From Prorocentrum cordatum (taxonomy: Eukaryota; Sar; Dinophyceae; Prorocentrales; Prorocentraceae): 64,000 nt of DNA. The notes under the pieces were generated by a model, which saw only the letters and a list, made by a program, of their open reading frames with translations, had not been told where the DNA came from and searched no databases. The position numbers and the translations under genes were made by a program. The DNA lies in NCBI GenBank assembly GCA_963575745.1, contig CAUYUJ010015726.1:961449-1025448 (forward strand), given 5' to 3'. Of this stretch, positions 1-64,000 are shown piece by piece; within the stretch, counting starts at the first letter, position 1, and each line of letters begins with the position of its first letter.

Positions 1-1025
1 GCGATTTTCTCGACGCGGAACATGTTGGGCTTGGCCATGACGCATCGGTGGATCTTTTCCCAGAGCTCCACGTGCGTGCCCTGCGGTGGTGAGTGTCCGT
101 CGATGATACTTTGGAACCCATCGACCACCGCCTGGTTGTCCACGAAAACGTGTACGGGCCGTTCAGCACATGCCGTGAGGTGGACAATGGCGAGGGTCTC
201 CGCAAGCTGTGCGTTCTGCGTAATGCCGTGAACGCGTGCACTGTAGTTCATGCGGTGGTCGATGCCGTAGTAGACGCCGTAGCCCGCTCGTGCAAGCAAT
301 GGGATGGCTTGGTTGGTGCATGCACCGTCCGTGGCAGCGTAGACCCATGTCCAACCAGTGTCGTGGTCAAGGTAGGTGGTGTAGGAGTCCTGGGCTGAAG
401 CCGCAGGATCTCCCTCAGGTGGGGGCCGCGGTATGGGCTGAGGTAGCGGGTCCCTCGCGAGGTCGGCCTGCAGGTCGAGGAGGGCTGGGTCTTCATCGAA
501 GAGCCCGCAGTGTCTTGTGTGCGGCGGAAGACGGGCCCACTGCTCGTCACTGATGAGGGTGGTGAGAGGGAGTCTTTCTCGGGCCCAGCACTTGCAGTCG
601 CGGACAGTGTGCTCCTGAGTTTCCTCTTCCTCGTCGCAGTATCGGCAGATGGGGCTGGGGTCAGCAGACGTGTTTGATCGGGATCGTCGCTGTTGGGTGT
701 GGTCCCCGCCCGACAGGTAGTTCAGGAGGAGCGCCAGCTGCCAGGCATTGCATTTGGCTGCTCCTTTCGTTCGGGCGAGCCACGTGCTGGCGAAGAGGTC
801 GAGGCCCTGTCTGACAGAGGCCAGGTGTCCAAGGTCATGACGCCGTGGCTTGATCTTTCTCAGAAAGGCTCTGCGTTGTGAGGCTCGCAGCATGTGAAGG
901 AAGGCGTTTTGGGGTAAGTTCAGCCAACTGATCTGACAGCCCCAGTCGTCGTACATGATGCCAAATGTGGGCCAGGTCCAACGGAGCTGCTGAAGCGTCT
1001 GGACAAGTCGTCCGACAGGTCCTCC
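1..1025 (-). CDS. LINE pol C-terminal part: zinc knuckle and RNase H domain (partial)
   Basis: This minus-strand frame (codons whose low base is a multiple of 3) stays open from about 1025 down to base 1 and runs off the window. A C-x2-C-x8-H-x4-C knuckle is read at 594-647, in the place where LINE polymerases carry the RT-associated zinc finger. An RNase H domain follows: Asp in AATDGA at 327-329, Glu in QLAETLA at 198-200 and Asp in VDNQ at 138-140 match the first three catalytic carboxylates; the fourth would lie beyond base 1. The domain would degrade the RNA strand of the RNA-DNA hybrid. It is in a different frame from the RT at 920-3067; the switch lies near the CCCCC run at 1024-1028, which suggests a one-base indel. 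Confidence 0.85.
387..409 (-). other. LINE hairpin 1
   Basis: Sense strand: outer stem TCCTG / CAGGA, bulged C, inner stem GGC / GCC, loop TTCA. Core bases are 388-408 and one further G-T pair flanks it. It lies inside the RNase H frame and is read there as AASA. Confidence 0.85.
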
Positions 1026-3067
1026 CCCAATAGGGTCTGAACGTGGTGTTGGAGATCCCTGACGAGACCGCAGAGAGTAGCGTCGCGGTTAACCTGTCGC
1101 CGCAGACACAGGAAAACTTCACGCTGCGTAATGGCGTCAATCTCCAGGGCGTGTCCTGGGACGCACACGGCCATGAGAGTCCAAAACTCGACCCACCTGT
1201 TTCCCTTGGGGCGGATAGCCGCCTTAAGGGCATGGTTGTAGGCAGTTTTGACGGGGCCTGATGGGGCTTGAATGTCGGTGCCCGTGGTACAGACGCTGGC
1301 AGCAAGGGAACGGGCGTGCCGCGCCTTAATAAGCATCGGTGATGGGAGCTTGCCAATGCGCGGCAGGCGACTAGTCGCCCTGCGAACACGGGCGTCAGCG
1401 GTGGCCGTGAGGTTAAGCGCGGCTGGAGCCGGCGCTGCCTCGGCGTTGATGTAACTCCCGACGAGCTTGAAGGAGTCGACCACGCGTAAGGGCCGTTCCG
1501 CCAGAGTGAGCTGGGTAACGGCGGTGTGAAGCTCGTCGGTGAGCGCCCACCCCGCCACTTTGCCAGGGTGAATGCGTTGACCTGAAAATCGATCAAACTT
1601 GGCGGTTTCATCAAGAGATTTCTGCAACTCAGGCGCGGTGTGAGTAGTGGAGTTGCTGTCGTCAACAAAGGTAGTGCTGAGTGATCGCGGAACGTATCGA
1701 TGCTGTCTCTTGGTCCACACACACATGAGCAGCTTAATGTCGTCCAGGGACCAAGAGCTTCCCTGGAGGTGACCGTTTGTCCTGGCCAGTTCCTTAGAGT
1801 ACGCACCGTTCATGCGGATGTAGCGTTTGTGGCGACTGTAGAAGTTTCTGCGGACAGTAACGATGTCTTGGGGGCACCCCGCGTGAAGCGCAAGGTTAAG
1901 GCAGATGTCCGTGATGAGGTAGTCGAAACACTTCTGTCGGTCCAGGGCAGCCCCAGCTAAGGGAAGGAGTAAGGCCCTGGCGTGTTCGATGCGCAGGGCA
2001 AGAGAGGTGCTGACGTCCCCAATGGTAGCTTTGGGGACAGCGCCAAAACTCGTGGCGTGGGTCCATCCTTTCCGCCAGTCCGTGAGGCTGCGGTAAGCTG
2101 GCGCTTCCCACGCATACATCCAAACGGAAAGCACCGAGAGAAGTCGTTGGTCCGTTGGGAGTTCGCCTCGGCCTTTTCGGAGGCACGGGTTTGGCACATG
2201 AAGGAGGGGTTCTGGGATGGTGCCAGTGCGTTGCATAGCGCGTAAGACGCTGGCGAAGAGGCGAAGGATGTCGTCGGGTAACTCCTTAGCCTCCTTAGTA
2301 GTCCAGCCGTCCAGTCCCCCCGCACGGCGCGGTGAACGGGTGCGAATAAAGTGGATGAGTTGGTCGTCGGTGAGGTGGAAAGGGGTAGCTGGTGATGGCG
2401 TAGGCAGCTCTTGTCGGTACTCGTCGTAGAAGTCGGCCCACGTCGGCATGGCTTCGGCGTCATGTCCCGCACGTGCACGGTACCTGCCCAAGATGGGCTC
2501 CCAGGTGTCGACCATGAGCTTAAGCATGTCCTTGGTGTTAGCAACAATGGCGTTGGCAGGGAGGATGTCGGGGACTTGCGCAGGTGGTGGTTCACGAGTG
2601 TGGTCTTCGTCGCTGTCCGTGTCGGGCGAACTACCGTCGCTGGGGCTGAAGCCGCCAGCTTCGGTGTCAGCGTCGCTGTCGTCCGTGCAAGCTTCGTCAG
2701 GTTTAAAGGCGTTGGTGTCGCAGTGGAGTTGCGTATCGTCAGGTGTGGTAGGCGTGCGGAGATACGCCGTGGGCGAGCTGTCAGCAGCCCGTGCGTATAT
2801 GGCCGCCTTTCGCCCGCTTGGCTCGCGGACGCCCTCAGCCCATATCTTGATGCGTTCAGCTTTGGCACGGTTCGCACGTCGCGCCAGCTCTAAGTCGAGG
2901 TTTTGGATCAAACCGTCAAGGTGCTCTCCGTGAGGTGCTGGCTCGTCGGGGGTCCAGGCCTCGGGGAAGTCAGGAGAACCGTGGGGCGCAGCTTGTGACA
3001 TAGGAGGCGGGCCGCGGTCCACGTGCAGTCGATGCGCTGCGCGAGGTACGGCGGGATGGCACGGCAA
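920..3067 (-). CDS. LINE reverse transcriptase domain
   Basis: A 715-codon open frame encodes a non-LTR reverse transcriptase. Visible motifs in order are LDGWTTKEA (fingers region, about 2280-2320), DRQKCFDYL (motif A, about 1905-1945), a divergent motif B with LQGSSWSLDD, and the catalytic FVDD at 1658-1669. It would copy the element's RNA at a nicked target site. The first codon of the open frame is TTG, so this is not a real start: the protein is continuous with the endonuclease upstream and the frame change lies between 2908 and 3067. The last 35 or so codons (920 to about 1025) are out of frame, because sequence matching the RT tail and RNase H continues in another frame. An acidic linker with GGFSP (hairpin 3) precedes the RT core. 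Confidence 0.88.
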   Translation of the reverse strand: MPCHPAVPRAAHRLHVDRGPPPMSQAAPHGSPDFPEAWTPDEPAPHGEHLDGLIQNLDLELARRANRAKAERIKIWAEGVREPSGRKAAIYARAADSSPTAYLRTPTTPDDTQLHCDTNAFKPDEACTDDSDADTEAGGFSPSDGSSPDTDSDEDHTREPPPAQVPDILPANAIVANTKDMLKLMVDTWEPILGRYRARAGHDAEAMPTWADFYDEYRQELPTPSPATPFHLTDDQLIHFIRTRSPRRAGGLDGWTTKEAKELPDDILRLFASVLRAMQRTGTIPEPLLHVPNPCLRKGRGELPTDQRLLSVLSVWMYAWEAPAYRSLTDWRKGWTHATSFGAVPKATIGDVSTSLALRIEHARALLLPLAGAALDRQKCFDYLITDICLNLALHAGCPQDIVTVRRNFYSRHKRYIRMNGAYSKELARTNGHLQGSSWSLDDIKLLMCVWTKRQHRYVPRSLSTTFVDDSNSTTHTAPELQKSLDETAKFDRFSGQRIHPGKVAGWALTDELHTAVTQLTLAERPLRVVDSFKLVGSYINAEAAPAPAALNLTATADARVRRATSRLPRIGKLPSPMLIKARHARSLAASVCTTGTDIQAPSGPVKTAYNHALKAAIRPKGNRWVEFWTLMAVCVPGHALEIDAITQREVFLCLRRQVNRDATLCGLVRDLQHHVQTLLGEDLSDDLSRRFSSSVGPGPHLASCTTTGAVRSVG
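1416..1436 (-). other. LINE hairpin 2
   Basis: Sense strand: outer stem AGCGC / GCGCT, bulged C, GGC / GCC, loop TCCA. All outer pairs are Watson-Crick, and the outer sequence is unlike that of hairpin 1. It lies in the RT frame. Confidence 0.85.
2639..2659 (-). other. LINE hairpin 3
   Basis: Sense strand: outer stem GCTGG / CCAGC, bulged C, GGC / GCC, loop TTCA. Read as GGFSP in the acidic linker before the RT core. Confidence 0.85.
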
Positions 3068-6000
3068 TCTAAATGATGGTGCTGTCCGATGAAGCGAAGC
3101 TCACAGAGTTGCCGATGGAGCTTGCGCAGTCGGTTCATGTGTATCGTGGAAGCTCCGTAGGTGGGGAAGGCGCGGGGGACAACTGGTCGCTCTTCGAACA
3201 TGGGCGTGAGCCCGTGCATGGTGGGGGGCTTCTTTTTTGGGTGGTCGGGCGGTGGAGGTGGCAGGTCGCGCAGACGGGTGAGATGGTACTCATGACTGGC
3301 CTCGTTAGCCAGGGCGAACATGCGCTCCACGTCGTCGCGTGTGTCGGCCTGTTCCATGCGGTCCTGATATCGCCCAGCGATGAGGGTCCCTAGTGCCTGC
3401 AGCTCGTGACCCTCATGAGCTCCATCGTTGGGAGGGTAGGGCGTGGGGGCAAGAAGACGTCGGGCCGTATGGTCGAGGCGACTGAGGTCAAGCGTGACCT
3501 GCAGGCCAACATGAGACTTCGCTGGCAAGTCGCGAAGGTAGCAGAAGTCGGTGACAAGGGATCGCGCCGCTTGGTTGGCAATGATATAATCAATGCGCGA
3601 GGTGCGGGGGCACTTGGTGACGCGGTCCCAGTCAGGGATATTGCCGTATGTGTGCATGGTGTGGTCTGGTGTGCCCTCAGCAACGTTGAACCATCCGTGC
3701 TGCAACATGTGCAGAAGGTGTGGATTGTCGTCGATGTTCGTATTGGCGTCCATGCAGATGAAGTAGGGGGCTGAGCCGACCCTAGCGGCGGCGCAGTCAG
3801 CGAGCCGAAAAAGAGCTGTGCTGTCTCCTCCAGCAATCCCGTAGAGGCTCGCTATGTAGATCCCCGCGGGCCCGTGGTTGTTTCGTCGCCGCCTGCGGCG
3901 GTGCTGAGTGCAGAGCGGGAGAAAGACCTCGTGCCATCTTTTCTTGGCCTTGAGGGCGACGATACAGGGCGCAGTGTCGTCGACAGTGGAGTCGACAATG
4001 GCATCCTTAGAGAGGATGGCGACCCCTCCCGAGGCGCCAGTGTTGCCCACGACGGTGTGGTCTGTGCCGCCGTGGGCAGCTCTGCGCTGGGCTCGCGCCA
4101 GATCCAGGTCAGGTCCAAGACTGGCGTGGTATCCCCCGTGGTGTGGATTGGCGGCGCTGGTAGCGATGGCTTGTCTGGTCGGCTTGGCATGTCGGGTCTC
4201 CTGCAGTGCTATGACTGCGGCGTTGTGGTCGACACCAAGAGCGGTGATGGTTGGCCAGTTCGCTGAGAGACTGGTGATGTTTAGGCTGACGAGGTGTATG
4301 GAGCGACCTGGCCCGTCTCCATCGGTGGAGCTGGGGTTTGCACGCCCCGCACGGTGAAGGTCAGCCTGACCCTCGCCCAGGTAGAAGGCTTGGCCACAGT
4401 AGGAGCTCATGGCGTTCCTATGGATTAGCTTGACCGGGGCTGAAGCCGCCGTCAGGCCAGAAGTATAGGCGGGACACGGTCGGCACTGCGCCAGGGGGGG
4501 TTCATAAACGTCAGTAAAACTGTCTCGAAAAATCCTCCTCACTCCTGTACCATAGGGGACGAGGGGAGGAGAGGTGAGACGGCAGCAGAGGGAGAGGGAG
4601 GCGACTCCTCGATCCGTCCTGCCGAACACAAAAGCAAAAGCGAACCAGCGGCGGCGGCTAGGCGCGGCAGCGGCACAACGCACGCGCATATACTGCGCAC
4701 GCGACACCGCTGGTCCGTCCTGCGGTGGCGCGCCCGCCCCGTCAGTATCTTGATGAGCAGCATCTGGTGGAACAGCTCCAGCAGCACGGTCGGAGGCCTG
4801 GCGCTGGGCCTCGTCCATGCCCGCTGCCGTGAGGCCCACGTTGCGGACAGGGCTGATCCCCCGCGGGGCCGCCGCTGCCGCGGCAGCGGCTGAGGTGGCG
4901 GGGGCTCCGCCCCGACTCTGAGGTGAGAGCGGTGAGCCACCGCCGAAACCCGCCACAAGGTTCTTGACACGGTACTTGTTCTTGAACGGGTCGAAGGTTG
5001 GCGCCTCGTCGATGGGGACGATCACGCGGGTGGGCAGCGGCGGCTCGTGGTCCGTGGACGGCGTCGGAGAGAGGTCGACCTGGCCAGGTTCGATGACGCT
5101 GGCTCCGAAGCGTGGCACCACTTCGGGGGCTCGGCCATCAGCCTGAGTCTCGCGAGGCGGCGAGCACGTGGAGCTCCCTGGGGCCTTGCGTGAGCTGTGG
5201 CGGCTGCAGGACCTGCTGCGCGGGACGCGCCCGCCCGTGTGGCGGTCGCGTGGCGAGGTCGCCTGGGCATTAGCGCGCTCGGAATCCGCCCTGCTCGGGG
5301 ATCGGATCGGCGCCGCGCAGGGTGATGGGCTGGGCTGGCGAGAGGCGCTTGTGCCGCCCTCCGCCGTGGCTGTGGCCTGGTCAGGGTCGACAGCGTCGGG
5401 GCGGGGGCTGACGTGGTGGGCGCTTCCCTCGCTGTGCCGCGGGGAGGCGCTGTGATGCGCCTGGATGTACGTGAGGACGAGCGGGGCAAGCGGCTGCCTC
5501 TCCCGCTCAGGTGGGGCAGGTTTTGCCTGGGCAGGGCGCAGCGCTGCAGCCACGTTTGGCGGGGGCGTGTGCTGGCGCGGTTGCCAAGCACGCACGTTCG
5601 CATCACGCCATCCTTCGGGGCGCCCAGTCCTGCCACGGTTTGTTGCAGCCCCCTGGGCTGAAGCCGCAGGGGTTATCACTGCGGGCTGGTTGCTGGAGGT
5701 GCCATCATGTCGGCCTGAGTAATGGCCCCAGGCGCGCGTGGACCCTGGCACGGGCGAGGTGGCCCTTGGGAGGGCCTGCACGGGTGCACGCGGGTAGCCG
5801 ATGACCGCTGGGTGTACCCTGGCGTGGGGGGCGTGGCCGTAGCTGGAGGCGGCTGCTCCAGCAGCCGCGGGCCTGGCACCTATGGGGCCACGGTAGTAGG
5901 CGGCAACCCCGCCGTAGGCCGTGTTGCCGCCTGTCGGGACTCGCGCGGGAGAGCGGTAGCGTGGCGTGCCCGGCTGTCCTGCGTCGCGTTGGTCGCGCTG

Positions 6001-7236
6001 CTGCATGCGCTGCTGATGCTGTTGATGTCGCTGCCAGTCGGCTCTCGAGAGGGGGCGGGTGTCGGGGAGGATGGTGGGCACGTCGGGCCGCTGCCAGCCC
6101 CGATAGACGTGCTCGAAGGCGTGGTCAGGGTAGGTCCCCCCTACGGGTGAGTATCGCCGCACATGCTCCATGTAGTCGATGTTCTGCGGCTCGGAGATCG
6201 CCGTGATGTTGACGGCTCGCTGGTGCGCTGGTCCATAGAGGCAGAAACTACCACGGTTGCTGCGGTCGTGGTTTAGCTCGGCTTCGGTCGTGGCACGGCT
6301 CACCATGGCGTCGCAGAGTCGCATGTCGTAGTCGAGGGCTTGAGGCCCAGGACCACCCTCGGCGTCCCAGTACAGTACCACGTCTCGCCAGCGGGTGCGG
6401 GTAGTGTGGATGCGCTCGGCGATCGACTCGCAGACGGTCCTGACCGTGACACGGTCCCTGTACATGTTGGTGATGGCTAGGGAGTAGGGTCGGCGGACCG
6501 TCTTGTTGAAGGTGAATTCCTCCTTGAGGGCCTGGTGGGGGCCGAAGAGCACGTAGCCTTCCCTCCAAAGAGGTTGGTCGGGGGAAAGGTTCTTCGGGCA
6601 TCCCCGTTCCTGTGAACCCAGGTGGCCGCCTTGTGCCGTCAGGCAGTCCCTGCCTGGGGACGCGCCGCGGCTTCGGTGGGAAGTACCATTGACCCTGGTA
6701 ACCTGCTTGCCCTGGTTGTGGAGGTTCCCCCCCGGGGCCTGAAGGCGCTCGGGGGGGTTCCTTAAGGTCGTGGAGGGCTGGCGCGTTGCCGAATTGGCGG
6801 GCAAGGATGTGCGGCGGCATCCCTGTGGCACGGACGTCGAGCAGGCTGTGTGGACTGGGGGGATGGGGGCACCTGCTGGACAGGCAGCATGTGTCGGAGT
6901 CCCTGTTGTTGGTGCTGTATGCACACGTCCAACTGTTGCACGAGTAGTCCGTGGACCAGTCCATAAGTGTACGCAGTCCGCTGCGGGCGCAGTCTGGGCA
7001 CGTTGGTTGGCCCGAGGTGCCGAGCTGCGTGTTGCGGCGAGCCGCACAGTACTGACAGCATTGGAATCGACACTGTAGGCAAGACCAGCGTCCTGGTAGA
7101 GGCGGGAGCGCATGCTCGTTTGTGCCTGGGTCGTCTGGGTGGGGTCGCGGGCGATCCCACAAGGGCCAGACGTCAGCAAACCAGGATTGGCCTGTAGTGC
7201 GGACAACCTCGGCGGGGAGGCGAGCGTCCTCGGCAT
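2908..7236 (-). CDS. LINE endonuclease (exonuclease-endonuclease-phosphatase fold) with long Pro/Arg-rich N-terminal region
   Basis: This is a 1442-codon open frame. The endonuclease domain is read at about 3490-4310: VSLNITSL, the catalytic Glu in LQETRHA, GGVAILSK, the DxN motif in CMDANTN and IDYIIAN are in canonical order. The usual terminal SDH is KSH, so one residue of that motif is changed. The enzyme would nick target DNA to prime reverse transcription. Upstream lies a disordered Pro/Gln/Arg/Ser-rich stretch and, at about 6120-6560, a folded-looking segment (VLYWDAEGG, FEHVYRGWQ) that I do not recognise. The part above about 6750 overlaps the Cys-rich frame at 6248-8689 and is probably a shadow. 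The ATG at 7236 is therefore unlikely to be the true start. Confidence 0.85.
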   Translation of the reverse strand: MPRTLASPPRLSALQANPGLLTSGPCGIARDPTQTTQAQTSMRSRLYQDAGLAYSVDSNAVSTVRLAATRSSAPRANQRAQTAPAADCVHLWTGPRTTRATVGRVHTAPTTGTPTHAACPAGAPIPPVHTACSTSVPQGCRRTSLPANSATRQPSTTLRNPPERLQAPGGNLHNQGKQVTRVNGTSHRSRGASPGRDCLTAQGGHLGSQERGCPKNLSPDQPLWREGYVLFGPHQALKEEFTFNKTVRRPYSLAITNMYRDRVTVRTVCESIAERIHTTRTRWRDVVLYWDAEGGPGPQALDYDMRLCDAMVSRATTEAELNHDRSNRGSFCLYGPAHQRAVNITAISEPQNIDYMEHVRRYSPVGGTYPDHAFEHVYRGWQRPDVPTILPDTRPLSRADWQRHQQHQQRMQQRDQRDAGQPGTPRYRSPARVPTGGNTAYGGVAAYYRGPIGARPAAAGAAASSYGHAPHARVHPAVIGYPRAPVQALPRATSPVPGSTRAWGHYSGRHDGTSSNQPAVITPAASAQGAATNRGRTGRPEGWRDANVRAWQPRQHTPPPNVAAALRPAQAKPAPPERERQPLAPLVLTYIQAHHSASPRHSEGSAHHVSPRPDAVDPDQATATAEGGTSASRQPSPSPCAAPIRSPSRADSERANAQATSPRDRHTGGRVPRSRSCSRHSSRKAPGSSTCSPPRETQADGRAPEVVPRFGASVIEPGQVDLSPTPSTDHEPPLPTRVIVPIDEAPTFDPFKNKYRVKNLVAGFGGGSPLSPQSRGGAPATSAAAAAAAAPRGISPVRNVGLTAAGMDEAQRQASDRAAGAVPPDAAHQDTDGAGAPPQDGPAVSRAQYMRVRCAAAAPSRRRWFAFAFVFGRTDRGVASLSLCCRLTSPPLVPYGTGVRRIFRDSFTDVYEPPLAQCRPCPAYTSGLTAASAPVKLIHRNAMSSYCGQAFYLGEGQADLHRAGRANPSSTDGDGPGRSIHLVSLNITSLSANWPTITALGVDHNAAVIALQETRHAKPTRQAIATSAANPHHGGYHASLGPDLDLARAQRRAAHGGTDHTVVGNTGASGGVAILSKDAIVDSTVDDTAPCIVALKAKKRWHEVFLPLCTQHRRRRRRNNHGPAGIYIASLYGIAGGDSTALFRLADCAAARVGSAPYFICMDANTNIDDNPHLLHMLQHGWFNVAEGTPDHTMHTYGNIPDWDRVTKCPRTSRIDYIIANQAARSLVTDFCYLRDLPAKSHVGLQVTLDLSRLDHTARRLLAPTPYPPNDGAHEGHELQALGTLIAGRYQDRMEQADTRDDVERMFALANEASHEYHLTRLRDLPPPPPDHPKKKPPTMHGLTPMFEERPVVPRAFPTYGASTIHMNRLRKLHRQLCELRFIGQHHHLDCRAIPPYLAQRIDCTWTAARLLCHKLRPTVLLTSPRPGPPTSQHLTESTLTV
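4429..4456 (-). other. LINE hairpin 4
   Basis: Sense strand: outer stem CCTGAC / GTCAAG with one C-A mismatch (a wobble on the other strand), then GG / CC, bulged C, GGC / GCC, loop TTCA, and one unpaired G. It lies just before the endonuclease domain. Confidence 0.75.
5650..5672 (-). other. LINE hairpin 5
   Basis: Sense strand: outer stem CCCCTG / CAGGGG, bulged C, GGC / GCC, loop TTCA. All six outer pairs are Watson-Crick. It lies in the Pro/Arg-rich region upstream of the endonuclease. Confidence 0.88.
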
Positions 7237-8689
7237 GGCACCTGATCCACTGGGGCCCCATGTCCGCTGGTACCATGACGGTGCGCCAGGTGTCGTCCGC
7301 TTTGACGTGGACGTGGGTCGGTGCCCAGAGCTTAGTAGTGGTGTCGCCGTGGTCGTGGTGGAGGATGACCCAGCCGTCCCGCCCCGCCACCGCAGGGTCT
7401 ATAACGCGGTGGCCCATGACTGTCGTCCCCCACGGTAAGTAGGCACCGTCGTGGTGATCACCAGGGTCAAGCCAGACCTCGATGCCAGGGGCATTGACAC
7501 GGGTCCGCACATCACGGACGTGGTAGGCGAGGACGTGGTAGGCAGTCGGCTCCTCTTCCGTCACAATGTGCTCCCACGTCTCGATGCCACTGTTGTCTGA
7601 GGTGGAGTTCCCGCCACTCTGTCGCGACGAGCGAGAGGCAGATCGTCGTGGGCGGGCACGGCCTCGGGCGAGGGCGGCGGCCGCGCTGATGAGGGAAGGC
7701 GTACGGCGTTCGTCGGCTCCAGATGACGTCGATGAGCGGTCTGGACTGTGCGCCAGGGCTGTGCCTGACTTGTAAGTGCGTGGTGGGCCCGACGCGGCCC
7801 CAGGGCTGGAGCCGCTGGGGCGCGACCCGCGTGCGTCAGGATGCCCCCGCACGGGGACCGCTTGCAAGCCAGTGTACACCAGGTCGATGAGTGGTTTCGG
7901 GTCCAGCTGGAGCATGTGAAGCGAGACGCGTGGGCGGGGCTGGTTAGGGTCATCCCTTGTGGCTGCTTCCGTGTCGTAGTGCTGTTTGGCCCATACTCGC
8001 GCTGCCTCTGGCGAGTATAGTGCCTGCGGCGGTGGCCATGCTGCCGCGATGTCTAGCCTGCGCCTGGTGCTAGCTTCCTGGTCGTGAGCTTCAGCCGCCT
8101 CACGGAGATCTGGATGATCGTAGCCAGCGATGTGGAGGGCGTGCGCACAGTCGCCCATGCCATAGGCGTGTGGAAGGGCACGGCACCTGGAAGCAGCTTC
8201 TGTGGGGGCACACCAGTCCATGCGGATGAGGAGGCTCAGGACCCGAGGGTACATGAGGCGCGCTCCGTGGGCCTCCCCTTTCACGTAGTTGTGCCTGTTT
8301 TCCCCGCGCGGTGGTTGGGCGGCCTCGCACATCCAGAGTGCGATGGGTCCCCACGCGAGGGTGTCGTCTTCAAGACTGTAGGGCGGGTGGGGCGGCATTG
8401 CATACCACGCTGCCAGCGAAGGGTGCACGCTCGCGTACGTGCGGCCAACGTTGGTGCCAGTTCGGCCCTTCGCTTCACGGCGGGGACCTGGCAAGAGGTG
8501 CCCTCCACTGGCAGCAAGACGGGCCGCAAGGTCGCCGCGGGTCCCATGCCAGAAGACAGTGGGCGCGTCGGTGTGGGTTGGCGGAGGTCCCACGTGAGGT
8601 ATGGGAAGATTGTCTCGCCTGAGTTCCCGCCCGAGTCTTCCAGCACCCAAGTGAGGCGGTTCGGTGGCCTCTGCATGATGTCCGTCCAC
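6248..8689 (-). CDS. LINE-encoded Cys-rich and Arg/Ser-rich region, function unknown
   Basis: This is an 813-codon open frame beginning at a GTG, so the start is not real; it continues the frame at 8281-11270 after a shift near 8590. Near its N-terminus it reads VFWHGTRGDL followed by GRTYASVHPSLAAWYA, which faintly recalls the HGTR and Y...A..YA signatures of ADP-ribosyltransferase folds; I regard that as a weak resemblance only. A Ser/Arg-rich middle follows, and then a cluster of cysteines at about 6830-7095 (RWSCLQCRFQCCQYCAARR and further pairs) that looks metal-binding. The real coding frame probably moves to the 2908-7236 frame around 6560-6760, so the last 150 or so codons here are likely shadow. 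Confidence 0.6.
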   Translation of the reverse strand: MDGHHAEATEPPHLGAGRLGRELRRDNLPIPHVGPPPTHTDAPTVFWHGTRGDLAARLAASGGHLLPGPRREAKGRTGTNVGRTYASVHPSLAAWYAMPPHPPYSLEDDTLAWGPIALWMCEAAQPPRGENRHNYVKGEAHGARLMYPRVLSLLIRMDWCAPTEAASRCRALPHAYGMGDCAHALHIAGYDHPDLREAAEAHDQEASTRRRLDIAAAWPPPQALYSPEAARVWAKQHYDTEAATRDDPNQPRPRVSLHMLQLDPKPLIDLVYTGLQAVPVRGHPDARGSRPSGSSPGAASGPPRTYKSGTALAHSPDRSSTSSGADERRTPSLISAAAALARGRARPRRSASRSSRQSGGNSTSDNSGIETWEHIVTEEEPTAYHVLAYHVRDVRTRVNAPGIEVWLDPGDHHDGAYLPWGTTVMGHRVIDPAVAGRDGWVILHHDHGDTTTKLWAPTHVHVKADDTWRTVMVPADMGPQWIRCHAEDARLPAEVVRTTGQSWFADVWPLWDRPRPHPDDPGTNEHALPPLPGRWSCLQCRFQCCQYCAARRNTQLGTSGQPTCPDCARSGLRTLMDWSTDYSCNSWTCAYSTNNRDSDTCCLSSRCPHPPSPHSLLDVRATGMPPHILARQFGNAPALHDLKEPPRAPSGPGGEPPQPGQAGYQGQWYFPPKPRRVPRQGLPDGTRRPPGFTGTGMPEEPFPRPTSLEGRLRALRPPPGPQGGIHLQQDGPPTLLPSHHQHVQGPCHGQDRLRVDRRAHPHYPHPLARRGTVLGRRGWSWASSPRLRHATLRRHGEPCHDRSRAKPRPQQPW
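6727..6757 (-). other. LINE hairpin 6
   Basis: Sense strand: outer stem CCCCCCCGAG / CCCGGGGGGG with one A-C mismatch, bulged C, inner stem swapped to GCC / GGC, loop TTCA. It is the longest GC stem of the set and lies close to a frame change. Confidence 0.85.
7797..7821 (-). other. LINE hairpin 7
   Basis: Sense strand: outer stem GCCCCAG / CTGGGGC, bulged C, GGC / GCC, loop TCCA. Seven outer Watson-Crick pairs. It lies in the Ser/Arg-rich region. Confidence 0.88.
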
Positions 8690-11270
8690 GGCCCCAGCGC
8701 TTGGAGTGTTGGATCATGAGTAAATCGAGGATGGTCGTGGAGTCGCAGCGCGTCTTTGATGTCCTCTGTAGACACGCCACTGTTACCTAGCGCAAAGCCG
8801 TTTTGATACATGGCGTTAAGTATGCTCTTCGGCGGCACGGGGACCGCTGGGTCGCGCTGGATGGTGTTGCGTAAGTTGCGTGTCGTTGGCTTGAGGGCTG
8901 TGTAAGGCATACCAGGGCCTGAAGGCGCCTGGGGCCTGTCGGGTGATGCATAGCGTGCTCGCCGTCGTGGTGGTTGGGTGTCCGCGTCAGGGGAGGAACC
9001 ACGAGCGTCAGCATGTCGGAAGATGGACCACGGGCTATCGTGGGTGCGCTCACGCGTTTCCCTTGCCTCGGTGTCGCTGCCGTGTGCTGTGGCATCCTCG
9101 TTAGTCGGTAGGATACCGAATGCCACGCCGCTCTTGGAGCCGTCTCGTGGAGACGGGCTAGTCGATCTTGGTGTGACAGACGAGGCTCGCGATACGGCGG
9201 CAGTGACTTCGACGATGGCGGCGGTGGTGGCGGTAGTGACATCGGCGACTGCGGCGGCAACTGCTGCGGCATAGTGTTCCTGTAGCAGCGGATGTCGGAG
9301 TGCGTGCACATGCTGGTCGTCGTGTTCGTCGGCGAGCGTGCACGGCATTTTGTATGTGGCCTCATCCCGCGGCCTCCTGCTCGGTTGGCAACAGCGGAGG
9401 CACCACTGGGCTGTGGATGAGTCCAGGGCCCGCGCACAGATGCGGGCTCCTACGTGTCCGACAGCTCCCTGGGCAAGAAGTATGGCACCGACGAGTAGAA
9501 GACCACACACGACTCCACCCGTGGCAATAGCCCCTAGCTTGCCGCTGGCCCATTTCAGGACACCCCCGAGGCCGACCCCGACTGCGGTGGCTCCGCCCGA
9601 GACGCTATCTCTGAGTTTGACGCTGGTCCATTCGAGAGTGGCCCACAATGTGGACGTGACATTGTATGTCGTTTTGCGTCGGGCTGTGGTGGACACCGAT
9701 GGGCCTGGTGCCGTCGCTTTGCGTCGTCGTCGTTGTCGGTAGCTGGGGTCTCGGCTCGGTGTCGGCAAGTACCCATCGATCAGGTCCTTGTACGGCATTG
9801 CTATCGCGATGGCGTACGTGGCCACAAAGAGGCAGATGAGGCAGCCACAATGTCGTGATGCCGCTGCGCTGTGCTGGGGCTCGTGGGAACCGCTGGCATC
9901 TGGGTGCTCATCATCGATGGGGTCGTTGTCGATGTCGGCCTGCCAGTGGCCAATGACACTGGGGTTGGAGTCAGTCGCGTTGTCACGGTGTACAGAGGTG
10001 AAGGGCGTGGTGCTGCCACCTGCGGTCTGGGGATGTCCAGGTCTAGCCAGTGGTGCAGCGGGGCTGAAGCCGCCACTGCACAGACTGGCATGAGCTGGCG
10101 ATGCAGTGGAATGGCTTGTCGCGTCGGCGGCAGTGACGCCTTCAGCGTCGTTGAGCTGTGCGCCGAGGTCGGCCTGAGCTGAGTTGTGGGGCGGACTGCT
10201 GTGCAACGCGGTGTGCCCAAAGTAGGGTTCACTGTCGCGGTCACGCTGGGCCGAGTCGCCTGGTGGTGTCGTGCCGTCTCGATCCTGGGTAACGATGCCG
10301 TCCTGGCTATCGTCCGACGCGTGGAACGAGTCCATGGATATGTTGCCGATATCGCTGGCCGCGATGTGCTGTAGCAGCCATGATACGGGATCATCTGCGG
10401 CCTGATCGGTGCCGTCCATCGGCGCCGCGGCGAGCTCCGCCTCGACGAGCGGCAGCATGTCTGGCGTTTGGTGCAGGATCACGTCGGCGAGGTACGCCAT
10501 GGCGTCTTGGTCGGGTGGAGGGAGGCCTCTTGGCAGCAAAGCATGGGCCCGTGAGAGGTATGGCGGCAAAGGTGCCGAGAAAGCCTCAGGGCCGACGAGC
10601 GTGGCACGAGCGCCCTGGTATTCCAGAAGGAGGCCAAAGTAGCGGGTGGCGTACTCGCGGCTGCTCTGGATACAAGTGAGGTTGCGGTTGGTGCGCTGCC
10701 TGTCGGGGTCCGCTCTGTGCCAGATGTCCTCGCACATGTCGACCGCGGTGCGCTGACGCAGGGCGTCGGTTGTGTCCTCAGAATCCTCCTGAAAGAGGTG
10801 ATCGTACTGTGGCAGATGAAGCGTCGCCAGGATGTACGGGACGCAGTCCTCGAGCCATGCCCAGAACACGTCCTGGTGGTCCTCACCTGGTGCCCACGCC
10901 GCAGCACACGGTATTAGCCGGGCGCGGATCATCATCAGGTGCCAGAAAGCAGGGTCCTCCTCGGGTTCGCCCCTAGCGCACAGGGGGGTGGTGAGACCCG
11001 TAGGGCGATAGCGGGGCACAACAGCGGGGCTGAAGCCGCCACTGTGTGCCTGGCCTATGCCGCACGGACCCGCGGCAACGGTGCCGTTCACGATCGGGTC
11101 CAAAATGGTGCAGTGATCGTACTTGTAGATGCTGTCATCGTAGAGGTAGAAAAGGGTCCCACGTTCAGCGTGTCGCAGGAAAACCTCACCTCCATGCTGG
11201 TCGCACCGCCTGAAGACGGGTGTGCTCCAGCGAGCGAGGGGAGGGCCAGGCTGCAGGCAAGGCGCCACAT
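8281..11270 (-). CDS. LINE-encoded membrane-type protein with signal-peptide-like start
   Basis: The main frame here (995 codons, 8281-11268) starts at a GTG. An ATG at 11270 in a neighbouring frame opens with MWRLACSLALPSLAGAHP, a hydrophobic stretch ending in small residues like a signal peptide. One shift near 11215 would join it to the main frame at FRRCDQHGGEV. Further on are an NGT sequon and two strongly hydrophobic segments, CLICLFVATYAIAIAMP (about 9795-9855) and LLLVGAILLAQGAVG (about 9450-9540), followed by an Ala/Thr-rich stretch. Two GGFSPA copies come from hairpins 9 and 10. The final 400 bases overlap the next frame. Membrane proteins are not standard LINE parts; the topology is inferred from hydrophobicity alone. 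Confidence 0.6.
8912..8932 (-). other. LINE hairpin 8
   Basis: Sense strand: outer stem CCAGG / CCTGG, bulged C, inner stem swapped to GCC / GGC, loop TTCA. Both sides of the inner stem have changed together relative to most copies. Confidence 0.88.
10046..10089 (-). other. LINE hairpin 9
   Basis: Sense strand: GTGCAG / CTGCAC, a T-G wobble, GG / CC, bulged C, GGC / GCC, loop TTCA. Outside a small internal loop a further GCCAGT / ACTGGC stem pairs, giving the widest hairpin. Read as GGFSPA. Confidence 0.85.
11015..11050 (-). other. LINE hairpin 10
   Basis: Sense strand: nine outer pairs between GGCACACAG and its partner (one extra base on the partner side), a T-G wobble, GG / CC, bulged C, GGC / GCC, loop TTCA. 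Read as GGFSPA. Confidence 0.85.
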
Positions 11271-11531
11271 GATGGCGAGGCCTGGCGGGCGGCGCGAGCG
11301 ATGAGCCAAAAGCTGCATGTCAGCACGCATCCTCAAATACCCCTGCATGCTCATGTACATTGCAACAATCACGCCCCCTGCAAGATGACGGGTGTCCCTA
11401 CACCAGATAGCTTGCACGTGCTGCTGCCAAAACTGACATGATATGACAAGAAAGAGATACTACGCGAAGAGAGAAGAGATGCCTCTGAAGGCGCTTCCTC
11501 GGAGGGCTGAGGCAGGCTCTCTGAGGCACCT

Positions 11532-12883
11532 TCAATAGGGTTCCTGAGTGACCCGACCCTTGTCTTTGCCTTTGTCAGCCCCTGGGGGCCCCGTCCCTGG
11601 GGTGACCTGGCCTGGCTGGTCAATCCACCCGCAGACAGCCACGGGATCGGCAACTGATGCAGCTTCCTCCTTTTTTGTTTCGAGAGTGGCCACCTGTGTC
11701 AGGTGGATGGTGCCCCCCGTGAGGTGCCCGAGGAGGGCCTGGATGTCGCCACGCAGTGCAGCGGCTTCGGCGGTTGCCGTCGGTTGCTGGGTGACGACGG
11801 TGGCAAGCCCCCGTTCCAAACCTGAGACGTGCTCCGTGAGTGTGGCCTGGGAGGAGAGAACGCCCGCAAGCTGAACCTGCATGTTATCCACCGTGTTGGC
11901 AAGCAGCACGTGCTGTTGTTCCATGTGTTGGATGCGGGTCGTGGCGGCATCTGGCAGTTTAGGGGCCGATGCGAAGCGTTCGCCGAAGGTGTTGAGTTCG
12001 TGGGAAGCCACGCTGTATCCATCACCTGATGAGAGGATCTCGACGTCGTCAGCGTCGCCTGGTACTTCGGCGGCTGTGGCAGCGTCCCCTTCGGTGTGGC
12101 CCCCACCTTCAGCCGCCACCGTGCCAAGTTGCGGGTCATGACCACCTGATCCTTGGACGGCCGTCTGCTCGGCAGCTCCGTCCGTGCCGTGCGGGGGTGC
12201 AGAGGAGCTGCGGCCTGGGGCGCCGTGTGATCTTGCGTGCGGCGTGGCGTCGCGTTTCCACTGGAGGATCGGTGGCGCTTGGCTAAAGGCTCCTCCTTGG
12301 GGATCAGGAGCGGTGCGACGCCCTTGCCTTTGGGCGTGGCAGTCATGAGGTCGTGGAGGTAAGGGCTCTGGGCTGCTTTGGTTAGGAGTGTGCCCGTGGC
12401 GGGGCTGAAGCCGCCACCACGGGCTGGCGGCGTCACAGGCTCTGTGATAGTGGTAGGGGTGACAATGGTAAAGTTGTCCCTCTTCGGCACCACCTCAGCC
12501 AACGGGGCCTCGGTGATGCTCCACGGGATGGGGCACCCTGCGACCTGTACCGTATATGTGGGTGGGGGACGATGAGCGCGCACTAAGGCAAACTGAGCCG
12601 AAGTGGCTGGGTCCCAGGCGGTGTGGTAGACCTCGCAGTCCCATTTGACGGACGGGCCCGTGAGAGTCTTAGCAAGCTGGGTCAGCGTGGCGCGGCGTGC
12701 CGCAATGCCAGTGATGCGGTATCGCGTCTTGGCGAGAGTGGCTTCACAGCCACGGATGCTGACGGCAGCAGCCTTGGCGGCGTCTGACCCTCGTGCAACA
12801 CGGATCCCCAATAAGCCTGACTTGCCATGCCTGACGACTCCTAGGGCCTTGAAGTCCACCGACTTCTGGAACGCATCTGCCAT
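11532..12883 (-). CDS. LINE second N-terminal protein (ORF1-like, coiled coil)
   Basis: A genuine ATG at 12883 opens MADAFQKSVDFKALGV and a compact basic domain with RYRITGIAARRATL, which looks like the nucleic-acid-binding ORF1 proteins of dinoflagellate LINEs, though I cannot assign a named family. Around 12130 the sensible frame changes: downstream sequence in the frame 11532-12119 gives an acidic stretch (DADDVEILSSGDG) and a heptad-like coiled coil (HMEQQHVLLANTVDNMQVQL, LTEHVSGLERGL), then a Lys-rich tail ending at 11532. The other frame reads on to 11699 but is Pro/Ser-rich nonsense there. The coiled coil would allow trimerisation as in other ORF1 proteins (inference). Upstream of the ATG a related frame (TVWFPEDSP) suggests that an earlier shift may join it to the 13048-14100 protein. 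Confidence 0.6.
12392..12424 (-). other. LINE hairpin 11
   Basis: Sense strand: outer stem GCCCGTGG / CCACGGGC, a T-G wobble, GG / CC, bulged C, GGC / GCC, loop TTCA. Eight perfect outer pairs. Read as GGFSPA in the second N-terminal protein. Confidence 0.88.
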
Positions 12884-13047
12884 CGTGATGGGCTGTCCTC
12901 AGGGAACCACACGGTCTGGTACTTGTCTGCAGTGGGCTCGTCTGCACCTACGTTGCTGAGGTCGTAGGTGGCGCCGAGTTGCCCTGAACCCGCCAAGACC
13001 TTGTCAACCGCTTGAAGACTGACGCCGAAGGTGGCAGCCAGGGACCT

Positions 13048-14100
13048 CTATCCGACGCCCGATCCATACCTGCCTAGGCTTTTGCAGGGTTCGAGGATGG
13101 TGACGGCTTTAAAGTTGCCGTGGAAGAGGGCCTTGAAGGTGTCCTGGAGCTGACTATCGAGCTCCTGGCGGCGAGCGTCTTTCTTGGACTCCCTGTGTTT
13201 TTGGTTTTGGCGCGCCTTGTCCTGTGGAGCGGAGTCCCTTCGGAAAGGACCCTTGGCGCGTGGACCACCGTACACGGGGGCACCTCCCGAGAACTGATCC
13301 TCGAAGGCCTGATGCATGGAGGGGACTGCGGCGATGGCTTCGGTTTCATGTATGGTCACCCGAATCCAGCATACGTGGTCGGCAGGATCGATGGTGGCGA
13401 CGGCTACATTTTCCGTGCAGGCGACTTCCTTGGTGCCCAGCTGGTACACGGTCACGGGGACGTGCGTGTGGACCACTTTGGGCGCCTTGGGGTGACGCTT
13501 CAGCACGGGGACGGCGAGCTCGGTACCGACGTAGTTGTCGTTTTTTGGGCCCAGGACAGCAATCGCAAGCTGACCCGTGGTACGCTTACCCTGCACGAGG
13601 TGGTGTTGCAGCAGCCGTTCTCCGCTCTCGTAGTCGTGGAGGCTGATACTGGGCTTGTACGTCTTGCCGTCGTCAAGTGATGTGGGTTCGGCGAGGACTG
13701 GGACCTTCCAGAAGGCCGGGTCCAAGGCAATGAAATGGGCGTCCGCAGCCTGAAGACGTGCGGACGCAGCTGGTGGGTGTGATGTGTCACCACCAATGCG
13801 CTTAGGCTTGCTGCGCTGGTGGTGATCCAGCGTGTAGCTGATCTGGTTGGCGGCACACATGCGGATCAAGGCACTGCCGAGCTTCTTTGTGTTGGTATTG
13901 TGCATGTCGTACGTGGCCTGAAGCTCGTCCGCGTTCAGCTCGGCTAGCCCGTTGTATGCGGCCGTGGGGCGGTCGGACCCCGCTTGCTTGAAAGCTGCGA
14001 TGCAGTCCTGCTTGCGTTGGAGGAGAGACCCTTCGGCAGCAGGACGTGAGCTCGGCGGCTGCTTGGAAGAGCGACGGCGCTCCGGCTTGCCGGGGGCCAT
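13048..14100 (-). CDS. LINE first N-terminal protein (ORF1)
   Basis: This is a 350-codon frame from an ATG at 14100 (MAPGKPERRRSSKQPPSS) to a TAG at 13048-13050. The open frame continues upstream only through the CT/GA microsatellite as a Ser-Leu repeat, so the ATG at 14100 is the best start. The N-terminus is basic, and a globular region follows (AIAVLGPKNDNYVGTELAVP, DHVCWIRVTIHETEAIAAVP). The C-terminus is Lys/Arg-rich (KARQNQKHRESKKDARRQ), as expected for an RNA-binding chaperone-like ORF1 protein. I do not recognise the fold. It sits directly upstream of the 12883 ORF in sense order, consistent with a multi-ORF element. Hairpin 12 lies inside it at 13739-13767. Confidence 0.6.
   Translation of the reverse strand: MAPGKPERRRSSKQPPSSRPAAEGSLLQRKQDCIAAFKQAGSDRPTAAYNGLAELNADELQATYDMHNTNTKKLGSALIRMCAANQISYTLDHHQRSKPKRIGGDTSHPPAASARLQAADAHFIALDPAFWKVPVLAEPTSLDDGKTYKPSISLHDYESGERLLQHHLVQGKRTTGQLAIAVLGPKNDNYVGTELAVPVLKRHPKAPKVVHTHVPVTVYQLGTKEVACTENVAVATIDPADHVCWIRVTIHETEAIAAVPSMHQAFEDQFSGGAPVYGGPRAKGPFRRDSAPQDKARQNQKHRESKKDARRQELDSQLQDTFKALFHGNFKAVTILEPCKSLGRYGSGVG
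13739..13767 (-). other. LINE hairpin 12
   Basis: Sense strand: outer stem GCGTCCGCA / TGCGGACGC, bulged C, inner stem GTC / GGC (with a T-G wobble in the sense strand), loop TTCA. It lies in ORF1 and is read there as RLQAAD. Confidence 0.85.
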
Positions 14101-14256
14101 TGCGGCGGGCGCTCTGGTGGGGAGAGAGGTGACGCGAATCAGTAGGGTCCTGCTGGGACCCCTCCGGTCTCGCGAGGCCTGGGAGTCTGACTCCGAGGCG
14201 GGGCGCTTCGCGTCGCGGCTGCGGTCTGAGTGCAGGGCACTCTCGAGCCGAGACTG

Positions 14257-14441
14257 GAGAAAGAAAGAGAAAGAGAGAGAAAGGGAGAGAAAGAGAGAGA
14301 AAGAGAGAGAAAGAGAGAGAAATAGAGAGAGAGAGAGAAAAAGAGAGAGAAAGAGAGAGAAATAGAGAGAGAGAGAGAGAGAGAGAGAAAAGAGAGAGAA
14401 AGAAGGAGAGAGAGATAAGAGAGAGAGAGAGGAGAGAGAGG

Positions 14442-14531
<90 letters not shown>
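14257..14531. repeat. GA microsatellite (CT on the LINE sense strand)
   Basis: About 275 bases of interrupted (GA)n with GAAA variants and a few T interruptions. It immediately precedes ORF1 of the LINE in sense orientation, so it forms or borders the element's 5' UTR. Open frames through it (Ser-Leu or Arg-Glu repeats) are artefacts. Confidence 0.95.
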
Positions 14532-14533
<2 letters not shown>

Positions 14534-17220
14534 GCCCGAGAACAGGCATCACAAGGAAATAAGGAGCTCCGCGGCCAACGCGATGCTGCCAGGCTCGAGG
14601 CCGAGCGTGCAAAATTAGAGGCGGCGCGCATTTTCCATGGGCAGGATCAGAGGGCCAAGGCCATGAGAGAGGGTGACCAAGTGCGAATGGCAGAGGCCTG
14701 GGTTCGCACAAAAGGGTTTGCAGATGAGCAGAGCAAGAACGATGCGCTCCTCATCCGTGCCGTAAGCGAAGAAAACAGAAGGCTCCATCCTTACTTGGAG
14801 CACCGTGAGAGGGTGCGAGAGTCCCTGGGGAAGCTTACGATGACAAGCCAGCCCAGCGTGGCTGCTAAGGGGGCTAGATCGACAGCTCCAGCCCAGCCGG
14901 GGGGCGTCGCGTCGCAGGAGAGGGCAAGCCCAACACCGGCGCAGCCGAGATGCGTTGAGCCTCCCCCTAGCCCAATTGTTGCTTGCCCCGTCCGAGCGAG
15001 AGCGGCTCGGCCGTCTCGACCTCGGGCGGGTGCGCCAGATGAGTCTTGTCACGTGCGTCAAAGCTTGTATTTGGGATGCGCGTGGGACGCGGAAAACCCA
15101 CCTGTAGGGGGCACCTTGATGAAGGGGCCGTGAGACTCTCTGCGCGTGCCAGAAGCAAGGAGACCAGGGAACGTGAAGATCCCGCAATAAAGGCAGAGCA
15201 GTTAAGCATCCTTGAAGACATCTACCGCAGAAAGACCAAAGCAATGAATATGGTGGAACAGGCAGATGCGATGGCGCGGAAACGCCCTGAACGGTCGGAT
15301 GAGTTCTTTCGACAACGTGAGCTGCAGATGCAGGAGCAGGCAGATCACGCGGCAGAGTTGGCGCCATCAGAGAAGAGATATCTGCGGCGAATGCAAATCA
15401 AGACACGTTGCAAAAGTCAAAAGGGCGCGCATTACGTAAGTAAGCTGGGTTGGAACAGCAGGTCAGCAGTGTGACTGCGGTCATGGGTGTGCCATCTTCT
15501 CAGTCGGACCTCGACCGAGTGCCTCCGTTTGTGGCGCCGCGCGCACCGGGGGCTCCTCTCGTCGAACTGTCGATTCATCCCAGGGTCTGCAGTAGAGAGG
15601 CCATCCGACCCTAATGGGGGCTCGCTTGCGGCGAACATTCCAGGGTCGAGCCCTGGCACTGTCCCATGTAACACCGAGCTATCAGGATCGCCTGATATCT
15701 GCGACCTGCCCAGTCATCTTCCCTTTACCAGCGGCTCGGCCGTGTCTGGTGGCGGCGGGGGCGGGCGCGGTAGCGGTTGCGGCGACCAAGGGGATGATCA
15801 GAGTGCTGCACCCAGCACCGGGGTGCTCGTGGCCATGCAGTTCGATGAGTTGTCGAAGCCCGAGTCTCCTGGTGACCCCCCAGGCGGACCCGGCGATGGC
15901 GGAGGCCCGGGCGGCGGCGGCGGTGGCGGAGCCAGCGATCTTAGCGCCCCCGCGCTGCGTCCACACATTGCCAACCCTATGGGCTCCAACCGGCGATCCT
16001 TCTGAAGGAATGCGGAGCTTAACCTCATGGACATTCCTAGCGTCCAGACCTTACGGGAATGGAAACGCCACTGCGTGAGGGCAGTTGCTGGAGCTTGGCA
16101 TGGCGTGAAAGCTTCGCAGATGTGGGCCATGGAAGCCATGGGTCCACGAGTCCAGAAAGAGAATCCCAAGACAGCCGGGGCCGTCATGCGCCTTGATAGC
16201 ATGATAGCTACAAATATGCTTGAGAATTTTGCCACTACGAAGCGTGCTTGTATTCTCTCAGTTCAATGTGCTCACTTTTGCACAGATCAATCGCATGGAT
16301 CGCTCGTGTCCGACGGGGCAACGCCTGTTGACGGGTCGCGAAATGATCCGTGCTATCTGGTTTTGGTGTTCTGCCAGATCGGAAATTGGTCAGCACTGGA
16401 TATGCCGCGACCTCTTCAGTAGCACTATCGATAGCCAAAAGCCCAATCAAGAATTTGATTAATCCTACAATGATCAGATGGAACGTTACCAAGAGTTGTG
16501 CGGTGCGGTGCAAGAGAACTTTCTGACGAGATGAAGGCCTCGATTCATTTACATTTCTACAAGCAGGTCCGGCAAGTTTTTAGATTAGGAGGAATCATGC
16601 AGTGGTGTGAAATATCGCTGACCATCATGGGACGGGAATGCGTTCCTACCAGTGGCTCGTGTGGCAGATTGAATTGCTCATGATGCGGGGTCGCGGGAAG
16701 TGGGCCTTCCCCGAACATGAATCGCTCCTACTCTAGAAATCGACAAGCCCGCCTCGGTGGCGGGGCAAATCAGGGCAGCGGAGGTGGCAGGCGAGCTTCT
16801 GCGATGGCGGCAGCAGCGCATAGGCCTGGCCTATTGACTGGAAAGACAGCGAGCGGACGCACTAAATGCGAAACGACCTGCAGGTGCGTCATGCTAGGAA
16901 CAGCCCCCAAGCGGGGCAGGGTTGCTAATGTAATCACAGGAGGCCCACGGCGCCAGCTGCCCCGGCTCAGCCGGCGGCGGGCGGACATAACAAGACAGCC
17001 GGCGCCAAGGGTGATCGAAGAGGCAGGAGCGAGAAGCCAGGCGCCAGATATGCAAAAGGGACAGATCGGCCTCGCATTTCGACTCCGTCGAGCAAGTTTG
17101 GCAACTCCAATGCAAAACAGCAGCGGACGAGGAGCCAATCCTAGATGTCCATGAACGCCAAAGTAAGCCTGTATGTTATGCCTACTCGATGGATTCGCGC
17201 ACTGCGCACCTGCGCAGGCG
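14502..17220 (+). pseudogene. Decayed gag-like region of a Ty1/copia-type retrotransposon
   Basis: Plus-strand frames give, in order: a charged coiled coil (LEAERAKLEAARIF near 14590, continuing in the frame with the ATG at 14663), a second helical block (SILEDIYRRKTKAMNM, RQRELQMQEQADHAAEL, 15200-15380), a Gly/Pro-rich linker with DPPGGPGDGGGPGGG (about 15870-15930), an in-frame TGA near 16003, then LNLMDIPSVQTLREWKRH (about 16018-16080). Known to me: gag proteins of dinoflagellate copia elements have this order of coiled coil, Gly-Pro linker and a helical (L/I)..P..P....(F/L).W(K/R) segment. Later pieces (ERYQELCGAVQENF near 16480, AGAKGDRRGREARR near 17010) fit a gag C-terminus but lie in different frames with stops. 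I see no protease, integrase or RT, so the copy is dead or partial. Confidence 0.45.
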
Positions 17221-19290
17221 GTGCACGGCTTAGCCGCTGTGCCGCCTGGCACCGTGGAGGTCTTCGGAGTCATGGCCAGAGACGTCGACGCCTCGGGTAA
17301 CTCGCAGCTTGCAGAATACTGGCGTGAGTTCCTCCATCCGCCCACCTCGCGTCGACTCACTCGTTGGCGATGATTCTGGTAGAAAGAAACAAACGATCGC
17401 GTCGTCCAGTGCTCATTTTCTATCGCGCATGTCAGGGGCACTCATGCTTAACCCCAGCATTGAGCGCATGTATGCACCGCGCGAGCATGGCCCGGCGAAG
17501 CGCCGCGGACCCGTGCTGCATGTGACGAGCCTCGACGCGCTCGAAGCGTCGATTGCTGATGAGGGCCTCGTCCAATTTCGCGACAAAACTGAAGGACTAT
17601 GCCGTGAGGGCGACTACGGGCTCCTCCGTCTCATCCCGACTAGGCGCGACCCAGTGGTGGAGCAGAATGAACGCATGCCCTCTTTGCTCAGCCAGCGCAG
17701 GAATGGGGTGCCCAACTGGCCGAGCAATATCTTTCACCAGGCTCCGAGCCTAAGGGGCAGGAGCCTCCGTATTCGGGAATGTGACCAGCCCATGTCGCGC
17801 TATTGCTCTGGAAACTTGCGAGCGTCCACAGTGTGAGTTGGTCTTGCGTAGTTGTCTTTAACGGGCGCGTGACGGGGCGCCTTCAATGCCGGATCTGTCG
17901 CGACGGCGCGCTCGTTGCGACGGGAGAAGCCAAGTTCGTTGAGGCAGCTGTCGCAGGCGGTATGGACATTAGTTTTCTCCCGAGGTTGGACTGCGTTAGT
18001 GTCGCATTCTCCCGCGATTCGATCGTTGGGCGGGCGCGCTCTGACGAGGTCGTTCGGCCCATAGACCAACGGTGGGACGAAGAAAAGCTTGGGGCTCTGA
18101 GGCACCCACTCTGGTCCGATGATGGGAGATGCACATGCGCAAACTTTCATTCCGTGCGAGCTGGACTCTGACTTTGTCTCTTCTGTCAGGCGGTTGTGCG
18201 GTGCCGCTATGACGTGCAGAAAGTTGCCTCATCAATCCCGGCAAGAAGATTACAGCGTAGTCTTTTGCAAACTCGGGTTTGTAAATCTATGTTACCGATC
18301 CGCCAGCCCTAAATAATAATGAGTCGATCGTGGATAAAGAAAGAATGAGACGCATGAAGAAGAGCTCCACAGACAATGAACAATCTCAACAAGACTGAGC
18401 AGCGCATGCGCAAGTTAGTGGAGAAAAGGAGGTGACACTCGCACACGCTTCGCTGCGGGCGGTCAGACCGCTGCCGACCAAGAGCCAGGAAGCGTTCCGA
18501 CCTGGAGTCCGGCCAGTGCAGCGGCTCAGCCGCCACCATGGCATGAGTCTTTCTTCCAGTTCTTTGAGCCACTGAAGCATCGCTTTATGAATTGGCTCGA
18601 AAACGCCGCTCATCGCGGGGACCAGACGCCTCCGACCGCGGCAAAGTGGCGGCCCCTAGCGTGGTCCTCCGAAGTCGATCAGTACCCTGCTCGTGCCGTT
18701 TTCGAATGGCCCGATGTGGATGATCAAAAGATCGAGCCAACTGAAGGATGGGACAATTGGGCACAGAGCAAACGAGAAAGCAACATAGAAGTTCCGATCG
18801 CCGATACGCTCACCGAACGATTAAATCGTAACGATGAGCGGGCCTTAGTTGTTGATGGAGCTGTTGACTACGGGGCAATTGCATCTCTTTGCTGCCGGCC
18901 CAGACGGACTGCCGAGTCTTTACTTCGCGACAGGCGTGCTGACGGGTCTAAGGGCATCATGCCTCAATCCGTACTCTCACGGCGCATCAATATGGAACGT
19001 CCTGGATCCGAGATGCCAGTTTGGCTTGGTCTTGTTCCTCTTACGGGCACTGTAACTGACGCGATGAGGAATGCGCCGGGAAACGCAATTACGACTGCAA
19101 GCGCAATCCGCCAGATCGCGCGGGGAGACGGCCATTGGCATACCATCCATCAATCATCGCGATGTTCACCACGTTGCTGCACAATTTCTTCTTGAGCACT
19201 TCGCCCCGCCGGGCGAAGCGACGAGGCTGGAAGATGAAGCGACCCGCGAAGTAACTCACGAGGGGGTCGAACTCATTGCCAGAATTGGGG
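17221..19290. other. No gene recognised; short plus-strand coding-like frames
   Basis: Several open frames of 60-200 codons occur (for example 17803-18171 and 18587-19195, plus strand), with charged and aromatic residues that look more protein-like than a random translation, but I recognise no family and see no consistent splice pattern. They may be the decayed continuation of the copia-like element. Just left of the gap, a minus-strand frame reads VSYFAGRFIFQPRRF (19200-19290). Confidence 0.3.
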
Positions 19291-19390
19291 NNNNNNNNNN
19301 NNNNNNNNNNNNNNNNNNNNNNNNNNNNNNNNNNNNNNNNNNNNNNNNNNNNNNNNNNNNNNNNNNNNNNNNNNNNNNNNNNNNNNNNNN
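19291..19390. other. Assembly gap of 100 N
   Basis: Exactly 100 N, the conventional placeholder for a scaffold gap of unknown size. Frames running through it are not real proteins, and the order of the two sides depends on the scaffolding. Confidence 1.
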
Positions 19391-20590
19391 ACTCGGTCGC
19401 CATCGGGCGGCTCGTCCCACTCTGGGCTACCATCAGAAGAACATTCATCTGAGTCTGAACATTGGTCCCACGCGGGCCTGGGGCGTTTCTTTGGCGGCGT
19501 AAATGAGCGCGCGGGCAACGCGGGCACAAACGAATGTTCCCTGAACAAAATGCTACAGCTACGGATGTTTGCAGCCCCGTGGCCCTTCCCGTCCCCATGG
19601 CCGCGCAGCGTGGTAAGTTCGGTGGCGCTCTCGATGCCCAGCGTGGTGTAGTTCAAACTGTGTAGTCAAAACGCCCAGCGCATGTGTGGTTTAGTTCAAA
19701 CGCTGCAGTTCAAATGCTTAGTACGGTTCAGCGCCGTCTTGTTCAACCCAATTGTGTAATTCAAATGCCCAGCGCATTCATCCCTGATTCCCCCTGTATG
19801 CGCCCCCCGCATCCTCTCCGATATCTTCCCTTGCGTTGCCCCCTATCGTTATCATTACCCCACTCCCCACCCCGCAACTTCAGTCCACTGCCGTGCCTTG
19901 ACACCCCCCAAAATGCCCGTCGAAGTGCCGTCCGTTCGCACGCACTTCATCACTTATTACACTTGTCGCCCCCATCGCCCCTGCGCGCCTCGCAATCCGA
20001 AATCCCCCATCTGCCAACCGTTCGTCTATCCAAAGACAGTGGCAGCACATCCACCACTTATCAATCCCTCTGCAGCAGCTTCGGCCAACGGAGACTTGCA
20101 TGGGCCCCATCGGGCCACCCGCCATCGCCACCTGTTTTCCAACCCTTCCCATCTCCAGCAAAACGGCAGGGCCATGCGAGACAACTGGCGGGGGCAGCAT
20201 CTCCCTCCGAGCGGCCCACTTGCCGCCCTGCCCCCCCCCCCCCCCCCTTCCCGCTCACTCCCCGCGCGTTGATAGTCGCGACCCATGTCCCATTGCACCC
20301 ACGGCCCTTGCTTCCTCCCCCTTGCAAGCGGCCTGGCTGATATGGAAGGGCGGCCCGCGGGGTGCAAGCGGCTGCTTTTTTGTTGCCAGCTGAGCTACAG
20401 GATACCATCCAAATCTGAAAGCGCAATGATTCAGCACCGCTCTGCGTGACCCCTTCCTTGTGTCCCGAGCTCGCTCTATGCCGCTTGCATTGCGCGTGGC
20501 CCGGCCGCTCCCAGCTGGCACGAGCCGGGGCGCGCCGAAAAGAAAAGCAAGAGGCGAAGTGGAGGTGGGCAGCAGTCCCCGCTGCAACGC
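19391..20590. other. No gene recognised; C-rich spacer
   Basis: A minus-strand stretch next to the gap (19391-19500) reads an acidic segment with SDSDECSSDGSPEWDEPPDG that could be an exon cut by the gap. The rest is C-rich on the plus strand, with repeated short words such as GTTCAAA/GTTCAAC near 19650-19760 and a run of about 20 C at 20229-20250. I can support nothing else. Confidence 0.4.
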
Positions 20591-20674
20591 TCACGCGTAA
20601 TCCCAGACGTTGAAATCTTTGGAGGTTGCCAGCTCAGAACGAATGGAAAGCTTTCCGACCGAGGCAGACTCTTC
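20591..20674 (-). CDS. Terminal exon of a split minus-strand gene
   Basis: The exon starts after the acceptor AATAG (AG at 20676-20675) and codes for 27 residues, beginning EESASVGKLSIRSEL and ending DFNVWDYA, before a TGA at 20593-20591. The upstream intron end is C/T-rich on the minus strand only in part. I do not recognise the protein. It is the last coding piece I can see for the minus-strand exons between 20.6 and 26.2 kb. Confidence 0.5.
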   Translation of the reverse strand, partial: EESASVGKLSIRSELATSKDFNVWDYA

Positions 20675-21165
20675 CTATTCCACCCCCCCTCCTCTCGCGC
20701 GCCTCGTTCCCCGTGCCCAGCTGCGCCGTGCGAGAAGCAGAACCGCCGATCGCACATCCGCATTGCCGCCAAATTGAAATGTCGAGGGGGAGGAGGCGGG
20801 GGAGGAAAGAGGAATGCCTCTGGAGGAGGCGGGGGAGGAGAGAACCTTGAAATCCCTGGCAGACCTGGAACATTTCTGTGAATCGGGGCCCTGCCGGGGG
20901 ATCGGAGCTCGCAGAAACCGGTCGGAAAAATCCAAACAAACTCAGACATAATTCAGACAGAATTCAAACATAATTCAGACAGCGTTTATACTTTTTCAAA
21001 CCGAATTTGGAATTCAAGCAAATTCATGCAAATTCAGACAGAATTCAAGCAGCTCCCGCCCCCGAGGACGCACGGCGCCGTCCTCCGTTCCCCCGGTCCT
21101 TGAGCCTCGATCTCTGCGCGCACGCGCGCCCCCTATCGTCTCGACGGGGGCCGATCCTATGAGAC

Positions 21166-21226
21166 GTTGAAGCGCTTTGATGCGCGTCTTCTGCAGGGCC
21201 ATGACGCCGTCGATCGCGCGCTTGAT
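21166..21226 (-). CDS. Internal exon (minus strand), protein unknown
   Basis: The acceptor is CCCCACTTCAG preceded by a C/T-rich tract, with exon bases from 21226. It codes for IKRAIDGVMALQKTRIKALQ, and a GT donor follows 21166. It is 61 nt, amphipathic and basic. A pyrimidine-rich acceptor and a GT donor on either side of a sensible frame make an exon likely. Confidence 0.5.
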
Positions 21227-21553
21227 CTGAAGTGGGGCGATGGGGGGCGGGAAGGATAGCGCAGCCAGGGTCAAGGAATCATCACTGTATTCGGGCGCGA
21301 TGTCGGGGCAAATGAGGGGGGGGGGGGGCGGAGGGGGGCGGGCGAAGTCCGCGGGGGCGGGGGGCGGAGGAGGAGACCGAGGACGACGAATGCACACAAG
21401 GCATCGGGGCTTCCAGAGGGGCCCGATGCGAAAAGGATAAGACAAATTAAATTGAACGAGTCCGATGGCAAGGATGATGTAGGGGGGAGGCCAGGGTGAT
21501 GGGGATGCACACGAATGAGAATGCTAATCGCTGGTGCGCACATGAGGTAAGAC

Positions 21554-21641
21554 AAATCAGCATGTCCAGAGTGGTAGACGGGTCGAGCCTCGACGGGGCG
21601 TCCGACAGCTGCTCCGAGAAGTCGTTCCCAGTGCGCAAGTC
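21554..21641 (-). CDS. Internal exon (minus strand), protein unknown
   Basis: The acceptor is CACCGCAG and the exon starts at 21641, reading DLRTGNDFSEQLSDAPSRLD and then PSTTLDMLI. A GT donor follows 21554, and the length of 88 nt is 29 codons plus one base. Family not recognised. The intron on its 5' side contains the GA tract at 21779-21951. Confidence 0.5.
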
Positions 21642-21775
21642 CTGCGGTGAGCGCGCGGCGGGGCACGAGGCGATGGTGGGAACAGAGCACGTGGATAACG
21701 CACATACCCAATCATAACGACGTATAAACAGGTATGTGCGTGCAAGCAGTTTGCTTATGCAGTGATAGAGAGACA

Positions 21776-21778
<3 letters not shown>

Positions 21779-21832
<54 letters not shown>

Positions 21833-21902
21833 GCACATACATACCGAGAGAGAGAGAGAGAGAGACCGTGAGAAAGAGAGAGAGAGAGAGAGATATAGAA
21901 AA

Positions 21903-21935
<33 letters not shown>

Positions 21936-21951
21936 AAGAGAGAGAGACCGC
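21779..21951. repeat. GA microsatellite inside a probable intron
   Basis: About 170 bases of (GA)n interrupted by ACGCACATACATACC and similar short spacers. It lies between the exons at 21554-21641 and 22130-22440 of a minus-strand gene, where it reads as CT. Confidence 0.95.
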
Positions 21952-22129
21952 CAGGCATACAGAAAGCGCCAGAAAACTAGATAGGGGGTTACCGAAAGGA
22001 TCGCTGGACAAGAATGCGCGGCTGCATCTCGCGCTATTCGAAGCGCTCCGTTCCCAACGCGCGCGTTTTTGCGACTTGCGCAACTATGGAGCGCATGCGC
22101 GTGCGCGCGCGCGTGTGTGCGCGGTCGCG

Positions 22130-22440
22130 ATCTCGCCAAATGTCCTTCACCACGTTCGGTTCCATGCTGATGAACATGTCCACGGAAATGTTCGTCGTGG
22201 TCGCGTTCTTCGCAAGGTCGAGCCTGCTCTGCAGCCCCCTGCGATCCTCGCTGTCCTTGTAGCGTGCCTGGGGCAGGGGGGGGGGGGGGGGGGGGGGCAC
22301 TAGCATGAATCTACGCGCATAGCGAGGAAATGAGGAGAACGATGCCCACGTTGGGTTCTCGCTGATCAGGAAGATCAGCTTCTCTCCGAACTGCTCCGCC
22401 TTGTTGAACTCATATGCGGACTTCTTCGCCGCCTGAAGCC
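22130..22440 (-). CDS. Exon or exon pair with a poly-C/poly-Pro centre (minus strand)
   Basis: After the acceptor TTCCACTCAG the frame starts at 22440 and reads LQAAKKSAYEFNKAEQFGEK, then LIFLISENPTW. A run of about 27 C (minus strand, 22272-22298) ends in TGCCCCAG, and from 22267 the same frame resumes as ARYKDSEDRRGLQSRLDLAK and ISVDMFISMEPNVVKDIW. Either this is one exon with a poly-proline loop, or two exons split by an intron of about 40 bases made of C. Both halves are clearly protein-like. A GC donor near 22133 (after RDRD) is possible; a low-complexity GC/CA stretch follows. Family not recognised. Confidence 0.55.
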
Positions 22441-22619
22441 CTGAGTGGAAGGTCAGGGAGACAAGGGGGAATGGGGGGGGGAGTCTCAGAGTAAGGAGTG
22501 GGTGAGAAGGATGAGGAATAGGAGGAGCAACAGCATATACATATGAGCACACATGAGTTGAGCACACTTGAGTCGATCATGATGCCACATATGAGCCTGC
22601 AGACGGTGATACAGGCGAC

Positions 22620-22895
22620 GACGCAGACGAGGAGGGGGGCTTCGACAGGGGGGCAATGACAGAGAGGATGGATGGAGTAGGCGACTGCGATTGAAAAGAG
22701 GCAGGCCTCTTTGCCTCAAGCTTCTTCTTCGCTGACTCCTCAGTCTGGTCATCGCCTGTTGCTGCGCGATCTGCACCTGGTGCTGTTCCTGCTGCGCTGG
22801 AGCGGCTGCCTCGCTGACGCTGCGCTGGCGGTGGCCCTGCGTCGCTGCTCTGTGACGCCCGCTTTTTGCTCGCTGGCTTTGGTCTGGCTGTGACC
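22620..22895 (-). CDS. Possible exon, Ala/Ser/Lys-rich (minus strand)
   Basis: All three minus frames are open here. The most protein-like reads PASKKRASQSSDAG and later DDQTEESAKKKLEAKRPASF, a nuclear-protein-like low-complexity segment; another reads Gln-rich (PAQQEQHQVQIAQQQAM). I cannot decide the frame. A similar Ala-rich minus-strand stretch (GAIAPAQETAAASSKDTLEE) lies at 23140-23290 and may be another exon. Confidence 0.3.
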
Positions 22896-23555
22896 GCTGC
22901 GCGCTCTGTCTGGGGCCTCGCGACCTGGCGCGCTCGAGGGCGGGGGGGGGAGGGCGTCGAGGAGGTGGAAGTGGACGGGTCGACCCGTCAACCCCTCATC
23001 CCCTCTCCTCCTCGAGGAGGAGGGGGATGGGGGGGCAGCGGGTCAAAGTGTCGGGCAAGGCGGGGAGGGGTGGAGAGGGGGCGGGATGATGATGAGGAGA
23101 AGGAGGAGGATCTGGCATGGCCCCCTGGACACCGGAGCTGGAGTCAATTCCTCTAGGGTGTCTTTGCTGCTTGCCGCTGCGGTCTCCTGCGCTGGCGCGA
23201 TGGCGCCAGCGGCGGCGCTCGCCCAGCGCCCTGCGCGATCGCTGTGTTGCCGCCCCTGCGCGTGACCTGCCGCGTGGCCATGCGCGGTTGGAAGATGACG
23301 AGCGTAGAATTAGGGAGGAGGCTCGGAGACCCTCAACAGCTAGGAGACACGGTCAGGTGACCCCAGATAACACACGGCCCACGCACACCACGCATGCACA
23401 CACTCACCCCGATACTGGAAACGACTAAGCTCGCTTCGCTGTTTAGGGAGGCGCTGGAAGAGCACGCGGGGCAGATAAGAGACAGAAGGAGGACGAGGAT
23501 GAGGGGGGGGGAAGAGGAGGAGGAGGGGGATAAATTAGAGTTACTAATATACGAC

Positions 23556-23655
23556 CTCTTGTTCCCTCAACACCCAGCGTTCGCGGAAGGTTTCCTCGTG
23601 CCCCTTCTTCGCGCGGAAGGCCTCAATCCTCTTTGACATGCCATCGGCCGACCAC
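23556..23655 (-). CDS. Internal exon (minus strand), Lys/Arg-rich
   Basis: The acceptor is TTTGCCCAG and the exon starts at 23655. It codes for WSADGMSKRIEAFRAKKGHE and then ETFRERWVLREQE, and a GT donor follows 23556. Its 100 nt are one base plus 33 codons. The pattern of basic residues followed by FRxxW resembles the lysine-rich dinoflagellate family seen intact at 35714-37162 (weak similarity, by eye). Confidence 0.55.
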
Positions 23656-23982
23656 CTGGGCAAACGCAGCGCGGCATTTCTCACCGCCGCTCTCAGCCGC
23701 CACTGTTTAACCAAAGATAAAACAAATAAGAGGTACCCAGCGGCGGCTAATCTAGACGCCACCCCTGGCAACATTTAACGCCTCGGGCCACCGCCCCAGC
23801 GACGCAGCGCTGATGCAATAGTTCATCATTCCACGCACTGCATTTGGCGACTTCCTGCCTCCCTCCTGCGTAGAGGGGCAACTGCAGCTAGCCGATCGGT
23901 GCCTGCCCTGGCCTATCCCCTGCCATGTATCTCAAATATGTCCATCATCCCTCCTTCGTCGACTGCCCCCCCCCCCACCGCT

Positions 23983-24020
<38 letters not shown>

Positions 24021-24466
24021 GCCCATGCCAGATTTCTGCGTCCCGCCCCCTCCTCATCCCCCCCCCCCTTCCGTCAATCGGTTTGCTGCAATTGTGCCGA
24101 TCCTCTTTGGGGGCGCAGCCGACGCTTACCATCGCGCCCCAGTGCTTCCCTGTCTTCTCGCGCACCTCGAGGTGCTCACGCGCCGCCTCGACAGGCGCGC
24201 GCGCGAAAGGGGGCCAGGAGCAGCGTGGAGAGTTGCATGCGGAGGACCTCGCCTCGTTCGGCCCTCCGCGCGGCCCCCCGCGCGCCCGCCTCCTTCTCGG
24301 AGAAGGAGGAGGCTGACAATAGGGAGGAAGAGTGAAGGCGCCGAGGGATTGGACGACCGACGATCACGATACTTGCACCAGGTGGGCAGACCGGCAACAT
24401 CGAAGGAGGGTCGGGGCAAATGAGCAGGAGGAGGGCGCGCGCACAGCAATTGCACCCGCAGTCATC

Positions 24467-24650
24467 CTTGTATGCATCGCACCGCTTGGCGAGCCACTCG
24501 GCTCGCAACTTCTGCTTGAACTCGTGCTCGCGGCAGCTCTTCAGCTTCTCACTGTCCTCCTTCGGCACGTCGCGGTCGTAGCGCTTCGCGAGGGCGTGGG
24601 AGGGGCCCACCATGAACAGCTCGGTCGAAGCTTCCTCTAAGACACGTGGC
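24467..24650 (-). CDS. Exon (minus strand), Lys/Glu-rich, with a GA donor
   Basis: The frame reads LEEASTELFMVGPSHALAKR, YDRDVPKEDSEKLKSCREHE and FKQKLRAEWLAKRCDAYK, ending at 24467 before GATGAC. A GA donor is unusual in most eukaryotes but known in dinoflagellates; the alternative is that the exon runs on into a Cys-rich stretch (DDCGCNCC). The 5' limit is uncertain, because the frame stays open into purine-rich sequence near 24690. The (K/R)..F...(R/K)..W segment again recalls the family at 35714-37162. Confidence 0.5.
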
Positions 24651-24704
24651 TGACCAGTCTGCTTCGTTTCAGCATCGTATCCCTCATTCGCCCCCCTCCC
24701 TTTT

Positions 24705-24747
24705 CTCCTCCTCCTCCTCTCCTCTCTCTCTCTCATCTTTATGTATT

Positions 24748-24824
<77 letters not shown>

Positions 24825-24850
24825 GCTCTCTCTCTCTCTCTCTCTGTCTT

Positions 24851-24911
<61 letters not shown>

Positions 24912-24918
24912 TATATAT

Positions 24919-24961
<43 letters not shown>

Positions 24962-24998
24962 ATCTCTCTCTCTCTCTCTCGCTTTCTCTCTCTTTCTA

Positions 24999-25038
<40 letters not shown>

Positions 25039-25085
25039 GTGTCGTTTTCTCTTTCTCTTTATTATATCTGTTTTCTCTCTCTCTC

Positions 25086-25162
<77 letters not shown>
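24705..25162. repeat. CT microsatellite, about 450 bases
   Basis: Nearly pure (CT)n with short TATA-like, TTT and CCC interruptions. It fills most of the interval between the exons at 24467-24650 and 25258-25602, so the intron there would be mostly GA repeat on the coding strand. Two long Ser-Leu open frames across it are artefacts. Confidence 0.95.
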
Positions 25163-25164
<2 letters not shown>

Positions 25165-25257
25165 GTTCCCCCCCTCCCCTCTCTACCACCGAGAGGGAGA
25201 GAGGGGGGCGGGCTGGTGGGCACGGTTACTGGGGAGCGTGTTCCCACCACCTCTTTC

Positions 25258-25602
25258 CTCGAGCAATGCGCCGCGCTGATCATCGCCGGCTGCCAGCGGC
25301 AGCGAGTTGCCACCCGTGGCACTCGGCGCGGGCAGGGCATCAGGGGGCATATTGGACACAGCGACGCGGCCCGCGCGGCCGGCGAGGAGCGACTCGAAGG
25401 TCTGGGGCATCTTGGGCTGCGTGATCTCATCATAGCTTTGCTGGGGGAAGGCCATCGGGGTCTCGACCGCGCCCCCCTTGTGCCACGCAGGCATGCCATG
25501 CGTGTCGATGTCCTTGCCATTTGCTGCCATCACCTGCTGGGCCGCGCCCGCGATGCTCTCCGCGCTGGGCGAGCTGCACTCCGCTGAAACCTCGGCTGGT
25601 AA
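25258..25602 (-). CDS. Exon (minus strand), protein unknown
   Basis: The minus frame reads ECSSPSAESIAGAAQQVMAA, GKDIDTHGMPAWHKGGAVET and PQQSYDEITQPKMPQTFESL, then LLEERGG before GTGGTGGG, a possible GT donor near 25258. The acceptor is not clear; several AG dinucleotides occur near 25600. The segment is about 115 residues with balanced composition and is very unlikely to be noncoding. I do not recognise it. Confidence 0.5.
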
Positions 25603-25789
25603 GCATGTCCCACCCCAGCTCCATTCTCCATCTGACCCCCCTTCAAACGAGCCCGCAAGAACATGCCCAATCAGAACGGTCGACCCCCCATATCGCACAC
25701 ATCTGCTCATCCAGAACCCCAGCTTACACCCCAAAGAACCTGCACTGAAGCTGCTACGATATCTGCGGTCGCCGCGACATGTTGATGGT

Positions 25790-25945
25790 GGGCTGATTGC
25801 ACAGGCTCCTCGGCTTGCTCCTCGGCTTGCCCCCCTCTTCCTCCGGCTCCTCGGCGGGCTCCTCGGCGCGCTCCTCGGCTGCATCTTCGATTGGCCCCTC
25901 TGCTTGCTCATCGGCTGAGTCGAGATCGACCTCGATTGGCACCAT
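25790..25945 (-). CDS. Exon (minus strand), acidic
   Basis: The minus frame reads VPIEVDLDSADEQAEGPIED and a repeated AEEPAEEPEEE stretch, then GGKPRSKPRSLCNQP. The internal repeat of about 12 bases (GCCGAGGAGCCC) suggests slippage expansion. The boundaries are approximate. It is presumably in the same gene as the acidic exon at 26014-26156. Confidence 0.4.
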
Positions 25946-26013
25946 GCTTCTGGGCGGATCGCCCGACCGAGCGTGGTCGGCCGACCTGTTGCAAACAGTC
26001 GCGAAGCCCCCAC

Positions 26014-26156
26014 CTGCCAGCACTCGGCCTCAGCGGATTCCATGTCATTGGGTGGCGCCGAGGCGGTCGCGGGCTCCTGCCAGGATACCTCTTCGGGCTC
26101 AGCGTCCACGCCATCTTCGCCTGGTGATTCCTCCTTCACAGCGCCAGGCTCCTCGA
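26014..26156 (-). CDS. Exon (minus strand), acidic, both splice sites visible
   Basis: The acceptor is GTTGTTCAG, and the exon runs from 26156 to 26014, followed by GTGGGG. It reads EEPGAVKEESPGEDGVDAEP and EEVSWQEPATASAPPNDMES, then AEAECWQ. Its 143 nt equal two bases plus 47 codons. It is the most 5' exon I can place for the 20.6-26.2 kb group. Function unknown. Confidence 0.5.
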
Positions 26157-27442
26157 CTGAACAACCGCATGATATGCGAGCTCATCCCTACAATCTCGTA
26201 GCGGTGTATACCCGCCTCCTTCCTCCTCCCCGTTCGGGCTTGGTTACGATTTGGCATTGTTTCCCGCCCTCCTCATCCGACCCCGCTCCCTTCGCGCCCT
26301 CGCCCCGTGAAGCGCTTTGGTATGCCAGGGTTCCTGCGCTGCTCCACCACCGCGTCACCGCGTCCTCCAATTCGAAGAAGACGCCCGCCAGACGTCGCGT
26401 CCAAGGTGCATGTATACGTGCAATCTGGCGGGCGTAGCTTCGAAATTGTGCGTCGGGTGTGCGGCCCGGTTTTCCCGCGCCCAGTCCGCGTCAAACCATT
26501 CGGGACGCGCCTCGCCGCCAGGCTGTCCGACGTTCTCCGGCGGGGCCATGAGCACCGCAGCGCGGCGGCTCGGGGGATCGAGCATGGGGGGGAGGGGGGT
26601 CGAACGATACTGGCGCCCTCAAACCTCGAAGCCGAAACAGCAGAGCACCCACATCCATGTCACATGCTGGGCTGCTATCAGCGATGGCGGGCTTCCTTCG
26701 CATGCCCTGTTCAGCGCTGCTATTCAACGAACCCCACGCCATGGCCGCGTGAACATCTCTACTTCGTTAGCTGTCTCCCTTGGCTTGTTTCCCCCCAGTC
26801 TCTCTCTCTCTCTCTGTTAGCTCTCTATCTCTCATATTCGCCATCTATGTGTAGTTTGTGTAGGTATAGTTACCACTCTCGGCATCGTAGTCTCTAAATA
26901 TTGTGAACCATGCGGTCTGAGCTTTACTGCCTGCGCACGTCCATCTACCCATCCGCCACTCCGTAAGTATCTAGTATAGCCACCTGATGTCCCCAGGTAG
27001 TCACTCTACACTGCCACCACCCTAGCCAGTCACGCAAGGGTCATCAACACCTGCTGCAATGGAGTTGGGAGGGCGGCGGCGCGCGCGGAGAGAGAGGGAG
27101 AGTGCGAGAGAGAGGCGGGGGAGAGAGAGGGACAGAGAGAACTCGAGAGAGTGGACGAGTCGGGACGGGGACTGGGAGGGGGGTGGATGAAGATACGAGT
27201 TGCCGAATGCGATTGTCATGCCTCCTGCTGGATCGCACCCCTGCCCCCTGCATGGGCCAGCGTCGCAATCTGGGGGGGCGCGCGGCAGCTGCAGCCCGCG
27301 GCGAGCATCTACTCGGGCGGCAGCGGGAGGGGGCACCACTCCTGCAGACTGGGGCAAGAGTATGACAGAATTGGGCTGGAGCTGGACCAAACTTGCTGCG
27401 CTGTAGGAGGGTATATGGGGGGGGGGGGGGGGGGCTGGCGTT
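26157..27442. other. No gene recognised
   Basis: Mixed GC-rich sequence with a short CT run near 26805, GA-rich patches near 27090-27180 and a run of about 17 G at 27417-27434. I see no frame with convincing composition. The G run (C on the minus strand) lies just beyond the stop of the next gene. Confidence 0.4.
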
Positions 27443-27711
27443 TCAATGTCTGTCCGTGATCTCCAGCGCCTCGCTCTGGACGTCGGCCCTCGCGACGCTA
27501 TTGTCCGCGTCCTGACCCTGTCCACTGTTCGGGCGTGCCTTCTTGCAAGGGTGTCGCTGGCGCTGGCTCAGGCTCGGTTGCTGCGACTGCGGGCGCTGCG
27601 GGCGCGAGCTGCGCCGACGCCGGCTTGATCGCGACTGGTTTTGCTGCGGGGGGTGCCTCGGGCTCAGCCGACGACGCTGGGCGCTTCATGGCACTCTTGG
27701 CCGCGGGCCTC
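27443..27711 (-). CDS. Terminal exon candidate, Ala/Pro/Lys-rich (minus strand)
   Basis: The acceptor is CGCCCACTCAG and the exon starts at 27711. One frame reads RRPAAKSAMKRPASSAEPEA and PAAKPVAIKPASAQLAPAAP and stops at 27498. A second frame supplies a protein-like end, KKARPNSGQGQDADNSVARA then DVQSEALEITDRH, with a TGA at 27445-27443. A one-base shift near 27545 would join them. The third phase stops after EARGQECHEAPSVVG. So the C-terminus is uncertain; the Ala/Pro/Lys composition suggests a nuclear tail. Confidence 0.4.
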
Positions 27712-27839
27712 CTGAGTGGGCGGGGGTGGGGGGGGGTGACGAGAGGTCAGGTTATTGGGTGATCGGGGGCGTCTGAGGACGGGAATATCAAGGGAAGGTG
27801 GGGATCGGAGATGCAAGGGTAGAGTGGTAGAGGGAGCCA

Positions 27840-28020
27840 CGCACATACACACAATATACATATATACACACGTGCCTACCCACCAACCTACCGACCTGTC
27901 CACCTACCTACTTACCTACCTAACTGCCTACCAACCGACATACATAGAAACATGCATACTACTGTAAATATATACACACGTTAACGTGTATATATATACA
28001 TATAGATATGTATAGATGGG
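27840..28020. repeat. CA/TA-rich and CCTA-type low-complexity intron
   Basis: ACACATACACAC-type and CTACCTACCTA-type repeats, with a near-palindromic TATATACACACGTTAACGTGT stretch around 27968-27990. It lies between two minus-strand exons. Confidence 0.8.
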
Positions 28021-28042
28021 GTGGTAGGGGACGCGACACGAC

Positions 28043-28155
28043 GTGATCCCCGAGGGTCCATAGCACTGCCTTCGACTGAGCTCCAACGCTCCTGGTGACC
28101 CCCATGGATTCGAACTTGGCGATCTTGGCTTCCTCGATGTCCTTCATGCTCTTGC
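28043..28155 (-). CDS. Internal exon (minus strand), phase agrees with the upstream exon
   Basis: The acceptor is CCCCCAGAG and the exon starts at 28155. With the single base left by the exon at 28383-28604 it completes a Gly codon and reads KSMKDIEEAKIAKFESMGVT, then RSVGAQSKAVLWTLGDH, followed by GTCGTG. Its 113 nt equal two bases plus 37 codons. The phase match with the neighbour is independent support for this splice. Family not recognised. Confidence 0.6.
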
Positions 28156-28382
28156 CTCTGGGGGCGGGTGGTTGCGCGCGCGTGCGTGGGCTGTTGGGGC
28201 GGGGTGGATGGCCTACAACTTGACCAGATGGTCGGTCGAAGCCACGTGCGAAAACGAGGCGTTTCTGATCAGCTGCAGGGGCAGCGGCAGGAGAGTGGAT
28301 GAGCGAGGATGCCGAGGCATGAAGTTTCGGAGGGAGGAGTGTGTCTTGGAGGGTGTGTGCGGGCGTGATTACTACATCGGAC

Positions 28383-28604
28383 CTGTCATGTGCGTGTCCG
28401 CTAAAATGATGAGATACGCCACGCAGGCATCGACGTCGTCGAACTTCGAAATGTCGAGCTGCGTCGCCTGCGGGCGTTCTACGCCCGCTCGCGTGTCCTC
28501 CAGCTGGAGCAAGACTGCGTCGTTGCGATCCTTGACCTTGTAGATCGCCATCTGCAGCTCGCCCTCGTCCGAGCACAGGCTCCGCGCCGCGCCCCGCTTT
28601 GTGC
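28383..28604 (-). CDS. Internal exon (minus strand), protein unknown
   Basis: The acceptor is GCGGGCCAG and the exon starts at 28604. It reads SDEGELQMAIYKVKDRNDAV, LLQLEDTRAGVERPQATQLD and ISKFDDVDACVAYLIILADT, and is followed by GTCCGATG. Its 222 nt are two bases, 73 codons and one base. The composition is that of a folded protein. A minus-strand frame at 28830-29095 (AEQCAFGRDEETEKAHRIWG) may be the preceding exon. Confidence 0.6.
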
Positions 28605-28829
28605 CTGGCCCGCGAGGGGGGGGTTCTACAACCAATGCCATTGTCCTCCTCGTCGTCCCATTATGTTCCCCCCTCGGCGCCCCTCACCCCCCTGGCCCCC
28701 CATCAACATCTCCCTGGCCCTTCCCATGGACAATTTGCAGGCGCATCCAGACATAATCCAAACACATTCAGACAAAGTCAGACTGAATTCAGACACGGCA
28801 TGGGTTTCATCCCATTGTATATTGCCGTG

Positions 28830-29095
28830 CCGGCAGCAAGTCTGTTCTGACGTCTGCGCCGTTGCCCGCGCCGGGCTTCGCCCCGTCAAGTGGCCCGGCG
28901 TCGCTGCGCAACCTCTGCGGAATCTTGCGGCGCGCGCCATCGTGCCGCGCTGCGTCCGCTGGATGAAATGGATCACTATCTGCGGGGGCCCCAATCATGC
29001 AGCACCACTGCTTCGGGCCCCTGCCGCCCCATATCCTGTGCGCCTTCTCTGTCTCCTCGTCGCGGCCGAAGGCGCATTGCTCTGCTGCCTTGCGC
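28830..29095 (-). CDS. Possible exon upstream of 28383-28604 (minus strand)
   Basis: The frame reads EQCAFGRDEETEKAHRIWGG, GPKQWCCMIGAPADSDPFHP and later DAGPLDGAKPGAGNGADVRT. I saw no decisive splice sites. The acidic and aromatic residues of the first third look coding; the later part may be intron. Confidence 0.35.
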
Positions 29096-29409
29096 GGGCG
29101 GACTGGCGGGCGGGATCGGCGCGACGGGGACAAGTGAACTGTCAGGAAACCGGAGTGGGAAGGCGAGGAGGGGGGAGAGGGCACCAGGAAGAACGGGCGG
29201 GGCGGCAGGAAGGGAGGAAACGAAAGCAGATGCCGAGGAGTGGCATGAGGAGGGCGGCAGGGGTGGAAGTGGAACATGACAGCCCCACCAAGTATTACGG
29301 TCACTATTTCATGTATGCCCATGGCCCCCTGTGCATCTGGTAGCGCCGCCGCTGGCCGCTTCTTAGCTGGCCCCTTGTCCTCGACCTCCTCGCCAGCTTC
29401 GCGATCATC

Positions 29410-31220
29410 CTAGTTGCGATCTTCCTCTGCTTCCTCCTCTTCCTGCTTCTTCTTCTTCTTCTTAGCTGGCCCCTTATCCTCGACCTGCTCGGCAGCTTCG
29501 CGATCATCCTGGTTGTCGTATTCCTCTGCTTCCTCCTCTTTATGTTTATTCGTCTTCTTCTTCGTCTCCTCCTCCTCGTCGTCCTCCTCCTCCTCTTGCT
29601 CTTCCTCTTCCTCCTCTGCCGCGTCTTCTTCTTCGCCGTCCTCTGCTTCGGCTTCCTCTTCCTCCTCCTTCTCCTCCTCATCGTCCTCCTTGTCGCCGCT
29701 GGGCACCTGGGCTGGGGCGCCAGTGTTTCCTTGGGCCCCAGCGTTTCCTTTGGCCCTGGGCCCAGTGTTTCCTTGGGCCCCAGGGTGGATGGACTTCGGC
29801 CCTCGATGGATGGACTTGGGCCCTGGGCCCCGGTGTTTCCTGGGCCTGGGTGGATTGACTTGGGCCCTGGGTGGATGGGCTGGGCTGGCACGCGGTGGAT
29901 GGACTGGGGCCCTGGGCCCCAGTGTTTTCGTGGGCCTCAGGGTCTCCTCACGGATCTTGACGGAGCAGGCTGGCTCGATTAGGGATGGGGGCATGGTGCG
30001 GGGGAGGGTTGGGCAGCGGGCGGCGCGCGCAGAAGCGCGCGCCAGGATGTCCAGCGCCCACTTCGCCTTAGACCTGGCCCTCTTCGCCAAGATCCTGCAC
30101 AGGTTGCAGGTCCGCGGAACAACAGTCCTCTGGAAATCCTTGATCTGGTTGAGCTTCATGGCCTGGGGCAACAACAGTGGCTGGGAGGAGATGGCATCGA
30201 TAGAACGGCAGATCCACGTAATCTTGCCTCGCACGTGCGAGCGTCAACCGTGCGAAGCATCGCATGTAAAAATGTCGAGTCCGCTGTCCGATGAACCATC
30301 TAGCCGCCCACCCTTTACCATCTTTCTTTACTCCAGCTCCCAATTCTAATCACTGCCCCGCCCACCCCCATGCGATTTCACTTTTCCATGTCCCTGCGCA
30401 TGGTCAGCGCTGTTCATGCCTTCAACCTATCCCCCCTTCCTTGAGCCCGCCTCCCTCGCTCCTCCTGTCCCCCCTTCCTCCTTCGATCCCCCCTTCCTCC
30501 TCCTATCCTCCCTTCCTGTCCTCTCTGCCCTGAACCCGCGGTGCCGCCTCCCACTTCTTCTTCGTAATCTGGGTCTTGGCCGCGATCTTGAGGGCCTCCT
30601 TCATCGCAGGCTGCGTGAACCAGGGCTTCTCGGGCACCTGCGGGGCGGGGCGGGGCGGGGTGGGCGGGGGGAGGGGCGTTCAAGATGCAGCGAACCCAAC
30701 CCAAGTGCGTCAGAATGCCAGGCCTCGATATAACGATGCGCGAATGAAGGGGCGGGGAGCGGGGCACAGAGTGGGCCGATGGTGCAGGCGCGAGCAAAAA
30801 CAGGCGCGCGTGGCCGCGCAGGCCTCGGCCGGGTCAGTGAACAGGTCGGCGTTGCTCTGGATGGTGGTATCCTCGCACTTGTAGGCCTGGAGAACAGTAG
30901 CGGGCCCTCTTCGCTCCTATTTTCTCCTCGCCTCCACATCCCCCTTCGTTTCTCCCCCCCCTTCGTCGTCTCTTTTGCCCCCCCCCCGCCGCCCGCCCCC
31001 CCCCCCCCCCCCCCCCCCCCCCGATGCGGTTGCACCCGGCGGCGCGCTCAAGCAGCGAACGGAGTGCAACTATGCTCAGACAAGGTGGCGCCCACTAATC
31101 CATCTCCCAGGTGCAGTCGCAACATATACATGTAGAATAAAAGAAACAAGCGCGCAAGCCTTCGCGGTTGGCGGCTTGGCCGCATGCTTCAACAAGACCG
31201 CCGCGAACGCATCGCCGTTG
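29410..31220 (-). CDS. Five-exon minus-strand gene ending in a long acidic/lysine tail
   Basis: The exons by eye, all in phase 0 at the joins, are: 31220-31160 (NGDAFAAVLLKHAAKPPTAK, GC donor), 30886-30824 (AYKCEDTTIQSNADLFTDPA, GC donor), 30637-30536 (EKPWFTQPAMKEALKIAAKT, GT donor), 30162 to about 30056 (AMKLNQIKDFQRTVVPRTCN then LCRILAKRARSK) and 29706-29410 (PSGDKEDDEEEKEEEEEAEA, then Glu/Asp runs, KKKTNKHKEEEAEEYD and a Lys cluster) before a TAG at 29412-29410. The matching phases are good evidence for a single transcript. The start codon lies upstream of 31220 and was not found. Acidic runs with Lys clusters suggest a nuclear, histone- or RNA-associated protein (inference). The stop sits in a duplicated segment; see findings. 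Confidence 0.6.
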
Positions 31221-32920
31221 CTGCAGGCCCCCCCCCCCTGCTCTGGCGTGGCCGGACGCAGCGCCCCGCGGGTGAACCGAGGATGCGACTCGCGGCGCGG
31301 GCGGCGGTGACGGGGGCAGAGCGCGCGATCGGGCGCGCGCGCGAACGCGCTCGAGGAGGAGGGGCGGGAAGAAGGACGGCAAGGGACAACCGTGATGCGT
31401 TTCGAGTCGGGCTGTCTTGTTGCGGGACATCACGGGGTGCGTCAATGTGCGGAACTAGCACGCACGGTGTACGTTTAAGGTTGGACATCTGTGCACATAC
31501 ATTTACTCACAGAGGTGCCTGGCAACTGAAATTAAGACTCGAGAATCTGTTGCTAAAAATTAAGAGTCGCGCCATGATGCGATCACTTAGTTTCTCTGAC
31601 ATGTAAGCATTAACAACGATTTGAAGCTGGCTTCTCCAAACCAGAAGCGGAAATCTGGATTTATCGCGCTGATGCGCCACAACGGCGCGTCGACGCACAA
31701 TGTCAACACGAAGCGCTCGGAAACAGCATGGGCAACTGTCACCAATGGTTTGTTTTAAAATGTTTGTGGTCCTTGCGTGCTGATGCAACTGCGTGCCCTG
31801 CGATGTTCTCGGCTGCTCGTGGAACGCGGCCCCCCAGCGGCAGCGGGGCGCGGCGGGGGAGGGCGAAGCCTTGCTGTTCTCGGTTGCTCGCGGCCCGCGG
31901 GCCCCTCGCAGGTAAACGCCATGGAGGCATTGGAACCCCATGGGAATCTTTGGAAGGCCCCAAGCACCCTGAATTCCCTGGGCCGTGGGGGGCCTTTGAC
32001 CCCTGGGACCCCCATGGGCGGCCCTAGACACCTGGAGCCCTGGACTCCTGAAAACCCTTGGGGGCTTCAGATCTCGCGCATTTCCACGCACCCCTCGCGC
32101 TGATCGCGGTGTCTGTCGGATCAGCGGATCGCAAGGTTTGTTGGCCCTTCGGGCATGTGTCGAATTCAAACTTGAAGGGTCAAATTTGGCTCGAACTTGA
32201 GAGGCCAAGTATGGCGCGAAGGCGGAAAAACAGCTCAAACTTGAAGGGTCAAGCTTGGCTCAAAGTTAAAGGGTCAAGTTTGGCGCAAATTGGGCGGCGC
32301 CGCAAGGGAGAGAAGGGGGAGGGGAGGAGGAGGCGGAGAAGGAGGATGAGGGGGAGGAGGAGGAGGAGGAGGAGGAGGACGTTCCATGCGGACCATGGAC
32401 CATTTGGGCCGAGGAGGAGGAGGGAGGAGGAGGGGGAGGTGGGAGGAGGACGACGCTCCAGACGGACCATGGACCACGCACCGCCCTGCACTCGAATCTC
32501 TAAATTTGCACTTGCAGTAAATGCTGCAGGGTCGGAACATACCCCTGGGGACCCCAGGGGTGGCGCCCGCAAGGCACCACTGGAACAGGGCGCCCGCAGG
32601 GCACCAAGGCGCGCGCAGTGCGCCACAAGCACCGCCATGGCACCATCAAGGGAACGCGCCCGCATGGCACCCGCTAGTTTCCAGACGTGCCGAACGCGAA
32701 GCGTGACGGTTATATAACAAGAGCGTTGCAAATTGGCGTTGCCAGCGGTGCTTGTGCGTGTGTGTGTGTGTGTGATTGTGTTTGAGTTTGAGTGTGTTGT
32801 TTGCGTTTGCGCGCGTGTGTTTGTTTTGTGACGCTGGCAAGAACGATTATATAACAAGAACGTTTGTGTGCGTGTGTTTTTGTTTCTGTTTCTTTTCCTG
32901 AGCCCGACCAGCTTGCTGTT
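31221..32920. other. No gene recognised; GGA and GT repeats
   Basis: It contains a GGCCCC/GGGACCCCCATGGG-type degenerate repeat at 31920-32060, four copies of a short AACTTGA(A/G)(A/G)GGTCAA-type word at 32170-32280, (GGA)n at 32330-32450, GCGCCCGC(A)-type short repeats at 32560-32680, and (GT)n at 32757-32822. I see no coding frame. Confidence 0.5.
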
Positions 32921-35086
32921 TCACACAATCCTGCTCTTCTTCGGCGCAGGGGCTGCGTCGCCGTGCGCTCTCCGCAACTCAACCAAGACCCCCCGCATCC
33001 AATTCCACCTGTGAGCGGCAACACATACCTTTTTCAAATGTCCGTTCAATTGCTCGTCGAACCAGGCGCCGTACGCAGATGGGGGCCCAGTCGCGTACAC
33101 GGAGCTCGCAAGATGGCAGCCTTGGTGGCGTTTGGGTTTGAATTCGATGCCCAACTCTCTGGCGATCCTCAACTGAATTTTGTACTCGCCCCAAAACGTT
33201 TGCACTTCCGAAGCTGACCAAATGCCTTTGTTCGCCTTGAGAATGCCAAGCATTCGACACAACGCCTGGCCGCACCGAAGAACACTCGAATCCATAGGGA
33301 GGTTCTGGGCACTCGGCAGCGCTAGCACTTCAGATACAACAAATATTAGCATTGTGTTCGTTTCCGCCCCTTGAATTTTGAACTCACCTGATCCTTCTGA
33401 TCCAAACATGTTGAATGTTAAGTTTTGGATATATGCATGTATTCTGCCAGCCTTATTCTCTACCTTGAACCATGCAAACAACACGGCACGAATGCGGTCG
33501 AGTGAATGCGCATTCTCCCCATCTTTATGCGTGGACGGACTGGCAAACACATTGTGATCGAATAGCCACCAAATGCAAACATTCAAATAAAAACCGAACA
33601 CGCCAAGGGACAGACAGTGCAGCCAGTCGACTGCCATGCTGCCTGGATGTATGTATGTCTCCGGCAAGAAAATAGGACACCTCCTCCGCACCGACGTTTC
33701 TTCGGACCGCCTCCAGAAGAGAGCCCAGAACGGTTTGTCCTTCCCGTCGAAGTCCGAAATGTAAGGCATGCCACGGCGGGGCTCGACGCGATCTCCTTGC
33801 TCGAGGCCGAGTTCTGGAAGGTCAACCATGAGACAACGGCCTCTGTTGCCGTGACTTGTCCTGTCGCACTCCAACGATCCACGGAGCCGCGGGGAATTAT
33901 CTTGTGTAACAAGTATCCAAAACTCGCAGCGGTTGCAAGCATCGTCGTACTTTTCAAGGGCATGCGGCTGCCATGGCATATCGCTAGCGCAGGATAAGCC
34001 AGCAAATGTATCCCAACTATCATGCTTACACTCGCACACTGGGCAAAGGTGCTTGATTGTTCCGAAGGATGGGAAACCGTACATCTTCGTAGACTCCACC
34101 CAATCATGTTTCAACCACAGCACGACAGCCTTCTCCAACTTTGATTTGGAGCACGCTGCCTCCAGTGTCTCAGACTCTCGCCAGTCAGCTCCGTCATGCC
34201 TTTTGGCTGGGGCAATTCCAGCAGCTAGCGACATCAAGCTCCAACGCGTCGCCAGCTGGAGCACGTCAACCGAATGCCACCCCCTGCAACCGCAGGAACA
34301 AAGATCATACTTCCGCATCACAGCGCAAACATGACGCACGCTTGAAATAATGTTACACACCCACAGCGCAATGCAGCTATCTGTTCGTGTGAAGCTGAAG
34401 CCGTCAGTGTATACTGCGAGCGGCCATGCGCGTTCGCCTTCGGGCGAGGCGCGAGCAACGTCGTGGCTGAAATATACTGGAGGGAGGGCCTTCTTAGATA
34501 TAGCAGCCTCGAGCTTACCCTGGAACGACGGATCCATTTTCAACTCATTCTGAATGCAGACGTGAGGAGGAGAAAACGGCACATGCAAGGTCACCATGGA
34601 TTGGTCCGCTCTGCGGGTGGACGGGACATCGAGCATGTAGAATTGTTCGTCTTTGCGTCGGGTTCCGAACACCGAGTCCAAGCGTTTATTGTATGCACCG
34701 CTCTGCTTACCAGGGCCAAACGAGAGAGCCTCAACACCTTTCGCACCAGCCTTTGCAGCCCAGTACGCAATCACACATATGGGATTTGCATGCACCGTGG
34801 CACCAGTCTGCTTCAAGGACACGAGATACTCGAACAATGCCTCACCACATTCTTGAAGGCTCAAACTGCCAATAGCTTCACCGTCATCGCCCAGCCCTCT
34901 GGGTGCGTCCCACCAGGCAGCCTTGTCCCAACTATGTAAGGTTGCCATTTCTTGTAATGGAGAAACTGGTATCCGAGCCCAAGCAGTTACCGACGGAACA
35001 GGGGAGGAGGAAGAGAGGAACGAAGGAGGACTGGATGCGTAAGGTTCTGGGAGACCCCCAATAGGTTCCCCGCGCCCCTTGGACAT
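32921..35086 (-). CDS. Tnp2-like DDE transposase, intact single-exon ORF
   Basis: Uninterrupted frame of 721 codons from an ATG at 35086 (MSKGRGEPIGGLPEP); an apparent earlier start is GTG. The sequence fits a transposase family abundant in dinoflagellates and, to my eye, related to plant Tnp2/CACTA proteins: ALPPVYFSHDV, then LAVYTDGFSFTRTDS with a candidate catalytic Asp (residue about 228), a CSCGCRGWHSV segment, CPVCECKH, SMAVDWLHCLSLGVF with a second Asp (about 487), GAETNTMLIF with a candidate Glu (about 575), and KRHQGCHLA near the C-terminus. It would cut and join element ends. The tail PAPKKSRIV resembles a nuclear localisation signal. No frameshift or stop interrupts it. The catalytic assignments are inference. 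I found no convincing terminal inverted repeats apart from the palindrome at 35091. Confidence 0.7.
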   Translation of the reverse strand: MSKGRGEPIGGLPEPYASSPPSFLSSSSPVPSVTAWARIPVSPLQEMATLHSWDKAAWWDAPRGLGDDGEAIGSLSLQECGEALFEYLVSLKQTGATVHANPICVIAYWAAKAGAKGVEALSFGPGKQSGAYNKRLDSVFGTRRKDEQFYMLDVPSTRRADQSMVTLHVPFSPPHVCIQNELKMDPSFQGKLEAAISKKALPPVYFSHDVARASPEGERAWPLAVYTDGFSFTRTDSCIALWVCNIISSVRHVCAVMRKYDLCSCGCRGWHSVDVLQLATRWSLMSLAAGIAPAKRHDGADWRESETLEAACSKSKLEKAVVLWLKHDWVESTKMYGFPSFGTIKHLCPVCECKHDSWDTFAGLSCASDMPWQPHALEKYDDACNRCEFWILVTQDNSPRLRGSLECDRTSHGNRGRCLMVDLPELGLEQGDRVEPRRGMPYISDFDGKDKPFWALFWRRSEETSVRRRCPIFLPETYIHPGSMAVDWLHCLSLGVFGFYLNVCIWWLFDHNVFASPSTHKDGENAHSLDRIRAVLFAWFKVENKAGRIHAYIQNLTFNMFGSEGSGEFKIQGAETNTMLIFVVSEVLALPSAQNLPMDSSVLRCGQALCRMLGILKANKGIWSASEVQTFWGEYKIQLRIARELGIEFKPKRHQGCHLASSVYATGPPSAYGAWFDEQLNGHLKKVCVAAHRWNWMRGVLVELRRAHGDAAPAPKKSRIV

Positions 35087-35090
35087 CAGT

Positions 35091-35134
35091 TTCACTCCCC
35101 CCCACCTAAGGATCCTTAGGGGGGGGGGTGTGAA
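35091..35134. repeat. 44-bp near-perfect palindrome at the transposase start
   Basis: The centre CCTAAGGATCCTTAGG (35105-35120) is a perfect 16-base palindrome. It is flanked by a C run on one side and a G run on the other, then TTCAC and GTGAA, with only two mismatched positions. It lies 5 bases upstream of the ATG at 35086 on the minus strand. It could be an element terminus, a regulatory hairpin or a cruciform site. Confidence 0.8.
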
Positions 35135-35289
35135 GGACGTTGTTTGCGAATTCGAATTGGTGTCACCTGCCGCTGATCATGCTGCTCACTCTGATCATCC
35201 TCCACGTCTGTCCAACCAATCCTTCCTCCCACTACGCCCCCTCGCCCTCCTCCTCCTATACAGTTTTCTGCTTTACCTGGGAGGGGCAG

Positions 35290-35450
35290 CCTAGCATCGA
35301 ACGTCATTGAAAATCATTGAACATCATTGAACATCATGGTGACCAACATCATTGAACATCATTGCCATTTTGAGGGGATGTCTCAGGCGAAAACGTCATG
35401 GGTCTAATTTCGCCCTGGATTAAAATCATTGAAGATCATTGGACATCATG
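35290..35450. repeat. ATCATTGAA(C/A)-type short tandem repeat
   Basis: Repeated words CATTGAACATCATTGAA at 35305-35362 and again near 35422-35450, about 10-12 bases per unit and degenerate. No coding signal. Confidence 0.75.
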
Positions 35451-35713
35451 GGGCGTACACCGAGGTGATTTCCAGAGAACGTAGCGATATTTCGATATAT
35501 GATTGTGTTGTTGTTGATTTTCGTTGTCGAGGTCCATGCGATCTGTGTTTTGATAGTTTTCTTCGTCATGGCCTGTCTCTTTGACCTGAAAAGTCGGTCG
35601 ACGATGCATCGCTCGAATGCTTGTTCAGTGCGGGCCCTGCCGCACTCGATCAAACAACGCCGACCGATCCCCTTGGCCAGCATCGCGCTCCCACTAACGT
35701 AAACAGTGGCACC

Positions 35714-37162
35714 TCAGGCTGCGATGGAAGCCTCATACACCCTCTTGCAACGGTTGGTTGCCTCGACCAGCTTCGCGACGAGGGAGTCCAGCTCTCCCGA
35801 GCGGTTGGTCTCATTCACGATGTCGGTCGCCTCCAGGTTTGTTTTGGCCCACTTCTGGAAGTTGTCCGCCAGGCCGACGTTCGCCCAATAGGGAGAGCTC
35901 TCGAGGAAGGTCTCCACTGCCTTCCTTGCCTCACGGAGGTCCTGGACCATCCCATCTCCTACAGCTTTCTGCCAATCCACTTTCGTGGAGATCGCGTGCG
36001 TGACATCCTTGCAGCTTTGCTGAGCCTTGGACGCATCCGCATATGCCTTCAACGCCTTGGTGAAGGAGAACTTGGCCGCCTTGCGAGGCTGCCCAGCATC
36101 GGGTTGAGCTCCGCGCTGCCTCTTAGCAGGATTCGTAGTCGGGTCCTTGCCCTTTGGAGGGGTGCGCGTCTCCTGGCCCTGCTTCGTCTTCGGGGTCTCC
36201 GTGGTCGGCTCGGCTGCGGACCCTGCGGTCTCCGTGTCGGACTTCTTGAAGATCTTCTCCGTGCCCTTCGTGCGCTTGAAGTTGCTGTCGACGTACTCGT
36301 CCAAGTGAAGAAACTTCACCCTCTCGCTCTGCATGTCGGTCTTGATGAACGGTTCGCCAACAAACGTTTTCCCCGCTTGCATGAGTTTGAAGCAGTTCTT
36401 CACCACGTTCAGTGCCGCCTTGTACGCCAGCTCATCGTTCCCCTCGTCGCGCACGATGATGCTGAACGGTTTGTATTTGCCCCGCTTGCCCCGAGTGGTC
36501 GAGCCCTCCTCCTTCTCCGAAATCTTCTCCTCGATCAGCTTGTTCAACGTGTCCTTCGCCCACTTCTTCTTGAAGTTCCTCTGCCGATCCCTGCCCTTGC
36601 ACTTCCCGTAGTCCCTCTCGAGTTTCTCGTCGTTCTTCATGGCAGTGGCGAATTTCTGGCCCGTCGCCGACCTCGCCATGATCTCGCCACCGTGCAGCGC
36701 GTCCTTGAACTGTCGGATCAATGCATCATCATCGTCGTCTTCCTTGCTGTCCGCGGGAGCGGGAGGGACCCCTGCGGCGACTATGTTCTGGTAGATGCTC
36801 TGCAGCGCTTTGTCACCAGCCTTCCCAGATGCCTCGACGTCGCCGTGATCGACTGGAGGCATTCCTGCCAAGAGCTGCATGCTGACGATGCCGACTTCAT
36901 CCTCCATGGACTCGCCATCGGACATGTGCTCAGCCGACGTGATGCCAACGCCTGTATCAGCATCTGCGCCGTCTTCCTCATACCTGACCATGGGCTTGCT
37001 ATACACGTCTAGCAGCGCCTCTCTCTGAGCAATGATCTCATAGCGAGAAGGGTTGGCCAACTTATCTGGAAGCATGTCCCAATCGTAAGCGTCAGGAGCT
37101 GTCATGGGCTCTTGGGGTGGCGATGGGACGTCGGACATCATCGGAACAGCATCTGCGGACAT
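35714..37162 (-). CDS. Intact lysine-rich ORF of a dinoflagellate-expanded family, function unknown
   Basis: There are 482 codons from an ATG at 37162 (MSADAVPMMSDVPSP); the apparent longer start is TTG. The N-terminus is acidic (YEEDGADADTG, DGESMEDEVG). A central conserved core follows: GQKFATAMKNDEKLERDYGK, RQRNFKKKWAKDTLNKLIEE, KRGKYKPFSIIVRDEGND, KTFVGEPFIKTDMQSERVKF. Then comes a Lys/Thr/Pro-rich linker and a helical C-terminus (VDWQKAVGDGMVQDLREARK). I recognise the core layout of a basic (F/Y)..(K/R)W segment, G.Y.PF, a paired aromatic/basic stretch and GEPF as a family repeated many times in dinoflagellate genomes, without known function. Intronless, which may mean retroposed origin. 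The long plus-strand frame opposite it is a shadow. Confidence 0.7.
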   Translation of the reverse strand: MSADAVPMMSDVPSPPQEPMTAPDAYDWDMLPDKLANPSRYEIIAQREALLDVYSKPMVRYEEDGADADTGVGITSAEHMSDGESMEDEVGIVSMQLLAGMPPVDHGDVEASGKAGDKALQSIYQNIVAAGVPPAPADSKEDDDDDALIRQFKDALHGGEIMARSATGQKFATAMKNDEKLERDYGKCKGRDRQRNFKKKWAKDTLNKLIEEKISEKEEGSTTRGKRGKYKPFSIIVRDEGNDELAYKAALNVVKNCFKLMQAGKTFVGEPFIKTDMQSERVKFLHLDEYVDSNFKRTKGTEKIFKKSDTETAGSAAEPTTETPKTKQGQETRTPPKGKDPTTNPAKRQRGAQPDAGQPRKAAKFSFTKALKAYADASKAQQSCKDVTHAISTKVDWQKAVGDGMVQDLREARKAVETFLESSPYWANVGLADNFQKWAKTNLEATDIVNETNRSGELDSLVAKLVEATNRCKRVYEASIAA

Positions 37163-37460
37163 GTTGGCCCTCTCCGAGGCTGGTCGATGGTAGCTGGGTC
37201 CCAAGTCGCAAACTATATACTTAAGACAAAATGACTGCGGAATGTAATGTTAGTTTATATCCAGGGGCTGTAGTTATGTTGAGGTATTGTTTTTTATTGG
37301 CGTTTTTCTTGCTCGATGTTGTTGTTGTTGTTTTTTGGGGGGCTTGACTCGTTTGTGATTTATTCTCATGTTTTGCGATCGCCCCCACATTGAGAGATGC
37401 TCACATCTCCCAGAAATCGTGTCTGACAGGCAAGCGCGACGAAGCTCCAACATATCCAGC

Positions 37461-38734
37461 TCAAAGGTTGATCGACTCCTGCTCGCGCTGGCTCCTGACA
37501 TTCTCGAGGTGCTCCAGCCGCGCGGAGTCGTCGCTGTCGCCGTCGGAGTCGACCTTGACCACTACCTCCTTGTCGTCGCTGTCCCCGATCGGAGAAGACG
37601 ACTTGGGCTTCTTGCCGGGCTTCGCCGCGCTGGAGGCTGACGCTTCTCTCTTCGAGGCCGCCGGTGCACTGCTGCTGGGCGCCGCCGCCGCCTCGCCGCT
37701 AGGCTGGGCTTTCGATGGGCGGCTGAGCGATGCCATGAACTCGTCACGCTTCGCCGTCAACGAGTCGCGCTCGAGCAACCCGAGGATGTAATTCTGCAGT
37801 AGCCCGACCGTCTTCGCGATCACGCCCACGCGCTATGCGCGCGTGCTGTCGTGCCCAATGATGACCTGGAGGATCTGCTTCTTCTTGCCAGGCATATCCT
37901 CGATGATGTTGTCAGAGTGGACGAAAAATGACCAAGCCAATAGCCTTGTCGACCTTCTTTTGGATGGTAACTTGAGCGCCCGTGTCAATATGTTTGCCTG
38001 TCCACGGCGTCCCCTTCGTCTTCCCGAAGCGGATCTTGGTGTTCACCTCGAACTCCTCGTTCGTCATGTCCACGATCTCCTTGACGTCTTCCTCGGAGAA
38101 CTTCGCGATGATGAAGCCCTTCGGGTCGCCCGAGCTGACCTCCACGTCGTCCGTGCACTCCTTCTTGTTGGGCTCTGCGAGCGGCGCCCTGAAGGCTTTG
38201 CAACCGTCAGCGTCCCAACCGTACGCGTACTCCGTTGCTGGTTGAACCCCGTCAGCGGCCGCTGCACCTCCTTCTGGATCCCCGTCGTCGTTGCCGTCAC
38301 CGTGCGAGCTGCCGTCGTAGAACCTCGTCTTCCTCCTCGGGGTTCTCGTCGTCGCCGTTGGGCTGGGCCTCCATGTTCATCATCTGGACAACCCAGGCGG
38401 GCGGGGCCGCTCTCTGCCTCGCCTGCGAGATGTGCCTCATCATCTTGTTGAGTCTGTTCCACGTGACTGTCACCCACTCTGTCTGCTGATCTCCAAGAAC
38501 CAACTCGAGATCCTTCAGCGCCTCCTGGAAAACCGATTTCTTGAAGGACAGTCCGCCGAACGTTGTGTCCAGCTCCTGCCACATGTTCGTCAGGACGGCG
38601 ATCTTTTTGACCTCGAGCCCCCCTGTCCCTGTCTCGGCGCACGGCGGTGCGCTGCTCGGACTAGTGATGTGCTTCTTCAAGACCTCCACGAGGTCCCCCT
38701 CGGCAGCAGGCCGACATGGAGCGCGGCCCGCCAT
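37461..38734 (-). pseudogene. Broken dinoflagellate-type gene next to the 35714-37162 ORF
   Basis: An ATG at 38734 opens MAGRAPCRPAAEGDLVEVLK and a good frame (NMWQELDTTFGGLSFKKSVF, DQQTEWVTVTWNRLNKMMRH) to about 38320. There a one-base shift is needed to continue as FYDGSSHGDGNDDGDPEGG, then EYAYGWDADGCKAF and FIIAKFSEEDVKEIVDMTNE. A second shift occurs in the T run near 37925 (VIF to FVHSDNIIEDMPGKKK). An in-frame TAG near 37838 separates HDSTRA from RVGVIAKTVGLLQNYILGLL. The tail is Ser/Ala/Lys-rich and acidic to a stop at 37461. Protein-like sequence on both sides of each break shows a once-continuous gene. Function unknown. Confidence 0.65.
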
Positions 38735-38790
38735 TTCCCTCGAAGAGCGAGCCGAACCCCGAACACTCGCTTGAATCAGCATGGCCGCGG

Positions 38791-39010
38791 ACGTCGCGGG
38801 AGCTCTGGGAGGCTTCTCGGGGCTTCAGGGGCACTCTGAGGTAGGCCACGTCGTCGGGAGCTCTGGGGCGCTTCTCGAGGCTTCAGGGGCACTCTGAGGG
38901 AGGCCGCGTCGTCGGGAGCTCTGGGAGGCTTCTCGGAGCTTCAGGGGCACTCTGGAGGCCACGTCGTCGTCGTCGCCGTCGTCTTCGTCGTCGTCGTCGT
39001 CGTCATCGCA
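38791..39010. repeat. 58-bp tandem repeat (3 copies) followed by GTC microsatellite
   Basis: The unit begins GTCGTCGGGAGCTCTGG at about 38793, 38850 and 38907, each followed by GCTTCAGGGGCACTCT. From 38960 (GTC)n runs about 45 bases. Directly upstream of the broken gene on its strand. Confidence 0.85.
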
Positions 39011-39890
39011 GGGCACCAACCATAGGACACCAGGGAAGGCTACGAGAAATCACAAGGGAAGGTCGTTCTCTATCTCTATATCTCTTTCTCCCTCCCCCCC
39101 CCTCTCCCCCTCTCATGTAATCCTGGTGGCAGGGGAAAGGTTAGGTGAGGGGGGGTTGTGTTTTGTTTTCCTAGTCTTCCCATTCGCAGCGAGTGATCAC
39201 TGTTCAAATTCAACGTGCGTTACGATGGTCTTAATATATGGACCTGCTTTTTAATAAAGAAGCATAGCTTCGAGTCTTAATTTAAGTTGCCAGGCACCGC
39301 TGTGCTTATATATTTTATATATACGCATCGGCATGAACATACATATGACTACATGCATGGATATGTATATTGTCATAGTTCATATATAAACGTATCTATA
39401 TATGCAGTTATTCGAACGTGATGTATTTACATATGTGTAACAATGTGTGAAAAGCGTGCGTGTGTATATACATACATATTATATATAAATATATACATTC
39501 ACAACCATATATATATATGTATGTATATATACATATATGTATATCAGTACATTTAAAGATGCGTACACAACAGCAGCTTTAGAATAATGTACGAACTCAC
39601 ATATGTCAGCAGCCCAAAATTTGAGCCATGCCTGAGCCCCTGTGCAGAATTTGAGCTATGTCTAATACGTTGTTGTTGTTTGATTTGTTATGTCTATTTG
39701 ATTTTGCGGATCTCAAGGTCAGCTCAAAATTTGAGCAGTTGAAAAAATGAGCAAGCTGCTCAAAATTTGAGCTAGGCGACCCCCTGGGTTTCCCAGTCGT
39801 TGGTCCCGGGCCGGTTTCGGTGGGTTCTGGGTTCCTGGGCCCCCAGGTTCCCGGCCACCCACTGATTGGGGCCCTCTGGTGCGATGATCT
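39011..39890. other. AT-rich intergenic stretch with TATA repeats and GCTCAAAATTTGAGC palindromes
   Basis: 39300-39560 is dominated by ATATATGT/ACATATAT words and is the most AT-rich part of the window. The 15-mer GCTCAAAATTTGAGC occurs at 39722-39736 and 39758-39772, and half-sites AAAATTTGAGC and AGAATTTGAGC occur at about 39617 and 39646. No gene seen. Confidence 0.8.
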
Positions 39891-40298
39891 TTAGAAAAGC
39901 GCCGCCTCCGCCGTGCGAGGGCCACTCGGCGCGTTGATCAGGGCCCGCGGCCTGTCCGATCCGCGGCCAAGGCGTTGGCGGGCAGCCGTGGCTCGCAGTA
40001 GTCGCCGGTGGTGCACTGGGCGGTGACCGCGCGGTTGCGCTGCTCGCATGGAATGGCGCGGGTCCGGCGGGCACGGGAGGCCGACTTCTTTGCGCCTTGC
40101 GAGGGCCCACGCCCGGGCCTCGTCGAGCGCGCCCGGGGCCGGGGCGTTGCCGATGACCGCGGCGAGACTCTCACTCGGAGCCTGCTGGGCTGCCGGGTTG
40201 GCCTTGTCCTGAATGCTCTCGATGTCCTCCTTGAGATTGTTCAGGTCGCCCTGCAAGAATTCGTGCTTCTCCTCAACTCCTGTCAGGCGCAATCCCAT
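39891..40298 (-). CDS. Coiled-coil coding fragment, probably broken
   Basis: An ATG at 40298 opens MGLRLTGVEEKHEFLQGDLN and NLKEDIESIQDKANPAAQQA, a clear heptad pattern, then DEARAWALARRKEVG. After that a neighbouring frame looks better (IPCEQRNRAVTAQCTTGDY), so a frameshift near 40100 is likely. Coiled coils of this type head ORF1 proteins of dinoflagellate retroelements, but I found no RT nearby. Treat it as a fragment. Confidence 0.35.
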   Translation of the reverse strand: MGLRLTGVEEKHEFLQGDLNNLKEDIESIQDKANPAAQQAPSESLAAVIGNAPAPGALDEARAWALARRKEVGLPCPPDPRHSMRAAQPRGHRPVHHRRLLRATAARQRLGRGSDRPRALINAPSGPRTAEAALF

Positions 40299-41929
40299 CT
40301 CGTTCCTTGCGCCCCGTGTCGGTCAAGAGATTACCGACCGACATCTTTACTGGCAACTCTTTGCCGCTCCCGTTTTGCCCCAATTGCTGCTGAAAACCGC
40401 GCGCGCGAAGAGGCCGCCGGACCTTTTGGGAGTGAAATGATGCTGGGTAGGGAATGCGAGAAGCTCGACCGCGCCATTTGGTTCCACATCGCTACTGGCA
40501 CCGGCGCGGGAGCAAGCACCGCGCTGAGCGCGTGGAGAACGAAAACATTGCAATGAAGAGTGAGTCTGCGGTGGATACCGCAATTCCGAAAGGTGCGTCC
40601 AGAAGGCCAGAATAACCAATATTTGAAAGCTGTTGGTCGGCTCTGGCGCTGGCTACTGAGAGCGTTGAATCCAAGCTCCTATCCACGGCAAGCCGCATAT
40701 CCCTCATGTTGGAGCCTCTTGTAGATTTGCCCGTCGGGCTTCCCTTCATCCCTGCCTGCGCTCGCTGCAAAATCAAACCGCATTTGGGGCGGCTGCGCGC
40801 CCCCCCACAACAAAGGAATAATCAGTCACACTCCCAGGTGCGATCCGTCGCGATACCGCGGGCGATGGCTGTAAGTGTAAGTTTGCCGTCGACGAGCACC
40901 CGGTAAAGCGATTCGTCCGAAACACCAAATTGCCCAAACAAGCAGTCTGGACGCGTTTGATCCAGAAGCAGAAATTGCGGGCAGCACGCCCCGCTGGCTC
41001 CCTGTCCCGAAAAGTCCATGCAGTATTCGTGTCTCGCTTAGTGTCCACCTCCTGAACAACGCTACTGCAGTGTCGCGGCCCAGCATGGCCTCGAGTTCTG
41101 CGAAGATGATGTTCTTAAGCTCGCCTTTCGCGTGGATTTGTTCTGGGATAACCCATCGACGACAGTCTGTGGCGGAGGAAGGCTACTGCCGCCGTACCGA
41201 CGTCAGAGTTGTCCGAGAACCCTATATTTTCATCAACTGCGCGCTTGCCACCATTCTGATAATTATCAGCAGATCGCTCAAATTCTCCAGGAGCCAATCG
41301 TGGAGCACAGTTTCTTGTATACTTCAAATATTGTTTGATCCTGCCGATCACTTCAAATACTGTTTGATCCTGTGGTGTGAATTTGTATATATGCTATATG
41401 TGCTCGATCTCGTAGATCTTTCTTCAATTCAAGTTTTGCATGGTTCTTTGGTTTATTGCAGGCCTCGGCGAGGCACTCCATGAAACTGATTAGCCGCAGT
41501 ACATTTCCTATGGGGTCGAACTCGTGTATAATGAGGCTCCGGATGTCGTCGATGGTCGTGGCAATACTTACTGAACATAATCCCGAGATCTGGTGAAAAA
41601 GGGGGCCTTCAACAGGGGGTCTTCATTGGGGGCTGAATCGCCCATGCGTGCTCGATGTATCGCCCATGTATGTGATCGGGTACGATTGGCATCCAATGTT
41701 GGCGGTCAAACAAGGCCAATCGTTCGTGCCCGCGCGTTGCCCTCGCGGGCAAACGCGCCGTCCTTCCATGTTCGTTCATGCGTCCGGGCGTTATTGCATA
41801 TTGCGCGTGGGGCGGTGAAGTGGAGTGCAAGTGTGTCTTGGTTGTGCGATCGATGGTCGCGTATGCTCCCACACGACGATTGGTCGACCCCAAAGACAAA
41901 TTTGGAATGGGTCCGCGATTTTCCCAATA
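40299..41929. other. No gene recognised
   Basis: Mixed sequence with frames of 60-140 codons on both strands, none with convincing composition. A near-duplicate phrase (CTTCAAATA(T/C)TGTTTGATCCTG) occurs at about 41324 and 41350. Confidence 0.4.
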
Positions 41930-42142
41930 TGTGAATTCACATTTTCCTTTTTCCAAATCTAAATTCAAATTTTCCTCTTTCCCAAAATGTGAATTCACAC
42001 TCTGGCTACTTCATACAGACTCCTGCGCGCAATTCCAAAATGTGACCTCACGTTTTCTTTTTTTCAAAAATGTGAATTCACATTTTCCTTTGTCCCACAA
42101 TGTGAATTCACATCAAGTTTTTCCCCACAATGTGAATTCACA
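41930..42142. repeat. Five copies of the palindrome TGTGAATTCACA
   Basis: Perfect 12-base palindromes at 41930-41941, 41989-42000, 42071-42082, 42101-42112 and 42131-42142. The last three are spaced exactly 30 bases and embedded in a unit like CCCACAATGTGAATTCACAT followed by TTTCCTT. Confidence 0.9.
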
Positions 42143-42561
42143 TTTTGCTCCGGCCTTCAAGATCCCCAAGATCCTTCAAGATCCCCAAGATTTTGACACT
42201 CACCTCACCGCTTTCGTTCATTCCAACATTTTTCCGTTGCCCTCTCAACGCACGTTGCTTTCGTCGCCTTTCCCGAGCCCCCAGCCCCCTTGCTTCGTCT
42301 ACCCTCAAGTCTCGCGCATGGGTGCAGGCGGGGAGTTTCAAGTGGTTCCCCCGCCGAACACAGCAATCGAGGATGCATCGCCCATGAATGGTCCATAAAG
42401 ACACCATTGCCGGGACCCTGCGCCCGACCCCCACTTTCACCCTCCAAGGTCTTGCCATTGTCGGTGCCGCTGCCCCAAGAGCCAGCCAGTTGATCCTGAT
42501 ACGCGAACGGCGCCGATGCACAATACTGTGTCTGGACTCCGTTCAGACCCGTTCCAACGCA

Positions 42562-42613
42562 GTACGGTGCATAGATTGCTCGGCTCTGGTAGCCGGAAAA
42601 AGATGCACCGTAC
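42562..42613. repeat. 11-bp inverted repeat GTACGGTGCAT / ATGCACCGTAC
   Basis: Perfect arms at 42562-42572 and 42603-42613 with a 30-base spacer. Related words (GATGCACAATACTG, GCGGTACTGTGCAC) occur about 50 bases to either side. Confidence 0.8.
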
Positions 42614-44090
42614 CATTCCTGGGTCGAGAATCGACGACGCCACGAGAGGCGCCAACGCGGTACTGTGCACACAAGTCGTCCGCGGACTTGAAATTGCTTC
42701 TGCAGAGCACTGGCGACCTCAGAATCGTCGAGCCCGTCCATCTCCTGGAGTGGACTGCGAGGGCCCCTGGAGGCAGAAAAATTGTCAAAAACCTCCCGCC
42801 ACGATTTGTTCACAACACGATGATGTCAGGGGCGGAAGAGAAGGTACATAGACAAGGAGCGACCTCAACGCTGTTTAGAACGGAAAGGCGTTTAGAACAA
42901 ACAGCTCAACGAGGCCAGACATTGAAAACGAACGTTGAAAACGATGCCGGTGCCAAACGAAAACGAACGACGAAGCGGAGCGTTGAAAACAAAACAAGCA
43001 CGAAACAACACTACAACGAAAAACGAAACGACTGACAAAACAAGGGCCCAAACCAAGCTAAACAGCGTTGTGGTTGGTCCGTGATGGTAGACGATGGGGG
43101 AGAATTGAGGCTCCGAGGGGTGCCTGCCGTCGGTCTCCACCTGCCTCCAGGCGTCTATAAAGACCTCCACATTGGTCCACGAGCCCGTGGCGTCCTCTCT
43201 GCGCACCCGCACGGGCTCGGGTTCCAGAGCGGGACGGGGTTAGGAGCAGGGGGAGGTGCACGACGAAGCCAGGACGAATACTAATTCGGGTGAGGATAGA
43301 TCGAGAAACTCCAAAAATCCAGCGGCTCTGGGGGATGTCTCGGGCGCCGCGGCCAAGAGTGGCAGGACTTGACTGGACCGGCGCCGCAAGGCATGCACTG
43401 AGGGCGAGAGGGGACGAGCGGGAGGAGCATGGAGGCAGGGACGACGAGACTCCAGAGGAACGAACTGCTACACATTAGCCATCGTGGACCCACAACAGCG
43501 TGCTTCTAGCAATATATGGTGTGCAGTCTACGTGGAACAATGGATGGTGTGCAATGTATAATCCTAGGTGGTGCAATTTACGCGGTGCACTTAATTGTTG
43601 TTCTCAGTGAGTGATGCACTCCACTGCTCGCGCAAACATCCCACCCACCACCCGCAACTTGGTTTACAAACCTCATGCGGCGGCGATTTCGATGAGTACT
43701 TTGTGTTGGCTGGTGCTTCTCCGCGGCCGCGCCAGCCCGCGCATGCGCGCGCGCAGCGGCCAAATAGTTTGACGCGACCGACGCGGCCGCGGTGGTGCTG
43801 ACCGCTCGGCACATCCCAACAGGCACTTCAGTGCGAGTCGGCGACTTGGGCGGGTGTGGTATCATGGCAACGTCGTCACTTGTACACACGATGATGGTGA
43901 TAGTAGCGATGTCGGTGACGATGCTGACAGCGACGGCGGCACGGCCAGTGACGGCGCCGATGCCGATCACGCCGACGACGATGACGGCGTTTTCGCGTCG
44001 GCGATGCAGTTTTTGACAACGAATTCGAAATGCGCGCGCGGCAGAGTGATTCGCATGGTATTATTTGACACGGATCGAGCCACCCCAGCA
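42614..44090. other. No gene recognised
   Basis: A-rich plus-strand words (AACGAAAACGA, AACAAAACAAG) at 42900-43040, short GGTGTGCA(A/G)T(G/C)TA-type repeats at 43515-43590, and GACGATGA-type low complexity at 43880-44000. No supported coding frame. Confidence 0.4.
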
Positions 44091-44640
44091 CGCGCGCAAG
44101 GGCGTTCGAACGATTTTGACATGCGCGCGCGAATCCCATCAGGCAGAATTTCCTGAAGTATTGAACAACCTATGGTTTTCTAAAGAATTCGCAAGAACAC
44201 GCTCGCACGCTTTTGTTGAAAATCCGTGTCGCGAAAACCAGTCTTTTTGTATGCTTGTTGGACATTCGATTTTGAAACCCTTCCGGCATTCGCGCACGAC
44301 GACGCGCGCGCGTGCACTTCATCCCGTTTTTTGCAGAGGATTCACGCGACGAAACGCGCGCAAGGGCGTTCGAACGATTTTGACATGCGCGCGCGAATCC
44401 TATTAGATAGCATTTCCTGAAGTATTGAACAACTTATGGTTTTCTAAAGAATTCGCAAGAACACGCGCGCACGCTTTTGTTGAAAATCCATGTAACGAAA
44501 CCTTGTGTTTTTGTATGTTCGTTGGGCATTCGATTTTGGAACCCTTCCGAAACCGAATGTTTTTGGAGGATTTCGGCGTGCGCGCGCGACGACTTGCGCG
44601 TGCGCACTTCGTCCCATTTGTCGCAAGGGATTATTGGAAA
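44091..44640. repeat. 264-bp direct tandem duplication
   Basis: CGCGCGCAAGGGCGTTCGAA begins at 44091 and at 44355. The copies stay alignable through TCTAAAGAATTCGCAAGAAC and TTTTGTTGAAAATCC to about 44640, with scattered substitutions and alternating CG-rich blocks. No gene. Confidence 0.85.
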
Positions 44641-45323
44641 CTTATGATATTGATAAGCGAGTGCGCGCGCATAATATTTGTTGCCAGGGAACCGAGGGGG
44701 GCCTATACCGTCCTGGCTGGGATAGTATGAATTCACAGGTAAGATGGACATTGGGTCAGAATCATGTGTTTTGCATCGGTTCCCGGGGAGTAACATGGCC
44801 ACCAAACTGGTGGTCAGGCCCAAACGACTGGCGGCGACGATGCGGCGACGGCGACAACATAGCGGACAGACCGGGAGTCAGGTCCAGACGATGGGCGGCG
44901 ACGGAGCGGCGACGGCGACAACATGGCCTCCAGACTGGCAATCAGGCGCATTTCCTTAGAACAGAAATAATAAGCCTCAAGTGCAAGCACTGCTTAGAGA
45001 AACTTTCAGAGGTCGGCGCGATTTTTTTGGATCGGTGCTGCACCCCCCTGGTGCGCTCCTCGCGCCAGGGAGGTCCAGAACCGATTCAAGAGATCCGTGC
45101 GGACCACCGAAAATTTCGGTTTATTCAGCTTCTAATTTTTCGAACTTGTTGAGGGACCCTTCTGCTGTGCAGAATTGGCAAAACTGAAAAGGCCCAAGAA
45201 GACACAACTCCGCCACCGTCTTCCCTGGCACGATGAGGCGTGGAAGAATGTCAAGGCGGACCCCCCTCCCTCTACCCGCAGACTGCCGCATGTATCGCCC
45301 CTTCTTTCCGAGACCATTTCCCT
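44641..45323. other. No gene recognised; small duplicated CGGCGACG phrase
   Basis: CGGCGACGGCGACAACAT-type phrases at about 44843 and 44900 mark a short duplication of about 70 bases. No coding evidence. Confidence 0.4.
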
Positions 45324-45600
45324 CGTGCCCGCTCGACAGTGCGCGTCCAGCATGGCAGCCGATGCCTCAACCCCCTTTCCCCGCGTGCCCGCTCGATGAT
45401 GGTGCACTTCCCGCATCGCAACTGACGCCCGAACCCTCACTGAACGCGTGCCCGCTCGAGGATGGTGCACTGACCGCATGGATACTAATGCTTGAATCAT
45501 CATTTCATGCGCACCCGCTAGAGGATTGTGCACTTACCGCATGGCTGCTATCTCTTAGACCCCACATCCCACGCGCACCCTTTTGAGGATCGTGCACTTC
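45324..45600. repeat. 63-bp tandem repeat, five units
   Basis: Unit starts at 45324, 45384, 45447, 45510 and 45573 (60, 63, 63, 63 bases), with the marker CG(T/C)(G/A)CCCGCTCGAGGATGGTGCAC. The unit is a multiple of three, so a plus frame reads a 21-residue repeat (PLEDGALTAW); I do not take it as a protein. Confidence 0.85.
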
Positions 45601-46165
45601 CCGCACTCCCAGCTCCCAAGCGCCCTGGAGCCTCCCAAGCCATGATCCCTCTTTGAAAAAGATGGATATGCGTCCCGAGCTTGCAAGACGGCCCGCGCAA
45701 GCAACCAAGGACACCAGAATGGCCAAAGATGTCCACAAGGCGGCCGAATATTGATTCAAGACGTCCCAAGATGCCTCCAAGAGAGTCCAACTTGGCCTCA
45801 AAAAGACCTCCAACAGGGTCAGATTTGGATTCCCGTGGGTGTTTGAATAGTTGTCGCATTCTAGCGTTTTCGGGCTGCCGTCAGCTCAAGAAGACACAAG
45901 AGGACTCCACGATGGCTTAAGAGGCATCCAAGACGCCCCCAAGACGGCGCAAGAGGGCCTCTGGCCTTAAAGGCCCTTCGACGGTCCAAAACGGCGCCAA
46001 GACGGCCCCACGACGGCCCCCGGACACCCACCATACGGCTAACAGGGCCCAAAGACGGCCCAAGGAAGCCCCAAGCCGGCTTAAGAGGGCCCCAAGATGA
46101 CCCAAAAGGGCACCAAGATACCCCCAAGACTGCCTCACAGGAGGTCAAGGCAGCCCAAAGGCGGC

Positions 46166-46262
<97 letters not shown>

Positions 46263-48840
46263 CATGGGCATCATCATCAGCAGCAGCAGCAGGAGCAGCA
46301 TTGTCAGGAGCAGCATCATCAGCATCATCAGCAATATCAGCATCAGCATCCACATCATCATGATCAACGTCATCACCATGATGATCATCGTAATCAACAC
46401 CACCACCACCCTCACCATTTCCTTCATCATCCTCGTACTCATCCTCATCCTCCTCATCCTCCTCATCCTCCTCATCCTCCTCATCCTCCTCATCGTCATC
46501 GTCATCATTATCATCATCATCATCAGCATCATCACCATAATCAGCATCATCAACATCAACATCAATATCAACAGCATCATCATCACGCGTGACGGCCTCC
46601 CGTACCCTCTCGAACAGTCGCCACCCAGAATGCTGGGCTGGCACAGTGGCAGGACTTGCCGTTGGCTGCTGCACATACAATCACAAATGACAGAACTCCC
46701 CGTTTGTTTAGATGACTGTTCGTCTTCCCCTCCATCTCCCATGCTTTCCCCATTAGTTCCATAGGAATCGACGATTGCTTGTGTCTGTGCCTACTTCTCC
46801 CTCCTAAGACACAAGAGCACCAACAGAAAGAGCCGCGCCACACCCCGAGGCGAGGCAAGCATGGCCTCGGCACGGCGCATCCTCCCCTGGACGCCCCCAC
46901 GCACCCGACCCAGTCGCGGGGGGCGGCCCTCAGGCGGAGGAGGCCGGAGAGGGCGCACTTCCTTGCCTTTTGGCCCAGGACTTGGAATAGCACGTGGGAA
47001 ATGCTCCACACCAGGACCACACCGCAGACTGCTCTACCCTCTCGCCGACCCTGCACTGCGCAGGACATAACGGCTGCGCTGTCTATAGCCGTGTCCACCC
47101 CGACTGTGTCTACATACGTAACGACACCCAGTGTGTCTAGAGACGGTGATGGCTAGAAAGTTAGAGCGGTATTTGGCATATGTCCTGGATAAGTGGCCTC
47201 CCAGAAGCAGGTAGACGTTACCCTTCAACCCAGGATCGGTGAACATTGGAGCTGGCTGTTAGGCTGAGGAAGCCCGACACTGGTTCCAGTCAACAGAAAA
47301 GGGGGCAGAGGGGACTCCCTCGTCGCAACGCTTGGACGCGGCTTGAGAGACTGCTCAGTTTCAACCCTGGGAAGGGTCTGGGATCGAGTTTGAGCGGATT
47401 TGCCTACGCCCCTTCTCTTGATACACGTTCGCTGGGCATATCCAGCTCAGGCACCCTGGCCGCCTCCATCATGTACATGCGTTCCTGGCCTGGCTAGGAG
47501 GGCGCATACAGTCGAACCAGATCATGAGGACGCGCGGTAATGAGGCAAAGGGCCTCGGACGCCCTTGTTGAGTTTTTTTTTTCAGCAGCGCCAGGCCAGG
47601 CCGAAGAGGCCGAGGAAGGGCGAGCTAAGGCCGCAAGGGCACCCTTGGAATGCCTCGTGTCCTTAAGGAAGCAGTTTGACTGCACGAGCCTGCCTGGCCG
47701 AGGCAGGAGGGCGCCTCGCTGTACGATTGCTGTGGACACAGCAGTGCCCGGGGCGACCGCCGCAGGTGTCGCAAGCGCACGGCGAGGCGCAACAACCACG
47801 AGAGCCCGCAGGAGATCCGCGCACGCGCCCCCAACCCTAGCTAGAGGCGTGGGACACACCGTGGCCTCGACATCCAGCGGGTTCTAAGGAGAGAGCGGGC
47901 GTTGCCAGCTTCACCGCTGGGGGAAGTCAAGTCAGCTGCGCAGCCGGACAAACCGCGCTGGCCGGCAAGATTCGGAGGGCGACGACGACGAGGACACGAG
48001 CACAGAGGTCGGCTGCACGTGAGAGTGGCCCCAGGCAAGAACGACATCAGGTGCGCGACGGTCGGGGGCCGCGGTGAGGCCTACCCGGAGCGCGCAAGCC
48101 GATGCTATCGCATCGCATTCAACCATCTGGGGACTCCAGCGTGGCATCAGGAGAGGGGGGATCGAAACACGAGGCGGCAGGAAGGCGGGGGCGTCCAAGA
48201 GGGGGTCGTCCCTGGTTGGAGTGGGGGGGGGGGCGCAAATCATGGCCGGCGGCATGAGCGCGGCCCACGGGGGAGGCTGGGAACGCATTGAAATAAAAAA
48301 AGAGGCGCCATGACATCTGGGAAGATAGCATGGCCCCCGCCAAGATATCTCCCTCCCTAGTCATCACCGTCAGCACCCCCCTCTTGGCCGTCCCCGGGCA
48401 TACAGTGATCTTGGGCCCTGGACGCAGGGACGGGCGCTCTGCAGGCATCGGCGGTGTGGTCAGCCGACGTCCCCCGACCTGACGGGCATACGGTCGGACC
48501 TATCACGGGCGAGCAGACTTCAAGAGCATGACACCCTTCGCCGGCCCAACCGTAAGGAAGTCCAACAAAGACGAAGAAATATCATCTTTCTTCGTATGAT
48601 CATAGGGGTACCCTTGCCATAAAGGGGGGGTGCCTTATTGGGGAGGGTACCCTTATGAGAAGGGTACCATCCCCGAGCCGACCTCGCTCTGATACCTCGG
48701 TCCGACCGTGTGCGTGCTCGGCGGGCCTAGGCTCGGATCGGTGCCAGGAGGAGCGGCGCGCTCCTCTCCAGCCGCTCTCCTGCGTGCCGCCCAAGGCAAA
48801 ACGCAGCCATACACTACACACATACGGGAAAAAAACAACG
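45601..48840. other. Start of CCCAAGA-type satellite, ATC microsatellite, otherwise unrecognised
   Basis: 45700-46160 carries GGCCC(A)AAGACGGC-type degenerate repeats. 46160-46590 is (ATC)n with an internal (AGC)n block and yields poly-Asp and poly-Met frames. 46600-48580 has frames up to about 170 codons but no family I know. 48600-48670 has GGGTACCCTT and related GGTACC words in both orientations. Confidence 0.6.
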
Positions 48841-51800
48841 TCTTTCTAGAGGTCCTCCAAGAGGCCCCCATGAGGCGCCCAAGAGGGCACCATGAGGCCC
48901 CGAAAAGGCGCCCAAGAGGCCCTCTCGGGAGCAACACCCCGCAACCGCCAGTTCCCCAAGAGGTCGGCGGTGTGGCGAAAGCCCAATGATCCACGTCCGG
49001 ACTGCAGTGAAGCGTCTCGGCAGTCCGACAGGACGGGTGTATGACGCCAGGGCCCAGCCACGATACGTCAAAGAAGGCCTATTGCAAAACATTGCATTCT
49101 CAGACATTGAAAAATAACCCCCTTTTAATCCCCCTCCAGGGCCGCCGCCGAGTCGCCGACCCGTTCCCGCGTACTTTGTGAAAACCTTGAAACACGTATG
49201 GAAATCATTGATTTGGGCCTCTGGACCCTCCTTGAAGCCCACAAGGGGCGGCAAGAAGGCTAATGATTGCTTCAAGGCGGCCCAAGAGAGCCCCAAAATG
49301 ATCCCAAGAGGGCCCAAGATGGCCCCGAGAGGGCCCAGAAACTTACCAGGACGCCCCAAGAGGGCCCCAAGAGGACCCCCAATAGCGCCTCCGGAAACAA
49401 AAATCATACATTTCCGTATGGTTGTGGGAAGATTCTAGCGTTCTCGCCTTTCTCGACTCTGACAAGCCAGTGACGGCCCAAGCAGCCTGCAAAATGGCCC
49501 CCAGAAGGCCTCATAAGCCCCCGCGAGGGCCCCAAGACGGCCCAAAAGGGCCCCCAAGACGGCCCAAAGAGGCTTCCAAGACGGTCCCAGAAGCCCCTTC
49601 GACGGCCCAGAAGGACCCCAAGGGAGCCCCAAGGCGGCCGCGGGAGCCGCGGGAGCTCCCCATGACGATCTTCCAAGGGGCGATACAATGCAAAAGCGCC
49701 CCAAGACGGCCCAAGAAGCCCCCGAGAGGCCCCAAGAGGCCCCAAAGAGGCCCAAAAGGCCCAAAAGAGGTACCCAAGGGGCCCCAAGAAGTCTCCAAGA
49801 GGCCTCCAGGAAGTCCCCGAGAAGCCCCCAGGCCCCGAAGAAGCGCCCCAAAGGCCACGCAACGACTGGAGTGTAATGTTTTTTTCCCCTGGGCGAACTG
49901 CGGCGCAGCGCCAACGACGCATTTTTCCTTAGACGCCCTTCTTGCCTTGCCGACGAGTCTGCGCGCAACCTGCGAATTTCCATGCGGGCGCGACGTGCAC
50001 TGTGTATTCGTTGTGACGGGGCCGCGGCGCGCTGTTGCACGCGCTGCATGGCGGGTAGAGGCCCGCGTCGCACGTGTACGCCGGCCCTGCCCAGTTCGCA
50101 GAGCGCCGACAAGTTTTGGCGGCGTCTGGCGACGGGGCCCCGCAGACCTGGCAATTCGAGCTCGGCCGCGGGCGCGCCGCGCACGTCCACGACGGCCTGT
50201 TGGTTGCCAAGTACTTCGTGCTCCGCGGCCGCGGGACTACCTCGCAGACGTCGCACTTCGGGAACTTACAGGCCTCACAGTGGAAATTCTGGCCTCGCCC
50301 CGCATTTCCCGCGGGGGGGACGCATGCGCAGGTCGAAGCACTCCTTGCACACAACGCACGCAGGAGCGCCTCCATAAGCGAAGAACGCAATTTTCTTGGT
50401 GGTCCCAAAATGCCCACAAGACGGTCCAACAGGCCCTCAACACGGCCCAAGAGGATCCCAAGAGCGCCTTCAGGCGGCCCCGGAAACCCCCCAATACAGC
50501 CTCTGAAGGGGCCAGACGGCGCAATAGCGCCCCAAGACGGCCCAGAGGCCCTAAGAGGCACCCAAGAAGCCTCGAAGAGGCTCCTGGGAGCCCCCACAAC
50601 GACTGGACTGTACGTGGTCCGGACGTGCACCCCGCGAAGCGAAAGGAATCCACGTCCGGAGGTGGCGTGCTGAGCGGCAGCGTTTTTCGGCGAACGCCTG
50701 AATGCAACGTATCCAATGTATCCAAAGGTTCGATAATTGCAACATATTGTATTAAATGTATTATCATGTCTCCCCCCCGAACCCCCCCTGGGAGCCGCGC
50801 CGCAACGCCGTACCAAACTGATCGCCCCCTTTTGGGACCCTAGAAACCTACAAGAACATATGAAAAATCAACAAATTCGGCCTTTTGGGCCTCTTGGGGC
50901 TCCAAGCGGGCCTCAAGATGGCCCCAAGACGGCCCAAGATATTCCCAACGGGGGCCCATGAGGCCCCCAAGACGGCCCCAAGAGGGCCCCCAACGCCCCA
51001 AGGACGGCCCAAGAGGGCCCCAAGAGCGCCCACAACTGCGCCTCCAGAGACCGAACTCATTGATTTCTTATGGTTTTTGCGATAGTTTAACGTTCTCACC
51101 TTTTTCGACTCTCAGAAATCCATGACGGCCCAAGCAGCTTCCGGAATCGCCCCTGAACAACCCGAAAAACCTCAAGAGGGCTCCAAGACGGCCCAAAACG
51201 GCCCCAAAACTGCCCAAAGAGGCCCCCAAAGCGGTCCAAGAGGCCACGAAGATGGCCCAAGAGGACCCCAAGAGGGCTCCAATGTGGCCGCGAGAGGCCC
51301 CCAAGACAGCCTCCGAAGGGGCGAAACGGCGCAAAAGCGCCCCAAAACTGCCCAAGACGCCCCCAAGAGGCCCCAAGAGGCCCCAAGACGCCCCCAAAAA
51401 GTCACCCAGAAGCCTCCAAAAGGCCCCCAACAAAAAACCCAAAGGCCACACAGCGACTGGAGTGTAATGTTATTTTCCCCCCTCTGGGCGAACTGCGGCG
51501 CAGCGCCAGCCAGGTGAAACTGGTCACTGCGGCGCCCATGATTAGAGCCGGCGCCGGAAGGGATGATGGGGAGGGTGTATGAAAAGGAGGGAGGGGGGAA
51601 AGGCCCCAGGAAGTCCCCAAGAGGCCAACAGAAACTCCCAGGAGGCCTCCACGAGGCCCCCAAGAGGCTCCCAAGAAGCTCCGCGACGACATGACTGTAC
51701 GTGCTCTGGACGTGCACCCCGCGAAGCGAGAGGAATCTTGCTACTTCGAGGGCCCCAGCGACCCCGGCCACCATGCGTCAAGGAAGGCCAATTGCAAAAC

Positions 51801-52590
51801 ATGGCACTCTTCTACATTGCAAAGCAACCCCCCTTAATCCACCCCAGGGCCCCCGCCGAGTCGCCGACCCTTTCGTGCGAATTTGAAAAGCGTAACAAAA
51901 TTTATGACAAATACTTGATGTTGGCTTTGTGGGACCCCTCGCATTCCACAATCTACAGGGGAATCCCGACGGCTCAAGATGGCTCCAAGACGACCCACGA
52001 CAGCCTCAGGACGGCCCAAGATAGCCCCAAGAGGGCCCCAGAGGCCAAAAAGACGGACACCACAAGACCCCCAAGAGCGCCTCCAGAGACCCAAAACAAT
52101 GATTTTCCATAGTTTTGTGCATGGCATGATTTAGGCGTTCTCGCAGTTCCGAAGCTTCGGCTGCCCATAACGGCCCAAGCAGCCTCCAAAATGACCCCCT
52201 TGCCGCCCAAGTGGGCCCCCATATAGCCCAAGAGGACCCCAAGATTGCCCAGAAGAGGCCTCCAAAATGGTCCAAAGAGCCCTCAAGACGGCCCAAGAGG
52301 ACCCCAAGAGAGCACCAAAGTGGCACCAAGAAGCCTCCAAGACGGCACCCGCAGCGTCCAGACGGCGCAAGAGCGCTTCAAGACGGTCCAAGACGCGCCC
52401 AAGAGGCCCCACAAGGTCCCAAGAGGCCCCCAAAAAAGGGCTTCCAAGAAGCCCCCGAGAGGCCCCATCGATACATGAGGCCTCAGAACGACTGGGCTGT
52501 ACGTGGTCGGGACGTGCACCCCGCGAAGCGAGAGGAATCGTGCTATTTCGAGGGCTCCAGCGATGCGAACGTAATGAATTCTCATTTGGT
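48841..52590. repeat. Degenerate GGCCCCAAGA-type satellite with conserved blocks
   Basis: Words such as GGCCCCAAGACGGCCCAAGA repeat with a period of about 11-15 bases and heavy divergence. Minus-strand frames read Leu/Gly/Pro repeats (GALLGRLGAV). Three longer blocks recur inside it: GACGTGCACCCCGCGAAGC at 50622, 51709 and 52511; TGGAGTGTAATGTT with GGCGAACTGCGGCGCAGCG at 49867 and 51457; GCCGAGTCGCCGACCC at 49147 and 51855 with about 90 similar bases to their left. This implies a composite higher-order unit. Confidence 0.85.
49929..50380 (-). pseudogene. Cys-rich zinc-ribbon-like gene fragment inside the satellite
   Basis: The minus frame reads NFHCEACKFPKCDVCEVVPR, TKYLATNRPSWTC, NCQVCGAPSPDAAKTC, AYTCDAGLYPPCSACNSAPR and EYTVHVAPAWKFAGC. 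The repeating pattern W.C..C..P.C..C..(V/A).RP...(K/E)Y is one I know from dinoflagellate predicted proteins; the modules presumably bind zinc. The N-terminal side (CVVCKECFDLRMRPP) lies in another frame, the switch falling in the C run at about 50317-50323, so this copy is broken or mis-assembled. No splice sites were identified. Confidence 0.55.
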
Positions 52591-52615
52591 TGTTTGATGT
52601 GCTTCGCGTCCTAGC

Positions 52616-52745
52616 CTTCTCGTCGCCGGCATCGCCGCCGCCGTCGCCGCCAACGTCGTCGTCGTCGTCGCCGCTCGTCGTCGTCGTCGACGCCGGCGGC
52701 CGCCGCCGCCATCGCCGCCGTCGTCGTCGTCGTCGTTCAGAGTCA
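52616..52745. repeat. GTC/GCC trinucleotide repeat
   Basis: CGTCGTCGTC and GCCGCCGCC blocks, interrupted, about 120 bases; reads as poly-Asp/poly-Arg in various frames. Confidence 0.9.
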
Positions 52746-53780
52746 ACGGCTGCGGCCGTAAGGCCTTAGCAATCTTGCTACTTATAGAGAACAGTTGGGG
52801 AACGGCAAGTCTGGATACTCGAGGGTCCCTAGGGCCCATCGTGTGAGGACATTTCTGTGAGGCACCTGCGGATAGGCGACTTGCTCGTGCGACGTGCCTG
52901 CCGTGCCCCGCCTCGACGGCGCAGACAGGGGGGGGGAGGCAGCGCCATAGAGGTCCCCAGATGCCTTCAGGGGCATGTGCAGGCTGGCCGCAGACGTTTA
53001 AAGAAGACCTCGAAGGGGATGGAGGGCCAGGTGAGGGAAGAGGCCGGGAGAAGGATAGAGCATGGACGTACAGAGAGGAGGGAGGGGAGGGAGATGGAGG
53101 GAGAGAAGAGAAGGATGAGCAAGCAGGGAGGAAGACGCATCCACAAGCCCTCTCCTGTGGCCCAGAGGGCACCAAGAACGTCCACATACCTCGAGGAGCA
53201 TGGATGGAGGGAGGGAGGGAGGCGACGATGATGAAGACGGGGGGAAGAACAGGAGAAGAGGAAGAGGGAGGATGAGGAGACCGGCATGTGGATAGTAGAG
53301 AGCATGCGTGGCGTATGGAATGCGTGGCGAGTGGGGAGCAAGTGTGCGGGTGGGAGCCCCGGTACACTCGGGAGCATCCGCAGAGCTTTGGCGCACCAGG
53401 AGAAAGGTGGAGGAGGAGGAAAACAAATACTAGGAGTTACTAGGAGGAACTGGAGGAGAGAAGAGTAGAAGGAGAAGCAAACCGCTGACTCTTGTGGAAA
53501 TGGTGCCGGCAGAGCGCACCAGGCCAAAAGCAAGAGCAGTGCAAATCAGGGGGGCAGAATTCCCACCCCTCCCTCCAGATGAAGGAGAGACAGGAGGGAG
53601 GGAGGATGGAACATTCGAACCAACGAATGCGCGAAACCGACTAGCGGCTTGCGCGGAGGAGGAGAGGGCAGGATGAAGAGAAAGAGGCAGGGAGGGAGGG
53701 AGGAGGATGCATGAGGATGGAGAGGGGTGGAGAACGGAGGCGGGTGGAGAAGGAGAGAAGAGAAGAGCGGAGCGGAAGGC
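52746..53780. other. No gene recognised; GGAGGGA-rich
   Basis: Purine-rich plus strand with AGGGAGGGAGG words (53085-53230, 53580-53700). Short minus-strand pieces such as RYVDVLGALWATGEGL (about 53160-53210) could be further exons of the gene represented at 53781-53928, but I cannot confirm their splice sites. Confidence 0.35.
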
Positions 53781-53928
53781 CTCGCCGGAGCCGCCGTGGG
53801 AAGACTTGGCCGAGCCGGGGATGACCAGGTGCTCCTCGCAATCGAAGATGCTCAAGCCCCTCTTTCGCTGCTCCTCCACGAGGTCGTGCTCGTCCCCGGA
53901 CGTCTGCACCAGGGCCCAACAGAACAGC
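53781..53928 (-). CDS. Orphan exon (minus strand) of a dinoflagellate-type protein
   Basis: The exon starts after CGCCGAG at 53928 and reads FCWALVQTSGDEHDLVEEQR, KRGLSIFDCEEHLVIPGSAK and SSHGGSGE, followed by GCCTTCC, a GC donor. Its 148 nt equal one base plus 49 codons. To my recollection, F(C/S)W.......E..L...Q.....SIF.C(E/D)E is a recurrent segment in dinoflagellate predicted proteins of unknown function. Neighbouring exons were not found with certainty; the flanks are CTC/GGA repeats. Confidence 0.5.
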
Positions 53929-54870
53929 CTCGGCGGCACCTCCTCCTTCTCCTCCGCCAATGGCTCGATCCTCCTCTCCAACCTCCATCCTCTATGCTCC
54001 ATGCTCGCTGTTCCGTGCTCACCCTCCCCCTTTCCTCGCCCCCGCTTCTTCCCCCTTCTCCAAGCACCCTCGTCTCTCCTCCGTCTCCGTCTCCGTCTCC
54101 GTCTCCGTCTCCTCCTCATCCTCCTCCTGCCATCCACTCGCCTCCCTCCCCCTCCCTCGCCCCTCCTCTATGCTGCTCCTCCTCCCTCCCCCTATCCTCC
54201 TCGCGGGATTTCGGCATCCCCTGTCACCCGAAGCAGGAAGACACCGAGCTCCCCGAGAGCCGTGTGCGCCAATGTCTATGCCGGGGCCGCTCCCGGAGGC
54301 CTGCCCTCCCGGAGGCCGGGGTCCGCCTCGAGACTCCCGCCAGACCGCGCGCCTGGACGGGTCTGGGGTCGGGAGGGGGAGGACGTTTTGTTGGACGTTT
54401 TGCGAAACGCGGCGTGCCATCCTAATTGGCACCTCAATGGACGTGACCTCGGTGCTGATTTGTGATGCGTCCCGCGCCATTTTGGCTGCGCTGAGCCCAA
54501 TTTCGCTCTGAGCCGGGCGCCGCTCGCTTCGCTGGTTCTTCCTCAGCTTCGGCGCGGCCCGCCCTGGCTTGCACGGCGTTCGACTCGTCTCCGCGCGCCC
54601 GCGTACCAAAAAGAAACACGGCGTGAAAGGCCCGCCAATCCGAGGTTCCCGCTTGGGAGCCCCCCCCCCGAGCCACCTCGGCCCTCGAGGGGGCGGATAG
54701 CGGCGCCTCCAAAGGCGGGGAGGGGATCGCACAGAGGACGCACGCGCCCAACCACGCACGTGAACACGCCCCCCGCGGACCGCGAGACCGGCCGCGTGAT
54801 ACGAGTGTTCGCGCAATGCGTGATCTCGAACATGGCGTGGATTCATATACGTGTACGTCCTTCTCTCGCC

Positions 54871-55017
54871 CCTGAGAAAAGAGCGCCCCAAGACCCAGCA
54901 AAAACCTAGCAACAGCCCAGACCCAACAAAGACCTGGCATCCTGAGAAAAGAGCGCCCCAAGACCCAGCAAAAACCTAGCAACAGCCAACAGCCCAGACC
55001 CAACAAAGACCTGACAT
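54871..55017. repeat. 70-bp tandem duplication
   Basis: CCTGAGAAAAGAGCGCCCCA begins at 54871 and 54941; the copies match closely, except for a small insertion (CCAACAG) in the second. Confidence 0.9.
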
Positions 55018-56394
55018 AGTTCTAGCATCAACCAAAAACAAGCAGACCCCCAATAGGCAAATAATCACCTAGATCGACGGAAAACGACCCGGGGCGAGAC
55101 GGTGGACCCGAAGAGGGAATCGAGACCTCCAGGGCCCAGGACGCTCTAGAAAAAAAAAGGGAGGGCGCTGATGTTCGTGTTATCTGTCTCGACCGCCATT
55201 TTGGAGTCCCGAAACGGTGCGGTGACAGACTGTGCGGTGACCTCGGAACCCCAAGAGACCACACCGCACGGTCCGTCAACGCACGGTTTTGGGACCCTGG
55301 AGGCCCCTGTCGTCCGAGACGTCCTCGGAGAACGACCCGAGTCCCAAAACCGTGCGGTGACCCCGAATCCCCACCGACTCACCGCACGGTGTGGTCACCA
55401 CCCCGAATGGGGGCCCCCGAGCCATGTGTATTACGTCTCCTGGTCCAGGATCGGCCCGTCGCCTACCTGCCTGTGTCCCTTACCTGCTCGCTGACGTTTC
55501 CAGTGCGTTTTGAAACATTACAGGGCCACCCGCCTGACGCCTGCCTTCCGGGGTGCCGCTTCTAGCACGCTTTGGTAGAGCCAGTAGTGAACAGTGAGAT
55601 ACGGAGGGACAAAACAGCTTCCAGCGTTGCAAGAACAGCTAAGTTCCAGGGTCCTCGTTCCAACAGAGAATCGAATAGCCCTGGGCCTAGGATGGGCCTG
55701 CCCAGGATCGGCGTATGCGCAAATTTCTCCCCCTCTCCCAAACATCCGCCGACCGTTCGGCGTGTAAGACGCTGTCGTCATCTTCGTCATCGTCGGCGAC
55801 GTCGTCGTCGCCGCCAGTCCCAAGAGAACAGGAACGAGCAGAGAAAAGAAGCGTCGTAGTTAAGTCGATTCAGGGGGTGGGGGGGTAAGGGGGGGGGCCC
55901 AGGTCAGATAACCCCCTCCAGTGGGGTCGCCGCCAGCGGGGGTCCTGGGGGAGGTCCCGCCTGTGGTCGGGGGGAGTGGTCAATACCGCCTCCCCCCTCC
56001 CGGCAGCTCCCGCTGAGTGAAGCAAAGGAAGGCGAGGGCGACGAGGAGGCGATGACGAGGACGACGTGTAGAAAGTGAGGATAGCGAGGAGGAGCATGAG
56101 GACAACGAGGAGGAAGAGAAGCACACGGACCAGGACAGAGAGAACGAGGGCGAGCACAAGGAGGAATGCGGAGAACGACGACGACGACGACGACCGAGGA
56201 CAGTAAGAAGCAATTGCAGAAGGATGCTGAATCACGAGAGGATCCTAGTGACCCTATCGGGCTACCCTGGGGGCTCCTGGCGCCGCGCGGAGTAATCTTG
56301 GGTCCACGGTTCCGGGGCCCAGGGAGGGCCCCCAAATGCCGAAAATAGCGGAACACCTCCCGTCGCGATTTTTTCATGACCCGAGGGGATCTGA
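55018..56394. other. No gene recognised; CCGCACGGT words
   Basis: 55210-55400 has the word CGGTGCGGTGA and its inverse CACCGCACGGT several times around similar spacers, which could form hairpins. 55790-55815 has GTCGTCG repeats. 56040-56200 is GACGACG/GAGGA-rich. No coding frame. Confidence 0.45.
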
Positions 56395-57540
56395 CAACGA
56401 CGACGACGACCACGACCACGACGACGACGACGACAACGACCACGATGACCACGACGACGACCACGACGACGACAACGCGACGACGACGACGACCACGACG
56501 ACGACGACCACGACGACGACGACGACAACGACGACGACGACCACGACAACGATGACGACGACGACCACGACGACGACGACCACGACGACGACGACCACGA
56601 CGACGACGATGACGACGACAACGACCACGACAACCACGACGACGACGACAAAAACAACGACAAAAACAACGACGACGACGACGGCGAAGACCAAGACACC
56701 GAATACGACGACGACGACCACGACGACGACAACCACGACGACAAGCATGACGACGACGACGACGAACACGACAACGACATCGACGACGACGTGACGACAA
56801 CCACGACCACGACGACGACGACAACGACCACGACGACGATGACGACGACGACGACCAAGACAACGACGACGACGACCACGACGATGACGATGACGACGAC
56901 GACGACGACAACGACCATGACGACAATGACGACGACGACGAACACGACGACGACGACAGCAACGACAACGACCACGACGACGACGACGACGACCACCAAG
57001 ACGACGACGACAACGACAACAACGACGACGACGACAACCACCGCGACCATGACGACGACGACTACGACAATGACCACGACGAAGACGACGACGAAACCGC
57101 CGACAACGACGACCACGACGACGACGACCACGACGATGACGACGACAACGACGAGGACGACATCGACCACGATAACGACGACGACGTGACGACGACCACG
57201 ACGATGACGACAACGACCACGACGACGACGACAACGACCACGACGACGACGTCGATGACGACGACCGCGACGACGACGACGACGACGACGACAACGACAA
57301 CGACCACGACAACGACAACGACGACGACGACGACGGCGACGGCGACCACCACGACGACGACGACGACAGCGACGACAACGACAACGACCACGACGACGAT
57401 GACGACCACGACGACAGCCACGACGACGATGGCGACGACGACGAAGACGACGACCACGAATCCGACGACGACGACGACAGCGACCACGACCACGACCACG
57501 ACGACGACGACAACGACGACAACGACGACGACGACGACCC
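56395..57540. repeat. GAC trinucleotide repeat, about 1.15 kb
   Basis: An almost uninterrupted (GAC)n tract with AAC, CAC and GAT variants. Long Thr, Val, Arg or Ser frames across it on both strands are artefacts. It is the largest single microsatellite in the window. Confidence 0.97.
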
Positions 57541-57713
57541 GGAGCGGCCTGGCGCTCTCCGCCGGGGCGGCGCCCGCAGCGGCAGCGGCGGAGCCCGCGG
57601 CGGGCGGCACCTCGCCGGCGCCAGTGGCGGCCACGGCGGCGCCCCGGGCCTGCGACAACACCTCCAGATGCCTCCCCAATGGGGTCGAAGGACACTCAAC
57701 CCGTATATTAGCG

Positions 57714-57892
57714 GGCGAAGCGCGGTATAGAAGAAACTTTTCCGCCGTCGGGGACGCCTTGCCCCGCGCGGCTGCGGCTGCCCAGTTTATGCCTCTACAC
57801 GCCACCGCAGGGTGGCAAATTGGCTGCCGTCTGGAAAGCTGGCGCCCCCGACGGAGAAAAAAATGTTATACCGCTTTCGCCCCCCAAATATA
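57714..57892. mobile_element. 179-bp inverted-repeat (MITE-like) element
   Basis: The left arm from TATATTAGCGGGCGAAG (57714) and the right arm ending TTCGCCCCCCAAATATA (57892) are imperfect inverses over about 50 bases; both include GCGGTATA/TATACCGC and CCGTCGGGG/CCCCGACGG. A spacer of about 70 bases separates them. There is no coding capacity. The arrangement resembles a miniature inverted-repeat transposable element or a fold-back; no clear target duplication was seen. Confidence 0.65.
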
Positions 57893-58839
57893 AGACGGAC
57901 GCATAGCAAAAACACAAAAGCTTCGGAAGGCCACGCAGGCAATCTGCGAGCTGGGCGCGGCCAGCGGAATCGATGGGCCGCGGTGGGCAAGGATGCCGAG
58001 GGGGGCAAGGATGCGGGTGGACTGTAGATGGGGCCAAAAGATCGCGTCGCATCATCGATGCATCTGCGATGCGGCGCGTTCTTCCGGCCCCGTCCATTTC
58101 GACCCCACTTGGGAGGCGTAGAACCTCGCTGGCGGGTCTGGTCGACGCCAACCACCCAGATTTCCACCGAATAAAATCAGCATTGCCAATGTTTTTCGCA
58201 ATTGTTGTGCCTCTGGGGGACTTTCGCTGGCCCCAGGACGGTAACAAAAAGCAGGATGAGAAGTCGGCCCAAGGAAATGGGTCGACCCAACTTTTGGGGG
58301 GGCCGCATTAGAACTACCTGGTGGCATACCCCGACCTGCTCTAAACATATGGCGGCGTTATATACATATACACACATATATATACACACATAGGTCGGAC
58401 CGTTCAATGCAAACGAACACGTTGAATGACCTGCGGTGCGCATGAGCTCCCAGAAACTTCGCAAGAATGAGCAATACAGGTAAGGAGACAAAATCATACA
58501 AAGGGTGTGAAAGAGAGGCGAGCGTGTTCAGTAACAGAAGCAGCGACGAACGCTACACACGCGGGGGTGAACAGCGCCATGCGCTCGCTTTCTACGTAGC
58601 AGAACAACGCGTCGCGCTGGGCGAGGCAAGAGCGCGGGGTGGCATGGCGGGCCAGAGGCAGCTGAGGATGGGAGGCTTCGCGGACAAAATAACAACGCCA
58701 CGCGTTGCGTGGTGCAGCGGCCCCCTGCGACCGAACGCTGCGTGACGGGACAACGCCGCACGCTACGGGCACCCCTGTCGCCAATTGCACTTCTCGTGGC
58801 GACCCCCCAGGACCCCACGAAAATGGGGACGCGTGCGAA

Positions 58840-59790
58840 AATCGCAGTCACGCAGGAAACCGCGAGGTCTCAACTGGGTCCGCGTATCACTCCACTCCGC
58901 TGAACCCCCCAAGAGACGCGAGGTGCCTACTGGGTCTGCGTACCACTCCACTCCGCTGGACCTCCCAAGAGCCCACGAAAGTGGCGACTAATGCGCACTT
59001 CGCAAGTACGCAAGGAGCCGCGAGGTCCCAACTGGGTCCGCGTACCACTCCACACCGCTGGACCTCCCAGGAGCCCGCGGAAGTGGCGACAGCTGCGCAA
59101 TACGCTGCCAGCCAGGGAGCGCGAAGTGCCAACTGGGTCCGCGGACCACTCCACTTCGCTGGACCTCCCAGGAGCCCACGACGGATGACGACAAGTGCGC
59201 ACGCCGCAGCCACGCAAGGGGCAGCGAGGTGCCTACTGGGTCCGCGCACCATTCCACTCAGCTGGACCTCCCAAGGGGCCCACGAAAGTGGCGACACATG
59301 CGCACTTCGCACCACGCAGGGAATGAGGTCCTACTGGGTCTGCACAAACTTTACAATTCGCAGCCACGCAAGAAGCCGCGATGTCCCAACTGGGATTCTG
59401 GGTCCGCGTACCACTCCACTCCACTGGACCTCCCCAAGGCTCACGAACGCGGCGACAATTGCACGTTTCGCAGCCACGCAAGGGGCCGCGAGGTCCCAAC
59501 TGGGTCAGCGTACCACTCCACTCCGTTGGACCCCCCTGGCGCCCACGAAAATGACGACACATGCGCACTTCGCAACCACGCAAGGAGCCGCGAGGTGCCA
59601 ACTGGGTCCGCGTAACACTCCACTCCGCTTGACCTCCCAGGAGCACAAAGAAGTGGCGGCAACTGATCACTTCGCGACCAAACAAGGAACCGCGAGGTGC
59701 CAACCTGGTCCGCGTACCACTCCACGTCGCTGGACCTCCCAGGAGCGCACGAAAGATGCGACAGTCGCGCACTTCACAACCCTCCATGGA
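58840..59790. repeat. About 100-bp tandem repeat, nine or ten units
   Basis: The marker AACTGGGTCCGCGTACCACT recurs near 58872, 58929, 59030, 59130, 59234, 59334, 59400, 59499, 59599 and 59700, mostly about 100 bases apart with some partial units. Each unit also holds GCTGGACCTCCCAGGAGC and CACGCAAGG. A 441-codon plus frame crosses the array but changes phase every unit and is not a plausible protein. Confidence 0.9.
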
Positions 59791-60667
59791 CGCACGCAGA
59801 ATGAAGGAGAGAAGAGGAACGGAAGAGAAAGACGCACCACGGCGCTCTATTCACAACGAGACCCGAACACAGGAAGGTTGGGCATGAAGACGTCAGATCC
59901 ATGGGTACTCGGCACGCCTGAAACGGATACAACAAGCGTTGTCCAACGACGGCAGCGGCCACTGTGGGCCTCGCTGAGACCTGGGACTCATCGGACCTCG
60001 AGGGCGTGTCGTGCGCCACGGCCGATTTAGAGCGTTCTGAAATGTTCTCAGCGTTCCATATTGCTATACAGCGACTTATCCCCACCATGCGACCATTCTG
60101 AAGAGAACCTTCCTATACCGACTTAGCAGCCCCCCCCCGCCCCCATCTAAAATAGGCCCTTGACGGGGCCGCTGCCGCACTGAGGGCCTGATGCAACAGT
60201 GGATGGGGGAGGGGGGGCGCCGTTTCGAGAAGATGACCCCATGACCACGCAATCCCATGAAGTCTCCGATACGACCCAACAACGTTCTCGCCAAACTGTT
60301 CTTCAGGAGAGTGGTGGGTTTGCCAGACAGCCACCAGACTACAGGTCAATAGCGCGAGCCCCTTTTCGCAGAAGGCCCAAGGTGCGAGGCCCGAGCCTGT
60401 GCATGTCATGTCTGCCGCTGGGCGGGACCGATCTCCCAGGACCCTAGAGGGCTGTGGGCATGCAGACCTACAAGTATGTAAAGACGTAGCACTCCGCAAT
60501 CGCGGATCAGATTGAGTGGGGGCTGCGGGGACGGTTGCAGTCTGCGAGGCTCCGAGGGAGCCCGCCGCAAGTGCCTAATTCTTGCAAAATCAACGGAGGG
60601 GGGGGGGCGAACGGTCGTTCACTGTCCTTGGGTGCGTGACGGACGTGGGGTTCCGCGATGCGGATAC
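59791..60667. other. No gene recognised
   Basis: Mixed sequence with short C and G runs (60130, 60600). No coding frame, repeat family or RNA gene that I can support. Confidence 0.4.
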
Positions 60668-60745
60668 TTGTTGTTGTTGTTGTTGTTGTCGTTGCTGCTG
60701 TTGTTGCTGCTGTTGCTGTTGTTGTTGTTGCTGTTGTTGGTGCTG
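60668..60745. repeat. TTG/CTG trinucleotide repeat
   Basis: About 78 bases of (TTG)n with GCTGCTG interruptions; poly-Gln on the minus strand. Confidence 0.95.
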
Positions 60746-61104
60746 ACCCAGTGTTTTGCAAGGGCAAATCGCGAAAGTCAAACTGTGCCCCTGGCTCCCC
60801 GGGTTATAACAACAACGCCTCCCGCTTGAAACTTCCTCACCATTTAAGCCTGAAACTTCCTAGTATTTCACTCCGGAATCGCGCTCTCGCTTGGACCTTT
60901 ATTACAATGTATACACGAATCGCCCCCCCCCCCTCCCCCGGCGCTCTGGAGTCGCGCTCTCGCTGGAGACTTGTTCGCGCTGCATTCAAGAATCGCGTTC
61001 TTGCGTTGGAATTCCCCGCAAACTCGTCAAACGCTGCACTCTCGACACCTAGGCACCCAAGAGTCGCGTTCACGCCTTGGTCCCCCTCGCACCGTACTTA
61101 CAAA

Positions 61105-61440
61105 TCGGGACATCGCTGCCCTTCGTGGCCCCGTTGCAACCCTTCATGGTCCCCTCGCCGCTGCACTTCGTGGCCCCGTTGCAACCCTTCGTGGCACCGT
61201 CGCTGCCCTGCGTGGCCCCGTTGCACTCCTTCGTGGCCCCCTCGCGGCCCTTCGTTGCCCCATTGCAGCCCTTAGTGGCCCCCTCCCTGCCCTTCGTGGC
61301 CCCGATGCAACGTTTCGTGGCCCCCTCGCTGCCCTTCGCTGCCCCGTTGCAGCCCTTCGTGCCCCCCTCGCTACCCTTCGTGGCCCCGATCCGTCGTGGC
61401 CCCCTCGCCGCCCTTCGTGGTCCCGTTGCAGATCGCGCTA
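61105..61440. repeat. 42-bp tandem array in composite unit 1
   Basis: The unit is two 21-base halves, like CCGTTGCAACCCTTCGTGGC and CCCTCGCTGCCCTTCGTGGC, alternating. Multiple-of-three length makes Pro-Phe-Val-Ala frames that I regard as artefacts. Confidence 0.9.
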
Positions 61441-62467
61441 TCGCTCGAGACTCCGTCGCGATTCACGCAAGGCGCACGCTTCAGCAACCCGCTTGCTCGA
61501 CCTGGCCGCCTGGGCCCGCCTTCCCGACCCGCCCGTTGGGGCCTATCCACCCGATCTGCCCGTCTGGTTCTGCCACTTGTTTGTTGCTCCTAGCCCCTTT
61601 TCTGCTACGCTCTCGCGTGTTCCATCATCCTCCTTTCCCCTTGCCCGTTCCTTCCATCCGTCCTCTGCTCCCCTGCCTCAGGGGCTGCACGAAATACACG
61701 TTGCAGGTAAGGAAGCTATACCCCCAAGGGGGCACAATCGAAGACGAAGAGGGCGGGCATTGATGGTTTAGGATATACGCGTTGAACGACACGCGAGCCC
61801 ATTAGAGCGTTCAGTCTTAAACTGATTGTTGTTGATGATGTTGTTGTTGCTGTTGTTATTATTGTTATTGGGTGTTGTTAGTTTGTTTGTTGGTTCGTTC
61901 GTTCGTTCGTTTTGTTAGTCTGTTTGTTGGTTGGTTCGTTTGTTTGTTTGTGTGTTTGCTTGTTTGTTTGTGTGGTGTTGTTATTGTTGCTGCTGTCATT
62001 GTTGTTGAAGTCTCACTACCGAAGAATAAAGACTGTTGATCCCCCATCCGGTGCACATCGTTTTCCATTGCAATGCCCACCCCGGCGCTCGAGCCCTGTT
62101 TTTCATCAGGGAGAATCTTCCTCCTCAAACTATGTTTTTGGCCTCCGGGTTACATCAATAACGACTCCCGCCTGAGACTTCCTCACAATGTAGACTGGAC
62201 CGCCGCTGCCGCCTGAGACTTCCTCGCATTTTATTCAGGAATCGCGCTCTCGTTTGGGACTTCACTACGATGTATACACGAATCGCCCCCTCGGAGCTCT
62301 GGAGTCGCGCTCACGCTGGAGACGTGGTTGCATGTTACCCAAAAGTCGCGCTCTTGCGTTGGAATTTCCCGCAATTCACTCAAGCGCCATGCTCCCGACA
62401 GTCAGGCGGCCAGGAGTCACGCTCACGCTCTGGACTCCCCCACAGAGTACTCAGGAATCGGGATCTC

Positions 62468-63250
62468 GCTGCCCTTCGTGGCCCCGTTGCAGCCCTTCAT
62501 GGCCCCCTCTCGCTGCCTTCCGTGACCCGCTGCAACCCTTCATGGCCCCCTCGCTGGCCTTCGTGGCCCCGTTGCACCCCTTCGTGGCCCCCTTTCTGCC
62601 CTTCGCGGCCCCGTTGCAAGCTCTCGTGGCCCCCCCGCTGCCCTTCGTGGCCCCGTTGCTGCTCTTCGCGGCCCTGTTGCACCCTTTCGTGGCCCCCTTT
62701 CTGCCCTTCGCTGCCCCGTTGCAGCCCTTCGGGGCCCCCTCGCTGCCCTTCGTGGGCCCCGTTGCCGGCCCTCGTGGCCCCCTCGCTGCCCTTCGTGGCC
62801 CCGTTGCAACCGTTCGTGGCCCCCTCGCTGCCCTTCGTGGCCCTGTTGCAGCCCTTCGTGGCCCCCTCGCTGCCCTTCGTGGACCAATATATGCATGCCT
62901 TGCGTGGCCCCCGTTCGTTCGCGCCCGTCGTGGCCCCATATGTATGCCCATCTTGGCACCGCCGTCGCCCTTCGCGGCCCCCTCGTTGCCCTTCGTGGCC
63001 CCGATGCTGCTTTCAGCAGTGGCCCCGCCCTTGCCCTCCGCGATCCAATATACGCATGCCCTTCGTGGCCCCCGCTCGTTCGCGCCCGTCGTGGCCCCTA
63101 GCGCATGCCCTCCGCGGCCCCGCTGTCGCCCTTCGTGGCTCCTTCGTTGTCCTACGTGGCCCAATTGCTGCCCTCATCGGCCCCGTCGTTGCCGTTTGTG
63201 GCCCCGCATTATCTGCTCTTCGTGACCCCGCGCGTTCGCGCTTTTCGTGG
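62468..63250. repeat. 42-bp tandem array in composite unit 2
   Basis: Same half-units as at 61105-61440 but about twice as many, becoming degenerate after 62880, where a 170-base phrase containing ATATGCATGCC/ATACGCATGCC and CCGTTCGTTCGCGCCCGTCG is itself duplicated (62885 and 63050). Confidence 0.9.
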
Positions 63251-63364
63251 CCCCATGCGCATTCCCTTCGTGTCCCCGCTGTCGCCCTTCTTTGCCTACT
63301 TCTTGCCCTTCGTGGCCCTGTTCTCGTTCTCTCTCTCGCTCTCGCTGTCGCTCGTCGTCGTTGA

Positions 63365-63400
<36 letters not shown>

Positions 63401-64000
63401 GGTCGTCGCCGTCGTCGTCGTCGTCGACGTTGTCGTCGTCGTCGTCGTCGTCGCGATCGGTCCCCTGTCCGTCTCTCTTGGGGTCGGGCTGCCGCCGTTC
63501 AGCGCTGCCGCTGGCCAGGCCGACGGTCCGCGGCCGCCCCGCCGCTTGCCGGGCCCCGGCCTGCAGGGAAGAAAGATATATCCCAAAAAAAGGAAGCGAT
63601 CGAAGACGAAAAGGGCGGGTGTCGAGGGCTTGGGAAATACTCATGAACTGACACTCCAGCAAATAAGAGCGAACAATCATAAAATGATTGTTGAACGCTC
63701 ACTACGGAATAATTACTGTTGGTCCTCCCTCCGGTGCACATTGAAGTGCCCCCGCCCACCGTTCGCATCCTGTTCTTCAATCAAGGAAACTCTGCATCCT
63801 CAAACTGCGATGTTGGCCCCTGGGTTACAATAGCAACGGCTCCCGCCTGAGGCTTCGTCGCGATTTAGCCAGGACCCCCGCTCCCGCCTGAGACTTTCTC
63901 GCATTGTATTCAGGAGTCGCGCTCTCGCATGGGACTTCCTCGCAATCTATTTAGGGATTGCTGTCTCGGCGCGATGGAGTCGCGCCCTCGCTGAAGACTT

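Follow-up and report, generated by a model that had tools for sequence, protein, structure and literature searches.

What function could be served by a series of small bulged hairpins dispersed through the coding sequence of a retrotransposon? The question is raised by a 64,000-nucleotide stretch of the genome of the dinoflagellate Prorocentrum cordatum (the window), in which the hairpins are carried by a giant LINE of about 16 kb. The following regions can be tentatively recognized in this element.

13048..14100, minus strand: N-terminal ORF1-like region with hairpin 1 in a variable linker; 5 relatives, 55-98% identity
3565..4233, minus strand: endonuclease/exonuclease/phosphatase-like domain; PF03372, E 9.1e-5, 22.8 bits (cut-off 24.5)
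920..3100, minus strand: frame with a divergent reverse transcriptase (RT) region; no Pfam match of its own
93..335, minus strand: RNase H-like domain; PF00075, E 2.9e-4, 21.5 bits (cut-off 25.8)

A relative of the RT frame, P0004 (25% identity), matches RVT_1 at 24.2 bits, below the cut-off of 29.6, and the translation of the frame itself contains FVDD, which we take to be an RT motif. In other copies of the element, open frames of up to 5505 amino acids surround the RT. Pfam detected no capsid families among eight frames, and no relatives of the RT were found in viral and genome contig collections.

On the minus strand, between window positions 385 and 13766, lie 13 bulged hairpins with a common architecture that consists of an outer stem whose sequence is free, a single bulged base, a 3-bp inner stem and a mostly UYCA loop. 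Two further hairpins are located downstream of the window set, in another copy of the element, for a total of about 15. The first-pass annotation had counted 12; the series is real, with a stronger case than was first made for it, and the claimed positions are correct, all on the minus strand, but the true number in the window is 13.

Hairpin 1, 13740..13766, minus strand (bulged base 13758): 9 outer bp, bulged C, GTC/GGC, TTCA; 32.2 bits; codon phase 0 (SARLQ)
Hairpin 2, 12395..12421, minus strand (12413): 11 outer pairs (one U.G), bulged C, GGC/GCC, TTCA; 38.6 bits; codon phase 2 (GGFSP), with a weak frame signal
Hairpin 3 (weak), 11200..11226, minus strand (11218): 4 contiguous outer bp, GTC/GGC, TTCA; 27.9 bits
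Hairpin 4, 11020..11046, minus strand (11038): 7 outer pairs including U.G, GGC/GCC, TTCA; 34.9 bits
Hairpin 5, 10054..10080, minus strand (10072): 9 outer pairs including U.G, GGC/GCC, TTCA; 38.1 bits
Hairpin 6, 8909..8935, minus strand (8927): 5 outer bp, swapped inner stem GCC/GGC, TTCA; 31.8 bits; phase 1 (APSG)
Hairpin 7, 7796..7822, minus strand (7814): 7 outer bp, GGC/GCC, TCCA; 34.3 bits
Hairpin 8, 6729..6755, minus strand (6747): G-C, A.C mismatch, then 6 bp; swapped GCC/GGC; 33.6 bits
Hairpin 9, 5648..5674, minus strand (5666): 6 outer bp, GGC/GCC, TTCA; 35.1 bits; phase 1 (AASA)
Hairpin 10, 4430..4456, minus strand (4448): 2-3 outer bp, one unpaired base (3' arm), 4 bp; GGC/GCC, TTCA; 29.0 bits
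Hairpin 11, 2636..2662, minus strand (2654): 5 outer bp, GGC/GCC, TTCA; 32.8 bits
Hairpin 12, 1413..1439, minus strand (1431): 5 outer bp AGCGC/GCGCT, GGC/GCC, TCCA; 29.2 bits
Hairpin 13, 385..411, minus strand (403): 5 outer bp TCCTG/CAGGA, GGC/GCC, TTCA; 31.7 bits

The inner stem is GGC/GCC in nine sites, with the two swaps to GCC/GGC that had been described, and GTC/GGC in two sites rather than one; the loop is TTCA in 11 sites and TCCA in two. The statement that all outer stems differ is mostly accurate but slightly too strong, since some share letters next to the core: 12413, 11038 and 10072 have GTGG/CCGC or GGTGG-like letters in common, and 5666 and 403 have CCTG/CAGG. The motif is the minimum-energy fold in 17 of the 18 sites folded, the exception being 11218, where the minimum-energy fold of the 33 nt differs from the motif. 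A palindrome with five outer pairs and no bulge is present at 5853-5864.

Short stems abound in coding DNA of high GC content, and a combination of chance, base composition and codon usage has to be considered as the source of the series. A covariance model built from the sites recovers 13/13 at E<2e-4, with all 13 strong window matches on the LINE sense strand, and finds no other match above 14.2 bits on either strand of the 64 kb, including the unrelated sequence of positions 15501-64000. Likewise, loci L009-L028 comprise about 32 kb outside the elements in which the model matches nothing at E<=1 (by coordinate comparison); equal density in unrelated DNA, which the first-pass annotation had set as a refuting outcome, is not observed. 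The widest gap (2654-4448) contains no overlooked hairpin (best score, 7.3 bits), and Rfam has no match in the window at the gathering score. On the LINE strand (window 1-15500), cores defined by a Watson-Crick inner stem, a C bulge and a T[TC]CA loop number 12, compared with a mean of 0.71 and a maximum of 4 in 200 dinucleotide shuffles; 11 of these are hairpin sites and the remaining one (offset 8185) is devoid of an outer stem. Six cores on the LINE strand have at least four Watson-Crick outer pairs, against none across all 200 shuffles, and the seven control cores, one on the opposite strand and six in the remaining 48.5 kb (both strands), have at most one outer pair each. Furthermore, Watson-Crick pairing of an arm with its own partner is 91%, compared with 44% for the arms of other sites, a result matched in 0 of 20,000 swaps that stands when one site is used per innermost 4-mer (13 of 18 sites). 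The fraction of paired cells is 87.4%, against 59.1% in column shuffles and at most 52.8% in slid registers. The earlier assertion that the series cannot be chance is upheld by the shuffles, the model scan and the arm swaps; these results, along with the constraint described below, refute chance at this sensitivity and leave it with virtually no probability.

The hairpins are under nucleotide-level constraint in different codon phases. Among the copies of the element, 10 of 315 hairpin columns are polymorphic, compared with 820 of 4500 in the flanks, and at the third codon positions of ten sites the figures are 4/70 and 291/1000. In the core and the first five pairs, 15 of 4002 letters deviate from the consensus, versus 1881 of 56,149 in the flanks (3.4%; flank sums by hand), whereas the outermost pairs 6-8, with 35 of 1143 letters differing, are as variable as the flanks. 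Since the hairpins use codon phases 0, 1 and 2, the constraint applies to the nucleotides and not to the protein alone. The encoded peptides SARLQ and GGFSP are retained in some relatives from other sources; GGFSP of hairpin 11 is found in relative P0001, and relative P0009 (56%) has ASLQ in place of SARLQ. Individual sites range from hairpin 7, invariant in 10/10 aligned rows, and hairpin 3, with core and inner pairs kept in 10/10, to hairpin 6, which has lost its 5' half in 1/10, and hairpin 12, with the inner stem broken in 2/23 (two variants). Further conserved blocks exist among the copies; one of them, 11470-11550, folds unremarkably (z -1.38).

The near invariance of the hairpins leaves little variation in which compensation between homologous copies could be seen. 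The outer stems do not mutate freely, but compensation is almost absent and some pairs are broken: at pair 8, one two-sided change kept pairing (site 12413) and two lost it, pairs 7-8 are broken in many haplotypes, and pairs 3 and 5 show single breaks. The covariation that had been proposed for the outer stems is thus evident between sites but rarely visible between copies, and it is not a phylogenetic signal of the R-scape type. Selection on RNA predicts an excess of G.U over A.C, and the weak excess observed (6 versus 3 cells) is a point against an RNA reading.

The hairpins are evenly spaced, about one per 1.2 kb, with merged gaps of 1028-1794 (mean 1221, CV 0.17), an evenness matched by none of 200,000 uniform random placements; tight pairs, 114-180 nt apart, also occur. 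Regular spacing, together with the mostly coding location of the sites, two of them in variable linkers, is what would be expected if the hairpins were a translation device that slows ribosomes between the folded units of a polyprotein, every 400 codons or so. However, slowing a ribosome requires no fixed loop or bulge base, the tight pairs do not fit such a device, and in a related repeat (locus L011, see below) the site at 1201-1227 lies past the stop codon of a long ORF, so that we consider this explanation improbable. The location of two sites in variable linkers, the use of all three phases and the constant core are also compatible with miniature palindromic insertions that hopped into the LINE, for which the REP, RPE and double-hairpin elements provide examples. 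Against this origin, which appears highly improbable, the outer stems are not a single sequence, the lone place of presence/absence (in copy C93) is aligned gap-free in eight of nine other rows, the ninth ending inside it, and the core with an A/T first outer pair is near background genome-wide (1207 versus 907 for the reversed pattern).

The motif is also found in a second repeat family (40 scored of 365 candidate places), which has its 3' end in common with the LINE (378 of 432 letters alike, about 65 of them (CT)n). No Pfam domain was found in this partner family, and no RT by Pfam or tblastn; for want of an RT match, it may be non-autonomous. Partner locus L011 contains six hairpins (18.3-38.4 bits), three of which were included in the covariance model and two of which have a bulged A; their spacing is less even than in the LINE (merged gaps 1031, 2078 and 1758, by hand). 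In L047/L048, loops and one inner stem are altered; a third repeat unit is decayed. All sites, 13 in the window, two downstream and six in the partner, have one orientation relative to their element, which is unexpected for independently arising DNA sites and disfavours the cruciform alternative of the first-pass annotation. A cruciform or structured-DNA binding site would account for the palindromic DNA, the G.U versus A.C counts do not discriminate against it, and condensed dinoflagellate chromatin makes a function at the DNA level conceivable, but given the single orientation we regard it as very improbable.

The single orientation, the fixed bulge-to-loop geometry, the nucleotide-level constraint and the presence of partner sites lend partial support to the original proposal of protein-binding-type RNA hairpins in a LINE. 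We therefore favour, with a confidence slightly above even, the view that the sense RNA is punctuated by these hairpins as recognition sites for a putative trans-acting RNA-binding protein, probably encoded by the LINE. Such a protein would read the bulge, inner stem and loop, with about five outer pairs serving as a clamp; it would bind the long RNA at spaced positions and mark or compact it, either for RNP assembly or to hold the right template for the RT, and the partner element, bearing the same sites, would be taken up in trans. The ORF1-like region at 13048..14100 is a candidate binder. Its structure model (mean pLDDT 44.6) is confident only for a helical part, residues ~25-90, and Foldseek gave no match to the PDB at E<=0.001.

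Alternatively, the reader could be an RNA-binding protein of the host, acting in the localisation, export, stability or silencing of the LINE RNA, which would also account for sharing with the partner element and has a precedent in Drosophila, where Egl-BicD acts on a bulged stem-loop in the I-factor coding sequence (PMC13186709). Host genes or other LINEs should then carry the signal too. The exact 13-mer core occurs 12,016 times genome-wide, compared with 390 for the reversed pattern, but among 100 listed places 96 have another listed one within 5 kb on the same contig (by hand), as expected from this LINE family. Another abundant LINE clade was examined through four members on contigs in the core listing: C37, C92 and C130 have no exact 13-mer, the only form tested, near the RT, and the fourth, C48, was picked for having the exact core. 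A site of this second clade found via the exact core, L041 (seven outer pairs, two G.U, 27.9 bits), is probably isolated, given the lack of a listed exact core near those three RTs; L042, without a motif stem, was rejected as a chance occurrence. In addition, fifteen evenly spaced copies exceed the apparent need of a localisation signal, and a host reader seems to us credible but rather unlikely.

A more specific form of the reading that we favour, an element-encoded reader, is that the LINE RNA has a built-in ruler, a hairpin per ~1.2 kb allowing the protein to coat or segment the 16-kb RNA regularly. This would amount to a capsid-free, virus-like packaging code, adopted by the partner for carriage; we offer it as a tentative possibility, itself doubtful. 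How LINE proteins choose and organise their own RNA appears to be known chiefly at the 3' end or in the form of non-specific coating. A hairpin code that is internal, regularly spaced and almost invariant is a concrete, testable recognition element in a LINE, offers a route to its reader protein and exemplifies selection acting on RNA structure within a mobile element's coding sequence, the motif being present in thousands of copies in this one genome.

The closest analogy might be sought in the operator of phage MS2, which combines a bulge, a short stem and a tetraloop. Single-stranded RNA viruses, MS2 among them, are described as having multiple dispersed packaging signals (PMC4751978, PMC6281560, PMC7612645), which resemble the present series in that many small stem-loops with a common recognition motif are arrayed along a long RNA; the series differs in belonging to a LINE and not a virus, in sites that look more uniform and are evenly spaced, and in having no known coat protein. 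The I-factor stem-loop (ILS), required for transport of I-factor RNA, is likewise a bulged stem-loop within the coding sequence of a LINE-type retrotransposon, and both binding and localisation suffer when the bulges of such signals are deleted, but the ILS has a known host binder and the part of that report available to us mentions no repeated series (PMC13186709). Among dinoflagellates, the SymbioLINE elements of Symbiodinium carry endonuclease, RT and RNase H domains (PMC5890265), for which the present element gives sub-cut-off scores and, for the RT, a match via a distant relative that is itself below cut-off; the main text of that paper does not mention hairpins, stems or palindromes. In open-licence PMC full text, no title or abstract opening describes a comparable series, and strings with the motif letters seem, from the listed entries, to come from oligonucleotides used in unrelated studies. 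Finally, in stringent-type LINEs, as far as the parts of the sources available to us describe them, the protein recognizes the 3' tail RNA, and LINE/SINE pairs share this tail (PMC4176376, PMC5135761, PMC6510757). Our partner element has the 3' end of the LINE in the same manner, but the hairpins are internal and repeated, and are common to the two elements in addition to that end.

Positions 1 to ~14.1 kb of the window (minus strand; window GC near 0.60) are occupied by a LINE with endonuclease-like, divergent reverse transcriptase (RT) and RNase H-like regions, the first and last of which match PF03372 (22.8 bits, below the cut-off of 24.5) and PF00075 (21.5 bits, below the cut-off of 25.8). 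Upstream of these, open frames extend over about another 10 kb. The reading frames are interrupted in this copy; among 62 scored LINE copies the RT-containing frame stays open over as many as 5505 codons, and the element therefore probably encodes one giant polyprotein. It has the look of a LINE that targets microsatellites and builds up arrays. (CT)n/(TC)n tracts adjoin the ends of the LINE and of a second, partner element that shares its 3' end (window ~14260-14540, L009 ~3910-3993, both ends of L011, L046 617-730), and the two are arranged head to tail (LINE-partner-LINE on C2; partner, then LINE 5' end, in L046). Several LINE copies are followed downstream by a 152-bp tandem repeat (L009 ~2532-3652, also L016 and L017), and the window has an N run at 19291-19390, either a gap in the assembly or withheld sequence.

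The LINE carries a series of hairpins, each consisting of a 5' outer arm, one bulged base, a 3-bp inner stem, a TTCA or TCCA loop and a 3' outer arm. Where the first-pass annotation had described 12 sharing one core, a covariance model finds 13 in the window, named here by the position of the bulged base, and there are two more downstream in the copy at L009. The model was built on an alignment of 18 sites (13 from the window, the two downstream and three from the second element), one near-duplicate and two weaker second-element sites having been omitted ahead of counting; the bulged base is C in all 18 and A in two other partner-element sites. Of the 198 pair cells, 87.4% are filled by standard pairs; shuffling the columns 500 times lowers this to 59.1%, and sliding the register to 52.8% or less. 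Minimum-energy folding gives the motif at 17 of the 18 sites, the exception being 11218. The 13 window matches (27.9-38.6 bits) follow from the construction of the model, but the absence of others does not: matches are not equally dense in other sequence, the best one elsewhere in the 64 kb, on both strands, reaching 14.2 bits. Across 32 loci of the genome (L009-L040) the model gives 177 matches at E ≤ 1, in 29 loci, and those in L009-L028 fall, by coordinates, within LINE copies or the second element.

The proposal that the outer stems covary holds between sites; between copies, where the hairpins hardly vary, compensated changes are seldom seen. For the five innermost outer pairs, each site's own 3' arm gives 90% Watson-Crick pairs, against 44-45% when whole arms are dealt among sites, and none of 20,000 deals reached the own-arm level; when each innermost 4-mer is represented once (13 of the 18 sites) the values are 91% and 44%. 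When 15 LINE sites were aligned across the available copies (between 6 and 23 rows at each; the window may be counted twice at sites it covers, since L029 is the same copy), a single two-sided change retained its pair, while breaks were frequent at pairs 7-8 and occurred once each at pairs 3 and 5. The inner stem of site 1431 is broken in 2 of 23 rows, the 5' half of site 8927 is gone in 1 of 10, and five sites show single loop changes. The scarcity of compensated changes, together with these breaks, counts against a simple covariation story.

The same alignments nevertheless reveal strong constraint. In the core and five pairs 15 of 4002 letters depart from the consensus, compared with 0.032-0.042 per letter in flanks of up to 150 nt on each side; the outermost pairs 6-8 are as variable as the flanks (18/570 and 17/573). 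Polymorphic columns number 10 of 315 in hairpins versus 820 of 4500 in flanks, and a 21-nt window slid over the alignments meets 10 such columns at the hairpin and at least 39 elsewhere (median 56). A coding frame is visible from third-position excess at 10 of the 15 sites (weakly at 12413), the other five being excluded from the codon analysis as their frame is not clear; one of the ten lies in phase 0, six in phase 1 and three in phase 2. Since at these sites 4 of 70 third-codon-position columns in hairpins are polymorphic, versus 291 of 1000 in flanks, the constraint exceeds what protein selection alone explains. The longest monomorphic runs across copies are not at hairpins (75 nt at window 13068-13142 and 54 nt at 12307-12360, both minus strand). 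Two monomorphic stretches of 28 and 36 nt lie near a frame end at 11478-11546 (minus), where the predicted fold is not unusual.

At the protein level, hairpin-coded peptides are retained in relatives from other sources despite variable neighbouring linker residues. SARLQ, coded at site 13758, is present in P0005 (98%), P0006 (85%) and P0007 (60%), and P0009 (56%) has ASLQ in its place, to which P0008 does not extend. GGFSP, coded at site 2654, is present in P0001 (74%); near it P0002 has APSG, the peptide expected from a swapped-stem hairpin, and P0003 lacks the surrounding stretch. P0005, a 482-aa protein from a 'Myxococcales bacterium' MAG that is 98% identical to the LINE ORF1 region, probably stems from dinoflagellate DNA that was binned with bacterial sequence.

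From 5' to 3' the gaps between LINE sites are 1345, 1195, 180, 966, 1145, 1113, 1067, 1081, 1218, 1794, 1223, 1028, 1299 and 117 nt. With sites less than 200 nt apart merged, the mean gap is 1221 (CV 0.17), an evenness equalled in none of 200,000 uniform placements, a null that takes no account of protein constraints; as the copies are of one ancestry, this counts as one observation. A search of the widest gap (1794) for a weak hairpin found none. The most diverged copy (C93) has an extra hairpin (17.6 bits, E 0.26, seven outer pairs including two G.U) 37 nt from the homologue of site 10072. The other copies have no hairpin there and align across the place without gaps in 8 of 9 rows (the ninth alignment ends inside it), so here a hairpin arose or disappeared through substitutions, not insertion.

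Over the 4,128,499,153 bases of the genome, the core with a G..C first outer pair occurs 12,016 times, against 390 for the reversed pattern, whereas the form with A or T is near background (1207 versus 907; 23 of 100 listed places actually paired, A..T or T..A). The enrichment is thus linked to this family of elements. Among 100 listed G..C-form places, 96 lie within 5 kb of another on the list; two of the four isolated ones are in LINE copies, one (L042) was judged chance, and one (L041), inside the RT frame of a different LINE clade, is probably an isolated hairpin. That very abundant clade has a different RT and is split into many subfamilies, 52-71% identical (147 scored; 19,400 first-look candidates).

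The second element and its hairpins are placed as follows.
L011 ~130-7600, minus strand: second element, flanked on either side by a LINE copy on C2, with a CT-rich start and low-complexity ORFs
L011 1201, 2845, 2959, 5037: strong hairpins, 34.3-38.4 bits, three of them in the model
L011 5939, 6068: hairpins with bulged A, 18.3 and 20.7 bits

No Pfam domain was found in its ORFs, and tblastn against the LINE proteins gave no similarity except over 71 residues in the shared 3' end, where 378 of 432 letters are alike (~65 of these (CT)n). A 2.4-kb probe identified 365 candidate places, self included, of which the 40 scored match most of its length at 94-100% identity. Parts of three further copies (L046-L048) contain nine model matches (25.3-37.4 bits); in L047 and L048 the hairpin loops are altered, a single outer pair is broken and a single base is missing. 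A ~114-bp tandem duplication at L011 2845-2985 holds one hairpin per unit, and all four copies also have a third unit, which has decayed. Spacing is less even than in the LINE. These hairpins match what would be expected if they, like the 3' end, were needed for using the LINE machinery in trans.

The RNA-hairpin series is real, specific and strongly constrained. The hairpins all face one way, bulge and loop keep a fixed geometry above a freely varying outer stem, the nucleotides are constrained in every codon phase, and a partner element with the LINE's tail has the hairpins too. Together these features suggest sites in RNA that would be recognised by a protein acting in trans. As the motif, the isolated L041 site apart, is confined to this LINE and its partner within the sequence searched, we prefer, with moderate confidence, an element-encoded reader over a host protein. 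The even spacing suggests that such a protein may load at intervals along the very long LINE RNA. The literature searched contained no description of such a series in a LINE. Precedents that may, by analogy, bear on the LINE hairpins are dispersed packaging signals (PMC4751978) and the I-factor's bulged stem-loop for localisation (PMC13186709).
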